From Pirellulaceae bacterium (GTDB taxonomy: Bacteria; Planctomycetota; Planctomycetia; Pirellulales; Pirellulaceae), in NCBI GenBank assembly GCA_020852965.1, contig JADYZV010000131.1, positions 1-64,000 on the forward strand: 64,000 nt of DNA. The letters run 5' to 3'. Shown here piece after piece: positions 1 through 64,000 of the stretch. Under the pieces are notes generated by a model. That model made no database searches. It was not told the origin of the DNA and worked only from the letters and a program-made list of their open reading frames with translations. Each line of letters starts with the position of its first letter. Within the stretch, counting starts at the first letter, position 1. A program made the position numbers and the translations under genes.

Positions 1-25
1 AACCACGCCCACTACACTAATAACG

Positions 26-847
26 CTAGCGTGGGTTCACAGGCAGGTTCGAGCCGGCGACCTGCTCGAAGCTCAAATTGTCGATCTTGTGGACGTCGAG
101 CACCTCTTGGAAGTTCTCGCCACCGACCAAATAAAGCGGATGGCCGGCATCTTGCTGTTGAGTCACCAAACCGTAGTGCCGAGTCAGCTCGAGAGTGGCC
201 AAGAACATGGCTACCAGCGCGCTCTTGTGCATACCGGCCTCAAACAACGTGGTCAGCTCGATCCGCTTCTGCTGGCAGACCAAACTATGAATCCGCTCCA
301 TGTAGACGTGGATCGGCGTGTCATCGACCACGACGGTGGCCGTTGTGCGGGGCTGTCGCTCGCGCAAAATACGCCCGAAGGCACTCACCAAATCCCAGAC
401 CTCGAGTGGTTCGAGCGGTTGATCGCTTGGGTCGAGCCGGCGCGGGGGGAGGTCGTTGGACAGTCGCGAGTACCGCATCTGCCAGCGTTGCCCCTGCTCG
501 TCTAGGATACTGCTGGCATCTCGAATCCGACGATACTCGATCAGCCGAGCCACCAAGTCGTCCGAGATCTCATCGACCGCCTCCGCGCCACTGTCCGCCT
601 CCGCTGGGTCGCGTTGGTCTGGCACCGCCTGCTTGGCCTTCATCTCGACCAGAATGCTAGCAATTTCGATAAAGTCGGCCACATCGTCGATCGACAACTC
701 GACCAAAACCTCCAAGTACTCGAGGTACTGATTGGTGATTTTGGCGAGCGGCAGATCGCTCAAGACGAGCTCCTCGCGCCGCACGATATGCAGAAGCAGG
801 TCGAGCGGCCCGAAGTACTGATGCAAGTCAACTTGAAACTTTGCCAC
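26..847 (-). CDS. scpA: Segregation and condensation protein A (ScpA)
   Basis: 273 residues, GTG start at 847. ScpA is the kleisin subunit that bridges the SMC heads and binds ScpB in the bacterial condensin complex. The N-terminal part carries the family pattern FGPLDLLLHIVRREEL followed by a helix with ITNQYLEYL (residues about 10-45), and the C-terminal end has the winged-helix pattern ALVAMFLATLELTRHYGLV (about 210-230) that contacts SMC. Length fits the family (about 230-280). The start lies three bases after the stop of the upstream ribbon-helix-helix gene, so the two are very likely cotranscribed and translationally coupled. The partner scpB is not in the window; it could lie past the left edge. 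Identification is by motif and is firm. Confidence 0.93.
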   Translation of the reverse strand: MAKFQVDLHQYFGPLDLLLHIVRREELVLSDLPLAKITNQYLEYLEVLVELSIDDVADFIEIASILVEMKAKQAVPDQRDPAEADSGAEAVDEISDDLVARLIEYRRIRDASSILDEQGQRWQMRYSRLSNDLPPRRLDPSDQPLEPLEVWDLVSAFGRILRERQPRTTATVVVDDTPIHVYMERIHSLVCQQKRIELTTLFEAGMHKSALVAMFLATLELTRHYGLVTQQQDAGHPLYLVGGENFQEVLDVHKIDNLSFEQVAGSNLPVNPR

Positions 848-850
848 GAA

Positions 851-1651
851 CTACGGCCTGCTTGTCGTGGAGATGTATTCGAACTCGCTGCTAGTCTCTG
901 GACGCCGAGCCGGCATTGGCGCTGGGCCGGCTTCGGCAGCGGCGGCTGCAGCAACCGCAGCGGCTGACTTGGAGCGAGTCCGCGGCTTGCGGCCACGCGG
1001 CTTCGAATTCGTCTCCGGAATCATGGCAGGGTCGAGCAATTGCAGCATGCGCGATATGCACAATCGGTTGACGCTGATGTTGAGTAGGGACGCTTCATCG
1101 CACATCGCTTCATGCAGGCTCTTGGGCAAGCGTACCGTGATCATGCGCTGCGGGTCATTGGGGTCGCTCTCGGGAAGGTCGCGGCTGCGCAGAGCGGTCA
1201 GCATGCCCTGGAGCTGGTGGTGCTCGTCGGTTCTCAGGAAAGCACCGAAATCCTCATCCTCTTGAAATAGATCACGCAGCATACCGGCCCCCCCCATTAG
1301 CTCTCGGTAGAAGCAAACCCAGGTCGGCGCGTTCGAGAACAGGTCATTGGCAATCTCGAAGGCCTGCTTGCATCGCTCGCTAAAGGTGGCCGCTGGGACC
1401 AGCTCCTGACGCAATTTGCTAGCTATTGCAGAAAACTGCTTCAGCTCGAGGGCCAACTTAGCTGCCGCTTCGTTAAAAGGGGCCGTGGCTGCTTCCTTAT
1501 CCTGGCCCGCTTTGCGGGGGGGCGCGCCAGACTTGGCTGCGTCCGGTTCCATGCCGTTACCGCTAGAGTGCGGCTCGTGGTTGTGGCTGCTGGGGTGGTG
1601 ATTCCCCGTGGTCGCGTGGTTGCCGGTGGCCTGGTGGGGGCTGGGGGTCAT
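851..1651 (-). CDS. Ribbon-helix-helix domain protein upstream of scpA
   Basis: 266 residues, ATG at 1651 with GAGGAA six bases upstream. Residues about 168-202 read RMITVRLPKSLHEAMCDEA then NISVNRLCISRML, the strand-helix-helix pattern of HicB/Arc-type DNA-binding proteins, with the basic/polar strand MITVRLP. The first 60 residues are low-complexity and His/Asn/Ser-rich; the middle is helical; the C-terminal tail is basic (PRGRKPRTRSKS) followed by an Ala-rich stretch. The gene stops three bases before scpA. A DNA-binding role is a family inference; a link to chromosome organisation is suggested only by the operon. A HicB antitoxin is less likely because no HicA-like toxin gene is adjacent and the protein is much longer than an antitoxin. 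Confidence 0.8.
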   Translation of the reverse strand: MTPSPHQATGNHATTGNHHPSSHNHEPHSSGNGMEPDAAKSGAPPRKAGQDKEAATAPFNEAAAKLALELKQFSAIASKLRQELVPAATFSERCKQAFEIANDLFSNAPTWVCFYRELMGGAGMLRDLFQEDEDFGAFLRTDEHHQLQGMLTALRSRDLPESDPNDPQRMITVRLPKSLHEAMCDEASLLNISVNRLCISRMLQLLDPAMIPETNSKPRGRKPRTRSKSAAAVAAAAAAEAGPAPMPARRPETSSEFEYISTTSRP

Positions 1652-2511
1652 ACAGTTCCTCTTTCTTCAGCTTGTCAACATTGGGAAATCCGTTCTGCAC
1701 CGAACCTCGTCGCTCGGCTGTGTAGTACATCCTCTAACGCAAGCAAATGCCTTTCTGTAAGTCGTTTAATTGCTAGCAGTTAAGGATATCGACCCCAACG
1801 TGCCTGTTTTGCGCGCACCAGTGCCCACTAGCGGTCAAGCCGCAGCGTGCTTAATTACTGAGCACCTGGCGTTTACTCAAATACTAAGTGTCCAACTGGT
1901 GTGGGTTCGTGTTTTCTAAGAAAAACAGGGATGTGCAGCGGCAAGTACGCACGGCGGGTGGTTTGGTGCGGGCGAAGGCAGCGCGAAGACAGCGCTTTGC
2001 CTGGCGGCAGCGTCGCCACTCGCCTCGCGGCGCGATCCCAAGCCGAGCAGTGGCCAACGAAACGACTTCCGTGATGCGCAAGTGATTCACTGCAGACCGA
2101 ACTGGCTTGGTGCATATCGCTTTCCCAGTCTGCGATCCGGTACAAAACATGGCGTTAAGCATGCAAAAAAACAGGTGTTTCCGATTCGTGGCGAAGTGAC
2201 CTTTGATGCGCAATAGATGTCAATCCCTGTTGGTTGGGCCAGCGGAAGACCATTTGGCGACGGTAGTTGTCCAGCCTCCACGGTCTAGCCTGGCAATCTG
2301 GTTAAAGTGCTCGACGGATGATGCCGGCAATGGGCTGCTGGGCGATCGCTGCGGAGGATGTTACGACTAAGCCCTGCTTTTTGAGTTTGGCAATGCACCG
2401 GGCTTTTTCCGGTAGCAAAAAACGGACTGGGCGATTAACTTAGCTAGCTTGCGGACTCGTGCGAGCAACTACCCGTTACCCAGCTCCAGTGGAACCCTGA
2501 CGAACCAAACT
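1652..2511. other. 860-bp gap, no recognisable gene
   Basis: The stretch lies between two divergent genes (the ribbon-helix-helix gene and DAHP synthase) and must hold promoters for both, although no convincing -35/-10 pair could be picked. Short open frames exist on both strands around 1884-2213, but their peptides are Arg/Cys-rich, match no family and lack ribosome binding sites. The in-frame TTG at 2449 upstream of the DAHP synthase gene is considered too early a start. Confidence 0.6.
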
Positions 2512-3852
2512 ATGCACACCAGTTGGACTGCCGAATCATGGAAGAGTTGCGCTGCCAGCCAGCAACCCGAGTACGACGATTTCGCCGAGCTACAAGAAGT
2601 GCTGGCCGTACTTCGGCGCCTACCGCCACTGGTATCGAGCTGGGAGATCGATCGACTTCGTGCCGACATGACGAGTGCGCAGGCCGGAGAGGCGTGGGTT
2701 CTGCAGGGAGGCGACTGCGCCGAGTCGTTTGATGATTGCCAAGCGGAGTCGATCGCGAGCAAAATCAAAGTGCTGCTGCAAATGTCGTTGGTGCTGATCT
2801 ACGGTTCGCAGCAAAAGATCGTTCGCATTGGTCGCATTGCTGGTCAGTACGCCAAGCCGCGAAGCAGCAGCACCGAAAGCCGCGACGGCCAAACGCTCCC
2901 CTCCTACCGGGGGGATTTAATTAACCACAGCCCCTTCTCCCACTCCCACCGTCGCAACGATCCGCAGTTGCTATTGCGCGGCTACGAACGGGCTGCGGTC
3001 ACGCTCAACTTTATCCGCGCCCTCAGCGAAGGGGGCTTTGCCGATCTGCATCATCCCGAGAACTGGGACTTGACCTTCGTGGCCGAAAGCTCCGAATGCG
3101 AGCGGTATAAACGAATGGTACAGTCGCTCGGGGATGCCCTGCGGTTTATCGAATCGATCGCCCCGGGACCGCTGACGGAGCTACGCCGAGTTGACTTCTT
3201 TACCTCGCACGAGGCGCTGCATCTACACTACGAACAAGCCTTGACGCGACTGAGCGTGCGAGGCACAGGCTGGTACAACTTCGGCACCCACTTTCCTTGG
3301 ATCGGTGAGCGGACACGAGCCATTTCCGGGGCGCATGTGGAATTGTTGCGAGGGGTTCGCAACCCGCTAGGGATCAAGGTCGGTCCGACTGCCATCGCTC
3401 AGGAAATCGTCGACTTGACTCGCCGATTAAACCCTGAGAACGAACCGGGGCGCATTACACTTATTCACCGAATCGGCAATCAGCGCGTAGCCGATACCCT
3501 TCCCAAGCTGGTCGACGAGATCGCTCGCAGCAACGCGCGTGTGTTGTGGATCTGCGACCCGATGCACGGCAATACCGTCTCGACCGAATCGGGACAAAAG
3601 ACACGGCGTTTTGACGATGTGCTAGCCGAGCTCCGCACGTCGTTTGCCGTCCATCGACAGTGCGGCACTCGCTTGGGTGGTGTCCATCTCGAGCTGACGG
3701 GCGAGAATGTGACCGAATGTTTGGGTGGCGCAGGCGGCTTGACCGAAGCCGACCTGCACACGGCCTACAACACAAGTTGCGATCCGAGGCTAAACTATGA
3801 GCAGGCGATGGAGATCGCCTTTTCCATCGCGGATGAGATCCAACAGCGATAG
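2512..3852 (+). CDS. 3-deoxy-7-phosphoheptulonate synthase, class II
   Basis: 446 residues from ATG 2512. Condenses phosphoenolpyruvate with erythrose 4-phosphate to DAHP, the first step of the shikimate pathway, in the cytoplasm. Class II (plant/AroAII type) hallmarks are all visible: WTAESW near the N-terminus, PPLV, GGDCAESF (manganese-site Cys), RIGRIAGQYAKPRS, TSHEALHLHYEQALTR, GTHFPWIGERTR, GIKVGPT, LIHRIGN, WICDPMHGNT and GVHLELTGENVTECLGG. ATG 2512 was preferred to the in-frame TTG at 2449 because similarity to the family begins at WTAESW and length then matches the usual 440-470. It is monocistronic as far as can be seen; the next gene is separated by a repeat region. No feedback leader peptide was noticed. 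Confidence 0.95.
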   Translation: MHTSWTAESWKSCAASQQPEYDDFAELQEVLAVLRRLPPLVSSWEIDRLRADMTSAQAGEAWVLQGGDCAESFDDCQAESIASKIKVLLQMSLVLIYGSQQKIVRIGRIAGQYAKPRSSSTESRDGQTLPSYRGDLINHSPFSHSHRRNDPQLLLRGYERAAVTLNFIRALSEGGFADLHHPENWDLTFVAESSECERYKRMVQSLGDALRFIESIAPGPLTELRRVDFFTSHEALHLHYEQALTRLSVRGTGWYNFGTHFPWIGERTRAISGAHVELLRGVRNPLGIKVGPTAIAQEIVDLTRRLNPENEPGRITLIHRIGNQRVADTLPKLVDEIARSNARVLWICDPMHGNTVSTESGQKTRRFDDVLAELRTSFAVHRQCGTRLGGVHLELTGENVTECLGGAGGLTEADLHTAYNTSCDPRLNYEQAMEIAFSIADEIQQR

Positions 3853-3915
3853 CGGATGCCCGCAAGCGACTCGTCAAGGCCAAGTTTTGAGACCGGGAGG
3901 TAGTCTAGGGTGGGG

Positions 3916-4022
3916 GTAGTGGACGAGGTTGCGAGTCCCAGACTCGCACCGAAACGGAACACGCAATACGGACTCGTAACCTCGTCCACTACGCAATACG
4001 CACTCGTAACCTCGTCCACTAC
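3916..4022. repeat. Inverted and tandem repeat, GGACGAGGTT family
   Basis: A 23-base arm at 3916-3938 (GTAGTGGACGAGGTT core) is the reverse complement, with one mismatch, of 3970-3992, and again of most of 4000-4022. The right-hand arms belong to a 30-bp tandem duplication (3961-3990 and 3991-4020) that differs at one base. A related single arm is at 55822-55844. It can form a long stem after the DAHP synthase stop, so it may end transcription, although no T-tract follows. Confidence 0.8.
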
Positions 4023-4087
4023 ACTGAAATAATTAGGCAAATGCAATCCTTTTACGAAGCGGTTCTACTTTGCTCTCCAATCGGCTC

Positions 4088-5413
4088 ATGCTGTCCGGCA
4101 AGCGGAAGCTCATGAGCGCCATTTTGGCGCTGGCGGCAATGTTCGCAACGCCTGAGTGTTTGAGCCAACGGCTCTGCGCGCAGGAGTCCGCTTCTCCGAG
4201 AGCGGTCGGAGCAGCGCTCCCGCCTGGTTTTTCGCGGGTTTCCGGAACGCACCTCGACCTGATAACGGATCTTCCCCTAGACGACGACCTGCGTGAGCTT
4301 CCGGCGGTGTTCGATGCGGCCATGGCGGGCTGGTGCGACGTCTTCGAAATACCGCCAGCCAACGTCGCATCGTGGCGGGTGGAAGCCTACGTGATGCGCG
4401 ATCGCCAGCGGTTCTTGGCCGCTGGGTTCTTGCCGAAAGAAATCGCACATTTCATCAACGGTTTTCAGCTTGGCGACCGCCTGTGGGTCAATGAGCAGCC
4501 GAGCGTCTATTACCGCCGTCATCTGCTACTGCATGAAGGGACCCACTGGATCATGTCCCGCAAATTCGGTGGTTTGGGTCCACCTTGGCTGGCCGAAGGA
4601 ATGGCAGAGTGGCTCGGTACCCATCGCTGGGACGGCCAGCATTTGGAAATGGGAGTGATCCCAACCAACAGCGACGAGGTTCCCTATTGGGGACGCACAA
4701 AAACGATCCAAGAACAACTCAGCCAAGGTGTCGCCCCTTCGCTGGAAACGATTTTGCGGTACAGCAATACGGCCCACCAGCAGCAGGACGCCTACGTTTG
4801 GAGTTGGGCGGCGGTGGTCTTTCTCAAGCATCATCCCGACACGGCAGCCCTTTTCTCGCAACTCCTACAGCAGCCCTGGCATGGTAGCGACGCCTCCAAT
4901 CGCTGGTTATTTACCCACTTAAGGTCCTCTTGGCCGCGCATTCGACAGCAGTGGCAAGTCACACTCAGCGATCTCGACTACGGCTTCGATCCCCAGCACG
5001 GCCTGCTGGAGCTCTCACCCAAACTACGACCGCTCCGCGATCAGCAGACGCTAGTCGTCCGGGCCACCGACGGCTGGCAAGCCAGTGGCTTTGCCGTAGC
5101 TGCTGGAGCACACTTGAAGATCACGGCCACCGGAGAGTACTCGGTCGGCAGTGAACCCAAACCGTGGAAATGCACACCGGCGGGCGTGCAGCTCGAATAT
5201 TACCGCGGAATCCCGCTTGGACGCCTGCTGATGTCGACTGCTAGCACACTCCAGCACGAACCCGATTTCGCTCGGCCACTAAAAATTCAGCAAGTTGGCG
5301 ATGGAGGCGAATTCACGATCACCCAGGGAGGTGAGCTGCTATTTCGTATCAACGAATCGATTGGCGGCCTGGCTGACAATTCGGGGACGCTCGAAGTGAC
5401 GATCAGTCCCTAA
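4088..5413 (+). CDS. Secreted gluzincin-like protein with HExxH motif
   Basis: 441 residues from ATG 4088 (an in-frame TTG lies at 4070, another ATG at 4112). The first 35 residues are a basic start plus a hydrophobic stretch (LMSAILALAAMF), a likely signal peptide, so the protein is probably periplasmic or envelope-bound. Residues about 146-165 contain LLLHEGTHWIM, a zinc HExxH motif, followed by PPWLAEGMAEWLG whose Glu could be the third zinc ligand, as in the peptidase-MA-like gluzincins common in planctomycetes. The C-terminal third is beta-rich and has no recognised motif. Substrate unknown. A similar HExxH arrangement is found in the TPR protein at 17716-20349. Confidence 0.75.
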   Translation: MLSGKRKLMSAILALAAMFATPECLSQRLCAQESASPRAVGAALPPGFSRVSGTHLDLITDLPLDDDLRELPAVFDAAMAGWCDVFEIPPANVASWRVEAYVMRDRQRFLAAGFLPKEIAHFINGFQLGDRLWVNEQPSVYYRRHLLLHEGTHWIMSRKFGGLGPPWLAEGMAEWLGTHRWDGQHLEMGVIPTNSDEVPYWGRTKTIQEQLSQGVAPSLETILRYSNTAHQQQDAYVWSWAAVVFLKHHPDTAALFSQLLQQPWHGSDASNRWLFTHLRSSWPRIRQQWQVTLSDLDYGFDPQHGLLELSPKLRPLRDQQTLVVRATDGWQASGFAVAAGAHLKITATGEYSVGSEPKPWKCTPAGVQLEYYRGIPLGRLLMSTASTLQHEPDFARPLKIQQVGDGGEFTITQGGELLFRINESIGGLADNSGTLEVTISP

Positions 5414-5417
5414 TGCG

Positions 5418-6167
5418 TCAGTCCGATTTCCGATGACTATCGACAAAGGCGACTCTCAGACCGCCGAGATAACACTTTGAGCTCGGGTGGAGGCGCAGCC
5501 AATCGCCCAATGGCATCGTGCATTGTGTTAATTCTTGCATCGGAAAATCCTCCGCACTATGCGCGATGCACTTGCCGTCAACAACCAATATGAATTCGCC
5601 GTCATCTTGCAATCCAGCCAGCGCGAGCTGCGCACCAGGTCTAGAACGCTCGTCGACGAAAACACGCGTCAGGTGTTTGGCTGCACAATGGGTCACCGTG
5701 GCTTGCCTGTGCTCGCTGGCCACCGTGACCATGCTGTAATAGGGATTGGCCATGCCCGCGATAGCGAAGGCAAAATAGCAATCATCCAATTCGATGCCAA
5801 CAATCGTTTCGGTCAAATCCCTCTCTTCGACCTCGTCGGAACGAAGTAGATCGGGGACCGTATCGGCAGATAGCCAATGGGGGACGAAGATAGAGTCAAC
5901 TTGGGCTTCGCTGGAAACGATGGGGTTGACTTTTCGCCAAGCTGGAATGGCATCGCCGGTGAAACTGCTGCCCAATGGAGTAACGATTCCGCGAGCGAGT
6001 TCAACGGCATTGAATTTGGGTTGTTTGTAAGTAGGCCAAGTTATCCAACATGCGACTGCAGCGAAGACAGGGATACCGAGGTATACGATCAATCGCACGC
6101 CCGTCGCCAAGAAACCTGCGATCGGATAGGGTTCATAACGAAATTGGCCATCGACGCACGATTTCAT
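5418..6167 (-). CDS. Single-pass membrane protein, possible distant DUF3179 relative
   Basis: 249 residues, ATG at 6167 with AAGGAA upstream. One membrane segment lies near residues 22-45 (VRLIVYLGIPVFAAVACWI). The soluble part carries IVGIELDDCYFAFAI, then YSMVTVA, VTHCAAKHLTRVF, GLQDDGEFILVVDGK and WLRLHPSSKCY; the order of an Ala/Tyr-rich strand, a THC motif and a C-terminal W-x-x-x-HP motif resembles DUF3179 proteins, but this is a remote reading. The gene is convergent with the HExxH gene, with only four bases between the stops. Function unknown. Confidence 0.6.
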   Translation of the reverse strand: MKSCVDGQFRYEPYPIAGFLATGVRLIVYLGIPVFAAVACWITWPTYKQPKFNAVELARGIVTPLGSSFTGDAIPAWRKVNPIVSSEAQVDSIFVPHWLSADTVPDLLRSDEVEERDLTETIVGIELDDCYFAFAIAGMANPYYSMVTVASEHRQATVTHCAAKHLTRVFVDERSRPGAQLALAGLQDDGEFILVVDGKCIAHSAEDFPMQELTQCTMPLGDWLRLHPSSKCYLGGLRVAFVDSHRKSD

Positions 6168-6647
6168 AGTTGGGTTCCTTTGCTCTAAGCAGTTTTCACC
6201 AGCGTTGACACTGAAGTCGGACCCGTTAGAGTCCTACCATCACAAGCCCAGGGCTAGGCGATCGCTGCGGTAATACCCTGCACAACCAAGTACTTCGCAC
6301 CAGCCAAGCACTTCTTGGAAGTTCTCCGCCACAAACGGCTGGTTACTTGATTCGATACCGCAATGCCATGAGGGGTGCATGGATTGGGCCCAGAAGAATC
6401 GCGTTTTGTCTTGATCGAGCGCGCCGGCGAATAGTCAACGCGACTTGTCAACTTCGCAATATCGGCCATAGTGGTTGCCACCGAGCAAATACATGAGTGT
6501 TAGCAACGCTCTGGCTCATCAACGGGCCTGCGTTCTCTGGATTACGAGTGGATGCGCCGAGGAGGGGATTGAGCTAGCCTGTAGTGCTCGTGTAGACAAT
6601 GCACTCTTTTATTCATTAAAAATAGCGAATGAGTTTTCAAAGAAAAT
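6168..6647. other. 480-bp gap, no supported gene
   Basis: This separates a leftward gene and a rightward gene, so it probably carries both promoters. On the minus strand short peptides such as MYLLGGNHYGRY and VAENFQEVLGW appear in different frames with stops between them; they could be debris of a decayed gene but no family was recognised. Nothing else is seen. Confidence 0.4.
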
Positions 6648-7733
6648 ATGAATCCTGGAAAGTCACCCCCCGCCGGGGCACCGTTTCGTGCAGCCACACC
6701 GATCGCTGCGCCGTTTACGCAAGCTTGGATTCAAGCGCTCACATTGGCCGCTGACAATCCGTTGGCGCGAACGATCAAGCCACAGATCGAGCTGGTCAAT
6801 ACACTCAGCCGCTCGCGCGCCGAAGCAGATCGCGCGCAAGCGGCCCAGGAGCTGTGGCAAGTGTCGCAGCGCGAGGTGTTGAGCGATTTGCTCCATGTAC
6901 TTCCCGTCTATCGCGCGCAGTGGGACTTCCCGTCGGACGACAAATTCATCTACCGTCGACGCGACGCCGGCACCGTCCTTGCAGCAATGCCAGGCGATAG
7001 TTCCGAACCTTCGAGCAGTAATGTGGCCCGACGCTCCGCCGTCGGAACCGCCGCCGCTTCGGCAAATGGTGATTTCGCCGCTTGGTGCAGCGCAATGGGA
7101 CTTAGCTCGCTCGAAGTCCCTTTAACAGCGGAAGTCTTCAGTGGCGACTGGGCGAGTCTGGTGCGCAGTGAAGCGGTGCGATTGCAGCAGTCGCTGAGCC
7201 TCTCAGCAGTGGCGCAGGCGACGACTCTCCAGCTTCCCTGTACTGCGCGGTGGGACACACAGGGTTGGTCGATCACGTTCGATCAAGTCGACTGGGTGGT
7301 CATCGCCTACGACGAATTGCCGGTGATGCAGCGGCCAACCTATGCGGAACTCGAAGAACCATTGAGCTGGTTGCTGGCCACGGCCAACGACACTTTGGTC
7401 GTCAAACGAGCGGCTAACTGTAATTTTACTCCCACTCCGACTGCTTGGGAGGATTGCGTCGCCAGCCTGCAACCGCTGCACGCTGGTCTGCGCGAACAGC
7501 CGGGCAGCTATGCTCCTTGGTTGCTGAGAACGTGGCACTGCGTATGGCCCACCGTCTATCGCGAGCAACAAGTGCTACACGAGCGCGCCGATATCGACGT
7601 ATTGCGGCGTGAGTTGAAAGCTTGCCTCGATGCGCAGCCACGGCTGTGCATGTGGATGTTTCTATTTGCCAAATTAATCTGTCAGACACAGCTTTCGACC
7701 GGCCTGGGGTTTTGTGCCGACTTTGGCGATTAA
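6648..7733 (+). CDS. Hypothetical protein, 361 aa
   Basis: ATG at 6648. No signal peptide, membrane segment or known motif is visible; the protein is soluble, rich in Ala, Leu, Trp and Ser, with an Ala/Ser-rich linker about residues 112-142. Tryptophans recur across the second half (WDTQGWSITFDQVDWVV, WAL-type and TWHCVWP patterns). Codon and base composition look like the neighbours, and the frame is uninterrupted over 1 kb, which supports a real gene. The start is preceded only by an A-rich stretch (AAAGAAA). It is upstream of, and in the same direction as, the molybdoenzyme cluster but 211 bases away, so a functional link is not indicated. Confidence 0.6.
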   Translation: MNPGKSPPAGAPFRAATPIAAPFTQAWIQALTLAADNPLARTIKPQIELVNTLSRSRAEADRAQAAQELWQVSQREVLSDLLHVLPVYRAQWDFPSDDKFIYRRRDAGTVLAAMPGDSSEPSSSNVARRSAVGTAAASANGDFAAWCSAMGLSSLEVPLTAEVFSGDWASLVRSEAVRLQQSLSLSAVAQATTLQLPCTARWDTQGWSITFDQVDWVVIAYDELPVMQRPTYAELEEPLSWLLATANDTLVVKRAANCNFTPTPTAWEDCVASLQPLHAGLREQPGSYAPWLLRTWHCVWPTVYREQQVLHERADIDVLRRELKACLDAQPRLCMWMFLFAKLICQTQLSTGLGFCADFGD

Positions 7734-7944
7734 GTTCATGCTGCTGTTGGTGGTGAACCGAGCTGCCTGCTTCAATATGTCACGCCGCTGAGCAGCCAAA
7801 TACGGATACTCGGCTCTGGTTTTCTGTGTTTGGTTTGATATACTCCAGCGCAAGGAGTGCGACACGCTAACGCGTACCGAATTAGCGATTCGCTGGCTCC
7901 TACCTTCAGTGCTCAAATCACCATTGCAAACCAGGAACTCAGAT

Positions 7945-9666
7945 ATGCCTGCGAATGTTGCGAGACTGCTGCAGTTGCCCAGTCGGGTAGCACTCTTGAT
8001 GGGGCTGTGCTTGACCTTGTTGGCAAGCGGTTCAGTCCCAATAGCACCGGCGTTGGCTGATGATCCAGCAGCGCAGGCTGCACCTGGCGAGGTGCCGGGT
8101 CAGCCAACCCAAGAGGACTTGCAGCATGCAAGGCAGCTCTATCTCGACCACTGTGCGGGATGTCATGGCGAAAACGGCGGTGGCCTGAGCGTGGCATCGC
8201 AGTATTTGTTTCCACGTCCGCGCGATCTTCGGGCTGGGAAATTTCGGTTGGTGAGCACTCAGAATAATGTTCCCTCGCGACAGGACCTGCACAGTATTCT
8301 GCTGCGTGGTATGCCGGGATCGTCGATGCCTCCTTGGGGGCATTTGTCTCTAGCCGATCGCGAGGCGCTCGTCGACGAAGTCTATCGTCTACGGGCCGAA
8401 GGGGCGCGCGACGAGTACGTTAAGATGCTTCGTGAGATTGAAGGCATCGAGGATGACGAGTTGGAGGACGAAGATGTCCAACAGGAGATTGCAGATTTCG
8501 TGAAGCGGTCGATAGTCGCCGGTGCCAGTAGTGAAGTCCCCAAGTTGGCTGACACCGATCCGGCCTCGATCGCTCGCGGGCACGAGCAATATCTGGCCCA
8601 AGGGTGTGCCCAGTGCCATGGGAATGATGGCAAGGGGGAGAGCAAGATCGCAATGTTCGATGCTGAGAATATGCCCAGTACCGCGCGCGACTTTACGCTA
8701 GGCATTTTTAAAGGAGGGGACGACCCCAGCTCGCTATACCGACGCATCGTGTACGGTATGCCCGGCTCGCCTATGCCTAGTTCCAATCAGTTGACGCCAG
8801 CTCAAGTCAACGACCTAGTCAACTTCATCCGCTCGTTGTCGACTGAAGAGCAACGCAAGGCTGCCGTTCTCAATCGCGAGACGATTCTTGCCAAGCGAAT
8901 CAGGGCTAAGGTTCCTGTACTTCCCGACTCAAACTTGTGGACGGCCAGTGCGCCGGTCCGTCCTCGCGTGGTCCCCCTGTGGTGGCGCAACGGCGTCAAT
9001 CCTGAGCTGAGTATTCAAGCCCTGCATGACGGCACGACCTTGGCTGTTCGGCTTACATGGCGCGACAATAGCGAGAATCAGCAAGCGCTGCGCACTAGCG
9101 ACTTTGAAGACGCGATTGCCATGCAGCTTTTTGATGGAGAGAACGAACCATTCTTGGGAATGGGAAACCATCAGAGCCCCGTTGACATCTGGTACTGGGA
9201 TGCGAATCGACAGACGTTGGGCAAGGGCTACCAAGAGCCGTACCCCAATGAAGTCGTCGACCGCTATCCTCTGACCGAAGGCCCGGTGGTTTCGTTGGAC
9301 ATCGACCGTCCCGGCGCGAGACTGGCCAATCAGTCCGAAGTATCCTTGCCTGCGCTGGCAAGCGGCAACCCAATCGAGACCCAAGTTGGCGACTCGGGCG
9401 CTTCGAGCCTGGCTGCTGCGGGACCGGGAAGTGCAACCTTCCGCTTCCCACAGAGCCGCTTGGTTGTTGCTCAAGGGGTGTGGCGCAAGGGGGAGTGGAG
9501 CGTCGTGATGACACGACCACTGCTGACAAAGTCCGACGATGATGGTGTTTCACTCAAGCCCGGAGCGCGCGTTTCAGCAGCCTTCGCACTGTGGGATGGA
9601 GCGCATCAGGATCGCGCAAGTAAAAAGTCGATCACTATCTGGCAAGATCTGAAACTCGAACAATAA
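7945..9666 (+). CDS. Diheme cytochrome c with C-terminal ethylbenzene-dehydrogenase-type heme domain
   Basis: 573 residues from ATG 7945, which has AGGAA eight bases upstream (an in-frame GTG at 7909 lacks one). Signal peptide about residues 1-35. First heme site HCAGCHGENGGG near residue 70 with Met ligand candidate in GMPGSSMPPWG; second site GCAQCHGNDGKG near residue 222 with GMPGSPMPSS. From about residue 345 to the end the pattern LHDGTTLAVRLTWRD and DAIAMQLFDG resembles the gamma subunit (EbdC/NxrC-like, b-type heme) of type II DMSO-reductase-family enzymes. It opens the operon and stops 30 bases before the catalytic subunit, so it is probably the electron-transfer subunit, periplasmic. 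Fusion of two c-type domains to the gamma domain is noteworthy. Redox direction and partner are not determined by sequence. Confidence 0.85.
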   Translation: MPANVARLLQLPSRVALLMGLCLTLLASGSVPIAPALADDPAAQAAPGEVPGQPTQEDLQHARQLYLDHCAGCHGENGGGLSVASQYLFPRPRDLRAGKFRLVSTQNNVPSRQDLHSILLRGMPGSSMPPWGHLSLADREALVDEVYRLRAEGARDEYVKMLREIEGIEDDELEDEDVQQEIADFVKRSIVAGASSEVPKLADTDPASIARGHEQYLAQGCAQCHGNDGKGESKIAMFDAENMPSTARDFTLGIFKGGDDPSSLYRRIVYGMPGSPMPSSNQLTPAQVNDLVNFIRSLSTEEQRKAAVLNRETILAKRIRAKVPVLPDSNLWTASAPVRPRVVPLWWRNGVNPELSIQALHDGTTLAVRLTWRDNSENQQALRTSDFEDAIAMQLFDGENEPFLGMGNHQSPVDIWYWDANRQTLGKGYQEPYPNEVVDRYPLTEGPVVSLDIDRPGARLANQSEVSLPALASGNPIETQVGDSGASSLAAAGPGSATFRFPQSRLVVAQGVWRKGEWSVVMTRPLLTKSDDDGVSLKPGARVSAAFALWDGAHQDRASKKSITIWQDLKLEQ

Positions 9667-9696
9667 ACCCTCGACCTTCGATCAAGGAATCCTGGC

Positions 9697-12600
9697 ATGA
9701 GTATCTCAAGACGCAATTTTCTTCGCTCCTGTGCTGGCGGCGGTGGAGCCTTGCTGGCGGTCGGAGCACAACCCTGGGCCTTCGATCCGCTACAAGTGGA
9801 GAATCCGTTGGGTGAGTACCCGAATCGCGACTGGGAAAAGGTCTACTTGGATCAATACCAATACGACGATTCCTTCACTTGGATTTGTGCGCCGAACGAC
9901 ACGCACATGTGTCGCCTGCGCGCTTTTACTCGCAATGGAGTGATCCTGCGCAGCGAACAGAACTACGACCATGATCGCTATGGTGATCTGTACGGCAATC
10001 AGGCCACCAAGGCGTGGAATCCGCGAGGTTGTCCCAAGGGTTACACGATGCAGCGGCGAGTGTATGGCCCCTATCGCTTGAAGGGTCCCGTGCTGCGCCA
10101 GGGCTGGAAGGACTGGGTCGATGACGGCTGTCCCTCGCTTTCAGATAATCCCGAATTGCGCACCAAGTACAAGTTCGATGATCGAGGCGGCGATAGTTAC
10201 GTGCGGGTATCGTGGGACCAAGTCAGCAAATATATCGCCGAGGGACTGCATGCGGTTGCCGGGACCTACAGTGGTCCAGCGGGGGCGGAACGTCTACTCA
10301 AGGATGGCTATGAGCCGCGGATGGTCGACATGGTCGAGGGAGCTGGCACACGCGTGTTCAAGTTCGGCTCGAATCTACCCATTCACGGGCTGATTGGAAA
10401 ATTTGGTATCTATCGCTTTGCTAATCTGCTGGCACTACTAGACCATCATGTGCGCGGTGTCCCCGCTGATCAAGCTCGCGGCGGACGGGACTGGAGCGAG
10501 TATACCTGGCGTGGCGATCAGGCCCCCGGACAGCCATTCGTACATGGGTTGCAAGCCTCCGACATGGACTTCAACGACATGCGGTTTAGCAAACTGGTGA
10601 TTCAGGTCGGAAAGAACCTGATCGAAAACAAGATGCCCGAGTCGCACTGGTTGAACGAGTGTATGGAACGCGGTGCAAAACTGGTGGACATCGCTCCGGA
10701 ATATAACGGACCGTCCAGCAAGTCCGACTATTGGATCGGTGTCCGACCTGGGCTGTCCGACCTAGCGGTCCTACTATCCGTCACCAAAATCATGCTCGAC
10801 AACGATTGGTACAAACCCGATTTCTGTCGGCAATTCACCGACTTCCCGCTGTTGGTTCGCACCGACTCGCTCGAGCGTTTGCGTCCCCAGGATGTACAGG
10901 CCGACTATCAACTGCGCGACATCTCCGCAGGGCCAAGCTACAAGATCCAGGGCTTGACCGACGAGCAGCGGCAGAAGATCGGCGATTTTTGCGTATGGGA
11001 TAGCGACGCGAATCGAGTCGCCTTTTTAAGTCGAGACGACGTCGGCGAGCACATGAAGATCAACGCCGCGCTGGCGGGAACGTTCCACGTCCAGCTCACC
11101 GATGGCAAGCAAGTTGAAGTCATGCCGGTCCTTGAAATGTATCGCCAGCACTTAAAGGACTACGACGAGCAGACTGTGTCGGAGATGTCTGGTGCACCTG
11201 CGGAGTTGATACAGCGCTTGGCTCGCGACATCTGGGAAACGACCCAAGCGGGACACCCAGTGTCGATCCACACCGGCGAAGGGATCAACCACTACTTTCA
11301 TGCCACGCTGCACAATCGAGCCAGCTATTTGCCGGTGATGCTAACCGGCAATATCGGCCAACACGGAGCCGGCTCGCACACCTGGGCGGGTAACTACAAG
11401 GGAGCATTGTTTCAAGCCGCCCCTTGGGCAGGACCAGGCGTTGGCAGTTATACTAACGAAGATCCCTTCGCACCGGTACTCGACGAAAATGTCCGCATCA
11501 CCCACGAACACTTGCGGCACACCACCGATGGCGAAGAGCCCTCTTACTGGGCCTGCGGTGAAAAAACACAAACGGTCGAGCTTCCCAATGGCCAGACGCG
11601 TTGCTTCACCGGTAAGACGCACATGCCCACGCCGACCAAGGTGCTGTGGTACAACAACGCCAACTTCCTCAACCAATCGAAGTGGGTCTATAATGTGATC
11701 GTCAACGTCTTACCCAAGATGGACATGATCGTCGACCAACAGATCGAATGGACCGGCAGCGCCGAGTACTCGGATGTTATTCTGCCTGTCAATTCGTGGG
11801 TCGAAATGCAAGACGACGAATGTGGTGGGTCGTGTTCAAACCCCTTTCTACAAATCTGGCGCGGCGGTATCAAGCCTGTCTACGACACGATCGACGATGG
11901 CATGGTGTTTGCCAAAGTCAGCGACGCCTTGACGGCCAAGACGGGCGATCGGCGTTTTGCAGACTACTTCAAGTTCGTGACCGAGGGCAAGTCGAAGATC
12001 TATATCCAACGCGTCTTCGACAATTGCACCACGACGCGTGGGAAAGACGGGCCCTACAACGTCGACAAGTTTATCGCCGGTGAATATGGTGGTGAACCCG
12101 GCGCGGGATTGATGCTCTTCCGCACCTACCCGCGAGTACCGTTTTGGGAACAAATCCACGATTCGATTCCCTTCTACACCGATTGTGGCAGGCTGGCCAG
12201 CTACTGCGACCTGCCCGAAGCGATCGAGTTCGGGGAGAACTTGATCGTGCATCGCGAAGCGGTCGAGGCGACTCCCTATATGCCCAATGTGATCGTTTCC
12301 ACCAGCCCCTTTGTGCGACCGGTAGACTACGGCATCCCCCACGATGCGACCGACGCTGCCCTACGAGAAATTCGCAATATTAAGATGTCCTGGGCAGAGG
12401 CCAAGCTGACCAAGAATCCGCTATGGACCCAAGGCTATCAGTTCTTTTGCTCGACGCCTAAGAGTCGCCACTCGACGCACTCTTCGTGGACCACCGTCGA
12501 TTGGCACTGGATTTTCAGCGACAACTTCGGTGATCCGCATCGCACCGATAAACGCTCTCCCGGTGTCGCGGATCGGCAAATCCAAATGAGTCCGCAAGCG

Positions 12601-13164
12601 GCCCATGACGCTGGGTTGAAGGAGGGGGACTACGTGTGGGTCGACGCGGATGAAAACGATCGGCCCTATATCGGTTGGAAGGACGACGCAGGCCCGCGAC
12701 ACAAGGCGTTCCGCTGTATGGTTCGCGTTAAGCTCAATCCGGGACTCCCCTACAACTTCACGATCATGAAACATACGGGCTGGATCGCCAGCGAACGTTC
12801 TGTGAAAGCTCACGAAACTCGTCCCGATGGTCGCGCGATCGCCGCTGAAACCGGCTATCAATCGAGCTACCGCTACGGCTCGCACCAGAGCATCACCCGC
12901 AATTGGATGATTCCGATGCACCAGACCGACACGCTGTTCCACAAAAAAGTAGGATCGATGGGCTTCATGTTTGGATACGGCATAGACAATCATGCTATCA
13001 ATACTGTTCCCAAGGAAACCTTGATACGCATTACCAAGGCCGAGGATGGTGGCATCGATGGGGTGGGGGCATGGAAACCAGGTGAGTCGCAATTCAGCCC
13101 CGCCAGCCAGGCCGCACAGAACCAGCAGTATCTCAGTGGTGGTTTTGTGAAGGTCCAGACATAA
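9697..13164 (+). CDS. Tat-exported molybdopterin oxidoreductase, NxrA/NarG-like catalytic subunit (type II DMSO reductase family)
   Basis: 1155 residues, ATG with AAGGAA upstream. The N-terminus SRRNFLRSCAGGGGALL is a twin-arginine signal, so the folded enzyme is exported. Residues about 63-75 (WICAPNDTHMC) and NPRGCPKG provide a C-x3-D-x3-C plus Cys set placed like the FS0 iron-sulfur site of NarG-type enzymes. YTWRGDQAPGQPF holds Asp274, a candidate molybdenum ligand at the position of the NarG aspartate, followed by SDMDFNDMRFSKL and GKNLIENKMPESHW. These stretches look most like nitrite oxidoreductase alpha subunits of Nitrospira/anammox type and related periplasmic nitrate, chlorate and selenate enzymes. 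The gene sits between the cytochrome subunit and a small unknown gene, with the beta subunit and chaperone downstream. Substrate is undetermined. Confidence 0.88.
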   Translation: MSISRRNFLRSCAGGGGALLAVGAQPWAFDPLQVENPLGEYPNRDWEKVYLDQYQYDDSFTWICAPNDTHMCRLRAFTRNGVILRSEQNYDHDRYGDLYGNQATKAWNPRGCPKGYTMQRRVYGPYRLKGPVLRQGWKDWVDDGCPSLSDNPELRTKYKFDDRGGDSYVRVSWDQVSKYIAEGLHAVAGTYSGPAGAERLLKDGYEPRMVDMVEGAGTRVFKFGSNLPIHGLIGKFGIYRFANLLALLDHHVRGVPADQARGGRDWSEYTWRGDQAPGQPFVHGLQASDMDFNDMRFSKLVIQVGKNLIENKMPESHWLNECMERGAKLVDIAPEYNGPSSKSDYWIGVRPGLSDLAVLLSVTKIMLDNDWYKPDFCRQFTDFPLLVRTDSLERLRPQDVQADYQLRDISAGPSYKIQGLTDEQRQKIGDFCVWDSDANRVAFLSRDDVGEHMKINAALAGTFHVQLTDGKQVEVMPVLEMYRQHLKDYDEQTVSEMSGAPAELIQRLARDIWETTQAGHPVSIHTGEGINHYFHATLHNRASYLPVMLTGNIGQHGAGSHTWAGNYKGALFQAAPWAGPGVGSYTNEDPFAPVLDENVRITHEHLRHTTDGEEPSYWACGEKTQTVELPNGQTRCFTGKTHMPTPTKVLWYNNANFLNQSKWVYNVIVNVLPKMDMIVDQQIEWTGSAEYSDVILPVNSWVEMQDDECGGSCSNPFLQIWRGGIKPVYDTIDDGMVFAKVSDALTAKTGDRRFADYFKFVTEGKSKIYIQRVFDNCTTTRGKDGPYNVDKFIAGEYGGEPGAGLMLFRTYPRVPFWEQIHDSIPFYTDCGRLASYCDLPEAIEFGENLIVHREAVEATPYMPNVIVSTSPFVRPVDYGIPHDATDAALREIRNIKMSWAEAKLTKNPLWTQGYQFFCSTPKSRHSTHSSWTTVDWHWIFSDNFGDPHRTDKRSPGVADRQIQMSPQAAHDAGLKEGDYVWVDADENDRPYIGWKDDAGPRHKAFRCMVRVKLNPGLPYNFTIMKHTGWIASERSVKAHETRPDGRAIAAETGYQSSYRYGSHQSITRNWMIPMHQTDTLFHKKVGSMGFMFGYGIDNHAINTVPKETLIRITKAEDGGIDGVGAWKPGESQFSPASQAAQNQQYLSGGFVKVQT

Positions 13165-13243
13165 CGAAGCCTCGTACGGAAAGAAACTGTCCTAGCCACG
13201 TTCGCCAGAACGCGGACTCCCTGCATATTCCAAGGAAGAACTC

Positions 13244-13612
13244 ATGTCCGAAATGCCACCCAACCCAACTCCTAAGATCCATCCCGCCACACGGGAAATA
13301 TTGCCTGAGGATCCGATGGAGATGTTTGCCATGGAGATACCGGGTGATCCCAACTTCATGCTGCAACTGTTGGTCGAAGAGTACGCTCGGATGGGGTGGG
13401 GGTTGGAGGATCTCATGCGACTGGCGCGAGACCCCAATTACAGCTCATTCCATGGCTTGTTCCAGCGTTTCGGAGAAGACAAGCTGCGCGAGCGCATGAG
13501 TACGATCTTGAGTCGTTGCGGAGTCATCCGCGCTACGAGCTACGAAGCACCCGCTGCACCCGCTGCACCCGCTGCACCCCAAGGACTGGTCCAAATCAGT
13601 TCGCCAAAGTAA
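13244..13612 (+). CDS. Small protein of unknown function between the alpha and beta subunits
   Basis: 122 residues, ATG with AAGGAAG eight bases upstream. No signal peptide or cofactor motif. The core (about residues 35-92) is helical: DPNFMLQLLVEEYARMGW, LEDLMRLARDPNYSSFHGL, FGEDKLRERMSTILSRCGV. The tail repeats PAA three times (EAPAAPAAPAAP). The position between catalytic and iron-sulfur subunit genes, where other type II DMSO-reductase operons have nothing, suggests an assembly factor or extra subunit, but this is inferred from context only. Similar small helical proteins seem to occur in planctomycetes generally, so a wider role is possible. Confidence 0.75.
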   Translation: MSEMPPNPTPKIHPATREILPEDPMEMFAMEIPGDPNFMLQLLVEEYARMGWGLEDLMRLARDPNYSSFHGLFQRFGEDKLRERMSTILSRCGVIRATSYEAPAAPAAPAAPQGLVQISSPK

Positions 13613-13684
13613 GAGAAGACTCCGGACTCTTGGCGAGTTCGGCTACCTGCGCAACCAGTTTTAACGTTGATAGGGAAAGTAGTC

Positions 13685-14980
13685 ATGCCTGAAGTATTCA
13701 ATTGGCAAATCGGACGCCAGATGAGCTATCCTCATGAGGAACGCCATCCAAAAATGCAGTTCGCGTTTGTGTTCAACACGAACCGTTGCATCGGTTGCCA
13801 GACCTGTACCATGGCTTGCAAGAGCACTTGGACCCATTCCAAGGGGCAGGAGCTGATGTGGTGGAACAATGTCGAGACCAAGCCCTACGGTGGCTATCCG
13901 CAACACTGGGACAGTAAACTGTTGACGATGTTGGAAGAGGCCAATCCGGGCGAACAGGTTTGGGATGCGCGCGAAAAAGACCCCGATCGCAAGCCGTACG
14001 GCGAGTTCAAAGGGAAGACAATTTTCGAAGCGGCCGATACCAAGCCGCGTCCAGATGGACCTCAGGCTGCGCTGGGCTATCTACCCACCGACGAAGAGTG
14101 GCGTTCACCGAACATCCACGAGGACACGGCGACCTGCAAGTCGGCGCCGGCCAAAGATGAGTACGGTGGTGGCACCACGTTGCCCGAGCATCGCGTGTGG
14201 TTCTTCCACTTGGCGCGAATCTGTAACCACTGCACCTATCCGGGTTGCCTCGGGTCTTGCCCGCGCAATGCGATCTACAAACGCCCCGAAGATGGAGTCG
14301 TGTTGATCGATCAAAGTCGCTGTCGTGGCTATCGCAAGTGCGTCGAAGGTTGTCCCTATAAGAAAGCCATGTATCGCCCGACGACTCAGACCAGCGAAAA
14401 ATGCATTGCTTGCTTACCTCGCATCGAAGGCAAGGATCCTACCATAAGCCCCACCGGTGCACCGGCGGAGACGCGCTGCATGACGTCCTGTGTGGGAAAA
14501 ATACGGCTGCAGGGCTTGGTTGAGATCGACGATGACGGACTGTGGGCCAAGCGCCCCGACAACCCGCTCTACTATCTGATTCGAGAACGCGAAATTGCGC
14601 TCCCTTTGTATCCACAATTCGGAACCGAGCCCAACGGCTTCTACATTCCGCCACGCTGGGTCAACCGAGACTATCTAACCCAGATGTTTGGCCCTGGCGT
14701 ACAGGGCGCGATCGAGCAGTACAGTTGTCCCGATCGCGAGCTGCTAGCCGTGCTGCAACTCTTCCGAGCACAGCAACAAATACTCTTCCGATTTGCTATC
14801 GAACAGGGCCCGAAAGTGGGTGAGATTGAAGTCACCATGCCCGATGGTACATCCAAGACACAAGAGCTGTTTAACGACACGATCATGGGCTACAACAAAT
14901 TCGATGAAGAAGTTGTGCGTATTACGGTCCAGGAGCCAACTTTCGAACGGCCTGCGGACATCCATGTCAACTCCATTTAG
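13685..14980 (+). CDS. Iron-sulfur beta subunit, NxrB/NarH-like
   Basis: 431 residues from ATG 13685; the in-frame TTG at 13667 is rejected because GGGA precedes the ATG. Carries electrons between the molybdenum subunit and the cytochrome. Four cluster motifs are visible: CIGCQTCTMACK (C-x2-C-x2-C-x3-C); CNHCTYPGCLGSCPR; CRGYRKCVEGCPYKK, where Tyr replaces the second Cys so a 3Fe-4S cluster is expected as in NarH-type proteins; and KCIACLPRIEG with RCMTSCVGKIR. There is no signal peptide, so it would be exported together with the Tat-bearing alpha subunit, as established for this enzyme family. It follows the small 122-residue gene and precedes the chaperone gene. Confidence 0.92.
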   Translation: MPEVFNWQIGRQMSYPHEERHPKMQFAFVFNTNRCIGCQTCTMACKSTWTHSKGQELMWWNNVETKPYGGYPQHWDSKLLTMLEEANPGEQVWDAREKDPDRKPYGEFKGKTIFEAADTKPRPDGPQAALGYLPTDEEWRSPNIHEDTATCKSAPAKDEYGGGTTLPEHRVWFFHLARICNHCTYPGCLGSCPRNAIYKRPEDGVVLIDQSRCRGYRKCVEGCPYKKAMYRPTTQTSEKCIACLPRIEGKDPTISPTGAPAETRCMTSCVGKIRLQGLVEIDDDGLWAKRPDNPLYYLIREREIALPLYPQFGTEPNGFYIPPRWVNRDYLTQMFGPGVQGAIEQYSCPDRELLAVLQLFRAQQQILFRFAIEQGPKVGEIEVTMPDGTSKTQELFNDTIMGYNKFDEEVVRITVQEPTFERPADIHVNSI

Positions 14981-15115
14981 CAACGCATCGGCGAACGATC
15001 GGTGAGCAATTTGAGCGAGTAAGTTGAGAGACACGATCGGCGGAGCGATCGGCGACTGAATTACAAATCCGTGAACGGTTTCCTTTTTACATGTAACGCA
15101 TAGACAGGTCCAATC

Positions 15116-15979
15116 ATGACGACTCATACCGCTAGCGACCCCATGTCCCGCGCACCGCTGGATGCGACACCGCCTGGCGCTGAGACCCTGGACGACATGA
15201 CCCTGAATATGGCTCGGCAATCGCTCTATCGCTTTGCCGCGCTGACGCTATTGGATCCGAGATTCAATGCTTGGAAGCGTCTGCAATCGCTGCGCAATGA
15301 TCCGCTGCTGAGCGAAGCGGTTGCCGTCGTGCGAGAGTCCGAAACGGCTCGGGCGACGGAATTGGGCTTAGGCGAACTCGGCTTGGCGCAGCTTGATCTG
15401 GCGCAAGTTTGGGAGCGTTTCCCCAGCAGTGAAGCACAGCTCAACGCCCAATATGAGCGCACCTTTGGGCTGCTCGTTTCAGCCGCATGTCCACCCTACG
15501 AAACCGAGTACATCAACAGCAAATATACCTTTCAGCGTAGCCAGACACTTGCCGACGTGAGTGGTTACTATCGGGCATTCGGACTGACCACCTCGTCGAC
15601 AAGCGCGGAGCGACCGGACCATATCGTTTTAGAACTCGAATTCATGGCTTTTCTGTTGGGCAAGGAGCGTCAGGCTTACGAGGATCGTGAATCGCTCGAG
15701 CGACGGTCGCACCTGGATGTTTGTCGTCGCACTCAGAGGCGATTTCTAAGTGAACACCTCTCTGTTTGGGCGAGCCTCTTTGCCAAGCTCGTGCAGCGCG
15801 AAAACCCAGGTGGATTCTATGAAGCCGCAGGAATCTTCCTGGCAGCATTGATCCCCGCCGAACGCGGTATATTGGCTGTGGCAGTTCCCGACCGCCGCCC
15901 CGCTGCGCCAAGCCAAATCGAACCGCTCGATGCCTGCGACGGTTGTCAATTGCACGGTGATCCACAACTGGGAACTTAA
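15116..15979 (+). CDS. TorD/NarJ-family molybdoenzyme chaperone
   Basis: 287 residues, ATG 15116 (another in-frame ATG at 15143). Family members bind the apo catalytic subunit, guard its Tat signal and help cofactor insertion in the cytoplasm. Visible hallmarks are QYERTFGLLVSAACPPYETEY, LADVSGYYRAFGL and RPDHIVLELEFMAFLLGKE in the expected order (residues about 108-185), all in a helical protein. The last 30 residues end in DACDGCQLHGD, a Cys pair not typical of the family. Gene position after the beta subunit matches the delta subunit gene of EbdABCD- and SerABDC-type operons. The dedicated client is presumably the alpha subunit at 9697. Confidence 0.85.
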   Translation: MTTHTASDPMSRAPLDATPPGAETLDDMTLNMARQSLYRFAALTLLDPRFNAWKRLQSLRNDPLLSEAVAVVRESETARATELGLGELGLAQLDLAQVWERFPSSEAQLNAQYERTFGLLVSAACPPYETEYINSKYTFQRSQTLADVSGYYRAFGLTTSSTSAERPDHIVLELEFMAFLLGKERQAYEDRESLERRSHLDVCRRTQRRFLSEHLSVWASLFAKLVQRENPGGFYEAAGIFLAALIPAERGILAVAVPDRRPAAPSQIEPLDACDGCQLHGDPQLGT

Positions 15980-15985
15980 CAAACA

Positions 15986-16034
15986 GTAGCACGGTGGTCC
16001 CCGCCGTGATTTACGGTGGGGGCCACCGTGCCAC
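15986..16034. repeat. Inverted repeat, GTAGCACGGTGGTCCCC family
   Basis: The left arm at 15986-16002 pairs with 16018-16034 (15 of 17 bases complementary), separated by 15 bases. It lies in the 80-base gap between the chaperone gene and the monoheme gene. Related arms occur at 37862-37877 with 37931-37946 and at 61433-61517. No T-tract follows, so it is not a classical terminator. Confidence 0.75.
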
Positions 16035-16059
16035 GTTACCCCTCTTCTTCTAGGAGCTA

Positions 16060-17364
16060 ATGATGCGAGACCTCAGACTTCCGTTGGTGGTGACACTTGC
16101 CGTACTTGGAGTATTGGCGGAATCGGCTTGGCTATTGGCACAGGATTTCGATCGATCTCCCATTCGCTACAGCGAAAGTACGCCTGCCAATGCGATCTCT
16201 CGCTTGCAGGAGCGTTTGGATTCCGGCCAAACGAAACTGACACACGACCCTGCGCACGGCTATCTGGTCTCTGTGCTGAAAGCGTTGGAGATAGACATCG
16301 ACTCGCAGACGTTGGTCTTTTCAAAGAGCAGTGTACAAGCGCGGTATATTTCTCAGAAAACTCCACGCGCGATCTACTTCTCGGACGACGTCTACTTGGG
16401 GTGGCCCCAGTCGGGCAATGCCTTGGAAATCTCCGCTGTCGACCCGCAACTGGGTGCCGTGTTCTATACGTTGGACCAATCACCGACCGACAATCCGAAA
16501 TTTACACGTCAAGGTGATGCCTGCCTCAATTGTCACAGTGCCGCACGAATCGGTGGTATCCCTGGACATATTGTGCGCTCACATATCGTCGACGAAGGTG
16601 GCCACGTCATTCCGTCTGCGGGAATTGTCGACGTCGACTACACAACTCCGCTAGCGAAGCGTTGGGGAGGTTGGTATGTCACCGGCACCAGCGGCGCGCA
16701 GGCCCATTTGGGGAACTTCTTTGCGCGTGGCTATCAAGGTCCCGATCCGATCGACAATTCCGCAGGTGAGAACGTGACCAGTCTGGAGGATCGATTCGAT
16801 GTGAAGCCCTACCTTAGCCCAACCAGTGATATTGTCGCATTGATGGTCATGGAATATCAAGCGCTAGCCGAAAACCGCATGACTCGTGCCAATTTTGTCA
16901 CGCGGCAGGCACTGGATCTTGACCAGCAATTCCCGCGTCCGGCCGGCCAGGAAGAAGGGACGCTTTTACCCACTACCATACGAACCATCCAACGCGCGGG
17001 GGACGAGCTGGTAGACGCACTTTTGTTTGTCGGTGAAGCAAAACTGACGGCGCCTATTAAAGGTGTATCTGGGTTCTCCGAATCCTTCGCTCGCAAAGGT
17101 CCACGCGACGGAAGTGGTCGTTCACTACGCGAGTTTGACTTAAATCAGCGGTTATTCCGCTATCCATGCAGCTATCTAATCTACTCCGATTCCTTCAACC
17201 AACTCCCAACCGAAGTGCGCGATTATGTATGGCAGCAGTTGGCCGATATATTAACTGCCGAAAAACCACCTGAAAAATTTAGTCATCTTTCGGCAGGTGA
17301 CCGCCAAGCTATTGTCGAGATTCTGCGCGATACCATTGCCGACCTACCCAAGAGCTTTCAGTAG
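16060..17364 (+). CDS. Exported monoheme c-type protein, last gene of the molybdoenzyme cluster
   Basis: 434 residues; ATG at 16060 or 16063, both after TAGGAG. A hydrophobic segment near residues 7-27 (LVVTLAVLGVLAESAWLLA) is a signal peptide or anchor. One heme site, DACLNCHSAARIGG, is near residue 156, followed by IPGHIVRSHIVDEGG, LAKRWGGWYVTGTSG and HLGN; near the C-terminus RYPCSYLIYSDSFNQLP. These patterns recur in a family of secreted cytochrome-like proteins whose job is not known to me. Position 80 bases after the chaperone gene and in the same direction suggests a role in the same respiratory chain, although the inverted repeat between them could separate transcription. Confidence 0.72.
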   Translation: MMRDLRLPLVVTLAVLGVLAESAWLLAQDFDRSPIRYSESTPANAISRLQERLDSGQTKLTHDPAHGYLVSVLKALEIDIDSQTLVFSKSSVQARYISQKTPRAIYFSDDVYLGWPQSGNALEISAVDPQLGAVFYTLDQSPTDNPKFTRQGDACLNCHSAARIGGIPGHIVRSHIVDEGGHVIPSAGIVDVDYTTPLAKRWGGWYVTGTSGAQAHLGNFFARGYQGPDPIDNSAGENVTSLEDRFDVKPYLSPTSDIVALMVMEYQALAENRMTRANFVTRQALDLDQQFPRPAGQEEGTLLPTTIRTIQRAGDELVDALLFVGEAKLTAPIKGVSGFSESFARKGPRDGSGRSLREFDLNQRLFRYPCSYLIYSDSFNQLPTEVRDYVWQQLADILTAEKPPEKFSHLSAGDRQAIVEILRDTIADLPKSFQ

Positions 17365-17715
17365 CTAGCCGCACTTCGGTTGTGTGCAATTCCAATCTAA
17401 TAGTGAACTAGAGTAGGTTCCGTCCTGTAGTGAACCTCGGAGCTATCCGTGGGCACCAACCTGTTGGCCGCCCACGACTTAGCGCTTTCCATCACCCAAT
17501 CCCTAACCTGCGGGCCGCCCACGGCGTGCGTCTGGAGTTTACCGGGAAAAAAGGGAACTTGAAGATTGCTAGCACCCAAGGATGCTAGCACTAGCCTGGA
17601 ATCTCCACGTGCGCTGAGCACGAAGGCCACCGAGGTTGCTTTCATGCTATCCTAGGGTGTCGCGACGTTCGCTGGATGCCTCTTTCCACGCGCCGGTTGG
17701 AGATTGATACCCCCC
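17365..17715. other. 351-bp gap, no supported gene
   Basis: No gene recognised. Around 17567-17590 the 8-base palindrome TGCTAGCA occurs twice, nine bases apart, which could be a binding site or chance. A short minus-strand open frame (17397-17645) has no ribosome binding site and no family match. Confidence 0.4.
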
Positions 17716-20349
17716 ATGGCTTGGCTCTCTCAATTTGAATTGCGGTCGGCAGTACTTGCTCAAGTCGTGTGGCTGCTGCCAATGCTAATGAACGCAAATG
17801 CTGTGCACGCTGCCGATTTCACGCTAGCTCGCAATGCTTTCTATCAGGGGGACTACCAGGCCTGTATCGAGCTGACGCGTAGCGAGGTCGAAAAGGGGAT
17901 TTGGAACGATATCTGGTCGCGGCAATTGATCGAATGCTTACTGGCTACCGGACACTACGCTGAGGCGGTTGAGCTCTACGAACAGGTCGCCGAAAAATTC
18001 TCGAACAGCATTCCGCTACGTGTTTTGGCGGCCAAGGCTTATCGCTTTTCCGGCGATCATCAACGCGGCACTCGACTGATCGACGAGATCCCACAATTGG
18101 TTCAAGCGGCTCCCTATCGTTTTTCGGACCGAGACAACTTGCTGGCCATAGGTCACTACTTGCTCAGCCTGGGAGAGGACCCGCGCAAGGTACTCACCGA
18201 GTTTTTTGATCGAGCTCTCAAAAGCGATCCAAAATTTGTGGACGCTCACGTTGCTATCGCGGAACTTGCACTCGACAAAGCCGATTTTCAAGAAGCGGTC
18301 AAGTCGCTGAGCGTCGCTATCGAGTTGCGTCCCGGAGACCCGAGGCTACACGTGTTGTTAGCTCGCGCCTGGGCCCCTTCCGACAGCAAACAAGCGAGTG
18401 CCGCGTTGAGGTCTGCATTAGAAATTAATCCTCGCCACGTCGATGCGCTGTTGATGCAAGCCGAAGAGTCAATCGACGCTGAAGATTTCGACTCGGCCGA
18501 TACATTGATCGAACAGGTCTTCACAGTAAACCCGTCGGAGCCGCGCGCATGGTGCTTGCGTGCTGCTATTGCCAACTTGAACGGGCGGTATGAGCGCGAA
18601 GGCGAGTGTCGCAAACTTGCCCTGGCGACTTGGCAAATGAATCCCGAAGTCGACTACCTGATTGGTAAAATACTGTCCCAGCATTATCGCTTTGCTGAAG
18701 CTGTGCGCTATCTACGCCGCTCGCTACGTTTGGACCCGAGCTACCTGCCTGCCAAATTCCAGTTGGCACAAGACCTGTTGCGCAGCGGCCAAGACGACGA
18801 GGGCTGGAGTTTGGTCGATCAAGTCGCCGAAGCGGATAGGTACAATGTGGTGGCTTTCAACCTCAAGACGCTTCAGGAACAATTGTCTCAGTTCACGACC
18901 TTGCAGCGAGACGGTTTGATCGTGCGCATGGATACCCGCGAGTCGCGGATCTATGGCGAGCGCGTTCTTGAACTAATTTCAGAAGCGCGACAGGTACTCT
19001 GCGCGAAGTACGAACACGAGCTGATTGAACCGGTAACAGTAGAAATCTTTCCAAGGCAAAGCGATTTCGCCATTCGCACCTTTGGCCTACCTGGCGGTGC
19101 CGGATTCTTGGGCGTCTGCTTCGGTAGTCTCATCACCGCCAACAGTCCTGCTTCCCAAGGCAACGCTCCTACCAATTGGGAAAGTGTCTTATGGCACGAA
19201 TTCTGCCACGTCGTCACACTACAGAAGACTCACAATCGCATGCCGCGTTGGTTGAGTGAAGGGATTTCGGTGTACGAAGAGGTCGAGCGTGACTCGAGCT
19301 GGGGGCAAAGCCTCACGCCAGCCAACAAACAGATGTTGCTGGGAGAAGATTTTGTACCTCTGTCACAATTGAGCGCTGCGTTCCTGCAGCCCAAAAGCGG
19401 GCTTCATTTGCAATTTGCTTACTTCGAATCGTCGTTGGCAGTGCGTTATCTGATCGATGAACATGGGCTGCCGCTGTTGCAAAAACTGTTGGTTGACTTG
19501 GGAGCCGGCGTACCACTTGTCGACGCGATGGAGCGACGCTACGGTCAAATGGGAAAATTGGACGAGGATTTTCAACGCTATGCCCGCGAGCAAGCGAACA
19601 GCTATCTACATCAAACCGACTTTACACCGCGTGAAGAATTAGCGGATTTTCCAATGCAGGGAGGGGTGACGGAGCTCCAGCAATGGCTCGCCGTGCATCC
19701 TCAGAATTACTTCGCCCAGCGAAAGTTGGTCGAGCTGCTAATCGCTGACAAGGATTGGTCTGCAGCCCGTACGGCCGTCGAGCGACTGTTGGAACTCTAT
19801 CCTGAGGATGCCGAAAAGGGAGGGGGACTGATGCTGATGGCGCTGATAGCTCGCGAACAGGGCGATGCGGCCAGTGAACGCGAAGCACTCCAGCGGATCG
19901 TGGCCATATCGAGCGACGACTTGCCCGCGCTACAGCGGCTGATCGAGCTCAATCGACAAGCTGAGGATTGGGAAGGTTTAGCCAAAGCTGCGCGACTCAT
20001 GCTGGCCGCGCAACCGCTGCTCACTACTGGGCACGCAGCGCTGGTCGAAGCGGCAACTCACCTGGAGCACCCAGCGGATGGAATTCAGTCGCTGCGCGCA
20101 TTGCAGGAGTTACAGCCGCTGGACCCCGCCGGATTGCACTATCAACTTGCCCAGGCGTTGACCGAAGCGGATAGACTAGAGGAGGCTCGCCGCGAAGTGC
20201 TGCTAGCGTTAGAGGAGACCCCTCGCTATCGCTTGGCCCAAAAACTATTGGTTGACATCCACGCCCGATTGAATACGCGAAGAATGCGTTTACACGTTGA
20301 AGCACCCGACAATGGCCATCCACCGCATCCTGCAATTAGTGCGCGGTGA
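17716..20349 (+). CDS. TPR-repeat protein with central gluzincin (HEFCH) domain
   Basis: 877 residues from ATG 17716 (TTG at 17704 also in frame). N-terminal hydrophobic segment (VVWLLPMLMNANAVHA) is a signal peptide. Residues about 40-400 are tetratricopeptide-like helix pairs (for example AEAVELYEQVAEKF, FQEAVKSLSVAIELRPGD, FAEAVRYLRRSLRLDPSY). A metallopeptidase-like domain follows: WHEFCHVVTLQKTHNRMP near residue 494, then RWLSEGISVYEE with the third ligand candidate Glu, in the gluzincin arrangement. A second set of TPR-like helices fills the C-terminal 230 residues. Probably a periplasmic protein; whether it cleaves anything is unknown. It is followed by the repeat-rich gap. Confidence 0.8.
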   Translation: MAWLSQFELRSAVLAQVVWLLPMLMNANAVHAADFTLARNAFYQGDYQACIELTRSEVEKGIWNDIWSRQLIECLLATGHYAEAVELYEQVAEKFSNSIPLRVLAAKAYRFSGDHQRGTRLIDEIPQLVQAAPYRFSDRDNLLAIGHYLLSLGEDPRKVLTEFFDRALKSDPKFVDAHVAIAELALDKADFQEAVKSLSVAIELRPGDPRLHVLLARAWAPSDSKQASAALRSALEINPRHVDALLMQAEESIDAEDFDSADTLIEQVFTVNPSEPRAWCLRAAIANLNGRYEREGECRKLALATWQMNPEVDYLIGKILSQHYRFAEAVRYLRRSLRLDPSYLPAKFQLAQDLLRSGQDDEGWSLVDQVAEADRYNVVAFNLKTLQEQLSQFTTLQRDGLIVRMDTRESRIYGERVLELISEARQVLCAKYEHELIEPVTVEIFPRQSDFAIRTFGLPGGAGFLGVCFGSLITANSPASQGNAPTNWESVLWHEFCHVVTLQKTHNRMPRWLSEGISVYEEVERDSSWGQSLTPANKQMLLGEDFVPLSQLSAAFLQPKSGLHLQFAYFESSLAVRYLIDEHGLPLLQKLLVDLGAGVPLVDAMERRYGQMGKLDEDFQRYAREQANSYLHQTDFTPREELADFPMQGGVTELQQWLAVHPQNYFAQRKLVELLIADKDWSAARTAVERLLELYPEDAEKGGGLMLMALIAREQGDAASEREALQRIVAISSDDLPALQRLIELNRQAEDWEGLAKAARLMLAAQPLLTTGHAALVEAATHLEHPADGIQSLRALQELQPLDPAGLHYQLAQALTEADRLEEARREVLLALEETPRYRLAQKLLVDIHARLNTRRMRLHVEAPDNGHPPHPAISAR

Positions 20350-20402
20350 GAATTTTTTTACAGTGAAATTCATGAATAGGTTTATCGATTTAAGGTGCGG
20401 TC

Positions 20403-20564
20403 GGCCCCACGCCAGCTCGCCTAGCGTGAGCCAAAGTTTTGAATCAAGAGGGTATTGGCCCCACGCCAGCTCGCCTGGCGTGAGCCAAAGTTTTGAATCA
20501 AGAGGGTATTGGCCCCACGCCAGCTCGCCTGGCGTGAGCCAAAGTTTTGGGGGTAGAGGGTAAG
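20403..20564. repeat. 54-bp tandem repeat, three copies, each with a hairpin
   Basis: Units start at 20403, 20457 and 20511. Copies 2 and 3 each contain the perfect hairpin CACGCCAG-ctcgc-CTGGCGTG; copy 1 has one changed base in the right arm. The third copy diverges after AAAGTTTTG. The unit length is a multiple of three and one frame is open through it, but no gene is indicated. Confidence 0.9.
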
Positions 20565-20570
20565 AGCCGC

Positions 20571-20629
20571 ATCGCCCCTCCCGACTTCCATCGCCGCTTG
20601 GGGCGGCGATGGAAGTCGGGAGGGGCGAT
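20571..20629. repeat. 27-bp perfect hairpin
   Basis: 20571-20597 is the exact reverse complement of 20603-20629, with a 5-base loop TTGGG. The loop-proximal part (ATCGCCGC) is shared with the hairpin at 41176-41229. No T-run follows. Confidence 0.93.
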
Positions 20630-20648
20630 CGGGCATTGGAAGAGGTTC

Positions 20649-20766
20649 GAACTAGCCAGAAAACTGATTCACCAGCGAGGCAAGCTCGCGGGGGTCTGCG
20701 AAACGAGAGTGAAGCGGAACTAGCCAGAAAACTGATTCACCAGCGAGGCAAGCTCGCGGGGGTCTG
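20649..20766 (+). repeat. Two direct copies of the CTGATTCACC/GGGGTC palindromic repeat
   Basis: Identical 50-base copies at 20649-20698 and 20717-20766, separated by 18 bases. Each holds the hairpin GCGAG-gcaag-CTCGC between CTGATTCACC and GGGGTCTG. They lie directly upstream of the operon that begins at 20802. Other copies are at 25847-25977, 34486-34660 and 41108-41147. Confidence 0.93.
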
Positions 20767-20801
20767 ACCGCGATAATTGACGGGTTCGGGGTGGCAATTC
20801 A

Positions 20802-21662
20802 ATGCAAATACTAAACATCTTTACTTATCGCAGATCGCTGTGGATCAGCTTGGTGGCGCTGCTATTGCTTTCGAGCGGGCTGCTGGCCATGCAACGCAGC
20901 GGTTGGGGGCGACGCGGTCGCGGCCAAGCGGATCTGAACGACCGTAAGGGTGTGCCCGTATGGGATCACGACGAGAAATTCCAGCACGACTCGTTCACTT
21001 TTGCGCGCGTGATCTACGATTCCTACGGTCGTGGTTGGGGGCGAGGCTGGGATACCGACGCTCCGGACAGCGATTTGAATTTTTCGCTACGACTGCAACA
21101 ACTGACTTCGATGAAAGTCAATCCAATTCCAGTGCAACTGAGGCTGACCGACCCTCGGCTCTTCGACTACCCATTCCTGTACATGATCGAAGTTGGTGGC
21201 ATCGCGCTCGACGAGGCTGAGATGGCTGCCATGCGCAAATACTGCATGAGTGGCGGCTTCATCATGATCGACGATTTCTGGGGCGACTACGCGCTGGAAC
21301 ATCTGCTGCAGACTTTGAAGAGAGTCTTCCCTGACTGGGCTCCCTACGAAGTTCCGTTGGAACACGAGATCTTCCAGTGCGTCTATCCACTCAAAGAGAA
21401 GCCGCAAATCCCTTCGATCCATAGCTGGCTAAGCACCGGTCAGACTTTCGAATGGCATGGAGGAGATGGAGATACCCGAAACGTTCACTACCTGGCAATC
21501 AACGATGATGCGGGTCGTATTGTGATGTTCATCTGTCACAATACCGACCTGGGGGACGGTTGGGAACAGGAAGGGGCCGATCGCGGATACTTTGAAGAAT
21601 TTGCAGTAAAGAAATCCTACCCACTCGGGATTAACATTGTGACCTACGCCATGACGCATTGA
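20802..21662 (+). CDS. DUF4159-family protein, first gene of the MoxR operon
   Basis: 286 residues, ATG 20802. N-terminal membrane segment or signal (LWISLVALLLLSSGLLA, residues 13-29), then an Arg/Gly-rich stretch. The core has FTFARVIYDSYG, YPFLYMIEVGG, LRKYC-like MAAMRKYCMSGGFIMIDDFWG and ends GINIVTYAMTH; this arrangement (a glutamine-amidotransferase-like fold with GGF(L/I)xxDD) is that of DUF4159. The family commonly travels with MoxR, DUF58 and VWA genes, as here. Biochemical role unknown. The stop overlaps the TTG of the upstream alternative start for the next gene, so translation is likely coupled. Confidence 0.85.
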   Translation: MQILNIFTYRRSLWISLVALLLLSSGLLAMQRSGWGRRGRGQADLNDRKGVPVWDHDEKFQHDSFTFARVIYDSYGRGWGRGWDTDAPDSDLNFSLRLQQLTSMKVNPIPVQLRLTDPRLFDYPFLYMIEVGGIALDEAEMAAMRKYCMSGGFIMIDDFWGDYALEHLLQTLKRVFPDWAPYEVPLEHEIFQCVYPLKEKPQIPSIHSWLSTGQTFEWHGGDGDTRNVHYLAINDDAGRIVMFICHNTDLGDGWEQEGADRGYFEEFAVKKSYPLGINIVTYAMTH

Positions 21663-21673
21663 AGGAATCACCC

Positions 21674-22678
21674 TTGAACCAAAGCATATTGACCGAAGAC
21701 GAGGAACAGGCCGTAGTCGAACGCTTGCGTGATAGTCGCGCGGGCATCGATCGAGAGCTCTCCAAGACCATCGTGGGGCAGAAGGAAGTGGTGCAGCAAT
21801 TGCTCATCAGCTTGCTGGCCGGTGGGCATTGTTTGATCACCGGTGCGCCAGGTCTGGCTAAGACGTTGTTGGTCCGCAGCGTTGCGCAGATCTTCCACTT
21901 GAAATTCTCGCGTATTCAGTTCACTCCCGACCTGATGCCTTCGGATATCACCGGCACGGAGATTCTTGAATCGAGTGCCGATGGTAGTCGCCACATGCAA
22001 TTTGTCAAAGGGCCGATTTTCGCCAATGTCATTTTGGCTGATGAAATCAACCGCACTCCTCCCAAGACCCAAGCCGCTTTGCTGGAAGCGATGCAGGAGC
22101 ATCAGGTCACCATGGCTGGCCGCAGGTATGAATTGGAGGAGCCGTTCTTCGTATTGGCGACGCAGAACCCGATCGAAATGGAGGGAACCTATCCGCTCCC
22201 GGAAGCGCAGCTCGATCGCTTCATGTTCAATGTCATGATCGACTACTTGCCTCACGCCCAGGAGTTGGAAGTGGTCTTGCAAACCACATCGCGGCGTCCC
22301 GAGCCGATCGAGCAACTGTTCACCGGTGAAGACATATTGAAGTTTCAAGAGGTGGTGCGGCGTGTACCGATAGCTCGTGAAACAGCCGACTACGCGGTTC
22401 GATTAGCGGCATCGTCCCGTCCGGGGCGTCCCGAAGCGACCGCGTTTGTCAACGAGTGGGTCAACTGGGGCGCAGGCTTGCGAGCGGCGCAGACTTTAGT
22501 GCTCGGTGCCAAGGCCCGAGCACTGCTTGAAGGGCGCTCGCACGCTTCCATTGAAGATATTCGTGCGCTGGCCGCCCCGACGCTAAGGCACCGCGTGCTG
22601 CTCAACTATAAGGCGGAAGCCGAAGGGGTGAGTATCGAAGACTGCGTGCAAGAATTACTTAAGAGTTGCAAGGTGTAG
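21674..22678 (+). CDS. MoxR-family AAA+ ATPase
   Basis: 334 residues from TTG 21674, chosen because GAAGGA lies seven bases upstream; a second TTG at 21659 overlaps the previous stop. MoxR ATPases act as chaperones that insert cofactors or remodel VWA-domain partners. Walker A reads GAPGLAKTL (residues about 62-70), Walker B ILADEINRTPPKTQAALLEAM, sensor 1 region FVLATQNPIEMEGTYPLPEAQLDRF, and a C-terminal lid domain with RHRVLLNYKAEAEG. Three bases separate it from the DUF58 gene. Clients are probably the downstream VWA proteins. Confidence 0.95.
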   Translation: MNQSILTEDEEQAVVERLRDSRAGIDRELSKTIVGQKEVVQQLLISLLAGGHCLITGAPGLAKTLLVRSVAQIFHLKFSRIQFTPDLMPSDITGTEILESSADGSRHMQFVKGPIFANVILADEINRTPPKTQAALLEAMQEHQVTMAGRRYELEEPFFVLATQNPIEMEGTYPLPEAQLDRFMFNVMIDYLPHAQELEVVLQTTSRRPEPIEQLFTGEDILKFQEVVRRVPIARETADYAVRLAASSRPGRPEATAFVNEWVNWGAGLRAAQTLVLGAKARALLEGRSHASIEDIRALAAPTLRHRVLLNYKAEAEGVSIEDCVQELLKSCKV

Positions 22679-22681
22679 CCG

Positions 22682-23659
22682 ATGCCCAAGCATTCGAACC
22701 AACGTTGGTTTATCGACCCAGCGGCGATCATGCAGATCAAGAGCCTTACACTCCGCGCCAAAACCATTGTTGAAGGCTTTACCGCTGGGCTGCATCGAAG
22801 TCCACTCCATGGTTTTTCGGTCGAGTTCGCAGAGTATCGTCCGTATGTAATCGGCGACGATCCACGCAATCTCGATTGGAAATTGCTCGCGCGCACCGAT
22901 CGCTACTATGTCAAACAGTACGAAGACGAAACCAACCGCCGCTGCTATTTGGCCATCGATCAAAGCCGCTCGATGGCCTACGGCAATGGCTCGATCACCA
23001 AAGCCCAGTATGCCCAGACATTAGCGGCTACCTTGGCTTACTATTTGCACCTACAGCGTGACGCAATTGGAGTCATGACCTGTGGCACGCAGTCGAGTGA
23101 GTTTCTGCCGCCGCGACATCGCCATGGGCACTTGCAACAACTCATGCATCTACTCGAACAAGAGAGTGATGGACGCGACTCAAATCTAGCCGAGGGACTG
23201 ACGCGGCTGGCCGGACTATCAAAGCGACGCGGACTGGTGGTTTTGATCTCCGATCTGTTGACCGATCCTGAAAGTCTATTTCAACCGCTAGGCTATTTGC
23301 GCGGCCGAGGGCATCAGGTACTGCTGCTACGAGTTCTCGAGCGTGGAGAGATCGATTTTCAATTGCCAGCCAGTTCGATGGTGCGCGACATGGAAAGCGG
23401 GCGCGAATTGTATGTCGACCCCGAACAGGCGCGTCAAGACTATCGTCGGCGCTTTCAGACGCACGAGCGGCAGTTGATCGATATTTGCCATCGTCGAGGG
23501 GCGCGGCTGTACACCGTGACCATTGACCAACCCTTGGACATGGCCTTGCTAGAGTTGATCAGTACTGCGGGGCAGATGTCCGGCAGTCGACCGGTCTCCC
23601 AGCACGCGAGCCGCCAATCGGCTAACAACGCCGCTTCCCCTCAAGCCAGGAGGCCATAA
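22682..23659 (+). CDS. DUF58-domain protein
   Basis: 325 residues, ATG 22682. The signature VEFAEYRPYVIGDDPRNLDW and LARTDRYYVKQYEDE (residues about 42-80) is the DUF58 core; it is followed by a VWA-like region with AIDQSRSMAYG, a D-x-S-x-S metal site. Cytoplasmic, no membrane segment seen. DUF58 proteins nearly always accompany MoxR and are thought to be its VWA-type partners. The C-terminal 25 residues are Ser/Ala/Gln-rich. Gene spacing of three bases on either side indicates one operon. Confidence 0.93.
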   Translation: MPKHSNQRWFIDPAAIMQIKSLTLRAKTIVEGFTAGLHRSPLHGFSVEFAEYRPYVIGDDPRNLDWKLLARTDRYYVKQYEDETNRRCYLAIDQSRSMAYGNGSITKAQYAQTLAATLAYYLHLQRDAIGVMTCGTQSSEFLPPRHRHGHLQQLMHLLEQESDGRDSNLAEGLTRLAGLSKRRGLVVLISDLLTDPESLFQPLGYLRGRGHQVLLLRVLERGEIDFQLPASSMVRDMESGRELYVDPEQARQDYRRRFQTHERQLIDICHRRGARLYTVTIDQPLDMALLELISTAGQMSGSRPVSQHASRQSANNAASPQARRP

Positions 23660-23661
23660 GC

Positions 23662-25803
23662 ATGGGCTTGCTCGCTCCACTGTACGCGCTGGCAGCCTTG
23701 GCATTGGCTGGTCCCATCCTGTTCCATTTGATTCGCAGGCAACCACGCGGTGAAGTGTCATTTAGCTCGTTGATGTTCTTGTCCACATCGCCGCCACGAT
23801 TGACGCGCCGTAGCCGGCTCGACAACCTGTGGCTGCTGCTGCTGCGAATGCTAGCGCTGTTGCTGATTGCGATTGCCTTCATGCGTCCCTTTTTGCGGCA
23901 GGACCAGTTCTTGAATACCACGTTAGCTGGACGCCACATCGTATTGTTGATCGATACCAGTGGCAGCATGCAGCGATCCGATGTCTGGACCGACGCGCAG
24001 CGGCTCGCTACCGAAGTGCTCGGAGACCTTTCTCTCGCAGATCGAGTGGCGCTGTACTCGATCGATCGTGAATTGACCGCCTTACTCCCCTTAGACGACT
24101 TGGGGAATACTGCACCCGATGCGACTCAGCACGCTGCGAAAGAGGCGATGTTGCAACTCGAACCGACATGGCAGTCGACCGAGTTGGCCGAAGGACTCAA
24201 GTCGCTCGCCGATTTGATTGTGTCGCAGAGCATCTCCGACTCACTGCCGCCAGGGACCAAACACGAAGTCGTGCTTATTACCGATTTGCATAGCGGAGTT
24301 CGGCTCGAAGGACTGCAAGGGTTCGCCTGGCCGGAGAATATCAATTTGGATGTTCGCCAGGCGCTGCCTGCTCAAGCGGGTAATGCGCATCTCAGCTTGC
24401 TTCAAGCCGCCGATGCTGGGCCTTCTCAATCTACTACAGACGGCAGGCCGGTGGCGGTCGGTAGCGCAACGGCCGCGTTGCGCGTGCGCGTAGAGAACGA
24501 TAGCGATGCGCAAGGCACGACGCTTCAATTGTCTTGGGCCGATGCCGACGGTCCGCTGCCGGGACGGGCGACCGGTTTGCAAATTCCGCCTGGACAAGTG
24601 CGTGTAGTGCCGCTGGGTGAACGCCCACCGTCTGCCGATCGCATTGTGTTGCAAGGTGATGCCTGGGACGGCGACAATACTCTGTATCTCGTACAGCCGA
24701 TTCGAACGACGCGGCAAATCGTATTCTGCGGTACCTCCCAGCCGCTCCCCGAAGAGGATTTGAGCTACTTTCTCAAGCAAGCCCCACTAAGCTCAGAACT
24801 CGTCATGCGTGAAGTGGTCGCAGTCGCAGCGAATGAATTGCCCACGCGTCTCGAGTCTCCCGAAACCTGCGCGGTGGTCCTCGAACCGACCGCAGCGGTA
24901 CTCGAACAGTCCGCAGCGATACAGCGATTTGCCGATCTGGGTGGTGTCGCGCTGCTGTGCCTGTCACGCCCCGCCTTAGAAGATCGAAACGGCGTAGCTG
25001 GAATGGATGATCTAGCACGCTTTCTACGCGATCTCCTGCAAGAACCAAATCTGAGCGTAAGCGAAGGGGCAACCGAGGATTTCAGCTTGCTGGCCAAAAT
25101 CGATTTCACTCATCCGGTCTTTGCTCCACTGTCCGATCCGCGCTTCAATGACTTTAGCAAGCTGCGATTTTGGTCGCATCGTCAAGTTGCTCTTCCAGCA
25201 GAATCGGAAGTGCGCACCGTCGCTAGTTTCGACAATCGATCACCGCTGCTGCTCGAAGCCAGGCGTGGGAAGGGACGAGTCTGGGTGTTGACCGCCGGTT
25301 GGCAACCAACAGCCAGCAACTTAGGGCTGTCGACTAAGTTCGTTCCCATACTCATGGGACTCGTCGACCCTCAGAACAGTCGCCGCCCCTCGCAACTTAG
25401 TTATGCGGTAGGGGATACAATAGAGGTTAGCGATCCGCAACAGGTTGTTGTGACCACAGCTCAATCCGAGCCAGTCGACCAGGGACAAGTCGTGCGACAT
25501 GGTCAGTCGATCGAGTTGCGCCGGCCCGGACTGTTCTGGTTGCAAGAAGGTGACGTGAGGCGGCAGATCGCGGTGCAAGTGCCCGTGAGTGAAAGTCGCT
25601 TGGTCCCCTTGGACGTGGCGCAGTTGGAACAGTACGGTATCGCCGTTGGCCAGCTAGACAGTGATGTTCGCCGACGTGAATCCGTGCGACAAATGCAACG
25701 TGAGGAGCTCGAGAGCAAGCAACGTTTGTGGCAGTGGTTGTTGGTCGCCTGCTTGGTCGTATTGGTCGTCGAAACGTGGCTGGCAGGCTGGCAGAGTCGA
25801 TAG
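23662..25803 (+). CDS. BatA-type membrane protein with von Willebrand factor A domain
   Basis: 713 residues, ATG 23662. N-terminal BatA module: membrane segment LYALAALALAGPILFHLI, then RGEVSFSSLMFL and RLDNLWLLLLRMLALLLIAIAF (residues about 5-75). The VWA domain follows with LIDTSGSMQRSD (metal site DTSGS) near residue 97. The central part resembles a class I glutamine-amidotransferase-like fold, and a last membrane segment lies at LWQWLLVACLVVLVVETWLA close to the C-terminus. Such proteins are the membrane part of MoxR/Bat systems. The next gene is 193 bases away, across repeats. Confidence 0.88.
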   Translation: MGLLAPLYALAALALAGPILFHLIRRQPRGEVSFSSLMFLSTSPPRLTRRSRLDNLWLLLLRMLALLLIAIAFMRPFLRQDQFLNTTLAGRHIVLLIDTSGSMQRSDVWTDAQRLATEVLGDLSLADRVALYSIDRELTALLPLDDLGNTAPDATQHAAKEAMLQLEPTWQSTELAEGLKSLADLIVSQSISDSLPPGTKHEVVLITDLHSGVRLEGLQGFAWPENINLDVRQALPAQAGNAHLSLLQAADAGPSQSTTDGRPVAVGSATAALRVRVENDSDAQGTTLQLSWADADGPLPGRATGLQIPPGQVRVVPLGERPPSADRIVLQGDAWDGDNTLYLVQPIRTTRQIVFCGTSQPLPEEDLSYFLKQAPLSSELVMREVVAVAANELPTRLESPETCAVVLEPTAAVLEQSAAIQRFADLGGVALLCLSRPALEDRNGVAGMDDLARFLRDLLQEPNLSVSEGATEDFSLLAKIDFTHPVFAPLSDPRFNDFSKLRFWSHRQVALPAESEVRTVASFDNRSPLLLEARRGKGRVWVLTAGWQPTASNLGLSTKFVPILMGLVDPQNSRRPSQLSYAVGDTIEVSDPQQVVVTTAQSEPVDQGQVVRHGQSIELRRPGLFWLQEGDVRRQIAVQVPVSESRLVPLDVAQLEQYGIAVGQLDSDVRRRESVRQMQREELESKQRLWQWLLVACLVVLVVETWLAGWQSR

Positions 25804-25846
25804 CAGATTTGCGGATTAAGCGCGGAGCTTGGGCGCTTTTGCTTGC

Positions 25847-25990
25847 AAAACTGATTCACCAGCGAGGCAAGCTCGCGGGGGTCTGGAGGGCAGAAACTGG
25901 CTCACCAGCGAGGCAAGCTTGTGGAGGGCTGGAGGATAGAAACTGATTCAATGGCGAGCAAGCTCGCGTGAGGTTGGTCGGGAGGACAGA
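25847..25990 (+). repeat. Array of three CTGATTCACC-family repeats ending in a ribosome binding site
   Basis: Copies begin at about 25847, 25892 and 25938. The first is close to consensus with the hairpin GCGAG-gcaag-CTCGC; the second and third have decayed arms. Each unit ends in a purine-rich stretch (GGAGGGCAG, GGAGGATAG, GGAGGACAG). The last of these lies ten bases before ATG 25997 and serves as the ribosome binding site of the next gene. Confidence 0.85.
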
Positions 25991-25996
25991 AAGAAC

Positions 25997-28900
25997 ATGG
26001 ACACACGAATACAATTGCGAATCGCCCAGGTGGCTCGTCGGTTGCGATCGGTTCGTATCGGTTGGAGCCTAGCTGGTATTTGGCTGCTGGCATCGTTATG
26101 CGGTTGGTCCCTGATCTTTGCCATTCGTAGCGGTGTACCGACAATTCTCATGCAGAGCCTTTCCGGCACTGCCTCCCGTGAACGGGTTATCCTCTGGTGG
26201 CTGGGCGCATCGTTGTTGGCTGCCGTTGTGATCGTCGTGCTCTATTACTATCGTAGGCCCAACTACTCGCAAGTCGTGCAGCGGCTTGAGCGGCACTTTC
26301 CCGAACTCGAACAACGCCTCCTCACCGCATCTCAAATCCAGCTCGATATGTCCGCTCGGCCTATGGGTTATCTGCAACGCTGCGTTATTTCCGAAGCCAT
26401 TCATCATGACGTACACCATGGTTGGCTTTCATTGGTTTCGTCTTGGCGAATTGCCCTGGCGCGGTTGGTTAATTTCGCCGCGCTGCTATGCCTACTTGCT
26501 ACCGCATGGGTGTTGTGGAAGATGCCGGAGAGTACTCTGCTCACGAGTGCTCTCGCCAATATGTCCAATCGTGGAGCGTTGTCCGCTGCGATCGTCGAGC
26601 CGGGCGATATTGAGATCGAACGCGGCACAAGTCTCATTGTTACGGCGAAGTTTGATCAGCAGGTTCCCGATGAAGTGTGGTTGGTTCACCATCGAGATAT
26701 CGGGGCTGTCAATCGCAGTTCAACGCAAACACCGGTGGATGACGCTGTGGGTAGCGGTGCGGTTGGTGAAGTGCGGCTTCGCATGAGACCATCGCTCGAT
26801 GACCCCATCTTTGCCGCCTATCTGGTTGATGTAAAAGAGCCGTTGAACTACCGTGTCGAATATGGAGCAGCCACATCCGCCACGTATCGCGTCGAAGTTT
26901 TCGATGTACCGGCACTCGTGCGGGCCGACGCAGAATTGGTTTATCCCGAATACACTCAGCAGCCACCGCGCACGGTACTCGACACGCGGCGTATCACCGT
27001 CGCTGAGGGGACACATGTTACCTGGAAGCTACAGCTCAACAAACCGATGGCCATTGCCGAATTGCTGCCAGACGAAGGGGAGCCGATTCGATTGCTTGCG
27101 ACGGAGGACGCACCTACCGTCGTACAGACCAGCATGGTGTTGTTGGAAGATCAGCAGTGGTTAGTACGCCTCGTCGACTCGGAGGGTCGCAGCAATGCGA
27201 TCGAGATCAAGCTGCGGGCTACCGTGCTGCCCAACGAGTCAGCCAAGATCCAATTGTTGGCTGGCGGCGATGCGCGTGTTTCACCCATCGAAGAGTTTGA
27301 TATATCGGCTAAAGTGAGCGATGATTTTGCAGTGATGGCAGCCGGGATTGGCTATCAGATCGGCGGCGAGGAACCGGTTGAGTTAACGGCAATCGAGCTC
27401 GACGTGGAGAGCAGGCAAGCGACGTTCACTCAGCGTATCGACTTGGAGGAGTTGGCTGCACAAGCCAATCAACTGCTGTCGTACTATGTATGGGCCGAGG
27501 AGCGCGGGGATGATGGCCGACCGCGCCGCACCGAGAGCGAGATGTATTTCGTCGAAGTCCGCCCCTTCGAAGAGATTTTTCGCGAAGGCGACGCGCCGCC
27601 CAGCGGCCAGCAACAACAGCAGCAACAAGCGGGTAATCAACAGACCGAAGAACTGTTAGAACTCCAGAAACAGATCGTCATCGCGACATGGAATTTGCTA
27701 CGCGCAAGTCGTCAGGCGGAATTGCCTGAGGGCGTAGCTAGCGATTTGGATTTGCTGGTCGAATCACAAGCCAATGCGGCCGCATTGCTCGAAGAAAAAG
27801 CAGCCGAATTGGCGACTGAGGAACTACAACCCATCATCGAGCGGGCGGCTCTGAGTATGCAGGCGGCCATCGCGGGCTTGACTTCCGCGCGGCAAACGCT
27901 GGCCAAGCCTGAGCTGAGTGGAGCGCTCACGCACGAACAGGCCGCCTACCAAGCGCTATTGCAATTGCAAAGTCAAGAGTACGAAGTGGTGCGTGGACAG
28001 CAATCGCCATCACAATCCTCGTCCAGCCGCTCGCAGTCGCGTCAGGCTCAACTCGATCAATTGGAACTCAACAACGAAGAGAGTCGCTACGAGGACGAGC
28101 GCTTGGCACAATCTCAAGAGGACGAGCAGCAGGGCGAACTGCGGCAAGTCATCAGCCGCTTGCGCGAACTGGCCGCTCGCCAGGAGGACTTCAACGAACA
28201 ACTGCGCGAGTTGCAAGCGGCTCTGCAAGTCGCCGAGACACCCGAGCAGCGCGAGGAGCTGCAACGACAACTCGAACGCCTGCGCGAACAGCAACAGCAA
28301 ATGCTTGCCGATAGCGATGAACTCAGTGAACGCATGCAGAGCCCCGACAACCAAGCTATGCAGGAAGCTCAACAGGAGATGCAGCAAGCTCGCGACAATA
28401 TGCAGCGCGCCAGTGAGGCACTTCAACAGGACCAGCCGAGCCAAGCTCTGGCAGCGGGCACGCGCGCAGAACAACAACTCAAGGAATTGCAAGATGAAGT
28501 GCGACAGCAAGCAGCCAATCAATTCCAGGAGTCGATGCAAGACATGCAACGGCAAGCGTCCGAGCTGGAGCAACGACAGGCCGAATTGGCACACAGGCTG
28601 AGCGGCCAGTCCGACAATGAGCAAGACCCCCAGCTTTCCGCTGGATTGCGTGCCGACGAACCCGAGCAGCAGGAGACTACCGAACAACTTCGCGAGCAAC
28701 AGGCCGATTTAAAGGAACTATTGCAGGAGATGCAAGAAACAGTCACCGAGTCCGAGGAGGCGGAGCCGCTGTTGGCTCAACGTTTGTATGACAGCTACCG
28801 CAAAACTCAACAAGCCAAAGCGCTGGAACGACTGCAAGTCACCGAGCAATTGATCGAACGCAATTTGCAACAGCCCGCAAGCGAGTTGGCCAAAGAGTCT

Positions 28901-29698
28901 GCTGAGGACCTGAGCCAGCTTCGTGAAGAGATTGATCGCGCCGCTGAAGCTGTACTTGGAAGCGACATCGAATCGCTGCGACAGGCGCTCCGCAAGCTTG
29001 ACGAACTATCCGCTGCGCTGGATCAGGAACTGCCGAATGAGGCGGATCAACCAAGTGAATCAGGGCAAACCGATCCAAGCAAACCGAGTAGTCAAGCGGA
29101 AGAAACAGAACAGGAAGGCCAAGCGAACCAGTCAAGTCGAGAGAGTCAGTCAGGTCAGTCAGGTCAGCCAGGTCAGTCAGATCAGTCAGATCGACAAGAA
29201 CAGGCGAGTCAAACTGGTCAGCCCAATCGCACAGGTGAGGCCGCTCAGTCTAGTGGCGCGCAGCAACCCAATGGCTCGCAGCAACGATCGCTTTCCGATT
29301 TACTGAGACAATCCGCATCCCAATCGCAGCCGAGTGAAACCTCAAGGCAGACGGGCGGACCGCTGACCGGTGATGGCTTTCGAGAGTGGTCGGATGGTTT
29401 GCGCGATGTGGAGGAATTGGTTGCCGACGCGGAGCTTCGCTGGCAAGCGACTGAGATCCGTCAAGCGGCTCGCGAGCTGCGAACGGAGATGAAGCGTCAA
29501 ACGGCTGAGCCGCAATGGGACGAGGTGCGAGAGCTGGTGGCGGTTCCGCTGCGCGAACTGAAACGCAAAGTGGCTGACGAATTGGTGCGGCGCGCGGCTG
29601 ACAAGTCGCAAATTGTACCGCTCGATCGCGATCCAGTTCCCGATGAGTTTAGCCGAGGCGTACGGCAATACTTCGAGAATTTGGGGAGTGGGCAGTAG
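25997..29698 (+). CDS. Large membrane protein with Gln-rich coiled coil, DUF4175-like
   Basis: 1233 residues, ATG 25997 with GGAGGA ten bases upstream. Membrane segments about residues 23-40, 57-75 and 150-170, then a periplasmic beta-rich part with Ig-like repeats (about 190-520). From about residue 530 to 1100 the sequence is Gln/Glu-rich and helical (for example LQKQIVIATWNLLRAS, REDFNEQ-like EDFNEQLRELQAALQVAE), strong coiled coil. Residues about 1020-1120 are low complexity, driven by a 9-base GGTCAGTCA-type microrepeat near 29150-29190. The architecture matches DUF4175-like proteins of MoxR operons in Planctomycetes and Bacteroidetes. Stop and next start overlap by one base. Confidence 0.78.
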   Translation: MDTRIQLRIAQVARRLRSVRIGWSLAGIWLLASLCGWSLIFAIRSGVPTILMQSLSGTASRERVILWWLGASLLAAVVIVVLYYYRRPNYSQVVQRLERHFPELEQRLLTASQIQLDMSARPMGYLQRCVISEAIHHDVHHGWLSLVSSWRIALARLVNFAALLCLLATAWVLWKMPESTLLTSALANMSNRGALSAAIVEPGDIEIERGTSLIVTAKFDQQVPDEVWLVHHRDIGAVNRSSTQTPVDDAVGSGAVGEVRLRMRPSLDDPIFAAYLVDVKEPLNYRVEYGAATSATYRVEVFDVPALVRADAELVYPEYTQQPPRTVLDTRRITVAEGTHVTWKLQLNKPMAIAELLPDEGEPIRLLATEDAPTVVQTSMVLLEDQQWLVRLVDSEGRSNAIEIKLRATVLPNESAKIQLLAGGDARVSPIEEFDISAKVSDDFAVMAAGIGYQIGGEEPVELTAIELDVESRQATFTQRIDLEELAAQANQLLSYYVWAEERGDDGRPRRTESEMYFVEVRPFEEIFREGDAPPSGQQQQQQQAGNQQTEELLELQKQIVIATWNLLRASRQAELPEGVASDLDLLVESQANAAALLEEKAAELATEELQPIIERAALSMQAAIAGLTSARQTLAKPELSGALTHEQAAYQALLQLQSQEYEVVRGQQSPSQSSSSRSQSRQAQLDQLELNNEESRYEDERLAQSQEDEQQGELRQVISRLRELAARQEDFNEQLRELQAALQVAETPEQREELQRQLERLREQQQQMLADSDELSERMQSPDNQAMQEAQQEMQQARDNMQRASEALQQDQPSQALAAGTRAEQQLKELQDEVRQQAANQFQESMQDMQRQASELEQRQAELAHRLSGQSDNEQDPQLSAGLRADEPEQQETTEQLREQQADLKELLQEMQETVTESEEAEPLLAQRLYDSYRKTQQAKALERLQVTEQLIERNLQQPASELAKESAEDLSQLREEIDRAAEAVLGSDIESLRQALRKLDELSAALDQELPNEADQPSESGQTDPSKPSSQAEETEQEGQANQSSRESQSGQSGQPGQSDQSDRQEQASQTGQPNRTGEAAQSSGAQQPNGSQQRSLSDLLRQSASQSQPSETSRQTGGPLTGDGFREWSDGLRDVEELVADAELRWQATEIRQAARELRTEMKRQTAEPQWDEVRELVAVPLRELKRKVADELVRRAADKSQIVPLDRDPVPDEFSRGVRQYFENLGSGQ

Positions 29699-32220
29699 TG
29701 TTCGAATCCCTAATGTTTGGTGCCTACGATTGGCTGTGGATCGCCGTGGTGCTGGCCGCGGCTGTCAGCCTGCTGGCGCTGTGGAGCTATCTCGGTCGAC
29801 GGCGGGTGACCGCAAGCAGTTTTACCGCGATGTTGCTCAAGTGTGTGGCAGTCGCGGCTCTTGCCTTTTGTCTGCTCGAACCACAGGTACGAATTGAGCG
29901 TCCGCGACGTGGTGCCAATATCTTAGCTGTCATGGTAGACAGCAGTCGCAGTATGCAGATCCGCCCATCCGGATCCACTCATAGTCGCGCAGAAGGCCTG
30001 CGTCCCTGGCTGCGAACCAAGTCGGCCTGGCAGACTCGGGCGGCGCAGGATTTTGAAGTACGTCGCTATCGCTTTGACCAGCATCTGCAGTCGGTGCCAG
30101 AGTTAGAAGAGCTCGACTTCACTGGTCAACACTCGGCGCTGGCCAGTTCGCTCGACACCTTGCACTCGCGTTTTGCACAGCGCAGCGTAGCTGGGACATT
30201 GTTGTTCACCGATGGTCTGGCTACCGATGATGTCGAACGTGTGCTTCAGAAAGGTGATTTCCCATTCCCACTCTATCCAGTAATCGAGAGTGCAGCACGC
30301 TCGCTGAGGGACATTTCACTCAGCCACACTTCGGTTTCGGTCTCTCCCTTTGAATTGGCACCCGCCCGTGTCGAGGCCAGTTTGGCCGTTCAAGGGCTAT
30401 CTGGCCGCGACGTCGTCGTGAGCTTGCTTGCCGCCGATGGAAGCTCGCTCGAACAGCAACGCTTCACCGTCGACGACGATCCATTCGAACGCAAAGTCCG
30501 GTTTCAGTTCCAGCCATCGGAACCTGGTTTGCAGTTTGTCGAATTGCGGGCGCAACTGGCTAGTGAAATGGCTGCGGTGGCAAAAGCTACAAGCACGGAT
30601 GTGGTTCACTCGAATTCTCGATCGGAAACCACCAATCCGACGTGGAGCGTCGGGCCACATTCACGATCGGCAACTTCCAATCCGACGCGGAGCGTCGGGC
30701 CACATTCATCCTTGGCAGCGACCCAACCTCGATCATTTGACTTCAATCGCACTGAGGTCGTCAGCCGGGTCGAAGCCTCGACGGCCAACAATCGCTGCGT
30801 GGTGGCCGTAGATCGTGGCGGTGGGCCGTATCGGATTCTATACGTCTCGGGCAGACCGAATTGGGAATATAAATTCATCCGTCGAGCGCTGGAGGAAGAT
30901 ATCGAATTGCAATTTCATGCGCTGGTCCGCATCGCCAAGAAAGAAGCCAAGTTTAGCTTTGGCGATCGAGTGGTCGAATCGGCCAACCCACTCAAGGCTG
31001 GTTTTAGCGACGATGAAGAGACGGTCGAGCAGTACGACGAACCGGTCCTGCTGCGAATTGGTGAGGGAGCGGCCGAAGCGCTCCAGGCAGGCTTTCCCAG
31101 CGGGGCCGAAGACCTGTTTGCGTATCATGCGATCATCCTGGACGATGTCGAGGCGCGTTTCTTTACGCAACAACAAATGCTGCTCGTGCGACAGTTCGTG
31201 GCCGAGCGTGGCGGTGGACTGCTGATGCTCGGTGGGCAAGAGAGCTTTCTCGGCGGTGGCTATCGCGACACGCCGATCGGAGAAGTCCTGCCGGTCTACC
31301 TACGCGGTGAGGAGTCTGTCGAGGATAAAACACAAGCGGTTTGCTATCGACTAACTCGCGGCGGGGCGCTGGAACCATGGCTGCGACTGCGGACAGTGCA
31401 GGCGGACGAAGCCAAACGCTTTGAGGAAATGCCGGAGTTTTTGACTTGGAATGTGGTCTCTGGAACCAAACCGGGGTCGGAATTGTTGGCCGAGTTGAGC
31501 CGTGGTAGTGGAGGTTCGCAACCTGCGTTGGTTTCGCAGCGTTTTGGCAAAGGTCGCACGCTGGCTCTATTAGTTGGTGATTTTTGGCGCTGGAGCATGC
31601 GACGTGCCTCGCTCGACACCGACGACTTGGCGCAGAATTGGCGACAGATCGCACGCTGGTTGACGAGCGACGTGCCGCGACGCGTACAGATCGAAATTGT
31701 TCCGCCGACCGATCCGCAGCAGCCTCATCGACTGAACATCGTACTGCGCGACGCCGGCTTCCAACCGCTCGACAATGCCAACGTTCGATTGACTGTCACC
31801 GAGCCCGATGGTCGCGTGGTCGAAGTACAGGCGCAACCCGACTCGGTGCGGCGAGGACACTATGTAGCGGACTACTGGTCGGCTCTCGATGGCGGATATC
31901 GTTGCGAGATCGAGTCCGCCAGCCCTGACGGCCAATCGCTTGAAATGCTGCAAAGCGGCTGGACTGCGCAGCCTAGCGCTGCTGAGTTTGCGCGCGTCGA
32001 GCCAGATACCGCACTGCTCGAAAGATTGGCGCAAGCCTCTGGGGGCGAAGTGGTGGAGCTTAACAATCTCGATTCGTTTGTAACGTCGCTTCCCACGCGT
32101 CGCGTACCGCAAACCGAAGTGCGCATCGAACCGCTGTGGCATCAACCCTGGCTGATTGCGTTGGCCATCGGTTGCCTCTGCCTCGAGTGGGGCTTGCGCC
32201 GCTGGAAGGGGTTAGCATGA
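29698..32220 (+). CDS. Membrane-anchored VWA / glutamine-amidotransferase-like protein
   Basis: 840 residues, GTG 29698 overlapping the previous stop by one base. Two N-terminal membrane segments (WIAVVLAAAVSLLALWSYL; MLLKCVAVAALAFCLLE), then a VWA-like domain with MVDSSRSMQIRPS (D-x-S-x-S). After residue about 380, YRILYVSGRPNWEYKFIRR and FVAERGGGLLMLGGQESF with GGGYRDTPIGEVLPV match the amidotransferase-like domain of these proteins; a last membrane segment (WLIALAIGCLCLEWGL) is at the C-terminus. Residues 308-337 are two 15-residue copies of an inserted palindromic repeat (30619-30708). Part of the MoxR operon; overlaps the next gene by ATGA. Confidence 0.83.
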   Translation: MFESLMFGAYDWLWIAVVLAAAVSLLALWSYLGRRRVTASSFTAMLLKCVAVAALAFCLLEPQVRIERPRRGANILAVMVDSSRSMQIRPSGSTHSRAEGLRPWLRTKSAWQTRAAQDFEVRRYRFDQHLQSVPELEELDFTGQHSALASSLDTLHSRFAQRSVAGTLLFTDGLATDDVERVLQKGDFPFPLYPVIESAARSLRDISLSHTSVSVSPFELAPARVEASLAVQGLSGRDVVVSLLAADGSSLEQQRFTVDDDPFERKVRFQFQPSEPGLQFVELRAQLASEMAAVAKATSTDVVHSNSRSETTNPTWSVGPHSRSATSNPTRSVGPHSSLAATQPRSFDFNRTEVVSRVEASTANNRCVVAVDRGGGPYRILYVSGRPNWEYKFIRRALEEDIELQFHALVRIAKKEAKFSFGDRVVESANPLKAGFSDDEETVEQYDEPVLLRIGEGAAEALQAGFPSGAEDLFAYHAIILDDVEARFFTQQQMLLVRQFVAERGGGLLMLGGQESFLGGGYRDTPIGEVLPVYLRGEESVEDKTQAVCYRLTRGGALEPWLRLRTVQADEAKRFEEMPEFLTWNVVSGTKPGSELLAELSRGSGGSQPALVSQRFGKGRTLALLVGDFWRWSMRRASLDTDDLAQNWRQIARWLTSDVPRRVQIEIVPPTDPQQPHRLNIVLRDAGFQPLDNANVRLTVTEPDGRVVEVQAQPDSVRRGHYVADYWSALDGGYRCEIESASPDGQSLEMLQSGWTAQPSAAEFARVEPDTALLERLAQASGGEVVELNNLDSFVTSLPTRRVPQTEVRIEPLWHQPWLIALAIGCLCLEWGLRRWKGLA
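30619..30708 (+). repeat. In-frame 45-bp tandem palindromic repeat inside a VWA gene
   Basis: Two 45-base units, 30619-30663 and 30664-30708, encode RSETTNPTWSVGPHS and RSATSNPTRSVGPHS. Each holds a hairpin: CCGACGT-gga-GCGTCGG at 30637-30653 and the perfect CCGACGC-gga-GCGTCGG at 30682-30698. The length keeps the reading frame. It lies between the VWA-like and amidotransferase-like parts, so probably in a tolerant linker. Confidence 0.9.
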
Positions 32221-33431
32221 GTCGAATTAAATTGCCCAGTTATGCTGCCGCCCGGTCACGAGAGACGCACTATTTAGTTGGACATCGCCATGTCGAGCGT
32301 GTGGGACGTTCGCAAGTTTGTCGGCGTACAGCCCGTGGGCAGCTTGACGTGTCTGCCGCCGTAAAAGCGGCTAAAGCCTGGACTCCAACGCGATGTGACT
32401 CTGTCCAGTTAGCCAACACCCTCGGATTATTTGTGTATGCGCTGGCTCTGCTGGCACCGGTCATATGCTGGGCACAGAGCACTCCATTGCCCTCAGCTCG
32501 CGAGCATCTAATCCTAGTCATCGGTGCTGGAGGAGCTGACGAGTACGTGCGCGAGTTTTCACAGCAGGGTGAAGCGTGGCAGACCTTGGCCGAACATCAG
32601 CAGTGGTCGCTGACAGTGATCGATGGTAACAATCAGGATCATGCCACCAGTCGTAGCCAATTGCAAGTTGCCCTGTCCGAGCTGGCCAATGCGGATACGG
32701 CTGCTATCGATAAAGCCGAATTGCCCAGCCGCCTCTGGATCGTGCTCGTCGGACATGGTACAGCCGTGGGAGAGAATGCAAAATTCAATTTGGTTGGGCC
32801 AGACGTATCTGCCAAAGAGTTATCCGCTTGGCTTGAGCCACTCTCCTGTCCGCTTGTGATTGTCAATGCTTCGTCGGCTAGCGCGCCATTTTTGCCGGAG
32901 CTTTCGGGGCCGCAACGGATTGTGATAACCGCGACCCGTTCGGCTAGTGAGCTAAACTACAGCCGCTTCGGCAAGTACCTTGCACAATCTTTAAAGGATT
33001 TGTCGGTAGACATCGATCACGACTTGGAGGTTTCATTGCTCGAAGCCTTTCTCGCCGCCGTCGTCCGCACCGAGCAGTTTTATCGCGACGATGCGCGCTT
33101 GACTACTGAGCACGCCTTGTTGGACGACAACGGCGATCGTCGCGGCACCAGCGCCGATTTCTTTCGCGGCTTGAGGCCTGTCAAAACTGCGGAGGAAGGA
33201 GAAGTCGTGGATGGTACATCGGCTGCGCGCGTGATTCTCTATTCTTCACCCGAGGCACCGCAGCTTAGCCCCGAGCAAATACGGCAGCGGCAACATATCG
33301 AGGAGCAGTTGGATGCTCTGCGAGGCCAAAAACCACAGTTGAAAGAAGCGGACTATTATCAACGGCTAGAACGGTTGCTGTTAGAGTTGGCAGCGGTTTA
33401 TGAGGCTGCGGAACCATCGACGGTTCCCTGA
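32217..33431 (+). CDS. C13-peptidase-like (legumain/caspase-fold) protein lacking the catalytic cysteine
   Basis: 404 residues from ATG 32217, which overlaps the previous stop as ATGA. The fold signature is LWIVLVGHGTAVGENAKF, with the catalytic-type His-Gly, then LVIVNASSASAPFLPELSG where active relatives have a Cys after Asn, and ITATRSASELNYSRFGKYLA, VSLLEAFLAAV, TEHALLDDNGDRRGT. The Cys position is Ala/Ser, so the protein is probably not a protease. The likely signal segment (LANTLGLFVYALALLAPVICWAQ) starts only near residue 63; the preceding stretch contains a small palindrome (GCCGC..GCGGC) and may be an insertion or a mis-set start. It ends the MoxR operon. Confidence 0.75.
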   Translation: MSRIKLPSYAAARSRETHYLVGHRHVERVGRSQVCRRTARGQLDVSAAVKAAKAWTPTRCDSVQLANTLGLFVYALALLAPVICWAQSTPLPSAREHLILVIGAGGADEYVREFSQQGEAWQTLAEHQQWSLTVIDGNNQDHATSRSQLQVALSELANADTAAIDKAELPSRLWIVLVGHGTAVGENAKFNLVGPDVSAKELSAWLEPLSCPLVIVNASSASAPFLPELSGPQRIVITATRSASELNYSRFGKYLAQSLKDLSVDIDHDLEVSLLEAFLAAVVRTEQFYRDDARLTTEHALLDDNGDRRGTSADFFRGLRPVKTAEEGEVVDGTSAARVILYSSPEAPQLSPEQIRQRQHIEEQLDALRGQKPQLKEADYYQRLERLLLELAAVYEAAEPSTVP

Positions 33432-33634
33432 ACTTGGCTTGGCAATTTAGACCAGGTCTGCAGTGTAATTACGTTTCGCGCTGCCCTCCGACAATTTGTT
33501 CGCCATCTTCCTCGCGAACAGGCATAACCTCTCGCCGCTAGTCGGCTCTTGATGTAGGCTCGTAACACTCACCTGCAATATCATTATTCGCTATGATAGT
33601 TTTATTGAATCGCTAACGAAAGAGAGTCAACCCT

Positions 33635-34480
33635 ATGCTTTTACGAACCATTCTGGCCTTGCTCGCGTTTGGCTCCGTGACGTTGCACGCCGACGATAGA
33701 ATTGAGACGCTCCAACAAAAGGGCACGTACGTTCAGACAGATAGGCCGAATGACAATGACGCAGCGACGCTTCATGCGGCAACGTGTGAGGGCAGCTACC
33801 CACATCACTTGCAAGGCGTCTGTACCGATGGGATAGCGATCTACTGGAGCTTCACTACCACGCTGGTAAAAACTGACCTGCAGGGCAAGCTACTCGAGCA
33901 GGTAAAGGTCGTGAATCACCACGGCGATCTGTGCTGTCATGAAGGCAGACTCTACGTGGCCGTGAACTTGGGCAAGTTCAACGACCCCGATGGCAATGCA
34001 GATTCTTGGGTCTACGTCTACGATGCGGAAAACCTCGATGAACTGGCTCGCCATGAAACTCAGCAAGCCATCTATGGAGCGGGTGGCATTGGGTTTCGAG
34101 CAGGTCATTTCTTCGTCGTCGGTGGTTTGCCCAAAGGGATCGAAGAGAATTACGTCTTTGAATACGACGCGAACTTCAAATTTCTGAAGCGGCATGAGAT
34201 ACGCAGTGGACAAACGCTGCTTGGGATTCAAACAGCCGCATTCGCGCACGATCGCTGGTGGTTCGGCTGCTACGGTGCTCCGCAGGTTTTGTTAGTCACC
34301 GATGCGGAGTTCCAGATACAAGGTCGTTACGAGTTCAATTGCTCGTTGGGAATCGAAGAGCTGCCCGATGGCCGCCTGCTGGTTGCATCCGGCCAATGTA
34401 TCAAAGACAAAGGCTGCACAGGAAGCGTACAAGCAGCCATACCCGACAGTAGTGCGGGATTGAAGATGTTGTCTCCCTAG
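33635..34480 (+). CDS. Secreted hypothetical protein, beta-propeller-like
   Basis: 281 residues, ATG 33635. Signal peptide MLLRTILALLAFGSVTLHA. The rest is beta-rich with spaced Trp/Tyr and repeated patterns such as GVCTDGIAIYWSFTTTLVK, DLCCHEGRLYVAVNLG, GGIGFRAGHFFVVGGLPKG and TAAFAHDRWWFGCYG, consistent with propeller blades. Six Cys residues (HGDLCCHE, GCYG, FNCSLG, CIKDKGC) suggest disulfides. No catalytic motif. It stands alone between the MoxR operon and a repeat-bearing gap. Function unknown. Confidence 0.65.
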   Translation: MLLRTILALLAFGSVTLHADDRIETLQQKGTYVQTDRPNDNDAATLHAATCEGSYPHHLQGVCTDGIAIYWSFTTTLVKTDLQGKLLEQVKVVNHHGDLCCHEGRLYVAVNLGKFNDPDGNADSWVYVYDAENLDELARHETQQAIYGAGGIGFRAGHFFVVGGLPKGIEENYVFEYDANFKFLKRHEIRSGQTLLGIQTAAFAHDRWWFGCYGAPQVLLVTDAEFQIQGRYEFNCSLGIEELPDGRLLVASGQCIKDKGCTGSVQAAIPDSSAGLKMLSP

Positions 34481-34485
34481 ATTTG

Positions 34486-34660
34486 CTCACCCGTCCTCGT
34501 TTGACCCCTACGAGCTTGCCTCGTAGGTGAATCAGTTTTGCGTCTAGCCACCACCCATTGCCCACCCGTCCTCTTAAGACCCCTACGAGCTTGCCTCGTA
34601 GGTGAATCAGTTTTGCGTCTAGCCAACCGCACATTTCCCACCCGTCCTCATTAGACCCTG
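34486..34660 (-). repeat. Two copies plus a remnant of the CTGATTCACC-family repeat, inverse orientation
   Basis: Copies at 34486-34550 and 34561-34625, and a truncated leader at 34638-34660 (CCCACCCGTCCTC). Each copy has a perfect 8-bp hairpin CCTACGAG-cttgc-CTCGTAGG (34507-34527 and 34582-34602), then GTGAATCAGTTTTG. Compared with the copies at 20649, two stem base pairs are exchanged on both sides (GC to TA) while the loop is kept. Confidence 0.92.
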
Positions 34661-34780
34661 TTCCCGTTTATGCTTCGTTCGGTTTAGAATTATGACGAGC
34701 TTCAATCGCTTCGACGTTACCACCAAACCACTGCAGAGCTACCGAATTAAAACCACACATTTGAAAACCAGAGTTGCACC

Positions 34781-36373
34781 ATGAGTCAGACAGACCACAT
34801 TCCCGTCAAGCGAGCTAGCACCGCCGCCGAGACCAATCGATTACGAGGTCACCATATGCAACGCCGCGCAGGCTACCAGCTTACGAATCGTACGCCGCAG
34901 ACGGGACGCGTGCGTCCGACTTTATTGGGCCATGCTTCGAATCGCCGTAGTTGGCTGGTGGCCGCATTAGCGAGCAGCTCGGCTGGCTTGGTTCCATTGA
35001 AATCGCTTTGGGCCGATACGCTCACTGCACTGACCATCGAAGGCTATGCAGGAAAGGTCAGCTATCGCCCCGAAGAGGAATTGTCGCTGCACGTGTCGAC
35101 GACCGCGCCCAACTTCTCGATACAGATCACGCGACTAGGCGCGAAGTCGGAACTGGTGTTCGAGCAGGCAGGGATTGCGGGGCAAGCTTCACCGATTCCC
35201 GAAAACGCATCCTCCCACGGCTGCGCATGGCCCGCCTTGTGGAAGATGGCAATCCCCACGGACTGGGCCAGTGGATACTATCATGTCCGATTATTCGCTC
35301 AAAGTGGTGGCGGCAAATATACCTACCGAGGGGCGAGGACTGCCGAATCGAGCTGCTTTTTTATTGTGCGCGCCGCCGAACCCGGTAAGAAATCGCGAAT
35401 ACTGATTCAGCTTTCGACCAACACCTACAATGCCTACAACAATTGGGGCGGTTTTAGTTTGTACGCCTACAACGGGTTGGCGGGCGTACAAGGCAATCGC
35501 GTTTCGTTCCATCGCCCACCCGCCAGTCAATTTAACAATTGGGAACATCCCTTTGTCGCATGGGCTGAAGCGAATGGCTATACGCTCGACTACGCAGCTA
35601 ACAACGATCTCGAACTGCATCCGGAAGAATTGAAAGCCTACGATCTGGTACTGAGTGTCGGGCATGACGAGTACTGGTCGGCAGCCATGCGTGATTCGCT
35701 CGAAGCTTTTATCGGCGACGGCGGCAATGTGGCGTTCTTCAGTGGCAATACCTGTTGTTGGCAAGTTCGCAATGAGGAGCAGGGGATCGCGCAGACTTCG
35801 TGGAAGCAGAACTATGTCATGGACCCAATCTATCCCAGCAAACAATATGCATTGCTGTCGACTCTATGGAGTCATCACTTGGTAGGGCGCCCCGAAAACC
35901 AACTCACCGGAGTTGGCTTTCTGTGGGGTGGCTATCATCGTAGCCATGATCAATTCATGGATGGAAGTGGTGCCTACGAAGTGCATCGCCCTGAGCATTG
36001 GTTGTTCGAAGGTACGGAACTCATACAGGGAGAACAGTTCGGTGGCAAAGATACGATCGTCGGCTATGAATGCGACGGCTGTGAGTATGAGCTACAAGAC
36101 GGACTGCCGGTGCCGACTGGCAGCGACGGAACCCCGCGGGACTTTACGATCCTGGCGACTTGTCCCGCCAGGTGGCATCCCGGCGATTCGCAATTCTACG
36201 ATCGCTTTCCCAGTGATCGAGTCGGTGCGTCTGTGCTAGGCACTTACACTCGCGGAGGTACCGTCGTCACCGTCGGTGCCACCGACTGGGCGCATGGCTT
36301 GCAAGGCAAAGATCCGACGGTCGAGCGAATTACCAAAAATATTCTGGATCGTCTGGGTAGCGACAAAGAGTAG
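34781..36373 (+). CDS. N,N-dimethylformamidase beta-subunit-like protein
   Basis: 530 residues from ATG 34781; another ATG at 34856 (with AGGT upstream) would give 505. A twin-arginine-like segment SNRRSWLVAALASSSAGLV lies about residues 55-73, so export is likely. The body has an Ig-like N-terminal part and then ILIQLSTNTYNAYNNWGGFS, VSFHRPPASQF, LDYAANNDLELHPEELKAYD, LSVGHDEYWSAAMRDSLE and FFSGNTCCWQVR, patterns of the DMF amidase large-subunit C-terminal family (amidohydrolase of formamides). Physiological substrate is unknown; no small-subunit gene is adjacent. It is followed by pxpA after 18 bases, suggesting one transcript for amide or amino-acid salvage. Confidence 0.78.
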   Translation: MSQTDHIPVKRASTAAETNRLRGHHMQRRAGYQLTNRTPQTGRVRPTLLGHASNRRSWLVAALASSSAGLVPLKSLWADTLTALTIEGYAGKVSYRPEEELSLHVSTTAPNFSIQITRLGAKSELVFEQAGIAGQASPIPENASSHGCAWPALWKMAIPTDWASGYYHVRLFAQSGGGKYTYRGARTAESSCFFIVRAAEPGKKSRILIQLSTNTYNAYNNWGGFSLYAYNGLAGVQGNRVSFHRPPASQFNNWEHPFVAWAEANGYTLDYAANNDLELHPEELKAYDLVLSVGHDEYWSAAMRDSLEAFIGDGGNVAFFSGNTCCWQVRNEEQGIAQTSWKQNYVMDPIYPSKQYALLSTLWSHHLVGRPENQLTGVGFLWGGYHRSHDQFMDGSGAYEVHRPEHWLFEGTELIQGEQFGGKDTIVGYECDGCEYELQDGLPVPTGSDGTPRDFTILATCPARWHPGDSQFYDRFPSDRVGASVLGTYTRGGTVVTVGATDWAHGLQGKDPTVERITKNILDRLGSDKE

Positions 36374-36391
36374 GGAGTTGGGAGTTGGGGA

Positions 36392-37141
36392 ATGCGTGAT
36401 GCGATCGATCTCAATTGCGATGTGGGCGAAGTCAGTTGGGAGTGCGATGCGCAGCTATTGCCATTCGTCTCTTCCTGCAATGTCTCGTGCGGTGCGCACG
36501 CCGGAGATCTAAGTTTGATCACGGCTACGGTGCGCGAGGCCCTTCGGCTAGGAGTCGCCATCGGGGCCCATCCTGCCTACCCCGACCGCAAGAACTTTGG
36601 TCGTACGTCTATGTCCATGAGCGCCGAACAGTTGCTGCACGAGGTGCTCGAACAGTGCGACCTACTGCGTGGTGTGGTGCGGTCACTGGGTGGCCACTTG
36701 CAACACATCAAGCCGCATGGTGCGCTCTATCACGATTTGGCGCAACAGCCAAAATTAGCTGATGCGATTCTGACTGGAGTCTCACAAGCCTTTCCAAAAT
36801 GTGCGATCTTTGGGCTAGCTGGTAGCGCGCTGGCGGGGATCTGCCAGGAACTGGGCCTGCGTTTTATAGCGGAGGGATTCGCAGATCGCCGCTATGCTTC
36901 GGCCACAGCGCTGGTCCCGCGCTCGCAGTCAAATGCTACTCTGGAAGACACCATCGAATTCCAAGAGCACTTTGATCGGCTGTTGCGTGGGGAAATACTG
37001 GATACGCAAAATCGATTGAACCAAGTCTCCATTGAAACGATCTGCCTACACAGCGACACTCCCCATGCGAGTGCATGGTCGCAACTAGCCAACACTCGCT
37101 TGAAAGCCGCCCATGTTCGCTTGGCACCCCCTGCCCTGTGA
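36392..37141 (+). CDS. pxpA: 5-oxoprolinase subunit A (LamB/YcsF family)
   Basis: 249 residues, ATG 36392 after a GGGAGTTGGGG stretch. PxpA with PxpB and PxpC hydrolyses 5-oxoproline (pyroglutamate) to glutamate using ATP. Signature: IDLNCDVGE near residue 5 (aspartate of the family motif), SSCNVSCGAHAGDLS, IGAHPAYPDRKNFGR, HIKPHGALYHDL, and the C-terminal SIETICLHSDTPHA. Length fits the usual 250. The 3' end overlaps pxpB by 29 bases in another frame. Confidence 0.93.
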   Translation: MRDAIDLNCDVGEVSWECDAQLLPFVSSCNVSCGAHAGDLSLITATVREALRLGVAIGAHPAYPDRKNFGRTSMSMSAEQLLHEVLEQCDLLRGVVRSLGGHLQHIKPHGALYHDLAQQPKLADAILTGVSQAFPKCAIFGLAGSALAGICQELGLRFIAEGFADRRYASATALVPRSQSNATLEDTIEFQEHFDRLLRGEILDTQNRLNQVSIETICLHSDTPHASAWSQLANTRLKAAHVRLAPPAL

Positions 37142-37865
37142 AGGGCTCTACGTCTGCAACTTTTACGACGAGTTCCTGTTGCTGCGTCGCCAGGACGATG
37201 CTGGCGCAACGCCGCTTCCTGCTCTGGGGCAACGCCTGCTAAATCAACATTTTGACTTTGTGGATGATCTCATTGCCACCGAGGTCGAGATCTGCATTCG
37301 ACTAAATCCGCACTTTGTCGAAGCTGGCTTTCCAACTGTGCGCGTCGAGTTGGCTCAGGCGATCGGGCAGCCGAGGGCAAACGAGTCGCTGAGAGTTTGG
37401 CGCCTGCCGATTTGTTTCAGTTCGGCCGATACGGATGATGATGCAGCAGCCGACGGGTGGTCGAGCGTCGAACAAGCAAGTTGCCTAGTACGCGAAGAGA
37501 TCATTGAGCGCCTACTTCGATCGGAGTTGCGATTGGCTATGTTTGGTTTTCTCCCAGGTTTCGCTTACCTAAGTGGCTTGCCAGCAGAGTTGCATATACC
37601 GAGGAAAAGCAATCCGACTACTCGCACACGGCGAAATGCGGTGGCATTGGGTGGTAAGTACCTCGGCGTATACTCGCTTCCTAGTCCAGCGGGTTGGCAT
37701 GTGGTCGGCGAACTGGGGGTCAACCTGTTACGTTACGATGTTCTACCGCCAATCGCCATCCAGCCCGGAGATCGAGTGCGGCTTGAGAGAATTAATTTCA
37801 CGCAATTGAGACAATTGCAGGCATCGTCGACCACGTTGTTGGATTACAATTCAGGCATAACGTAG
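37113..37865 (+). CDS. pxpB: 5-oxoprolinase subunit B (KipI-type)
   Basis: 250 residues, ATG 37113 inside the end of pxpA. Signature FGFLPGFAYLSGLPAELHIPRK, then AVALGGKYLGVYSLPSPAGWHVVG (split here as the cyclophilin-like core of the family, residues about 150-200). The N-terminal 110 residues are more divergent than usual. Works with PxpA and PxpC; the KipI name of the Bacillus homologue reflects an effect on a sporulation kinase that is not expected here. Ninety-two bases with an inverted repeat separate it from pxpC. Confidence 0.9.
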   Translation: MFAWHPLPCEGLYVCNFYDEFLLLRRQDDAGATPLPALGQRLLNQHFDFVDDLIATEVEICIRLNPHFVEAGFPTVRVELAQAIGQPRANESLRVWRLPICFSSADTDDDAAADGWSSVEQASCLVREEIIERLLRSELRLAMFGFLPGFAYLSGLPAELHIPRKSNPTTRTRRNAVALGGKYLGVYSLPSPAGWHVVGELGVNLLRYDVLPPIAIQPGDRVRLERINFTQLRQLQASSTTLLDYNSGIT

Positions 37866-37946
37866 CACGGTTGTCCCCAACCGTTTGAGCCCTGTCACCT
37901 ATCTACAACGCACACCGGCATGAAACAGTTGAGACAACCGTTCTAC
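37862..37946. repeat. Inverted repeat pair, GTAGCACGGTTGTCCC family
   Basis: 37862-37877 is complementary to 37931-37946 at 14 of 16 positions. The left arm continues into a small hairpin (ACGGTTG-tccc-CAACCGT). It fills most of the gap between pxpB and pxpC. Related to 15986-16034 and 61433-61517. Confidence 0.7.
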
Positions 37947-37957
37947 TTTGCAAACTG

Positions 37958-38842
37958 ATGAATCACATAGAAGTCATCCAAGCTGGTCTACTGACAACCA
38001 TGCAAGATGGCGGCCGGCCAGGTTTGGCATTTTTTGCTATTCCAGCTTCAGGGCCATTGGACCGAGTCGCAGCGCAGACGGCCAATGTCTTGGTTGGCAA
38101 CGCTCCCACGGCAACGCTGCTCGAATGCAATTTCACACCACCTCGATTGCGGTTTGATCACGAGGCCACGCTGTGCTTGACAGGTGCCGACATGCGGTGG
38201 CAGATCGATCACAGCCCTGCAGGTCGTTATCGCACGCTGACGATTTCGGCTGGTAGTGTATTGTCAGGCCAGCCAGCCGAGCAAGGCAGTCGTAGCTATA
38301 TCGCCGTGGCGGGTGACATGATAACCACACGCAGCTTTGGTTCTACGGCCTGCTACGCGCTGGGTGAGCTAGGGGGCAACGCGGGTCGACCGCTGCGTGC
38401 GGGAGATTTAATCGTGACCAATCCGGCTCCAGTCACTTGCCGCATCGAGCTGAGTCTACCCGCTGTTCCATCACCACCGATCGTCGTCGACATGCGGTGC
38501 GGCCCCGAGTACGAGAGCTTGTTGCCCGAGTCGCAAAAGCTGCTCGAAGCGAGCTGCTTTCGAATCGCTCCCGACAGCAATCGCATGGGAGCTCGCATTC
38601 ATGGTCCGCAGCTCGTTGCCCGCCAGGGCTTGTTGGATAGCCTGCCTGTGCTGCCAGGCATGGTTCAATTGCTACCATCAGGAAGCTGCATCGTCGTGTT
38701 ACAAGACGGCCAGACTACAGGGGGCTACCCGCGCATCGGGTATTTGCCAAGTTTGTCGCTCGACCGCTTCAATCAACTTCGCTTCAATCAACCGTTCTCA
38801 TTTTCGTGCCATACTCAATGGGTGGAGGGGCGAGCGAGCTGA
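37958..38842 (+). CDS. pxpC: 5-oxoprolinase subunit C (KipA-type, biotin-dependent carboxyltransferase family)
   Basis: 294 residues, ATG 37958. Family marks: IEVIQAGLLTTMQDGGRPG at the N-terminus, GIPASGPLD-like IPASGPLDRVAAQTANVLVGN, LECNFTPPRLRF, SYIAVAGDM, SFGSTACYALGELGGNAGRPL, SNRMGARIHGP and a C-terminal GGYPRIGYLPS. Length about 295 matches. Completes the pxpABC set, so the host can salvage 5-oxoproline. The inverted repeat upstream is the only hint of separate control. Confidence 0.93.
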   Translation: MNHIEVIQAGLLTTMQDGGRPGLAFFAIPASGPLDRVAAQTANVLVGNAPTATLLECNFTPPRLRFDHEATLCLTGADMRWQIDHSPAGRYRTLTISAGSVLSGQPAEQGSRSYIAVAGDMITTRSFGSTACYALGELGGNAGRPLRAGDLIVTNPAPVTCRIELSLPAVPSPPIVVDMRCGPEYESLLPESQKLLEASCFRIAPDSNRMGARIHGPQLVARQGLLDSLPVLPGMVQLLPSGSCIVVLQDGQTTGGYPRIGYLPSLSLDRFNQLRFNQPFSFSCHTQWVEGRAS

Positions 38843-39321
38843 GCACCAGGCAATATTTTTCAGGTTGGTTCCACTGGGCCATCCCTAGCGGCCCGGTTGG
38901 GCACGGTGGTTAGCCCTGCCAGATTGGGGCAACTTCTTATACGGAACCGATTTTTTGGCTGAAAGATCGCCGAAAAATGCCGCCACCACTCCATTTTGTG
39001 CTGGATTTTGGCAAAATAGAGTGTCGGTACAGGGTCTGGCTTCGGTTAGTACGACTTTGACGACTGCGGGGTTGAGAAAAAATGCGAAAAATATACCGAC
39101 ACTACTCGCAAGCCAGTATGGTTCAGCTAGACTCTAGGCAACAATGGCATTCGGTGGAACGAAAACCTGGATGAATTGCAGGGAAAATCCTCTGCGGTTT
39201 CGGTGCATCTCGTCTCCCAAATGGTCTTGCTATTTACAAAACATTTCTCCGATGCACGGTGTATCGGGATAGTTTGGGCTGGCCCCATCGGCCACTTAGT
39301 TTCCCTCGAGAGGAGTTCCTC
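38843..39321. other. 479-bp gap upstream of the YTV-protein gene
   Basis: No gene seen. It must carry the promoter of what is probably a strongly expressed gene; a convincing -35/-10 pair was not found. A 9-base inverted repeat GTGTCGGTA (about 39020) and TACCGACAC (about 39097) encloses an A-rich stretch and could be regulatory. GAGAGGAG just before ATG 39322 is the ribosome binding site. Confidence 0.45.
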
Positions 39322-40839
39322 ATGAAGTTTCGCCCGTTTTACGCTCTGATGGGTCTAGCTGCGATGTTAGTCGCTAGTTCCGTCCAAGCACAGTGCAGCA
39401 GCTGCGGTGGCTGTAGCGGCTGTGGTACCGTAGCCGCTTCCGGTTGTTCGACCTGTGGTGGTAGTGGTGCTGGTCATGTTGACGGTGGATGTGGTTGTGG
39501 TGTTTCTTACACAACCAAGACAGTTATGGTTCCCCAGTACGTCACTGAGACGCAGACGGTGAACGTCACGACCATGCAACAAGAAACGCGTCAGCGCACC
39601 TACACTGTCAATCGCAGTGTCGCTCGTCAAGAGCAACGCAGCCGTACGGTTACCCGGCTGGTGCCAAACCAAGTCACCAAGCAACAGACCTACACGGTGA
39701 TGGTGCCTCAAGTTAGCACTCAGGAATACACCGTCCAAGTTCCCGTGACAACGCAAGTTGCCCAGGAATACCAAGTCATGGTTCCTCGTTGGGAAACGGT
39801 TGAAGTTCCTTGCACAGTCCAAGTTCCTGTGTACAACGACGTTCAAGTTGCCTATACCGTTCAAGTTCCCTACCAAGAAACCATTGAGCAGTCTTACACC
39901 GTCAACGTTCCTTACCAAGAAACGATGACTGCTACACGTATGGTTTGCCAGCGCGTACCCGTTACTCAGTATCGCACCGTTTCGCGCGATCTGGGCAGCT
40001 ATCAGTGCCAAACGGTACAAGTTCCTGTTTCCTCGGGTAGCTACTACAGCGGTGGAAAAGCCAGGCGAGGACTTTTCAGTCGCCGCGCAGGTCGTGGTTG
40101 CGGCCATTGCCATGCTGTTAGCACTTGTGGTGGTTGCGGCGGATGCAGCACTTGCGGAAGCTGCAACAGCGGTTGCAACACTTGCGGTGGTGGTTCCAAC
40201 TGTGGCACTGTTTGCATGACAACGGTTACCCGTCAGGTTTGGGTTCCAAACATCGTTTGCGAACAAGTTCCTTACACGACTTACACCACGCAACAAGTTG
40301 CACAACCCTATACCTACACGGTTACCAAGTGTCGCGCTGAAGTGCGTACGCGCCCAGTTACCGTCACCAAATGCCGTAGCGAACAACGCACTCGTACCGT
40401 GAAGCAAGTTAGCTACACCACCGAGCAACGCACTCGCACGCATCAAGTTTGCAAGATGGTGGCTGAGACCCGTACTCGTATGGTTTGTCAGACCACTTGC
40501 AACACCGAGACTCGTCAACGCCAAGTTACTACCATGGTGGCAGAGCAGAAGGTTCGTGACTGCGTCGTCACCGAGTACACCAAGGTTCAAGAAGAGCAAC
40601 CTTACACCGTCACCGTTTGCGACATCGTCCCTGAGGAAAAAACAGAAACCTACACCGTCTGCGTGCCTGTTCAAACTCAGAAGGAAGTTCAAGTACAACG
40701 CTGCGTTATGGTCCCTCAAGAAGTTACCGTGCCTGTCTCCAGTGGTTGCGGCGGTGCCGTAAGCTGTGGCGGCGGCTGCGGCGCTTCGGTTAGCTGCGGC
40801 GGTTGTGGCGGTTCGAGCTGCGGCGGTTGCGGTTGCTAA
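39322..40839 (+). CDS. YTV-repeat, cysteine-rich envelope protein
   Basis: 505 residues from ATG 39322, with GAGGAG ahead; the in-frame start at 39259 is rejected. Signal peptide ends near VASSVQAQ. Three Cys/Gly-rich blocks (about residues 22-58, 245-295 and 480-505, e.g. CSSCGGCSGCGT) flank two long regions of degenerate repeats containing YTV and related V-P-x-Q motifs (TYTVMVPQ, EYTVQVPV, AYTVQVPYQ, SYTVNVPYQ). Such YTV proteins are known in Rhodopirellula as abundant, cysteine-rich proteins linked to the planctomycete cell wall. Codon use is strongly skewed to GTT and CCT, fitting high expression. Disulfide cross-linking is an inference. A strong terminator follows. Confidence 0.88.
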   Translation: MKFRPFYALMGLAAMLVASSVQAQCSSCGGCSGCGTVAASGCSTCGGSGAGHVDGGCGCGVSYTTKTVMVPQYVTETQTVNVTTMQQETRQRTYTVNRSVARQEQRSRTVTRLVPNQVTKQQTYTVMVPQVSTQEYTVQVPVTTQVAQEYQVMVPRWETVEVPCTVQVPVYNDVQVAYTVQVPYQETIEQSYTVNVPYQETMTATRMVCQRVPVTQYRTVSRDLGSYQCQTVQVPVSSGSYYSGGKARRGLFSRRAGRGCGHCHAVSTCGGCGGCSTCGSCNSGCNTCGGGSNCGTVCMTTVTRQVWVPNIVCEQVPYTTYTTQQVAQPYTYTVTKCRAEVRTRPVTVTKCRSEQRTRTVKQVSYTTEQRTRTHQVCKMVAETRTRMVCQTTCNTETRQRQVTTMVAEQKVRDCVVTEYTKVQEEQPYTVTVCDIVPEEKTETYTVCVPVQTQKEVQVQRCVMVPQEVTVPVSSGCGGAVSCGGGCGASVSCGGCGGSSCGGCGC

Positions 40840-40888
40840 TTGCACAGGATCGAACTCCATCGTTCGATCACGCATAACCTAAAAAGAA

Positions 40889-40922
40889 GGCTGGTGGTCC
40901 ACACGGATCACCAGCCTTTTTT
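40889..40922 (+). terminator. Rho-independent terminator after the YTV gene
   Basis: Stem GGCTGGTG pairs with CACCAGCC, extended by TCC/GGA around a short loop, followed directly by TTTTTT. It is the clearest intrinsic terminator in the window. Confidence 0.93.
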
Positions 40923-41107
40923 CGTTGTTTAATGTTGCAACCGAATAACGCGTGCCTTGGCTTTAAACCCGGATTATTCATGAGTGACTAAAACGCGGTG
41001 TGTCGAACCCTCCCGCATGCGCTCGCTGGGGTCTTAATGTTACGGTGGCCGAAACGGTTGAATAATTTTTCTACGACGATTTTCTTAAGTCCACGCCATT
41101 CCTTTGT

Positions 41108-41147
41108 AGACCCCCGCGAGCTCGTCTCGCTTGGTGAATCAGTTTTG
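41108..41147 (-). repeat. Single CTGATTCACC-family repeat, inverse orientation
   Basis: Reads GACCCCCGCGAG-ctcgt-CTCGC then TTGGTGAATCAG. The arms GCGAG/CTCGC are kept and the loop is changed from cttgc to ctcgt. Confidence 0.85.
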
Positions 41148-41175
41148 TAGTTAGCGAGTACTCTGCAAAGCCAGT

Positions 41176-41229
41176 CTTCCTTTCCGCCGCGATCGCCGCC
41201 TGTGGGCGGCGATCGCGGCGAAAAGGAAG
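41176..41229. repeat. 25-bp hairpin with one mismatch
   Basis: 41176-41200 pairs with 41205-41229 at 24 of 25 positions around a 4-base loop. Loop-proximal sequence GATCGCCGC resembles that of the 20571-20629 hairpin. It lies downstream of both convergent genes but lacks a T-run. Confidence 0.9.
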
Positions 41230-41417
41230 GAACTTCACGTCACGCCATTTCTACCCGAAAAACTTTGGCACACGCCCGGCAAGCGGGAATGGGGCCATAA
41301 AAAAACGATAGCGCCCTGCGGGTCATAAATAACCGGGTGAAACGGTCCTGCCGAGTCGAAGCAAATTGTTTTGCTCCTGCGAGCCGGTGTTCTTGCGCGG
41401 CCGAAGGGCTGAAGCTG

Positions 41418-42152
41418 CTACTTTTTTGCCAAACACGCCCACCAAGCGGCCATTTGCAGCGCGGCGATTTCGATTCGCAAAATGCGCCGCCCCAGTTCAA
41501 TGCATTGCCAACCCGCTTCCAGCCATTGTGAAGTCTCGGCATCACTAAAGCCACCCTCGGGGCCAACCGCCATCCGGGCCGCAGTGATTTGAGAACGAAG
41601 ATCGGTTGTCGCTTCGCTGATACTCGTCGCTGCGCCATAGGGATGGGCGAACAGTGACAAAGTCGACAACGGCTCCGCCGATGCTTGCGTTACTTGTGCA
41701 ATTGTCTGTGGGGGGGAGATGCACATCAATCTATTTCGCCCGCACTGTTTGCTCGATTCCACCACGCTGCGTTCCAGTCGCTCCAGTGCGGCTGCGGAAG
41801 GCTGGGCAACCCCACGCTGGCACACCAGTGGCGTCAGACGGGTCACGCCCAACTGCACCAGCCCATCGACAAGCGTCTTCTGGCGATCGCCTTTAGGAAG
41901 AGCGACTACAAGCTCCAGCGGCTGGACTAGCTCACGATCGCTATCGGTTCGAGCCGTAAGCTGTACGGTAACGCTCCTTTTGTGCACCGTTGCGATCGTT
42001 CCACTGGCTTCGCCCCCCAACCCATCGAACAGTACAACCTGAGCCCCCACGGACAGTCGCAGGACATTGCTAGCATGACGAGCTTCCGCTTCGCAAAGTG
42101 TTACATCGCCTACCAGAGGAAGCGGCGAGTGAAAGAAACGGGGCGCTGCCAT
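41418..42152 (-). CDS. rsmE: 16S rRNA (uracil-1498-N3)-methyltransferase RsmE
   Basis: 244 residues, ATG 42152. Methylates U1498 of 16S rRNA with S-adenosylmethionine. Family features: N-terminal RFFHSPL and HASNVLRLSVGAQVVLFDG (PUA-like part), LELVVALPKGDRQKTLVDGLVQLGV, SKQCGRNRLM, and the SPOUT knot motifs AVGPEGGFSD and IELGRRILRIEIAAL. Length matches 240-250. It diverges from the ATPase gene at 42319. Confidence 0.95.
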   Translation of the reverse strand: MAAPRFFHSPLPLVGDVTLCEAEARHASNVLRLSVGAQVVLFDGLGGEASGTIATVHKRSVTVQLTARTDSDRELVQPLELVVALPKGDRQKTLVDGLVQLGVTRLTPLVCQRGVAQPSAAALERLERSVVESSKQCGRNRLMCISPPQTIAQVTQASAEPLSTLSLFAHPYGAATSISEATTDLRSQITAARMAVGPEGGFSDAETSQWLEAGWQCIELGRRILRIEIAALQMAAWWACLAKK

Positions 42153-42318
42153 GGGAATAGTCGCACGAGTGGCGGGTTGCGTTTAAGTTGACTTGCGTCG
42201 TTATCCGATTGTAACGATGAGGCACGTTGCCATCGATTGTGGCATTTGCCATTAGATTGCATTGGAAGAAGGTCTGTCCAGAGGGGCAGAACCGGTTCGC
42301 ACACAAGGGCACAGACAA

Positions 42319-43113
42319 GTGACATACTGGCGCTACTGGCAATTGAGCGGTGCTCCCTTTAGCGGTTCGTCGTTTTATCGTGGAGCCACTATCGACGAGG
42401 CATTGGCGCGGATCGAATTCCTGGTCAGCAATCGCCGCTCGATCGGATCGCTGGTGGGTGCCAGTGGCGTGGGGAAATCGCGATTGCTACAGTACTTTGC
42501 TGCCAATCCGCCTATCAGCACTGATATCCCCAGCTTGCAGATGTTTCGCGCTTCGATGTTGGGGATGTCAGCGGGCGAACTGCTGTCGGATCTAGCGGGT
42601 CGCTTGGCAGGGCGTCGGTGCGAACAGGACGCCGCGTCGGCCTGGAGCCTGATCTGCGACTACTTTCAAGCAGCCCGGCGCGAAGGTACGCAAGCTGTGT
42701 TGTTGGTTGACGACTGTGAAAGTGCCACTACTGCCGCCGAAGCCGATCTGACGCGGCTGCTTTCCATGACTTTCCCCCTGACGGTAATCTTTGCCGTAGA
42801 GAGCCGGATGATCAGTGCCGTCAGCCGTGCGATTGTCGATCGCTGCGAGCTGCAGATCGAATTGCCGGCCTGGGACATCATGCAGTCGGCTGAGTTCTTA
42901 GCCTGGATGAGCATTAGCTTGGGGCGCAACACCCCAGTCTTCACCGATCTGGCGGTCGAGCGGATTCAGGAGCTCAGCCAAGGCGTTGCGCGACGAATCG
43001 TCCAATTGACCGATCTAGCTTTAGTGGCTGGTGCCGTGGCCCAAGCCGACTGCATCGACGCCGACTGCATTGAACAAGTTGCCTTCGAACTTCCCAAATC
43101 GACCGCCGCCTAA
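42319..43113 (+). CDS. ExeA/GspA-like AAA ATPase
   Basis: 264 residues from GTG 42319 with AAGGG upstream; similarity starts at YWRYWQLSGAPFSG, so the earlier TTG at 42262 is not used. Walker A VGASGVGKSRLL near residue 52; Walker B QAVLLVDDCESA; arginine-rich sensor region. The N-terminal pattern (w-F-x-l-x-x-x-P-F, then LVGASGxGKS) is that of ExeA-type ATPases, which in secretion systems drive assembly of the outer-membrane secretin. No peptidoglycan-binding domain or secretin gene is next to it here, so the role is open. It has no neighbours in its own direction. Confidence 0.75.
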   Translation: MTYWRYWQLSGAPFSGSSFYRGATIDEALARIEFLVSNRRSIGSLVGASGVGKSRLLQYFAANPPISTDIPSLQMFRASMLGMSAGELLSDLAGRLAGRRCEQDAASAWSLICDYFQAARREGTQAVLLVDDCESATTAAEADLTRLLSMTFPLTVIFAVESRMISAVSRAIVDRCELQIELPAWDIMQSAEFLAWMSISLGRNTPVFTDLAVERIQELSQGVARRIVQLTDLALVAGAVAQADCIDADCIEQVAFELPKSTAA

Positions 43114-43459
43114 GTTCTACGCGAACTCTCTGGCATCCTCTCATCATGCGCGGCGTGCTCAATCAACAGTCCGCGATTGAGCCTGGGCACAGCACTCGGG
43201 CGCTCTGGCAGGCATGAAATCTTGGATCGGTTTTTTGCCGACGAAGTTGCCTGCAAACCCATCGCCCAGTGGATCTTAGCCATGGGGCCGCAAGTGGCCC
43301 AGACTCAAGTCGATCCGACCTCAGCGCGTTTTATACTGCCTACGCGATCCTCCTGAACCTGAAAAAAGTCACCAGAGAATAACTGGGACGACTTATTGAG
43401 TAAACTTGTCGTGAGTCAAACTGGCACGCGTATAGTTTTTCGACAGGAGTTGGGCGATC
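43114..43459. other. 346-bp gap, nothing recognised
   Basis: No gene, repeat or RNA was recognised. It must include the promoter of the amidohydrolase gene; CAGGAG at 43443 is its ribosome binding site. Confidence 0.45.
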
Positions 43460-45238
43460 ATGAATAGTTTAAGACTGAGCCAAATTGCCACAATTGTGCG
43501 CCCGCTTCGATGTTTCATCAGCGGACTTGCTATTTACTTACTGGTCGCTACGGCCGATAGTTGGGTGTGCGCTCAAGGGGTCGATCGTGTTTTTTTGAAT
43601 GGCAAGGTTGTCACGGTTGATGCTGAATTTAGTATCGTACAAGCGGTAGCAGTAGCAGGCGATCGCATCGTGGCTGTCGGATCGAACGAAGCGATTCGGA
43701 GGCTGGCCAATCCGGCTACCGAAGTTGTTGACCTCGATGGGGCCATGATGCTCCCAGGGCTCATCGACTCGCACGTTCATGCCGCCAACGCTGCTTCTTA
43801 CGAATTTGACCACGTTGTGCCAGACGTCGCCACGATTGGCGATGTGCTGAAGTATATCGGCGGCCGTGCGCAGGCGCTGCCCGAGGGGGAGTGGGTCAGC
43901 GTACACCAAATGTTTATTACTCGGTTGGCAGAGCAGCGCTTTCCAACTCGTGAAGAACTCGATCAGGTATCACCACGAAATCCTGTCGTGTTCCAAACAG
44001 GTCCAGACTTGGCTGTCAATTCTCTGGCGCTTGAGCTGAGTGGCATCGACGACAGCTATCAACTTCCTAGCGATTCGACGGGGCGGATCGAACGCGACGC
44101 ACAAGGAAGACTTAATGGAATCATTCGCGGAGCCTCGTCCATTATTAAATACAAAGTAAAGTTAAAGTCTCCAACGCTTCTCGAAATGCAAGATTTGGTG
44201 AAGAAACTGTTTCATGACTATAACTCGGTGGGTATTACCAGCGTCTCAGATCGCAATACCAGTCAAGCGGGAATGGAACTGTACCAATCTTTATTGGAAC
44301 AGGATGCACTGAGCGTTCGCGTCTTCATGTACTACGGGATCGACCCCAACGCGGAACCGGCCAAAATTCGTCAGCAAATCGAAACCGCAGCAGGGCACCC
44401 TCTGCATGCTTACAACAATCGACTATGGCTGCGAGGCATCAAGGTTTTCCTGGATGGCGGTATGCTCACCGGAAGTGCCTTCATGCGTGAGCCATGGGGG
44501 ATTAGTCAGATCTACTCGATCGACGACCCAGACTATCGTGGTACGCTCAAGATCGCACCGGAGCGACTCTACCAAATCGCCGAAATGGCCCTCGCGCATG
44601 AACTTCAAATGACCGCGCATGCCGTGGGCGACGGGGCAGTTCACAACTTGATCGATGCCTACGAACGCGTTGCAGAGACAATCGACCTTGCCCCTGCGCG
44701 GCCATGTATCACCCACTGCAATTTCATGAGCGCGGATGCTATCTCAAGGATGAAGAATTTGGGGATCGTCGCTGATCTACAACCCGCTTGGCTTTACCTT
44801 GATGGCGTGACGTTAGCTAAACAGTTTGGACTCGAGCGACTTGAGTATTTCCAACCCTACCGTTCCTTGTTCGATGCGGGAGTTGTTGTCGGAGGGGGCT
44901 CGGATCATATGCAGAAGATAGGGAGCCTACGAAGTGTTAATCCTTACAATCCGTTTCTAGGGATGTGGATCGCACTAACGCGAGTTCCGCGCGGGGCAGA
45001 GCGGGCGCTTCATCCGGAGCAGAGGATTTCTCGTCAGCAGGTACTCCGACTGTATACAATCAACAATGCCTATCTATCGTTTGAAGAACAGGAGAAAGGA
45101 TCCATTGAGAAAGGCAAGCTCGCGGATTTGATTGTCATCGATCGCGATCTGCTGGAATGCCCGCTGGAAGATGTGCGTAGCGTCAAGGTACTTCAGACCT
45201 ATCTCGGGGGAGAGAAAGTCTTCGATTTCGCAATGTAG
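43460..45238 (+). CDS. Exported amidohydrolase, YtcJ-like (amidohydrolase 3 family)
   Basis: 592 residues, ATG 43460. Signal peptide or anchor about residues 18-39 (CFISGLAIYLLVATADSWVCA). The metal-dependent hydrolase core begins with VFLNGKVVTVDAEFSIVQA, then MMLPGLIDSHVHA (metal ligands of the first strand), later ELQMTAHAVGDGAVH, PCITHCNFM and GGGSDHM near the C-terminal half, and ends with GSIEKGKLADLIVIDRDLL. Members hydrolyse amide or ester bonds of small molecules; the substrate is not known. Location in the periplasm is inferred from the signal. Confidence 0.85.
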   Translation: MNSLRLSQIATIVRPLRCFISGLAIYLLVATADSWVCAQGVDRVFLNGKVVTVDAEFSIVQAVAVAGDRIVAVGSNEAIRRLANPATEVVDLDGAMMLPGLIDSHVHAANAASYEFDHVVPDVATIGDVLKYIGGRAQALPEGEWVSVHQMFITRLAEQRFPTREELDQVSPRNPVVFQTGPDLAVNSLALELSGIDDSYQLPSDSTGRIERDAQGRLNGIIRGASSIIKYKVKLKSPTLLEMQDLVKKLFHDYNSVGITSVSDRNTSQAGMELYQSLLEQDALSVRVFMYYGIDPNAEPAKIRQQIETAAGHPLHAYNNRLWLRGIKVFLDGGMLTGSAFMREPWGISQIYSIDDPDYRGTLKIAPERLYQIAEMALAHELQMTAHAVGDGAVHNLIDAYERVAETIDLAPARPCITHCNFMSADAISRMKNLGIVADLQPAWLYLDGVTLAKQFGLERLEYFQPYRSLFDAGVVVGGGSDHMQKIGSLRSVNPYNPFLGMWIALTRVPRGAERALHPEQRISRQQVLRLYTINNAYLSFEEQEKGSIEKGKLADLIVIDRDLLECPLEDVRSVKVLQTYLGGEKVFDFAM

Positions 45239-45296
45239 TGCGATGGGGTCAGCCCTCGAACTGGCGGAGCATGAAAAGACATTGAAGTCCGCACGT

Positions 45297-46613
45297 CTAG
45301 CTGGTCATGTGCTGGGCAACTTTACGAATGGCCCGCGAGAGTTGTGCAACATACTCTTCGTTCATCGTTTCGTTGACCAACACTCGCACGCCGGTACTCA
45401 AAATCGCATCCACCTCTGGACAATGAACTTGTGTGTAGTCCATGGTGGTCAGCCCTAACTCTTTCACGGGCCAACGTCCCTGAAAGAAGGCATGATCCTG
45501 GAAGACGGGATTGCCGTACAGCGGAACCGGAATATAACCAGCCGCAGCGGGTACACCCTCGGCGGCCAAGGCTTTGACGAACTTGGCGCGATCGGGAATA
45601 GCTTCCGGTTGCAGGCGCAACATGTAAAACCAATAGACGCAACGATCCTCATCGCGCACCTGATGCAGGTCGATACCCGGTGTGCCAGCCAGCTGGTCAC
45701 TGAGCAAGTTGCCCAGTCGCGCACGCGTGGCGGAGATCTTTTCTAATCGAGTTAACTGACCAGCGGCCACGGCCGCTTGTGGTTCGCTCATGCGGTAGTT
45801 GGGGGCAAAGAGATGGAACAGACCGTCCCCACCACTGCGCAGAAAACCCTTATCGCCATAGGGTTGAAGTAGTGGTCCAAAGCGTGGATCGCTAGAGGCC
45901 ACCACGCCACCGTCACCACAGGTAATGAGCTTTGAATTCTGCAGTGAGAAGCAAGCGAAGTGTCCATGGGTGCCCAGTGGTCGACCGTCGTAGCGGGCTC
46001 CCCAGCCCTGGCAGCAATCCTCGATTAACACCAGGCTATGCTTGTCAGCCAGCCCACGCAGAGCTTGCATATCGCAGGGGTTGCCTGCCAAATGCACGGC
46101 GATGATGGCTTTGGTTTTGGGCGTAATCCGCCGTTCCACGTCAGCCGGGTCCAAGTTGTAGGTGTGCGGCAGCAGGTCTGCAAAAACTGGCACCGCCTGC
46201 TGGTAAATCACGCCGATGACGGTTCCCATGTCCGTGATCGGACTGGTAATCACCTCGTCCCCCACTTCAATGCCGGCTGCCATTACTGCAATGTGCAAAG
46301 CGGCGGTCCCCGAAGAACATGTCATCACATGCTCGAGCGGACAAAACTGCTGAAAGCGCTCGATCATCTGCGCGGTTTGCGGCCCCTTCCAATACATCAG
46401 CGACTGCTGTTCGAGCATCGCTTCGAGCTGCTGGCGCTCGGGCTCCCCCCAACGCAACCGCTTCGGCGGGGAAATGGTCACCGCTTTGGGGCCACCATCG
46501 AGGGCCAGTGGTACTTCCTCGGTAGCGGCGGCTGAGGTGGCAAGCAGCCCTCCGGCTAGCAGCGAAGTCGTGGTCACAAAATTACGGCGGGAAAGTGGTT
46601 CATGGGGCTGCAT
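45297..46613 (-). CDS. Tat-exported DegT/DnrJ/EryC1/StrS-family aminotransferase-like protein
   Basis: 438 residues from ATG 46613, which has GGAG six bases upstream; longer starts up to 46676 are less likely. The N-terminus PLSRRNFVTTTSLLAGGLL is a twin-arginine signal ending near AAATEE. The PLP-dependent core shows TCSSGTAALHIAVMAAGI, DEVITSPITDMGTV, LIEDCCQGWGARYDG and FACFSLQNSKLITCGDGG, in which the Lys after NS would form the Schiff base, and YRMSEPQAAVAAGQL. Family members usually are cytoplasmic sugar aminotransferases; export through Tat, which moves folded cofactor-bearing proteins, is unusual but fits. Substrate unknown; it stands alone. Confidence 0.85.
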   Translation of the reverse strand: MQPHEPLSRRNFVTTTSLLAGGLLATSAAATEEVPLALDGGPKAVTISPPKRLRWGEPERQQLEAMLEQQSLMYWKGPQTAQMIERFQQFCPLEHVMTCSSGTAALHIAVMAAGIEVGDEVITSPITDMGTVIGVIYQQAVPVFADLLPHTYNLDPADVERRITPKTKAIIAVHLAGNPCDMQALRGLADKHSLVLIEDCCQGWGARYDGRPLGTHGHFACFSLQNSKLITCGDGGVVASSDPRFGPLLQPYGDKGFLRSGGDGLFHLFAPNYRMSEPQAAVAAGQLTRLEKISATRARLGNLLSDQLAGTPGIDLHQVRDEDRCVYWFYMLRLQPEAIPDRAKFVKALAAEGVPAAAGYIPVPLYGNPVFQDHAFFQGRWPVKELGLTTMDYTQVHCPEVDAILSTGVRVLVNETMNEEYVAQLSRAIRKVAQHMTS

Positions 46614-46830
46614 GAGGTACTCCGGTGCGTAGGTGACAAGCATTGTCATCGTAGTCGGAGCGTAGTGCCACATCAACCACTCCCGTGTAAGGCACGTTAT
46701 TGCTCATTTTGTATTTTTCGATTCCAGCGCAGCATGTCGCTGACCAGCTAGACTATTTGACGAGCGGTTTAGAGTAGAATGTTCGCAATGGGCGATTATG
46801 AGCCTTACTATACATTCCAGAGGAGACATG

Positions 46831-48309
46831 ATGAAAAGGTTGAAGCCGGCTACAAGAACGTTAGACGCTACTCATGACGACAGTTCGCTTCTCACGAGCT
46901 TGCCGAAAACCTTGCTGGCGATCTTATTTGCGATCGTCGCCATAGGCACCGCAGTGGCGAAAGACCCGCCACTTTCGCTCCATCCCGACAATCCCCACTA
47001 CTTCCTGTGGCGCGGCCAGCCCACTGTGCTGATCACTTCGGCCGAGCACTACGGCGCCGTGTTGAATCTCGACTTTGATTACGCGACCTACTTGCAGGAA
47101 CTCGAAGCGCGAAGGTTGAACAATACGCGCGTGTTCAGTGGGGCGTATGTCGAGCCGATGGGTGCATTTAATATAGCCAAGAACACTTTGGCACCTTCGC
47201 CAGAGCGATACATCGCGCCCTGGGCACGCAGCGACCAGCCCGGCGATGCCAAGGGAGGTAATAAGTTCGACCTCACTCGCTGGGACGAAAACTACTTCCA
47301 GCGCCTGCGCGACTTTGTGGAGCAAGCGGGGCGGCGGGGGGTGGTTGTTGAAATGAACCTGTTCTGCCCTTTTTACGATGAAGTGCAGTGGACATTGTCG
47401 CCGCAGAACGCCAGCAATAACGTCAATGACATTGGCAGCGTCGAACGAACGAAAGTCTACACGCTTGATCAAAATGGTGGCTTGCTCGCCGTGCATGAAG
47501 CGATGACACGCAAGATCGTGACCGAGCTGAACGAGTTCGACAATATCTACTTCGAAATTTGCAACGAGCCGTACTTCGGGGGTGTCACGATCGAGTGGCA
47601 GCATCACATCGCGGAAGTGATCGCGGAAACGGAGCGAACGTTGCCGAATCAGCATCTCATCTCTCAGAACATCGCCAATGGATCGGAGCGGATTTCGAAT
47701 CCACATCCAGCCATCTCCATTTTCAACTTCCACTACGCATCGCCACCCACGGCGGTGGCGGAAAACTATGCACGAAATAAACCAATTGGCGACAACGAGA
47801 CGGGTTTCCGCGGGACGGAGGATGCACACTATCGGATTGAAGCGTGGCAGTTCATTCTCGCAGGCGGTGCGCTGTACAACAATCTCGACTACTCGTTCGT
47901 GGCTGGGCACGAACGTGGGGATTTCGAGTATCCTGCGACACAACCCGGCGGCGGCAACCCGGGGTTTCGCCAACAGATGACCGTGCTGCGAGATTTCATC
48001 AACTCGTTCAACTTCGTGCGCATGCATCCGAATACCGAATTCATGAGCGGCGGCGTACCCGAAAAGATGCAAGTTTATCCGCTGGTGGAAGCTGGCCAGC
48101 AATATGCAGCCTATTTTGTCGAGGCCGACAATTTAGCCCAGCAGTCATTCTCGCTTGCCGTGGATCTGCCAGCAGGAGAGTACGACGTCCAATGGATCGA
48201 CGTACTCAGTGGCAAGCCGATCAAGAGTGAGCATTTGAAATCGCCCGACACAAAAACGATCCATTCACCTGAGTTTCAACGTGAGATCGCCTTGAGCATT
48301 CGACGTTGA
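46831..48309 (+). CDS. Exported glycoside-hydrolase-like (TIM-barrel) protein
   Basis: 492 residues from ATG 46831; AGAGGAG upstream also serves ATG 46828, and 46798 is an alternative. Signal segment LLAILFAIVAIGTAVA (about residues 26-42). A clan-A-type barrel is suggested by the order VLITSAEHYGAVLNLDFDY, GVVVEMNLFCPFYDE, NIYFEICNEPYFGG (acid/base Glu in NEP) and PIGDNETGFRGT (candidate nucleophile Glu), about residues 60-330, followed by a C-terminal beta domain with DLPAGEYDVQWIDVLSGK. Likely acts on polysaccharides outside the cytoplasm; family number and substrate cannot be assigned by eye. Confidence 0.75.
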   Translation: MKRLKPATRTLDATHDDSSLLTSLPKTLLAILFAIVAIGTAVAKDPPLSLHPDNPHYFLWRGQPTVLITSAEHYGAVLNLDFDYATYLQELEARRLNNTRVFSGAYVEPMGAFNIAKNTLAPSPERYIAPWARSDQPGDAKGGNKFDLTRWDENYFQRLRDFVEQAGRRGVVVEMNLFCPFYDEVQWTLSPQNASNNVNDIGSVERTKVYTLDQNGGLLAVHEAMTRKIVTELNEFDNIYFEICNEPYFGGVTIEWQHHIAEVIAETERTLPNQHLISQNIANGSERISNPHPAISIFNFHYASPPTAVAENYARNKPIGDNETGFRGTEDAHYRIEAWQFILAGGALYNNLDYSFVAGHERGDFEYPATQPGGGNPGFRQQMTVLRDFINSFNFVRMHPNTEFMSGGVPEKMQVYPLVEAGQQYAAYFVEADNLAQQSFSLAVDLPAGEYDVQWIDVLSGKPIKSEHLKSPDTKTIHSPEFQREIALSIRR

Positions 48310-48366
48310 AGCGCGAGATCAATTTCGTCAAGCACTGCAACCCGACTCTCCCTCGCGAACCCTCCA

Positions 48367-49161
48367 TCAAATTCGGCGTCGTCGCAGGCAATACAAGGCT
48401 GTAGCGCCTAGCAACCCTAGCATAGACGAAGGTTCGGGCACTACCGAGAACGAACCGAGTACGTTGTAGCCATTGTTGCTTCCATCCCTGATGGTCAGCC
48501 GATATTCGTAATCGCCGATCAAACTTGTAAGCCCAGGGGGTGCATACTTACTATTCTCCCAAACAGCCCCCACTATATGACTGAGACCATTAAAGGCATC
48601 GGGGCGGGGGCCGACCCCGAAGGCTCCCAGTTCGTAGGGATTGCCGTTTAAGTACACGTCACCTGGGCCTGACGGTAGACCATCCGCTACAGCGAGGATA
48701 GGTCCATTGGCGAAGTCGAATGATGAGCCGAGGGGCGCAAGTGCGTTGGGGACCATTACAAACCCCAGCATGACGGCATTGGGGTCCGAAAAGTCAGACA
48801 CCGTGAAGACGGACTTTTCTTGATAACCGGTATTTGTGAGCCCAGTCGATAATTCCGTGTCATAGCCTGAGTGCACTACTCGAACCGAAGTCGGCACGCT
48901 AGGAAAATAATGATCAGGAAATAGAGCGTGGGCATACGCGCCATCAGGTACGGTAGGCGCGGTGAACAGATGTGCGTCGACGATATCAAATTTGGGAGTG
49001 CCGACCGTAGTGATTACGATCGCTGCCTGGGCGTTAGATGGCACCGCGAAGGAGAGTATTGCAGTTAGCGAGGCTGCCGCGATGGCCGCTCGAGTAAGTC
49101 TGCTAGGCAGGTCGACTAATAAAGTAAGTCGATTGATAAGCGTCGAGGAAAGTGTCGTCAT
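48367..49161 (-). CDS. PEP-CTERM sorting-signal protein
   Basis: 264 residues, ATG 49161. Signal peptide AAIAAASLTAILSFAVPSNAQA. The C-terminus VPEPSSMLGLLGATALY then CLRRRRI is a PEP-CTERM signal: Val-Pro-Glu-Pro, hydrophobic span, basic end, recognised by an exosortase. The middle is beta-rich, with Ser/Asn/Gly, and lacks catalytic motifs. Such proteins are exported and cut or anchored at the envelope. No exosortase gene is in the window. It faces the glycoside-hydrolase gene convergently, 57 bases apart. Confidence 0.85.
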   Translation of the reverse strand: MTTLSSTLINRLTLLVDLPSRLTRAAIAAASLTAILSFAVPSNAQAAIVITTVGTPKFDIVDAHLFTAPTVPDGAYAHALFPDHYFPSVPTSVRVVHSGYDTELSTGLTNTGYQEKSVFTVSDFSDPNAVMLGFVMVPNALAPLGSSFDFANGPILAVADGLPSGPGDVYLNGNPYELGAFGVGPRPDAFNGLSHIVGAVWENSKYAPPGLTSLIGDYEYRLTIRDGSNNGYNVLGSFSVVPEPSSMLGLLGATALYCLRRRRI

Positions 49162-49347
49162 GTTGTACCTGTCTCAAAAGTGAGTACCGATCTAAATGGA
49201 TGCCTAATTCCGTTCTCCCTCCGTGGCTACTAGTACTAATGACGGAAAGAATGATTAGGTAACATGTAAGTTCAACTTTTTTAATAGAGGGTATAGAAAC
49301 CCTGAGATTGCTCCGTTTGCGAACCTGCCTTCGCACGAACGGGCGTC

Positions 49348-52300
49348 CTAGTTGGTTAGCCCCAAAGACTGCATTTCCTGTTCGAGCAACGCGAGATTCC
49401 AGATGAGAATCTCCCCCGAACCGAGGTCAACCGCTACCAGATGGCTCCCGTCGGCTGTAAAGAATTGAGGAGCCAGCGAGCTGGGTTCATGCGTTTGTAG
49501 GCGAAAGGTCTCACGGCTGGTTGCAAAATCTAGCACGCGAACGTCTTCGCCTTGGATTGCCAGCCAGCCATGCGCCATATCAAAGGCGGCTTTGGTTACA
49601 CCGCCGGGCGCTTCAACTGCTGCGGGCTGTGGGCCTGACATCCAGGTGTCGACCTCCCACCACCGCCCCCCCCCAGGGTATGAGCCGGAGAGCACGGACA
49701 GGCACTTGCCGTCGGGACTAAACAGGGGGATCCCAGTATGGCCGGTCAGCAAGTCTTTGTGGCGTTTGCCATTGTGCGCGTCCCAGACCGTCACCGAAAC
49801 TGGATCGTCAGCCGATCCGGCCCAGCGATTGCTACCCGTTGCTACCCACTTTCCATCTGGGCTGATCGATGTCCATAGTACGTCAAATTGGGGTCCCAAT
49901 TGTAAGCGGCGATAGACTGGGCCGCTGGCCGACGTCATATCGGATTGGTCTGCGACATATACGAATGTGCCTTGCGAGTGCGCAGCCATCGCCAGTACAT
50001 TTCCATCGCGACTCGACGACCAGCGCGCCGATTCCCCCATTTGATGCAGTTGCTGCCCCTCATCGACCCAATACAGAGCTTCGCCAGCGCCATCGGTAAA
50101 AGCCCCAGTTTGCTCGGCGGAGGGGCTAGTCTGCCAGCGTCGCAGCCCCTCAGGCAACGGAGCATAGGTTAGCAAAGTACCGTTACTGTCGAAACCAAGC
50201 GGAATTCTTCGTCCAGGCAGAAAGCCACATTGCTTCGCGCGGTCGATGTCCCACAAGATAGTTCCACCGGCAGTTGTCGCCGCAAACAGCTTTCGGCTCG
50301 GATGCAGGACAGCTACGACTTTAGCATCTACACTGTGATCCTCACCGCGGCGGACAAGATCGGTTGCGATCCGTATCAGCTCGCGATCACTTGCTACCTC
50401 TAGCAGACTGACTTTGGGATCGGCACGATGGATTCCCGCCAGGGACTTGTCATCACGACTGAATCTCAGATTCGGAAATGGCGATGAGGCTTGCCACAGC
50501 AATCGCCGCGAGGAGATCTCCCAGGCTTGAAGTGCAAACTTTGAAGTGCTTATCAGCAGGTCACCGCGATGATTGCCAAACAGCGTCTCCACGGGTTCCG
50601 GAAATTCGTCCCTAAGTCTTGGCCGTTCTAGTTGTGTTGTGACATCCCAGCAATGCACACATCCATCGATGCTGGTGGTGGCGAACAGCGTCTCTCCATC
50701 GCTATTAAAGAGCAAATGCGTTACGCTCGGCAAACGCCATTGGGCTAGCGACTCCCTTGATGCAAAGTCGACGATGCTTACTTTTTCATTGTCCGACAAA
50801 GCAAAGCACTCTAGCTTAGGGTGGAAGGCAATCGCTGCATCTACTGAGGCCCCAATGGTGTTTAGCGATTCGGTTCCTGACTCAACGGAGAGAAGTCGAA
50901 ACCACGTTGGAAGTGAACCACCCGTGCCCTGCTGTAAAGAATCGGTGCCTGCAACATCGGCAAGTCGTACGAACACGTAGCGTGAATCGGGCGTGAAGCC
51001 GAGTGAACCGGTCACCACCTGAGACCGCTCCCACCCCATCTGTGCTGGAGTTTGAGTCATGTTCCACACACGCAGCCATTGATCATTCTTTTCATCTAGC
51101 AGCAATTGGAGCAACCATCGACCATCGTGGCTAAAGCGTACTGCCCTACCAGAAAACGTACCAGGCTTTCCTTGGTGTTCTGCGGGAATTACTTCGATCA
51201 GGCTTTGATCGACGATTCTAAGAATGGTTATTTCCCCCGCGCTATTGATTCGCGCATAGCGCTCGAAACTGGGATCGAAATCTAACGCAACTGCACCTAA
51301 CGGCCATGCTTCGAAAGGGGGCCTATTGCGAGCATCGGCCACGCAGAGAGTCGCCATTGCTTCGTCGCGTAAGGTTTGTCGCGATTGTGTAGACATTTCA
51401 AGTTGCTGCGAGACTAATGAGGCGTCTTGCAGTAGCGACAACGCTCGAAATCGGTGTCCCTCTTTATCACTTCTGCGAGTCACTCTTGCCTGCATCAAAA
51501 GCGAATCATAAAGACGCAGGAGTCCCGTTCGTTGCGCACTGCGAGTTTGTGAGAGTTGCTGTTGCAGGCGTACGCTGGCGAAAACAGAAATAACACTAAT
51601 GACCACCAGCAACATGGCAATGACAGACACCATAGAAGTGATCACAGGATTTCGACGTCCGATACGCAACAACTTTTCCGCCGTTGACGAGCGTCGCGCC
51701 TTGACCGGTTCGTCATTGTGAAATCTAAGCAATTCCTGGGAAAGCTCTGCGGCCGATTGGTAGCGATCGTCCACGTCGCGAGCCATGGCTTTATGGACCA
51801 CCGTTTCCAAATCTCTTGAGATTAGCGGATTGATTTGGCGGAGCGGAATGAGTTGCTCATGCAGAATCTTGCGCATGAGTTCGGCGCTCGTAGCACACGA
51901 AAACACGGGGCGCAGTGCCAGGAGTTCATATAGAGTAGCACCTAACCCATACAGATCGCCCCGAGGGTCGGTAATTCCTCGAAATCGCTCAGGGGGCATA
52001 TACCGCAAGGTACCCACGACATCACCCACGGTCGTGATATCATGTTCCCCTTCCAGAGAGGCAAGGCCGAAGTCGGCCAACCATACTCCCAAGCTGTTAT
52101 CGAAAAGTATATTCGCTGGTTTGACATCGCGATGTAGAATGCCTGACCTATGGGCCTGCGACAAAGCATCCGCTAGGCGAGCTCCCAGCTTGGCAATCTG
52201 TCGCTGATAGTCGTGCGGGGGGAGAGTCAGCAATTGATCGAAAATGGGGGACGCGCCGGACGCTCGATGGTTTTGCCCGTGGATTCGATTGGCATAGCTC

Positions 52301-52794
52301 AAAAACTTATCCAATGAGCTGCCTTCAATGAACTGCATCGCATAATACAGCACCCCTTGTACCTCTCCAAATTCGAAAAGCGGTACAATATTCGAATGAT
52401 TCAGCTTCGCCAAGACTCTTGCTTCACGTGAAAATCGCTGCATCAATCTCGGCTTTGTCACCGACTTATGTAGAACTTTCAACGCAACGCGTCGTCCCAG
52501 AGCGACTTGCATAGCCTCGTAGACCTGACCCATCCCACCTTCACCAACTTTTCGCAAGATCCTGAATTCTCCGAAAAGACTGGGTAGTTCTTGAAAGTTA
52601 CTCGGTTGGGCCTGGGACGCTTGCTTGCCCTCTAGGATTAGTAGCGTTGGGAAGAGTTCCCAAATCTCGCTGGCGAGCCCGGGATGACTTGCGGCAAACT
52701 CCTCGATCGTTGGTCGATTACCGCGACGTAGCGACTCGGAAAATTCTTGTGCGAGTTGACTGAGCGCGCCTTCTCGATCGTCATCGTCACTCAT
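49348..52794 (-). CDS. Membrane Ser/Thr protein kinase with WD40-like C-terminal domain
   Basis: 1148 residues, ATG 52794. An N-terminal 60-residue part (QEFSESLRRGNRPTIEEF, HPGLASEIWELFPTLL) is typical of planctomycete kinases. The kinase domain (about 75-370) has GEGGMGQVYEA, VALKVL, HRDVKPANIL, DFGLA and an APE-like PPERF. One membrane segment lies about residues 383-405 (VITSMVSVIAMLLVVISVIS). The rest (about 500-1148) has repeated beta patterns such as VRFSHDGRWLL, FSPDGKCLSVLSG and WISPDGKWVATGS-like stretches, a WD40/propeller array probably outside the membrane. It follows the sigma-factor gene by 10 bases, so kinase and sigma are likely a signalling pair. Confidence 0.92.
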   Translation of the reverse strand: MSDDDDREGALSQLAQEFSESLRRGNRPTIEEFAASHPGLASEIWELFPTLLILEGKQASQAQPSNFQELPSLFGEFRILRKVGEGGMGQVYEAMQVALGRRVALKVLHKSVTKPRLMQRFSREARVLAKLNHSNIVPLFEFGEVQGVLYYAMQFIEGSSLDKFLSYANRIHGQNHRASGASPIFDQLLTLPPHDYQRQIAKLGARLADALSQAHRSGILHRDVKPANILFDNSLGVWLADFGLASLEGEHDITTVGDVVGTLRYMPPERFRGITDPRGDLYGLGATLYELLALRPVFSCATSAELMRKILHEQLIPLRQINPLISRDLETVVHKAMARDVDDRYQSAAELSQELLRFHNDEPVKARRSSTAEKLLRIGRRNPVITSMVSVIAMLLVVISVISVFASVRLQQQLSQTRSAQRTGLLRLYDSLLMQARVTRRSDKEGHRFRALSLLQDASLVSQQLEMSTQSRQTLRDEAMATLCVADARNRPPFEAWPLGAVALDFDPSFERYARINSAGEITILRIVDQSLIEVIPAEHQGKPGTFSGRAVRFSHDGRWLLQLLLDEKNDQWLRVWNMTQTPAQMGWERSQVVTGSLGFTPDSRYVFVRLADVAGTDSLQQGTGGSLPTWFRLLSVESGTESLNTIGASVDAAIAFHPKLECFALSDNEKVSIVDFASRESLAQWRLPSVTHLLFNSDGETLFATTSIDGCVHCWDVTTQLERPRLRDEFPEPVETLFGNHRGDLLISTSKFALQAWEISSRRLLWQASSPFPNLRFSRDDKSLAGIHRADPKVSLLEVASDRELIRIATDLVRRGEDHSVDAKVVAVLHPSRKLFAATTAGGTILWDIDRAKQCGFLPGRRIPLGFDSNGTLLTYAPLPEGLRRWQTSPSAEQTGAFTDGAGEALYWVDEGQQLHQMGESARWSSSRDGNVLAMAAHSQGTFVYVADQSDMTSASGPVYRRLQLGPQFDVLWTSISPDGKWVATGSNRWAGSADDPVSVTVWDAHNGKRHKDLLTGHTGIPLFSPDGKCLSVLSGSYPGGGRWWEVDTWMSGPQPAAVEAPGGVTKAAFDMAHGWLAIQGEDVRVLDFATSRETFRLQTHEPSSLAPQFFTADGSHLVAVDLGSGEILIWNLALLEQEMQSLGLTN

Positions 52795-52804
52795 GATCGT
52801 AAGC

Positions 52805-53434
52805 TCAAAGATCTAGTAGCCCGACATCGAATTTTTCGTGGATCAATATTTCTTTGAGCCGCCTCAATGCTCGGAGATATCTCATACTGGCAGCTTTATC
52901 GCCTAACTGCAAAATATAACCACACTCGACTGAACTTAGCTGCTCGAAGTGCCTTAAGGCAATGATCTCCTTGTCGCTCGGTAGCAATTGGTCGATCGCG
53001 TTTTCCAGCCGAATCTTCATTTCCTCGCGCATGATCACCCCGCTAGGCGAGGTATCCGAATCGGCGAGCTGGCTGGCAAATACGTTGGACGACAGGTCGA
53101 AACCCAAATCGCGATCAATGGATCGCTCACGCGTTGCAGACCGCTTCTGAGTTCCCAAGTGATATCGATGTAGTTCATGCAACTTATTAACCGCTATCCC
53201 GCGAAGCCAAACGTAAAAGGGGATGTTGAGTTGGAGTGGGTAGTTGGCGATTTCCTTTAACACGCAGAGCTGGATCTCCTGAAGTACATCGTTGGTGTCG
53301 ATTCGCGCTGCAAGTCTGCGGTCTAACCGCAACTCGATCATGCGTTGTAAACGCCCCAGGTTATCCTTGAGAAGTTCGCAGAGTGCGAATGTATCTCCGG
53401 CACGCGCACGATATAGTTGGTCGCTCTCATTCAT
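52805..53434 (-). CDS. ECF-type RNA polymerase sigma factor
   Basis: 209 residues, ATG 53434. Sigma-2 region NRLQRMIELRLDRRLAARID-like, with LGRLQRMIELRLDRRL, TNDVLQEIQLCVL and FYVWLRGIAVNKLHELHRYHLG; sigma-4 region LLPSDKEIIALRHFEQLSSVEC, then KAASMRYLRALRRLKEIL (helix-turn-helix). This subgroup is nearly always found beside a Ser/Thr kinase in planctomycetes, as here, suggesting kinase control of the sigma factor. It would be the first gene of the two-gene operon. Confidence 0.92.
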   Translation of the reverse strand: MNESDQLYRARAGDTFALCELLKDNLGRLQRMIELRLDRRLAARIDTNDVLQEIQLCVLKEIANYPLQLNIPFYVWLRGIAVNKLHELHRYHLGTQKRSATRERSIDRDLGFDLSSNVFASQLADSDTSPSGVIMREEMKIRLENAIDQLLPSDKEIIALRHFEQLSSVECGYILQLGDKAASMRYLRALRRLKEILIHEKFDVGLLDL

Positions 53435-53761
53435 GGCATTTCAGTCTAGATCAGCCTAACGGCGTTCGCAAGCTCGCCCCAACCGGATTCTACTTGGCAA
53501 CCGACTTGTGTGGAGCGATCCGATCATCGAATTCCAGCTTCTCGACCGTCTCAAGCTTGAAGGGACGATTGGCCAAGCTCCGCAGCTCGGCTAGAATACG
53601 ACGGTAGCAGTTCTTCGAGCTTGTCGTTGACATGTCCTCTTGATCAAAAGTGGAAAAATGAAGCGTTTCCTACTGAACATGTTGGGCATATTCTCGATTG
53701 TTGTTCGGCTGTGCAACGTCCACCGCACAGGTCTCAACGAGAAGGGTGCGTAGTATCTATT
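53435..53761. other. 327-bp intergenic region between divergent genes
   Basis: Lies between the sigma-factor gene (leftward) and epmA (rightward) and so holds promoters for both; none could be picked with confidence. The epmA-frame reading continues upstream to 53621 but similarity begins only at the GTG at 53762. Nothing else is seen. Confidence 0.4.
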
Positions 53762-54751
53762 GTGTCCGACACTAATCCGAATGCATGGCAGCCTACGACT
53801 AGCATAGCCAACGTAAAACGCCGCGCCGAATTATTGTGGACAATTCGCGAGTTCTTTCATCGACGGGGTGTGCTCGAAGTCCAGACGCCGATTCTCAGTC
53901 GCGATGTAATTATCGATCGCTACATCGATCCGGTTAGTTTGCCAGGCGCGAGTTTAGCGCTGGCCGGCTTTGACAAAACAACGTTCTACTTGCAGACCTC
54001 CCCCGAGTTCTGCATGAAGCGGCTGTTGGCGGTTGGCATGAGCTCGATCTATGAAATCACTCCAGTATTTCGAGCGGGCGAGCGCGGCACTTATCACAAT
54101 CCAGAGTTCACCATGCTCGAATGGTATCTGGTTGGGGCTGGCTTTCAACATGGTGTCGACCTCCTGGCCGAGCTGATTATAGAAACCCTGGGAGTCGACC
54201 GTGTCGAGCGGTTGAGCTATCAGGCGGCCTTTCTGGGCACGTTGGGGTGTGATCCGCTGGAAGCCAGTCTTGCTGAACTGAGCCGTTTGGCCATTGAGCT
54301 GCAATTGAATGTTGCTGAAGATTGGAGCGACGAGCGCGACGAGTGGTTGAACTTGCTTTTTTCAGAAGGAGTGCAACCGCATTTGGGGAAGCAATGCCCT
54401 ACGATCGTGACGCACTATCCGGCAACTCAAGCGGCGCTGGCGCGGCTTTCTCCTCACGACGACCGCACCGCCGAGCGCTACGAACTATTTATCGATGGAG
54501 TAGAATTGGCCAACGGTTACCACGAGCTGCTCGACGCCGAAGAATTGGAGCGCCGCAACGAACAATCTCTGGCTCAACGCTCCTGCGACGAGAAACCGCC
54601 GCTACCCACCTACAGCCGGCTTGTCGATGCCATGCGGTCAGGGTTGCCCGCTTGCAGTGGCTGCGCCTTAGGACTCGACCGCCTGCTGATGGTAGCCCTG
54701 GCTGCCAGCTCGATCGATGAAGTTCTGCCGTTTCCTATCGAACGCGCCTAG
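53762..54751 (+). CDS. epmA: EF-P lysine (beta-lysyl) ligase EpmA
   Basis: 329 residues from GTG 53762, chosen because the family start (AWQPTTSIANVKRRA) lies ten residues in; length then matches E. coli EpmA (325). EpmA is a class II lysyl-tRNA-synthetase-like enzyme without the anticodon domain that attaches beta-lysine to elongation factor P. Motifs: FHRRGVLEVQTPILSR, YLQTSPEFCMKRLL, IYEITPVFRAGERGTYHNPEFTMLEW (split at motif 2), YELFIDGVELANGYHEL, and GCALGLDRLLMVAL (motif 3). Partner genes efp and epmB are not in the window. Monocistronic by spacing. Confidence 0.93.
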   Translation: MSDTNPNAWQPTTSIANVKRRAELLWTIREFFHRRGVLEVQTPILSRDVIIDRYIDPVSLPGASLALAGFDKTTFYLQTSPEFCMKRLLAVGMSSIYEITPVFRAGERGTYHNPEFTMLEWYLVGAGFQHGVDLLAELIIETLGVDRVERLSYQAAFLGTLGCDPLEASLAELSRLAIELQLNVAEDWSDERDEWLNLLFSEGVQPHLGKQCPTIVTHYPATQAALARLSPHDDRTAERYELFIDGVELANGYHELLDAEELERRNEQSLAQRSCDEKPPLPTYSRLVDAMRSGLPACSGCALGLDRLLMVALAASSIDEVLPFPIERA

Positions 54752-55157
54752 TACTAGGAACCATAAGTTCCGCCCCGTTGAAAGCCCAACAGCTAAGTGG
54801 GTAAAATGCTGTTGGGCAGCGAGGTATGCCTGTCAAGGCGATCGTCTGTTTAACCGCGTAGCGCGCCCGCATGGAGGGCGACGCGCGAATGCGCATTCCC
54901 CAGCGGCACCGGTGGTTGTCCCAATGGGTGTCGCAGTTTGCTCCCAAGACAGCGGAACACTTAAAAAGTTTTTTAAAGTCGAGCCATTTGTCAGGGATTT
55001 CGCTATTTACCTGGATGGGCAACCTGTTCACAATACCGCGTACTTGTCGACACAATGGTCGATGCCGGCTCAAAGGATTTGAAGCCGCTGGGCTCGGGGA
55101 AAACCCCCGTATGCTTATCCCCCTGTATGCTTATGCCACTGTGCAAGGAGTGCCGAA
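54752..55157. other. 406-bp gap with a 10-bp hairpin
   Basis: After epmA, GCCCAACAGC (54784-54793) pairs perfectly with GCTGTTGGGC (54808-54817) across a 14-base loop; there is no T-run, so it is at most a weak terminator. The rest shows no gene. AAGGAG at 55145 is the ribosome binding site of the next gene. Confidence 0.6.
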
Positions 55158-55796
55158 GTGCGTATTTGGAGCTTAGTTGCTACGATCGTTTTAGGAAGTT
55201 TTTCTGGTTCTTTGGTTGCCCAAGAGGCGCAGCCGGCAGGTGCCCAACCTGCTGCAGCACGTCCAATCGTCGGTGTGATCGACATGGGCTATCTACTCAA
55301 GAACCACCCCACCATGAAGGCAGAGATCGATGCGATCGAAACATCGATGAAAGCCGCCGACGAATCGATGTCTGCCAAACGCGATTCCATTCTCAAGCAG
55401 ATGGAACAACTGCGTGAGAAATACACCGAAGGGACGCCCGAGTATGATCGGGAAGAGAAAGCAATCGCCTCGCAAGACACCGAGTTTCGCTTGGAGCTGG
55501 TCAAAATGCGCAAAGAGTTCGACTCGTCACGCGCTAACGTGTTGGTCAAGGTCTACAGCGAAATCACTCACTGGGTCAAGTACCTGAGCGATAACATGGG
55601 GATTCAACTGGTCATGCGGATTACGCGTGAGAAGATGGATGCTTCCAAACCTGAGACCGTGCAAATGGTGATGAGCCAAGATGTGCTGTACTATAGCCCA
55701 ACGGTTGACTATACCGATTGGGTTCTCAAAGCTTTGCAGAATGAGGCGGCCAAGACGGCCAACGCTCGTCCTGCAGGCAATACACAAACCCGCTAG
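55158..55796 (+). CDS. OmpH/Skp-family periplasmic chaperone
   Basis: 212 residues, GTG 55158 with AAGGAG upstream. Signal peptide LVATIVLGSFSGSLVAQ, then an Ala/Gln-rich spacer and the OmpH strand VGVIDMGYLLKNHPTMK, followed by about 90 residues of coiled coil (IETSMKAADESMSAKRD, LREKYTEGTPEYDREEK) and a C-terminal strand-helix part (VLYYSPTVDYTDWVLKAL). In Proteobacteria Skp delivers outer-membrane proteins and its gene is next to lpx genes, as here (lpxC follows). Supports the presence of an outer membrane. Confidence 0.88.
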   Translation: MRIWSLVATIVLGSFSGSLVAQEAQPAGAQPAAARPIVGVIDMGYLLKNHPTMKAEIDAIETSMKAADESMSAKRDSILKQMEQLREKYTEGTPEYDREEKAIASQDTEFRLELVKMRKEFDSSRANVLVKVYSEITHWVKYLSDNMGIQLVMRITREKMDASKPETVQMVMSQDVLYYSPTVDYTDWVLKALQNEAAKTANARPAGNTQTR

Positions 55797-55821
55797 TGCA
55801 GTGTTACAGCAAAAAAACAGG

Positions 55822-55844
55822 GTAATGGACGAGGTTATAAGTCC
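55822..55844 (+). repeat. GGACGAGGTT-family repeat arm
   Basis: GTAATGGACGAGGTT followed by a changed stretch; 19 to 20 of 23 bases match the left arm at 3916-3938. It lies in the gap between the OmpH-like gene and lpxC. Confidence 0.65.
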
Positions 55845-55884
55845 GTTTGTTACGTAATGCCTTAGGCGCTCAGACAGGGAAGTC

Positions 55885-56823
55885 ATGCGAGCGGAACGAA
55901 ACCAGACTACATTAGCAGCCCCATGCACGGTCAGCGGTCGTGGGTATTGGTCAGGCGCGACAAACTGCCTTACCTTCCTCCCTGCGCCTGCCGATAGCGG
56001 AATCCGCTTCGTACGGACCGATCTGCTGGGACATCCCAGCGTATTGGCTGTAGTCGAGAATCGTGACAGCATGCCGCTGCGAACTTGTCTGAGTCGAGGA
56101 CGCGCCGAAGTCGATATGGTGGAACACGTGTTGGCCGCTCTGCATGGATTGCAGATCGACAATGCTATCGTCCACTGTACCGCTTGCGAAATGCCTGCCA
56201 TGGATGGCAGCAGTTTCGCATTTACTTTGGCGCTACAAGCCGTTGGTCGCGTTGACTTGCAAGAAGTTCGACCGACATTGACACTCGATCGCACCATTCG
56301 CGTGGGCGACGATCGCCAATGGATTGTCGCCCAACCGCTGCCCAGTCCCATGCCATCGAGCGGTCTGGTGGCGGACCCTCGGCAGCGGTTGGAGCTCGAA
56401 TATCGACTCGACTTCGGCCCCGATTCGCCCATATTGAAATCCAGTCACGCCATCCGATTAGAACCGAAGACCTTTTTCGAGACGATTTGCGCGGCTCGCA
56501 CTTTTATCGGCGTTGAAACCGCGCAGATGTTGCAGGCTCGAGGCATGGCCAAGCATGTCACCGAACAGGACTTGATCGTGTTTGATCGGCATGGCCCCGT
56601 CAACAATCGCCTACGGTATCCAGACGAATGCGCTCGTCACAAACTGTTGGATCTCATAGGTGATCTTGCGGTGACGGGCGTCGATGTGGTAGGACGCATT
56701 ACTTCCCATCGCGGCGGACATCAGCTCAACGGCCAGATGTCCACCGCCCTGCGCGAGCTATTCGCCCAACAAAATCCACCGAACAATATTCAGCCGCTTC
56801 GTAGCCCTGCGCGAGCCGCCTGA
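55885..56823 (+). CDS. lpxC: UDP-3-O-acyl-N-acetylglucosamine deacetylase LpxC
   Basis: 312 residues, ATG 55885. Zinc enzyme of the committed step of lipid A synthesis, in the cytoplasm. Zinc-site motifs VEHVLAALHGLQIDNA (first His), RHKLLDLIGDLAVTG (His and Asp) and the catalytic His in SHRGGHQLN are all present, with the fatty-acid pocket region ICAARTFIGVETAQMLQ. Length matches 300-305. Followed by lpxA after 68 bases. Confidence 0.95.
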   Translation: MRAERNQTTLAAPCTVSGRGYWSGATNCLTFLPAPADSGIRFVRTDLLGHPSVLAVVENRDSMPLRTCLSRGRAEVDMVEHVLAALHGLQIDNAIVHCTACEMPAMDGSSFAFTLALQAVGRVDLQEVRPTLTLDRTIRVGDDRQWIVAQPLPSPMPSSGLVADPRQRLELEYRLDFGPDSPILKSSHAIRLEPKTFFETICAARTFIGVETAQMLQARGMAKHVTEQDLIVFDRHGPVNNRLRYPDECARHKLLDLIGDLAVTGVDVVGRITSHRGGHQLNGQMSTALRELFAQQNPPNNIQPLRSPARAA

Positions 56824-56891
56824 CAAGAAACAGCGTGATATCCCTCTCCCCTGCCATTGATTTCCAAGTTCATTCCTGAAAGCTGGTTCGT

Positions 56892-57698
56892 ATGGCCACA
56901 ATCATAGCCCATACCGCCGTCGTTGATCCCCGCGCGGAACTCGACGAAGAAGTTCGCGTCGGCCACCACTGTGTCATCGGCCCGCATGTCAAAGTCGGGC
57001 GTGGCACGCGGCTGGAAAACAATATCACGCTGACCGGTCACACCACCATCGGTCGCAATAATCACCTCTTCCCTGGAGTTGTGATTGGCGCCGAACCGCA
57101 AGACCTGAGCTACCAGGGGTCCCCTACGCAGGTCATTATCGGCGATGGTAACGTCTTCCGCGAATCGGTGACGATCAATCGCGCCACGGAGAAGGAAGAT
57201 GGCATCACAGCCCTGGGTAGCGACTGCTATTTGATGACCTGCAGCCACGTGGCCCACGACTGCAAGGTGGGAGACCGAGTTATCATGGCCAACAATGTGA
57301 TGCTCGGCGGACACGTGCATGTCGCATCCGATGCTACGTTATCGGGCGGTTGCGCCGTTCATCACTTCGCATCGATTGGGGCCTATAGTTTCGTCAGCGG
57401 GCTGAGCCGTGTATTGCACGACGTACCGCCGTACATGTTGGTCGAAGGTTTTCCAGCTCGTCCAAGAACGGTCAATGTGGTCGCGCTCAAACGCAAGAAC
57501 TTTTCCAGCGAAGCCATCAAGTCTTTGATGGAGGCCTATCGGCTGCTCTACCGTTCGCGCGTGGGCATGGAACACGCCCGTGACATTTTGTCGGGTGGCA
57601 AGCCGCTCTCGCCCGAGTTGCAAGTGCTATTCGACTTTATTGAAGACTCCCAAAGCGGCCGGCACGGTCGTGGTCGTGATCGAAGGAAGGCAGCATGA
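56892..57698 (+). CDS. lpxA: UDP-N-acetylglucosamine acyltransferase LpxA
   Basis: 268 residues, ATG 56892. First acylation of the lipid A pathway. Left-handed beta-helix hexapeptides from residue 5 (IIAHTAVVDPRAEL, IGPHVKVGRGT), YLMTCSHVAHDCKVGDR with the catalytic His of the HxxHDC motif, ANNVMLGGHVHV, and the C-terminal helical part LKRKNFSSEAIKSLMEAYRLLY. Length slightly above the usual 262. Its stop overlaps the next start as ATGA. Confidence 0.95.
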   Translation: MATIIAHTAVVDPRAELDEEVRVGHHCVIGPHVKVGRGTRLENNITLTGHTTIGRNNHLFPGVVIGAEPQDLSYQGSPTQVIIGDGNVFRESVTINRATEKEDGITALGSDCYLMTCSHVAHDCKVGDRVIMANNVMLGGHVHVASDATLSGGCAVHHFASIGAYSFVSGLSRVLHDVPPYMLVEGFPARPRTVNVVALKRKNFSSEAIKSLMEAYRLLYRSRVGMEHARDILSGGKPLSPELQVLFDFIEDSQSGRHGRGRDRRKAA

Positions 57699-58810
57699 GT
57701 GCGCTTAGATTGGCAATCGTTGGCGGTGGTCACCTCGGCCGAATTCACGCCAAGCTAGCTCAGGCCCACGAGCAATTCGAAGTCATTGCCGTGGCCGACC
57801 CATGTCCCGAGTCGCGCGCCTTGGTAACCCAGCAACTAGCGCTGCCCACGGTCGCCGACTATCATGAATTGATTGGCCGAATCGATGCGGCCATCGTTGC
57901 ACCTCCAACTATCGCTCACTACGAAGTCACCAGTACGCTACTTCGCGCGGGCGTGCATACGCTCGTTGAAAAGCCATTGGCCAGTTCAGCCGATCAAGCT
58001 CAGCGCTTGGTACAGATTGCCGCCAGCCATGGTCGCGTGCTGCAGACCGGGCATGTCGAACGCTTCAATCCAACTTGGACCGCCGCCGCTCCTCACTTGG
58101 GACGTCCCAAGTTTATCGAAGCCGTTCGCGCGGGCGCCTACAGTGGTCGTAGCACCGATATCGGTGTGGTCATGGACCTGATGATTCACGACCTCGATCT
58201 GATCCTGTCCCTCGATCGTTCCCCCGTCGAAGAGATTCAAGCCAGCGGAATAGCCCTGTTGGGCTCGCACGAGGACATGGCCGAGGCCAGATTGCGATTC
58301 GCCAGCGGCTGTGTGGCCAATCTTCGCGCATCGAGATTGTCCACCGAAGCCACGCGTCGGATGCAGTTGTATACCACGGAATCATACGCGGACATCAATT
58401 TTTCCGCCTCCGAAGTGCAGATCATCAAACCGAGCGACGATGTGCTGGGCCGAAGTGTTGCGCTGGATGAGCTGTCGATGGTCGAACGAATGGCGGCCAA
58501 AGAGACCATTTTCGAAAAGTTTTTGCAACGCACGACGCTGGCGGCACCTTCGCGCAATGCGATTCTAGATGAACACAACGATTTTGCCTTGAGTATTCAG
58601 ACCGGCTGTGCCCCCTCAGTTACGGGGGCCGATGGAGCTCGCGCAGTCGATGTCGCCATGCGCGTCGTCGAAGCCATCGAACGACACGCGTGGGACGGCC
58701 TCAGCAGTAAGGCTTGGCGAATTGGCCCTCAAGCTCTAGTTGAGCCGCATATCTTACCACTTCCAAGGCAAAATCGCCCTTCGCACGAAGACCGCCGCCG
58801 CGCGGGCTAA
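57695..58810 (+). CDS. Gfo/Idh/MocA-family oxidoreductase coupled to lpxA
   Basis: 371 residues, ATG 57695 overlapping the lpxA stop (ATGA). Rossmann NAD(P) motif LAIVGGGHLGRIHAKL, then VADPCPES, APPTIAHYEV, VEKPLASS and GHVERFNPTW (active-site helix), about residues 5-130; the rest is the family beta-alpha domain. In Acidithiobacillus and Leptospira a protein of this family, GnnA, oxidises UDP-GlcNAc at C3 for an amide-linked lipid A and its gene lies by lpxA. The tight overlap suggests the same here, but the aminotransferase partner GnnB is not adjacent, so the link is tentative. Confidence 0.85.
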   Translation: MSALRLAIVGGGHLGRIHAKLAQAHEQFEVIAVADPCPESRALVTQQLALPTVADYHELIGRIDAAIVAPPTIAHYEVTSTLLRAGVHTLVEKPLASSADQAQRLVQIAASHGRVLQTGHVERFNPTWTAAAPHLGRPKFIEAVRAGAYSGRSTDIGVVMDLMIHDLDLILSLDRSPVEEIQASGIALLGSHEDMAEARLRFASGCVANLRASRLSTEATRRMQLYTTESYADINFSASEVQIIKPSDDVLGRSVALDELSMVERMAAKETIFEKFLQRTTLAAPSRNAILDEHNDFALSIQTGCAPSVTGADGARAVDVAMRVVEAIERHAWDGLSSKAWRIGPQALVEPHILPLPRQNRPSHEDRRRAG

Positions 58811-58908
58811 GACTGCTTGTTCGACTCGGCATTTCACGTGACAATGGAGGCCACTTGGTTGTCCTCCCTGTTACACGATGTCCCCAACTATTGCCGAGGA
58901 TGGTATCC

Positions 58909-59982
58909 ATGCTACGTGCGAGAAAGTGGTTGGGCCTATGCCTGACCATCAGTTTGAATATGGGCCTGATTAATTTCGTTGGTTTCGGCTTGCTCGGGAT
59001 TGCCCGTGGCGTTGGCGAAACTTCAACGGCCTCCGCCAGTGAGCCGTTTGAGCTATCGATTCCGTTGGGGCTGAAGCCCCTGCCCGTCGTGAAAGACAAT
59101 CCGCTTACCGAAGCCAAGATCGCTTTGGGAAAGCAATTGTACTTTGATCCGCGGCTGTCCGACGACAACAGCGTTTCCTGCGCCAGTTGCCACGATCCAC
59201 ACAAAGGCTGGTCCAATGGTGATGCGACCGCGGTCGGAGTTCGTGGCCAGCGGGGAGGACGCAGCGCGCCCACCGTTATCAATTCCGTCTACCAGCATTT
59301 TCAGTTTTGGGATGGTCGCGCGGGCTCGCTGGAGGAGCAAGCTCTCGGGCCGATTGCCAACCCCATTGAAATGAATCTCCCCATCGACCAGGCGATCGCG
59401 CGGCTGGCGGCAATCGAAGGTTATGCGGAACAGTTTCAGCAAGTGTTTGATAGGCCAGTCAACGCCGAGGACCTGGGTAAGGCTCTTGCCGCATTTGAAC
59501 GAACCGTACTTTCGGGCAACGCTCCCTACGATCGCTTCAAAGCAGGTGACAAGAATGCTCTGTCGGAGCAAGCACAGGTCGGTATGAAGCTGTTTTTTGG
59601 CAAAGCCAATTGTTCGAGCTGCCATGCCGGAGCGAACTTTACTGACAATGGCTTCCACAATTTGGGAGTCAACATTCACCACGAGCAGCCCGACTCGGGG
59701 CGTGTGGCGATTAGCCAGCTCGGCGGCGACCACGGCGCCTTCAAGACACCCACGCTGCGCGAAATCGCGCGCACCGCACCGTACATGCACGACGGTAGCT
59801 TGGCTACGCTCAAAGATGTTGTGGAATACTACAGCCGAGGTGCCACACCCAATGATCATTTGGATGAAGAAATCTTTCCACTCAACCTCAGCGACGACCA
59901 ACAGGCTGCCCTGGTTGCTTTTCTGGAAGAAGGCTTGAGCAGCGATGAGTACCCGCTGGTCGAACCTCCCAAGCTTCCGTAA
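58909..59982 (+). CDS. Diheme cytochrome c peroxidase / MauG-family protein
   Basis: 357 residues from ATG 58909 (alternatives 58900, TTG 58855); GAGG lies about ten bases upstream. Signal segment LGLCLTISLNMGLINFVGFGL near the N-terminus (split in two hydrophobic runs). Two heme sites: SCASCHDPHKGW near residue 90 and NCSSCHAGANF near 240. Also GQRGGRSAPTVINSVY, WDGRAGSLEEQALGPI and TPTLREIARTAPYMHDGSL, all typical of bacterial cytochrome c peroxidases that reduce hydrogen peroxide in the periplasm. Alone in its direction, 130 bases before the next gene. Confidence 0.93.
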   Translation: MLRARKWLGLCLTISLNMGLINFVGFGLLGIARGVGETSTASASEPFELSIPLGLKPLPVVKDNPLTEAKIALGKQLYFDPRLSDDNSVSCASCHDPHKGWSNGDATAVGVRGQRGGRSAPTVINSVYQHFQFWDGRAGSLEEQALGPIANPIEMNLPIDQAIARLAAIEGYAEQFQQVFDRPVNAEDLGKALAAFERTVLSGNAPYDRFKAGDKNALSEQAQVGMKLFFGKANCSSCHAGANFTDNGFHNLGVNIHHEQPDSGRVAISQLGGDHGAFKTPTLREIARTAPYMHDGSLATLKDVVEYYSRGATPNDHLDEEIFPLNLSDDQQAALVAFLEEGLSSDEYPLVEPPKLP

Positions 59983-60112
59983 GCTTAAAATGAATTCTCA
60001 GCTATTTTGGTTCCAACTCAATAACGCTGAAATGTTTAAATGTCGTTCAAGAATTCCTGGCGGCATTGTCCTTCCACCCTTTCCCCACCTTTACCACTAC
60101 GGAGTCATCAAC

Positions 60113-61426
60113 GTGACCATTCGTCGAATCGCCTTGCTTTCAACCTGTCTATTACTTGCTCGACCCGCCTGGGCTCAGGAGCCACCCGCAGCAGAGCCGG
60201 CCGCGCAGGAGCAGCCCGCCGCTGAAGCACCTGCTGAAGCACCTGCCGCTGAAGAAAAGCCTGCTGAAGAAAAGCCTGCTGAAGAGAAGCCTGCTGAAGA
60301 GAAGCCTGCTGAAGAAAAGTCCGCTGAAGAGAAGCCTGCTGAAGAGAAGCCTGCTGAAGAGAAGCCTGCTGAAGAAAAGCCCGCTGAAGAAAAACCTGCT
60401 GAAGAGAAGCCTGCTGAGGAAAAGCCCGCTGAAGAGAAGCCTGCTGAGGAAAAGCCTGCTGAGGAAAAAGCCCCAGTCGATCCGGGTACAACGAAAGGGG
60501 AAGTGGTGCTCGAAGGCTTGAACAATCCTTGTGGATTGGCGTTTCAGCCTGAGACGGCGACGCTCTTTATCGCCGACTCGGGGAATCACAAAGTCGTCAA
60601 ACTCGTCGACGGCAAGGCGGTCGACGCGATCACCGATTTCCCAGGAGACGTTTACGGCAAAGGCCCTATGGTCAATATCGGACCTCTCGGCTTGCTGTTT
60701 CTCGACAAGAACACGCTGGTCGTTGGCGGCGGCGGCCTTCCTGACGGCGAAGAATTGCTGCGGGTCTACTCTCTCCCAGAGGATGGTTCGGCAATCAAGG
60801 CTGACGCTATGAGCGCTTCGTTCCCACTGGCTGCAACTGACGAACTCAAAGGTGAAGGAAACTTCTACGCTATGGCCGCTACCGGCGATGGCATCTATGT
60901 CACCTGCAACGGTGACGATACCAAGGGGTGGGTTTCCAAAGCAACCGTTAGTGGCAACACCGTCAGCGGCTACGAGCGATACTTGGCGACTAAAGAAGCG
61001 ACGGAAGTCGACGCACCCGTTGGCATCACCATTAGCCCCGATGGCTATCTAGTCGTAGGTCAGATGGGAGAGATCAACGTTCCCGGAGACAGTTTAATTA
61101 CTTTCTACGATGCAGCCAGCAAGGAGATGCTGCTGAACGTTAAAACCGGACTGCATGACATCGCTGCCGTGGTGTACAGCAAACGAGGCCAGATGTATGT
61201 GCTCGACTACGCTTGGGCCGATTCCACTCAAGGGGGCTTGTTCCAAGTCCTCGAAGACACGAGTAGCGACACTGGAGTTCGTACCAAGAAGATCACGGCG
61301 CTCGACAAACCGACTGCCATGGTCTTCGACGCCAGCGGAAACCTGTTCGTCACCGTAATTGGTGTTGCTGCCGATGGTAACAGCCAAGGCCAATTGATCA
61401 AGATTCCCGCCTCGGCCGGATTGTAG
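60113..61426 (+). CDS. Secreted beta-propeller protein with EEKPA repeat tract
   Basis: 437 residues from GTG 60113, with CGGAG nine bases upstream. Signal peptide IALLSTCLLLARPAWA. Residues about 20-120 are Ala/Glu/Pro/Lys-rich, with about fourteen EEKPA pentapeptides (one EEKSA). From about residue 130 the protein is propeller-like: GLNNPCGLAFQPETATLFIA, DSGNHKVVKLVDG, GPLGLLFLDKNTLVVGGGG, GITISPDGYLVVGQMG, AVVYSKRGQMYVLDYAWAD and KPTAMVFDASGNLFVTVIG. Resembles NHL-repeat proteins. Function unknown; the repeat tract may be a linker across the envelope. Confidence 0.78.
   Translation: MTIRRIALLSTCLLLARPAWAQEPPAAEPAAQEQPAAEAPAEAPAAEEKPAEEKPAEEKPAEEKPAEEKSAEEKPAEEKPAEEKPAEEKPAEEKPAEEKPAEEKPAEEKPAEEKPAEEKAPVDPGTTKGEVVLEGLNNPCGLAFQPETATLFIADSGNHKVVKLVDGKAVDAITDFPGDVYGKGPMVNIGPLGLLFLDKNTLVVGGGGLPDGEELLRVYSLPEDGSAIKADAMSASFPLAATDELKGEGNFYAMAATGDGIYVTCNGDDTKGWVSKATVSGNTVSGYERYLATKEATEVDAPVGITISPDGYLVVGQMGEINVPGDSLITFYDAASKEMLLNVKTGLHDIAAVVYSKRGQMYVLDYAWADSTQGGLFQVLEDTSSDTGVRTKKITALDKPTAMVFDASGNLFVTVIGVAADGNSQGQLIKIPASAGL
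60250..60470 (+). repeat. 15-bp tandem repeat encoding EEKPA
   Basis: About fourteen units of GAAGARAAGCCYGCT type, with synonymous changes between units (GAA/GAG, CCT/CCC) but constant Glu-Glu-Lys-Pro-Ala, apart from one TCC codon giving Ser. The synonymous scatter indicates the tract is maintained as protein sequence. Confidence 0.93.
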
Positions 61427-61825
61427 TTCATCGTAGCTCGGTGGTCCCCAACGAGACATACGGCGAGGGACCGCCGTGCTACATTACGGTAGCTCGGTGG
61501 TCTCCAACGAGACATACTCAATCATTCTGCCCCCCCTGATTCTGCCTGGAATCGTCTTGGAAGTAGGGCAGAATGATAACCGTGCCGCATCGCAGCTATT
61601 CGTGTCATTCGGTAGGAGGATTCGAACACAGAGGCTGGCGTTTTTCTCCGAACCAGTTGGAAAACCTTCGAAAATCCGTTCACCGTAGTTGTTTCTAGCG
61701 CGGAAATAGCCAACAGTAAGAGTGTAGGCAACGTGGCATTGTCCCGCCGCTCTCCACCGCGCCGAGCTCCCTCCGGTGATCGGCGATGACGCGAACGTTT
61801 TGGAACAGTTGCAAAGATTAGTTCG
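61427..61825. other. 399-bp gap with repeats, no gene
   Basis: Besides the repeats listed separately the region holds no recognised gene. A GATTCGAAC-like stretch near 61618 resembles a tRNA T-loop but has no supporting stem. Confidence 0.5.
61433..61517. repeat. Direct and inverted GTAGCTCGGTGGTC repeats
   Basis: 29-base copies at 61433-61461 and 61489-61517 differ at one base. Between them GGGACCGCCGTGCTAC (61467-61482) is complementary, with two mismatches, to the start of the first copy. Same family as 15986-16034 and 37862-37946. Confidence 0.85.
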
Positions 61826-63091
61826 TCAATCTGTCAAACAGAACTGCTGGTAAACTTCTCGCAATCGCTCATGCGCAATCGGTTTTGGTTGTACGTCACC
61901 AGTCTCGACGCGCGCTGAAGCTACGTGGGCAGCATCAGCGACAGAGGGAGCCAACAAAGCCCGTTCGATGCGCCGCGCGAGCGGTCCCTGGTCAAGGATT
62001 GTTTGTAAGGGCCCGATGTTGGTAATCTGATTGGCCACTTGATCGATGAGCATCTGCCATATCGAATGTGCAGTTTGCTGGGTGCTCTCCAGCCCGAACT
62101 GTCGCAGAAAAGGTGGCGATTCCACTTCTGCCCGCTCGGCTTGGCGGATGGTCGCGTCGAGCAATAGTGCGAGTGGTTGGATTGCTACCTGTTGCTGTTC
62201 GGCATACGATGTCCAGCATTCGCTAACCAACAATTTCAAGACAGCCACAATAGCTTCGCAAATGGCTATGTCCGCTGCGGGTGTCTCTTGCACATCCAGT
62301 ACGCGGATTTCGATGGCATTGCGATCGAAGCGGGCGATGGCGCCGCGCGAATTCAACCACTCGTGGCACAGAATTTTGTCGGTGTCAAAAGGGGCGATGT
62401 CTCGGTACATCACTTGAAATATGTGCCGCTCGTAGTCTGTACGACTGAAGACTGGCTCCGGGACGACTTGGCCTGTTAGCGACGGCACGCGCTGTGAGTT
62501 GTGGCGATAGAAACGCATGCGATTGTCGGCGTAGCCTGTCAGTGCTCCAGCAACAACGGGCGAGCTGGCGGCCAAAGCGGGTAGCAATGGCAGCAGGATG
62601 CGAATGGCCGCGTGCAGCCGACCAAATTGATCGTCCCCTGCAAAGGGGAGATTCAGATGCACGCTCTGCAGATTGGCCCAACCCTGCCCACGACAATCAA
62701 ATATACGGTTGTAAGCTTCGTAGATTGGATTGTAGTCGTGCGGCCACAGTTTTAATTCTCGGTCGGGATCCATCCAGGGGTGCATGGCGGTGGGCAACAA
62801 CCGCGTCTGCAAATCGCGCAGAAAGGGCTGCATGTGCGCAATGCTTTCGCTAAAGGCATCAGCCAAGGGCGCCAAACTGCGAGCGGGCTGGCTGGTTTTC
62901 AGCTCGATCACATGCAGGGCGAGCTCATTCGACCAGGAGATCTCTCCCAATTCGACATCGCCGACAATCTCGCCTGCCGCCGCTTGGAGAACTCGATCTG
63001 CGACTGGACTCACATCGAGACTGCTGCGATCGACGATCATGTATTCCAATTCGACCCCGAACACATCGAACAACTCATGGGACTGGCTCAT
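61826..63091 (-). CDS. GCS2-family glutamate-cysteine-ligase-like (carboxylate-amine ligase) protein
   Basis: 421 residues from ATG 63091, two bases after the stop of the ATP-grasp gene; an upstream in-frame ATG at 63118 is less likely. Glutamine-synthetase-fold marks of the family: DVFGVELEYMIVD (metal-binding Glu), WSNELALHVIELKT, QSVHLNLPF and, later, NAIEIRVLDVQE with a metal/ATP-site Arg-x-Leu-Asp. Members join glutamate-type carboxylates to amines using ATP. Length fits 370-420. The pairing with a RimK-like enzyme indicates a shared pathway whose product is unknown. Confidence 0.83.
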   Translation of the reverse strand: MSQSHELFDVFGVELEYMIVDRSSLDVSPVADRVLQAAAGEIVGDVELGEISWSNELALHVIELKTSQPARSLAPLADAFSESIAHMQPFLRDLQTRLLPTAMHPWMDPDRELKLWPHDYNPIYEAYNRIFDCRGQGWANLQSVHLNLPFAGDDQFGRLHAAIRILLPLLPALAASSPVVAGALTGYADNRMRFYRHNSQRVPSLTGQVVPEPVFSRTDYERHIFQVMYRDIAPFDTDKILCHEWLNSRGAIARFDRNAIEIRVLDVQETPAADIAICEAIVAVLKLLVSECWTSYAEQQQVAIQPLALLLDATIRQAERAEVESPPFLRQFGLESTQQTAHSIWQMLIDQVANQITNIGPLQTILDQGPLARRIERALLAPSVADAAHVASARVETGDVQPKPIAHERLREVYQQFCLTD

Positions 63092-63092
63092 G

Positions 63093-63986
63093 TTAGATTT
63101 TCGCCTTTGCTCTTTCAATCCGTTCTAAAAAGACGTTCATGATGCGGCAATACAATTCATCCTTGAGCACGATGTCTTCGACGCGAGATTCGACATTGGG
63201 ATTGTCGTTCACTTCGATCACGTAGAACTTGCCCGCCGATTCTTTGACGTCGACACCATACAAACCATCACCGATCAAATTGGCCGCTTTGAGGGCAACT
63301 TTCACGGCACCTTCTGGCGCATCGTCGATCGCCATCGTTTCAAACTTCCCGTAGCGGCCTGCCCCTTTGCGTTCATTCTGTATGATTTGCCAATGTCCGG
63401 CAGCCATGAAGTACTTGCAGGCGAACAGTGGCTGCCGATCGAGCACGCCGATTCGCCAATCGAAAGTCGTAGGCAAATAGGCCTGCACCACCAGCAAGTC
63501 CGACTCGGCGAAGAACTCAGCCAGTTTCTGCTTGAGGTCTTCGGCATCGCGGGCTTTGACGACACCGACGGAAAAGGCGCTATCGGGTTTCTTGAGCACG
63601 ATTGGAAAACCCAGTTCTGCGGCGATATCTAGGGCTTGATCTTTGTGAATAACCAAGCTCTTGGGGACGGGGACTTTGTGTCGCGTCAGCAATTCAGCCA
63701 AATAGACTTTATTCGAACATCGCACGATCGACAGCGGGTCGTCCATGACGACCAGCCCTTCGCTCTCGGCCCGCTGCGCGAAACGATAGGTGTAGTGATT
63801 GACGCGAGTCGTGTCGCGAATAAACAGCGCATCGAATTCTGCCAGCCGACCATAGTCGTCGCGCACAATCATCTCTGCTGCAATTCCCAATGAAGCGGCA
63901 GCACGGACGAACTTCTTAAGCGCTGCTGCGTCTGAAGGTGGTTCGGGGTCTTCGGGGTTTGCCAGAATGGCCATGTCATACCGCAT
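63093..63986 (-). CDS. RimK-family ATP-grasp protein, 5' part beyond the window edge
   Basis: At least 297 residues are visible; the frame stays open to base 64000, so the gene very probably starts outside and the ATG at 63986 is internal. Visible: MAILANPEDPEPPSDAAALK, EFDALFIRDTTRVNHYTY, SNKVYLAELLTRHKVPVPKS (start of the ATP-grasp), FPIVLKKPDSAFSVGVVK, VVQAYLPTTFDWRIGVLDRQ and GDGLYGVDVKESAGKFYVIEVNDNPNVE, with the metal-binding Glu and Asn. RimK relatives add amino acids, often glutamate, to carboxylates. The usual length of such proteins is about 480, consistent with truncation. Upstream partner genes may lie outside. Confidence 0.85.
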   Translation of the reverse strand: MRYDMAILANPEDPEPPSDAAALKKFVRAAASLGIAAEMIVRDDYGRLAEFDALFIRDTTRVNHYTYRFAQRAESEGLVVMDDPLSIVRCSNKVYLAELLTRHKVPVPKSLVIHKDQALDIAAELGFPIVLKKPDSAFSVGVVKARDAEDLKQKLAEFFAESDLLVVQAYLPTTFDWRIGVLDRQPLFACKYFMAAGHWQIIQNERKGAGRYGKFETMAIDDAPEGAVKVALKAANLIGDGLYGVDVKESAGKFYVIEVNDNPNVESRVEDIVLKDELYCRIMNVFLERIERAKAKI

Positions 63987-64000
63987 GCGATTGCGTTTTA

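Follow-up and report, generated by a model that had tools for sequence, protein, structure and literature searches.

A candidate periplasmic nitrite oxidoreductase-type complex with a linked 122-aa gene in a non-anammox Pirellulales planctomycete

Described nitrite oxidoreductases and the Pirellulales locus

The closest solved relative of the complex described here is the nitrite oxidoreductase (NXR) of the anammox bacterium Kuenenia stuttgartiensis (PDB 7b04), for which a molybdenum-ligand role of Asp275, a proposed substrate role of Asn70, Met/Lys haem-b ligands in NxrC and activity in both directions are described in PMC8387239. For the Nitrospina NXR, PMC3578206 describes known clusters with a conserved bd-like oxidase, cupredoxins and separate haem c proteins, as well as alternative NxrC proteins that, like the gamma subunit here, join c-haem sites with a haem-b domain. 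More distant is the NarG of Thermogutta terrifontis, a member of the pNar-like clade with which, according to a genome-based inference, Thermogutta reduces nitrate (PMC5673643). NXR-type genes in non-anammox Planctomycetota have already been published from Oslofjord tunnel MAGs, where they were proposed as putative NXR with the direction unresolved (PMC10732223); these MAGs carry the same lineage as ours, with alpha subunits 82% (OFTM39, L059) and 81% (OFTM22, L063) identical to the alpha subunit here. The terms diheme, gamma subunit, chaperone and hypothetical do not occur in the main text of that paper, and we therefore take it that neither the gamma fusion nor the small gene reported below is discussed there.

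The window analysed here is a stretch of 64,000 nucleotides, in which the genes for the predicted periplasmic NXR-type complex occupy positions 7945 to 15979; these and all other features given below lie on the + strand. The gamma subunit (7945 to 9666) has a signal peptide, judged by eye, two cytochrome c domains and a C-terminal EB_dh haem-b domain. It is followed by the catalytic alpha subunit of 1155 aa (9697 to 13164), which starts with a twin-arginine motif (SRRNFL), a 122-aa protein of no known family (13244 to 13612), the iron-sulfur beta subunit (13685 to 14980 from its first ATG, the open frame beginning at TTG 13667) and a TorD/NarJ-type molybdoenzyme chaperone (15116 to 15979; Pfam Nitrate_red_del, 77 bits). 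The sequence-only reading of this DNA had named the gamma-type cytochrome, the Tat-exported alpha subunit, the beta subunit and the chaperone, all of which are present, and had missed the 122-aa gene, which is conserved with the enzyme. It had also carried the cluster on to 17364, which is supported only as far as 15979. The last gene (16060 to 17364) encodes a 434-aa protein with one CxxCH that has no match in Pfam, NCBIfam or a PDB sequence search, and 100 related stretches, some of which lack this flank, gave no tblastn match at E ≤ 1e-4. Because it lacks both a family match and a tblastn match, we treat this gene as a neighbour of the system. A promoter and terminator scan returned 4 and 10 sites, compared to 5.5 and 9.7 in shuffled sequence.

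Homology to the Kuenenia NXR is nearly full length in alpha and beta. The alpha subunit aligns to NxrA (7b04_B) over residues 1-1154 with 1469 bits (E = 0), and beta aligns nearly end to end with NxrB (7b04_A; 548 bits, E = 1.6e-163) with its cysteine motifs matched, so that on both E values the homology is far beyond chance. The gamma subunit scores 89 bits for EB_dh, 63 for Cytochrom_C and 59 for CBB3, with CxxCH motifs at 8152 and 8605. Its haem-b domain aligns to NxrC (7b04_C, E 2.9e-16) such that Met407 (9160 to 9162) and Lys562 (9625 to 9627) correspond to the axial haem-b ligands Met155 and Lys305. The two enzymes share the molybdenum Asp, the substrate Asn, the 3Cys/1Asp FS0 cluster and the Met/Lys haem b; unlike the Kuenenia NXR, the gamma subunit here joins its haem-b domain to two c-haem domains in one polypeptide, and alpha is followed by a 122-aa gene. 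As a separate observation, Pfam named no bd-like oxidase, cupredoxin or separate haem c protein among the 20 window ORFs scanned, and this lack of named nitrite-oxidiser accessory genes speaks against an NXR reading.

Residues, phylogeny and substrate of the alpha subunit

Alignment to the Kuenenia enzyme places Asp274 (10516 to 10518) at the molybdenum ligand Asp275 and Asn67 (9895 to 9897) at the substrate-coordinating Asn70, while Cys64, Asp68, Cys72 and Cys112 (9886 to 10032) form the same 3Cys/1Asp set of FS0 ligands. Among 124 distinct alpha sequences that each cover at least about 1050 query residues, the molybdenum-ligand Asp, whose loss the sequence-only reading had named as grounds for refutation, is retained in 124/124, as are the substrate Asn (124/124) and the three FS0 cysteines (124/124); position 68 is Asp in 117/124 and Cys in 7/124. 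The Asp, the Asn and the 3Cys/1Asp FS0 are not specific to NXR and are also found in pNar-like sequences. The arginine pair is present at residues 5-6 in 9/9 alignment rows and, with signal peptides judged by eye, there is a Tat signal on alpha and none on beta.

The larger alpha tree comprised 83 of the 124 sequences after thinning, and the smaller comprised 44 of those 83 plus, as an outgroup, E. coli NarG, whose branch is very long. In these trees, which were built without Nitrospira, SerA and ClrA sequences, alpha fell within an NXR branch of 75 of 83 rows (SH-aLRT 100) and of 35 of 45 rows (support 100/100), respectively, and both thus uphold the earlier suggestion that alpha is closest to nitrite oxidoreductase. 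In both trees alpha sits with the anammox and Nitrospinota NxrA, including that of Nitrospina (PMC3578206), and apart from the pNar-like clade. Within the NXR branch it belongs, again in both trees, to a separate clade; alpha identity is about 56% to the anammox-family copies and 53-54% to the complete Nitrospinota copies, which form a separate, well supported clade. Among the tree members whose function is known, NXRs are the nearest. To our knowledge, no member of alpha's own clade has been characterised. That this clade stands apart from those enzymes of known nitrite oxidisers that the trees include is a point against an NXR reading.

We considered whether the enzyme might act on another substrate of the type II DMSO reductases, such as chlorate or perchlorate, selenate or a hydrocarbon, as ClrA, PcrA, SerA and EbdA do. 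The subunit plan is the same, and the generic NCBIfam type II models for alpha, beta, gamma and chaperone are the best family matches, although all fall below cut-off (the chaperone reaches 69 bits against TIGR03482, a type II chaperone model with a cut-off of 152). However, NarGHI, EbdABC and PcrAB, which belong to the same type II Mo-bisMGD family, score only 103-181 bits in alpha (PcrA 181, EbdA 115, E. coli NarG 103), such that the score to NxrA is about 8 times that to PcrA and more than 12 times that to EbdA, with SerA and ClrA outside the comparison. Asn67 is retained here, while the equivalent residue of ethylbenzene dehydrogenase is Ile (PMC8387239), and some relatives have N-oxide-related neighbour genes. 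A different substrate of this kind is improbable. Nor is the complex of the NarGHI type, judging from the low NarG score and the EB_dh gamma; as the earlier reading had it, no NarI-like membrane cytochrome was seen at the locus, the gamma subunit consisting of EB_dh and two cytochrome c domains by Pfam.

Separating NXR from pNar-like enzymes required more than similarity. On contig C111, the same genome encodes an alpha paralogue, 39% identical to alpha, which groups with the predicted nitrate reductase of Thermogutta. Its best solved match is also the Kuenenia NxrA, at 909 bits, and the NxrA score alone therefore cannot separate the two groups and was rejected as a sole criterion. Judged from sequence, their catalytic residues are identical and only the tree separates them. 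The pNar-like alphas of Pirellulales, which share the type II plan, the molybdenum Asp and the Asn, are 38-40% identical to alpha here and form a separate clade in both trees; their gamma subunits differ from ours in having no c-haem motifs before EB_dh (5/5 examined).

The 122-aa gene and the origin of the operon

The 122-aa gene is tightly linked to its NXR lineage. It adjoins alpha in 26/30 Pirellulales genomes with an NXR-type alpha and was found in 0/366 other genomes. In a second count it was found beside none of 13 anammox-family alphas (with a flank of about 1.5 kb for 12 and 6.4 kb for one), at none of 10 Nitrospinota NXR loci in the roughly 1.5 kb that follow alpha and in none of 8 members of the pNar-like clade. 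This second count covered the 113 of 124 alphas with at least 1.2 kb downstream, scanned up to 1.5 kb and grouped sequences by identity rather than by tree. Broken frames and frames that begin at an early start codon are among its misses: the 70% identity group has three, two of which (L060 and L039) have a tblastn match to the gene, while one (L074) has none. In two relatives (L058 and L062), a RIC gene sits between alpha and the 122-aa gene. The protein, for which 51 of 105 matches were aligned, has no Pfam or NCBIfam match, and a PDB sequence search returned a single match (E 0.71). Its predicted model has four helices (pLDDT 84), with which a fold search gave 129 matches at E ≤ 10, of which none reached E ≤ 0.001 and the best had E 2.0. 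Its most likely role is that of a partner dedicated to alpha-beta, either in assembly or as a structural component.

The host belongs to Pirellulales, the order of Thermogutta, and is outside the anammox order, as the sequence-only reading had supposed when it called such an enzyme notable; the enzyme is less rare than that wording implied. An alpha homologue at E ≤ 1e-100 was found in 86/392 Planctomycetota genomes, a count that includes anammox and pNar-like copies, and such genes were on record (PMC10732223). A plasmid search for alpha gave a single distant match (Natronococcus, 36%), and a literature search found no paper for PDB code 6H5L. PF18582 (HZS_alpha) gave 13 stretches above its cut-off; we rejected this single domain as proof of hydrazine synthase and thus of anammox affiliation.

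Misbinning is unlikely because the flanking genes are host-like. The TPR gene just downstream of the operon has homologues in 13/15 genomes of the genus, our own included, the TPR-DUF4159-MoxR-DUF58-BatA block is kept in whole or in part in 8/10 relatives examined, and the nearest copies of the upstream DAHP synthase (71-72%) are in two same-genus genomes and one of another genus. An operon that belongs to another organism, through a binning or assembly error, would fit the absence of an NXR-type alpha from 7/7 other same-genus genomes drawn, the absence of operon genes from the stretches around the TPR gene in 10/10 relatives and the 3.6% contamination estimated for the assembly. The operon, however, lies inside a 127.8 kb contig with host-like genes on either side, G+C is even across the window (0.51-0.59), and many genomes of Pirellulales and of other Planctomycetota carry this operon too. 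We give such an error almost no credence.

Proposed mechanism, direction and meaning

Collectively, our findings suggest that the system is very probably an NXR-type nitrate/nitrite oxidoreductase of the periplasm, carried by a non-anammox Pirellulales planctomycete in which no carboxylating RuBisCO was seen. The TorD-type chaperone would help load Mo-bisMGD into alpha, after which alpha and beta would be exported together via Tat, and gamma via Sec. Nitrite and water (or nitrate) would react at the molybdenum, which Asp274 ligates and Asn67 faces from the other side. Two electrons could then pass from FS0 to the beta clusters, to the Met/Lys haem b of gamma and to the two c-type haems of the same polypeptide, which may connect to a periplasmic cytochrome c pool and on to the aa3- and cbb3-type oxidases that the genome encodes. 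In the reverse direction, electrons would enter from a bc-type complex.

The enzyme probably works both ways. Which way it runs cannot be read from sequence, and NXR activity here is a prediction. For the net reaction we slightly favour facultative nitrite oxidation that supplies additional electrons, which we put at about an even chance, over nitrate respiration, to which we assign somewhat less than that. As a periplasmic respiratory nitrate reductase in vivo, the enzyme would take electrons from the bc-type complex through the gamma c-haems to alpha and form nitrite under low oxygen, a substantial possibility that falls short of even. The host has two RuBisCO-family matches, both read by eye as RuBisCO-like proteins, on which autotrophy via RuBisCO was rejected, and this fits nitrate reduction, as do the distant cousin enzyme of Thermogutta, the catalytic residues shared with the genome's own pNar-like paralogue and a qNor-type protein (L144) in the same genome. 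Some relatives' loci carry N-oxide or molybdenum-cofactor genes (NO reductase, RIC, MobB): the closest relative (L057) and L064 have a quinol-type NO reductase in the flank, and RIC-type repair proteins occur in 8 distinct loci (9 rows, L043 and L098 being one MAG) of 100 searched. By contrast, the genome already has pNar-like and NapA-like enzymes (the latter at 862 bits, below the cut-off of 904), in the trees the nearest enzymes of known function are NXRs, and neither NO reductase nor RIC is in the window. Copper nitrite reductase has no match over cut-off in the genome; the one weak match (49.8 bits against 296.3) scores best as a multicopper oxidase and was rejected. Where relatives carry NO reductase and RIC close to the operon, these neighbours suit anaerobic nitrate reduction at least as well as nitrite oxidation.

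As a speculative proposal that is rather unlikely to hold, the 122-aa gene might define a third functional class among periplasmic NXRs. Its members would occur across many phyla (Planctomycetota, Pseudomonadota, Acidobacteriota, Kiritimatiellota, Actinomycetota and others), serve heterotrophs for facultative nitrite oxidation, need a maturation or structural subunit of their own and be distinct from the enzymes of anammox bacteria and of dedicated nitrite oxidisers. Nitrite oxidisers in metagenomes are counted with the help of NxrA genes. If some of the genes so counted come from this lineage in planctomycetes that are not autotrophic, the extent of nitrite oxidation may be misjudged, or a facultative nitrite-oxidising guild may go unnoticed. 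The linked 122-aa gene offers an easy marker for telling this lineage apart from the NXR of the anammox bacteria and Nitrospinota examined.

The operon and its alpha subunit

The operon at 7945-15979 is a real operon of the nitrite oxidoreductase (NXR) type, a known kind in an uncharacterised lineage. All on the + strand, it encodes a gamma subunit with two cytochrome c domains ahead of an EB_dh haem-b domain (7945-9666), the alpha subunit (9697-13164), a 122-aa protein (13244-13612) between alpha and beta, the beta subunit (first ATG at 13685, end at 14980) and a TorD/NarJ-type chaperone (15116-15979). The sequence-only reading had run the cluster on to 17364; we left the 434-aa gene 3' of the chaperone gene (16060-17364, one CxxCH) outside the system because its protein has no Pfam or NCBIfam family and because tblastn against 100 related stretches, not every one of which includes this flank, gave no match at E ≤ 1e-4. 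That reading had also described the cluster as lacking a NarI-like membrane cytochrome, and none was seen at 7945-15979, gamma being of the EB_dh haem-b type. Farther downstream, AT skew was strong (0.226) at 28001-30000, the remaining 2-kb steps ranging from -0.06 to 0.10; this step falls within a 1233-aa open reading frame (25997-29698, + strand) without a Pfam match.

The proposal that alpha is closest to nitrite oxidoreductase was borne out by two trees. In the first, a quick LG+C20 PMSF tree of 83 of 124 sequences kept after thinning, the window alpha fell within the NXR branch (75 rows, SH-aLRT 100) with Nitrospinota and f46, a Planctomycetota family taken as anammox because one of its alphas matches Kuenenia NxrA at 2390 bits. 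The pNar-like clade, which contains a second copy from the same genome (contig C111, stretch L037) and that of genome G167, stood apart. The second, more careful tree (45 rows, E. coli NarG as outgroup) supported the NXR branch (35 rows) at 100/100 and placed the window in a 19-row clade (100/98), with anammox and Nitrospinota outside; the exact root is unsure because the NarG branch is very long (7.3). The closest alphas in the named collection came from Planctomycetota MAGs at 78-83% (among the matches listed, the best 80 of at least 574 relatives), several titled Pirellulales or Pirellulaceae, and OFTM39 and OFTM22 (PMC10732223) were included. The MAG ERR599109_bin11 (L081; L159 in the trees), which sits outside the Nitrospina NxrA cluster according to PMC10839748, belongs to the window alpha's clade in both trees. 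Alphas of a second Planctomycetota family, f77 (G138, G182, G206 and G228, genomes of 2.0-2.5 Mb; for example, locus L054), are 50-51% identical to the window alpha, and the single f77 row in the first tree splits off before all other NXR-type sequences; these are possibly another early NXR lineage. The G138 copy has an in-frame TAA.

When alpha was scored against all solved structures, Kuenenia NxrA was the best match (7b04_B, 1469 bits, residues 1-1154), followed by PcrA (181 bits), EbdA (115) and E. coli NarG (103). Beta scored 548 bits against Kuenenia NxrB (7b04_A), and the haem-b part of gamma matched NxrC (7b04_C) at E 2.9e-16; the NxrC haem ligands Met155 and Lys305, as given in PMC8387239, align with Met407 and Lys562. 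The Mo ligand Asp274, which the earlier reading had marked for inspection, is invariant in 124/124 alpha sequences together with the substrate residue Asn67 and Cys64/Cys72/Cys112, and the FS0 ligand Asp68 is kept in 117. Asp274, Asn67 and the FS0 ligands are also common to pNar-like sequences, and the genome's own pNar-like paralogue likewise has NxrA as its best solved match, so residues and scores support the chemistry and the subfamily split rests on the trees.

A pNar-like paralogue and the host genome

The second type II alpha of this genome (C111:68377-71826, - strand; L037 8365-11958) is 39% identical to the window alpha, has Kuenenia NxrA as its best solved match (909 bits) and comes with a separate set of beta, EB_dh gamma and chaperone genes. 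Upstream of it on the other strand lies a putative alternative-complex-III operon, judged by eye (L037 12776-19998). In Thermogutta terrifontis R1, the predicted NarG THTE_1509 adjoins bc-complex genes (PMC5673643); from its position and neighbours, read by eye, we infer that the G167 alpha is THTE_1509.

An alpha homologue at E ≤ 1e-100 was found in 86 of 392 Planctomycetota genomes, anammox and pNar-like copies counted in. Within Pirellulales, the organism's own order, 42 of 396 genomes carried one: in 30 the alpha was of the NXR type (at least 55% identical), and the other 12 had the pNar-like type only. None of the seven other same-genus genomes drawn carried an NXR-type alpha, and one (G629) carries a pNar-like alpha. 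The TPR gene directly downstream of the operon region has homologues in 13 of 15 genus genomes (own counted), and the TPR-DUF4159-MoxR-DUF58-BatA block is retained, whole or partly, in 8 of 10 relatives; the operon genes had no match in any of these ten stretches. The upstream DAHP synthase was compared with 100 genomes of the family, of which 35 gave a match; its closest copies came from two genomes of the same genus (71%) and one of another genus (72%). G+C is even across the window. We read the operon as sitting in host DNA, a lineage-specific gain or retention and not a binning error.

Gamma fusion and gene context

Two CxxCH motifs precede EB_dh in 20 of 21 gammas from loci whose alpha is at least 70% identical; L067 was scored with one because its profile match begins early. 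In this count L039 and L070 represent a single MAG, and the short or cut loci L071, L074 and L084 gave no gamma. The pair was present in 0/5 pNar-like loci, and the c-haem part is absent from many proteobacterial and actinobacterial gammas, with L079 and L080 as exceptions. The architecture is not new, since alternative NxrC proteins of Nitrospina are similar c-haem/haem-b fusions (PMC3578206). In the PDB, the two c domains match 6h5l_B (92 bits), a cytochrome with function unstated. Separately, the nxr cluster of Kuenenia encodes a diheme protein, Kustd1711, whose haems lie near +350 mV (PMC11791136). A radical SAM protein, possibly for haem biosynthesis, recurs within about 1.7 kb downstream of gamma in ten proteobacterial loci (L101, L102, L104-L106, L108-L110, L112 and L125); a relative of it occurs close to the operon in L065 and L067.

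The genome encodes NapA-like (862 bits, cut-off 904) and NasC-like (790, cut-off 1100) proteins, two aa3-type COX1 (574 and 657, cut-off 671), a fused cbb3 CcoN/CcoO above cut-off and a qNor-type NorB (Pfam); no NirK exceeded the cut-off. Its two RuBisCO-family proteins (C51:5547-6377, 214 bits; C19:3970-4680, 109 bits) look non-carboxylating by eye, and directly 3' of the C51 gene is a 489-aa gene that resembles, by eye, a four-carbon sugar-acid kinase. Thirteen stretches exceeded the cut-off for PF18582 (HZS_alpha) on contigs C148, C90, C111, C119 and C23, several clustered on C148 and C90. Across 100 relatives' loci and the window (tblastn, E ≤ 1e-6), NO reductase was found at two loci (L057 and L064; the L073 match covers only 31 residues), RIC at 8 distinct loci, MobB at 6 and Rrf2-type regulators in 20 rows with mostly weak scores; none of the four was found in the window. 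RIC separates alpha from the 122-aa gene in L058 and L062. The genome's own genes and its relatives' neighbours therefore point to nitrogen oxides, not to the direction of the reaction.

The 122-aa gene

Relatives of the 122-aa protein adjoin alpha in most NXR-type loci (tblastn and iterated profile). For alphas followed by 1.2 kb or more of sequence, grouped by identity and searched within 1.5 kb, the gene was found in 20/23 (70% or more), 27/31 (60-69%) and 17/27 (other 55-59%), and in 0/13 anammox-family, 0/10 Nitrospinota, 0/1 f77 (48%) and 0/8 pNar-like loci. Some misses are gene-calling misses, such as L060 and L039, which give tblastn matches. A separate profile search covered 396 Pirellulales genomes, assumed to be those of the alpha survey because the genome labels match. 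It detected the family in 26, all with an NXR-type alpha 17-390 bp away on the same contig, and in 0/12 pNar-only genomes (Fisher p 7e-37, kinship ignored). Four NXR-type genomes lacked it. In G419, G449 and G456 the contigs (3.2-3.4 kb) carry an incomplete alpha; in G445 the contig is 11.5 kb long and runs on beyond alpha. Judged from the length of its contig and the position on it, G445 appears to be L074, where the chaperone frame comes after alpha and searches detected no 122-aa gene and no beta.

The AlphaFold model has four helices (mean pLDDT 84, pTM 0.58); no solved fold matched it at E ≤ 0.001, and no cofactor motif was seen in the protein. The protein is probably a dedicated assembly or structural partner. 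No description of this small gene was found in the portion of the open literature covered, and it adds one tightly linked component to the NXR-type operon.
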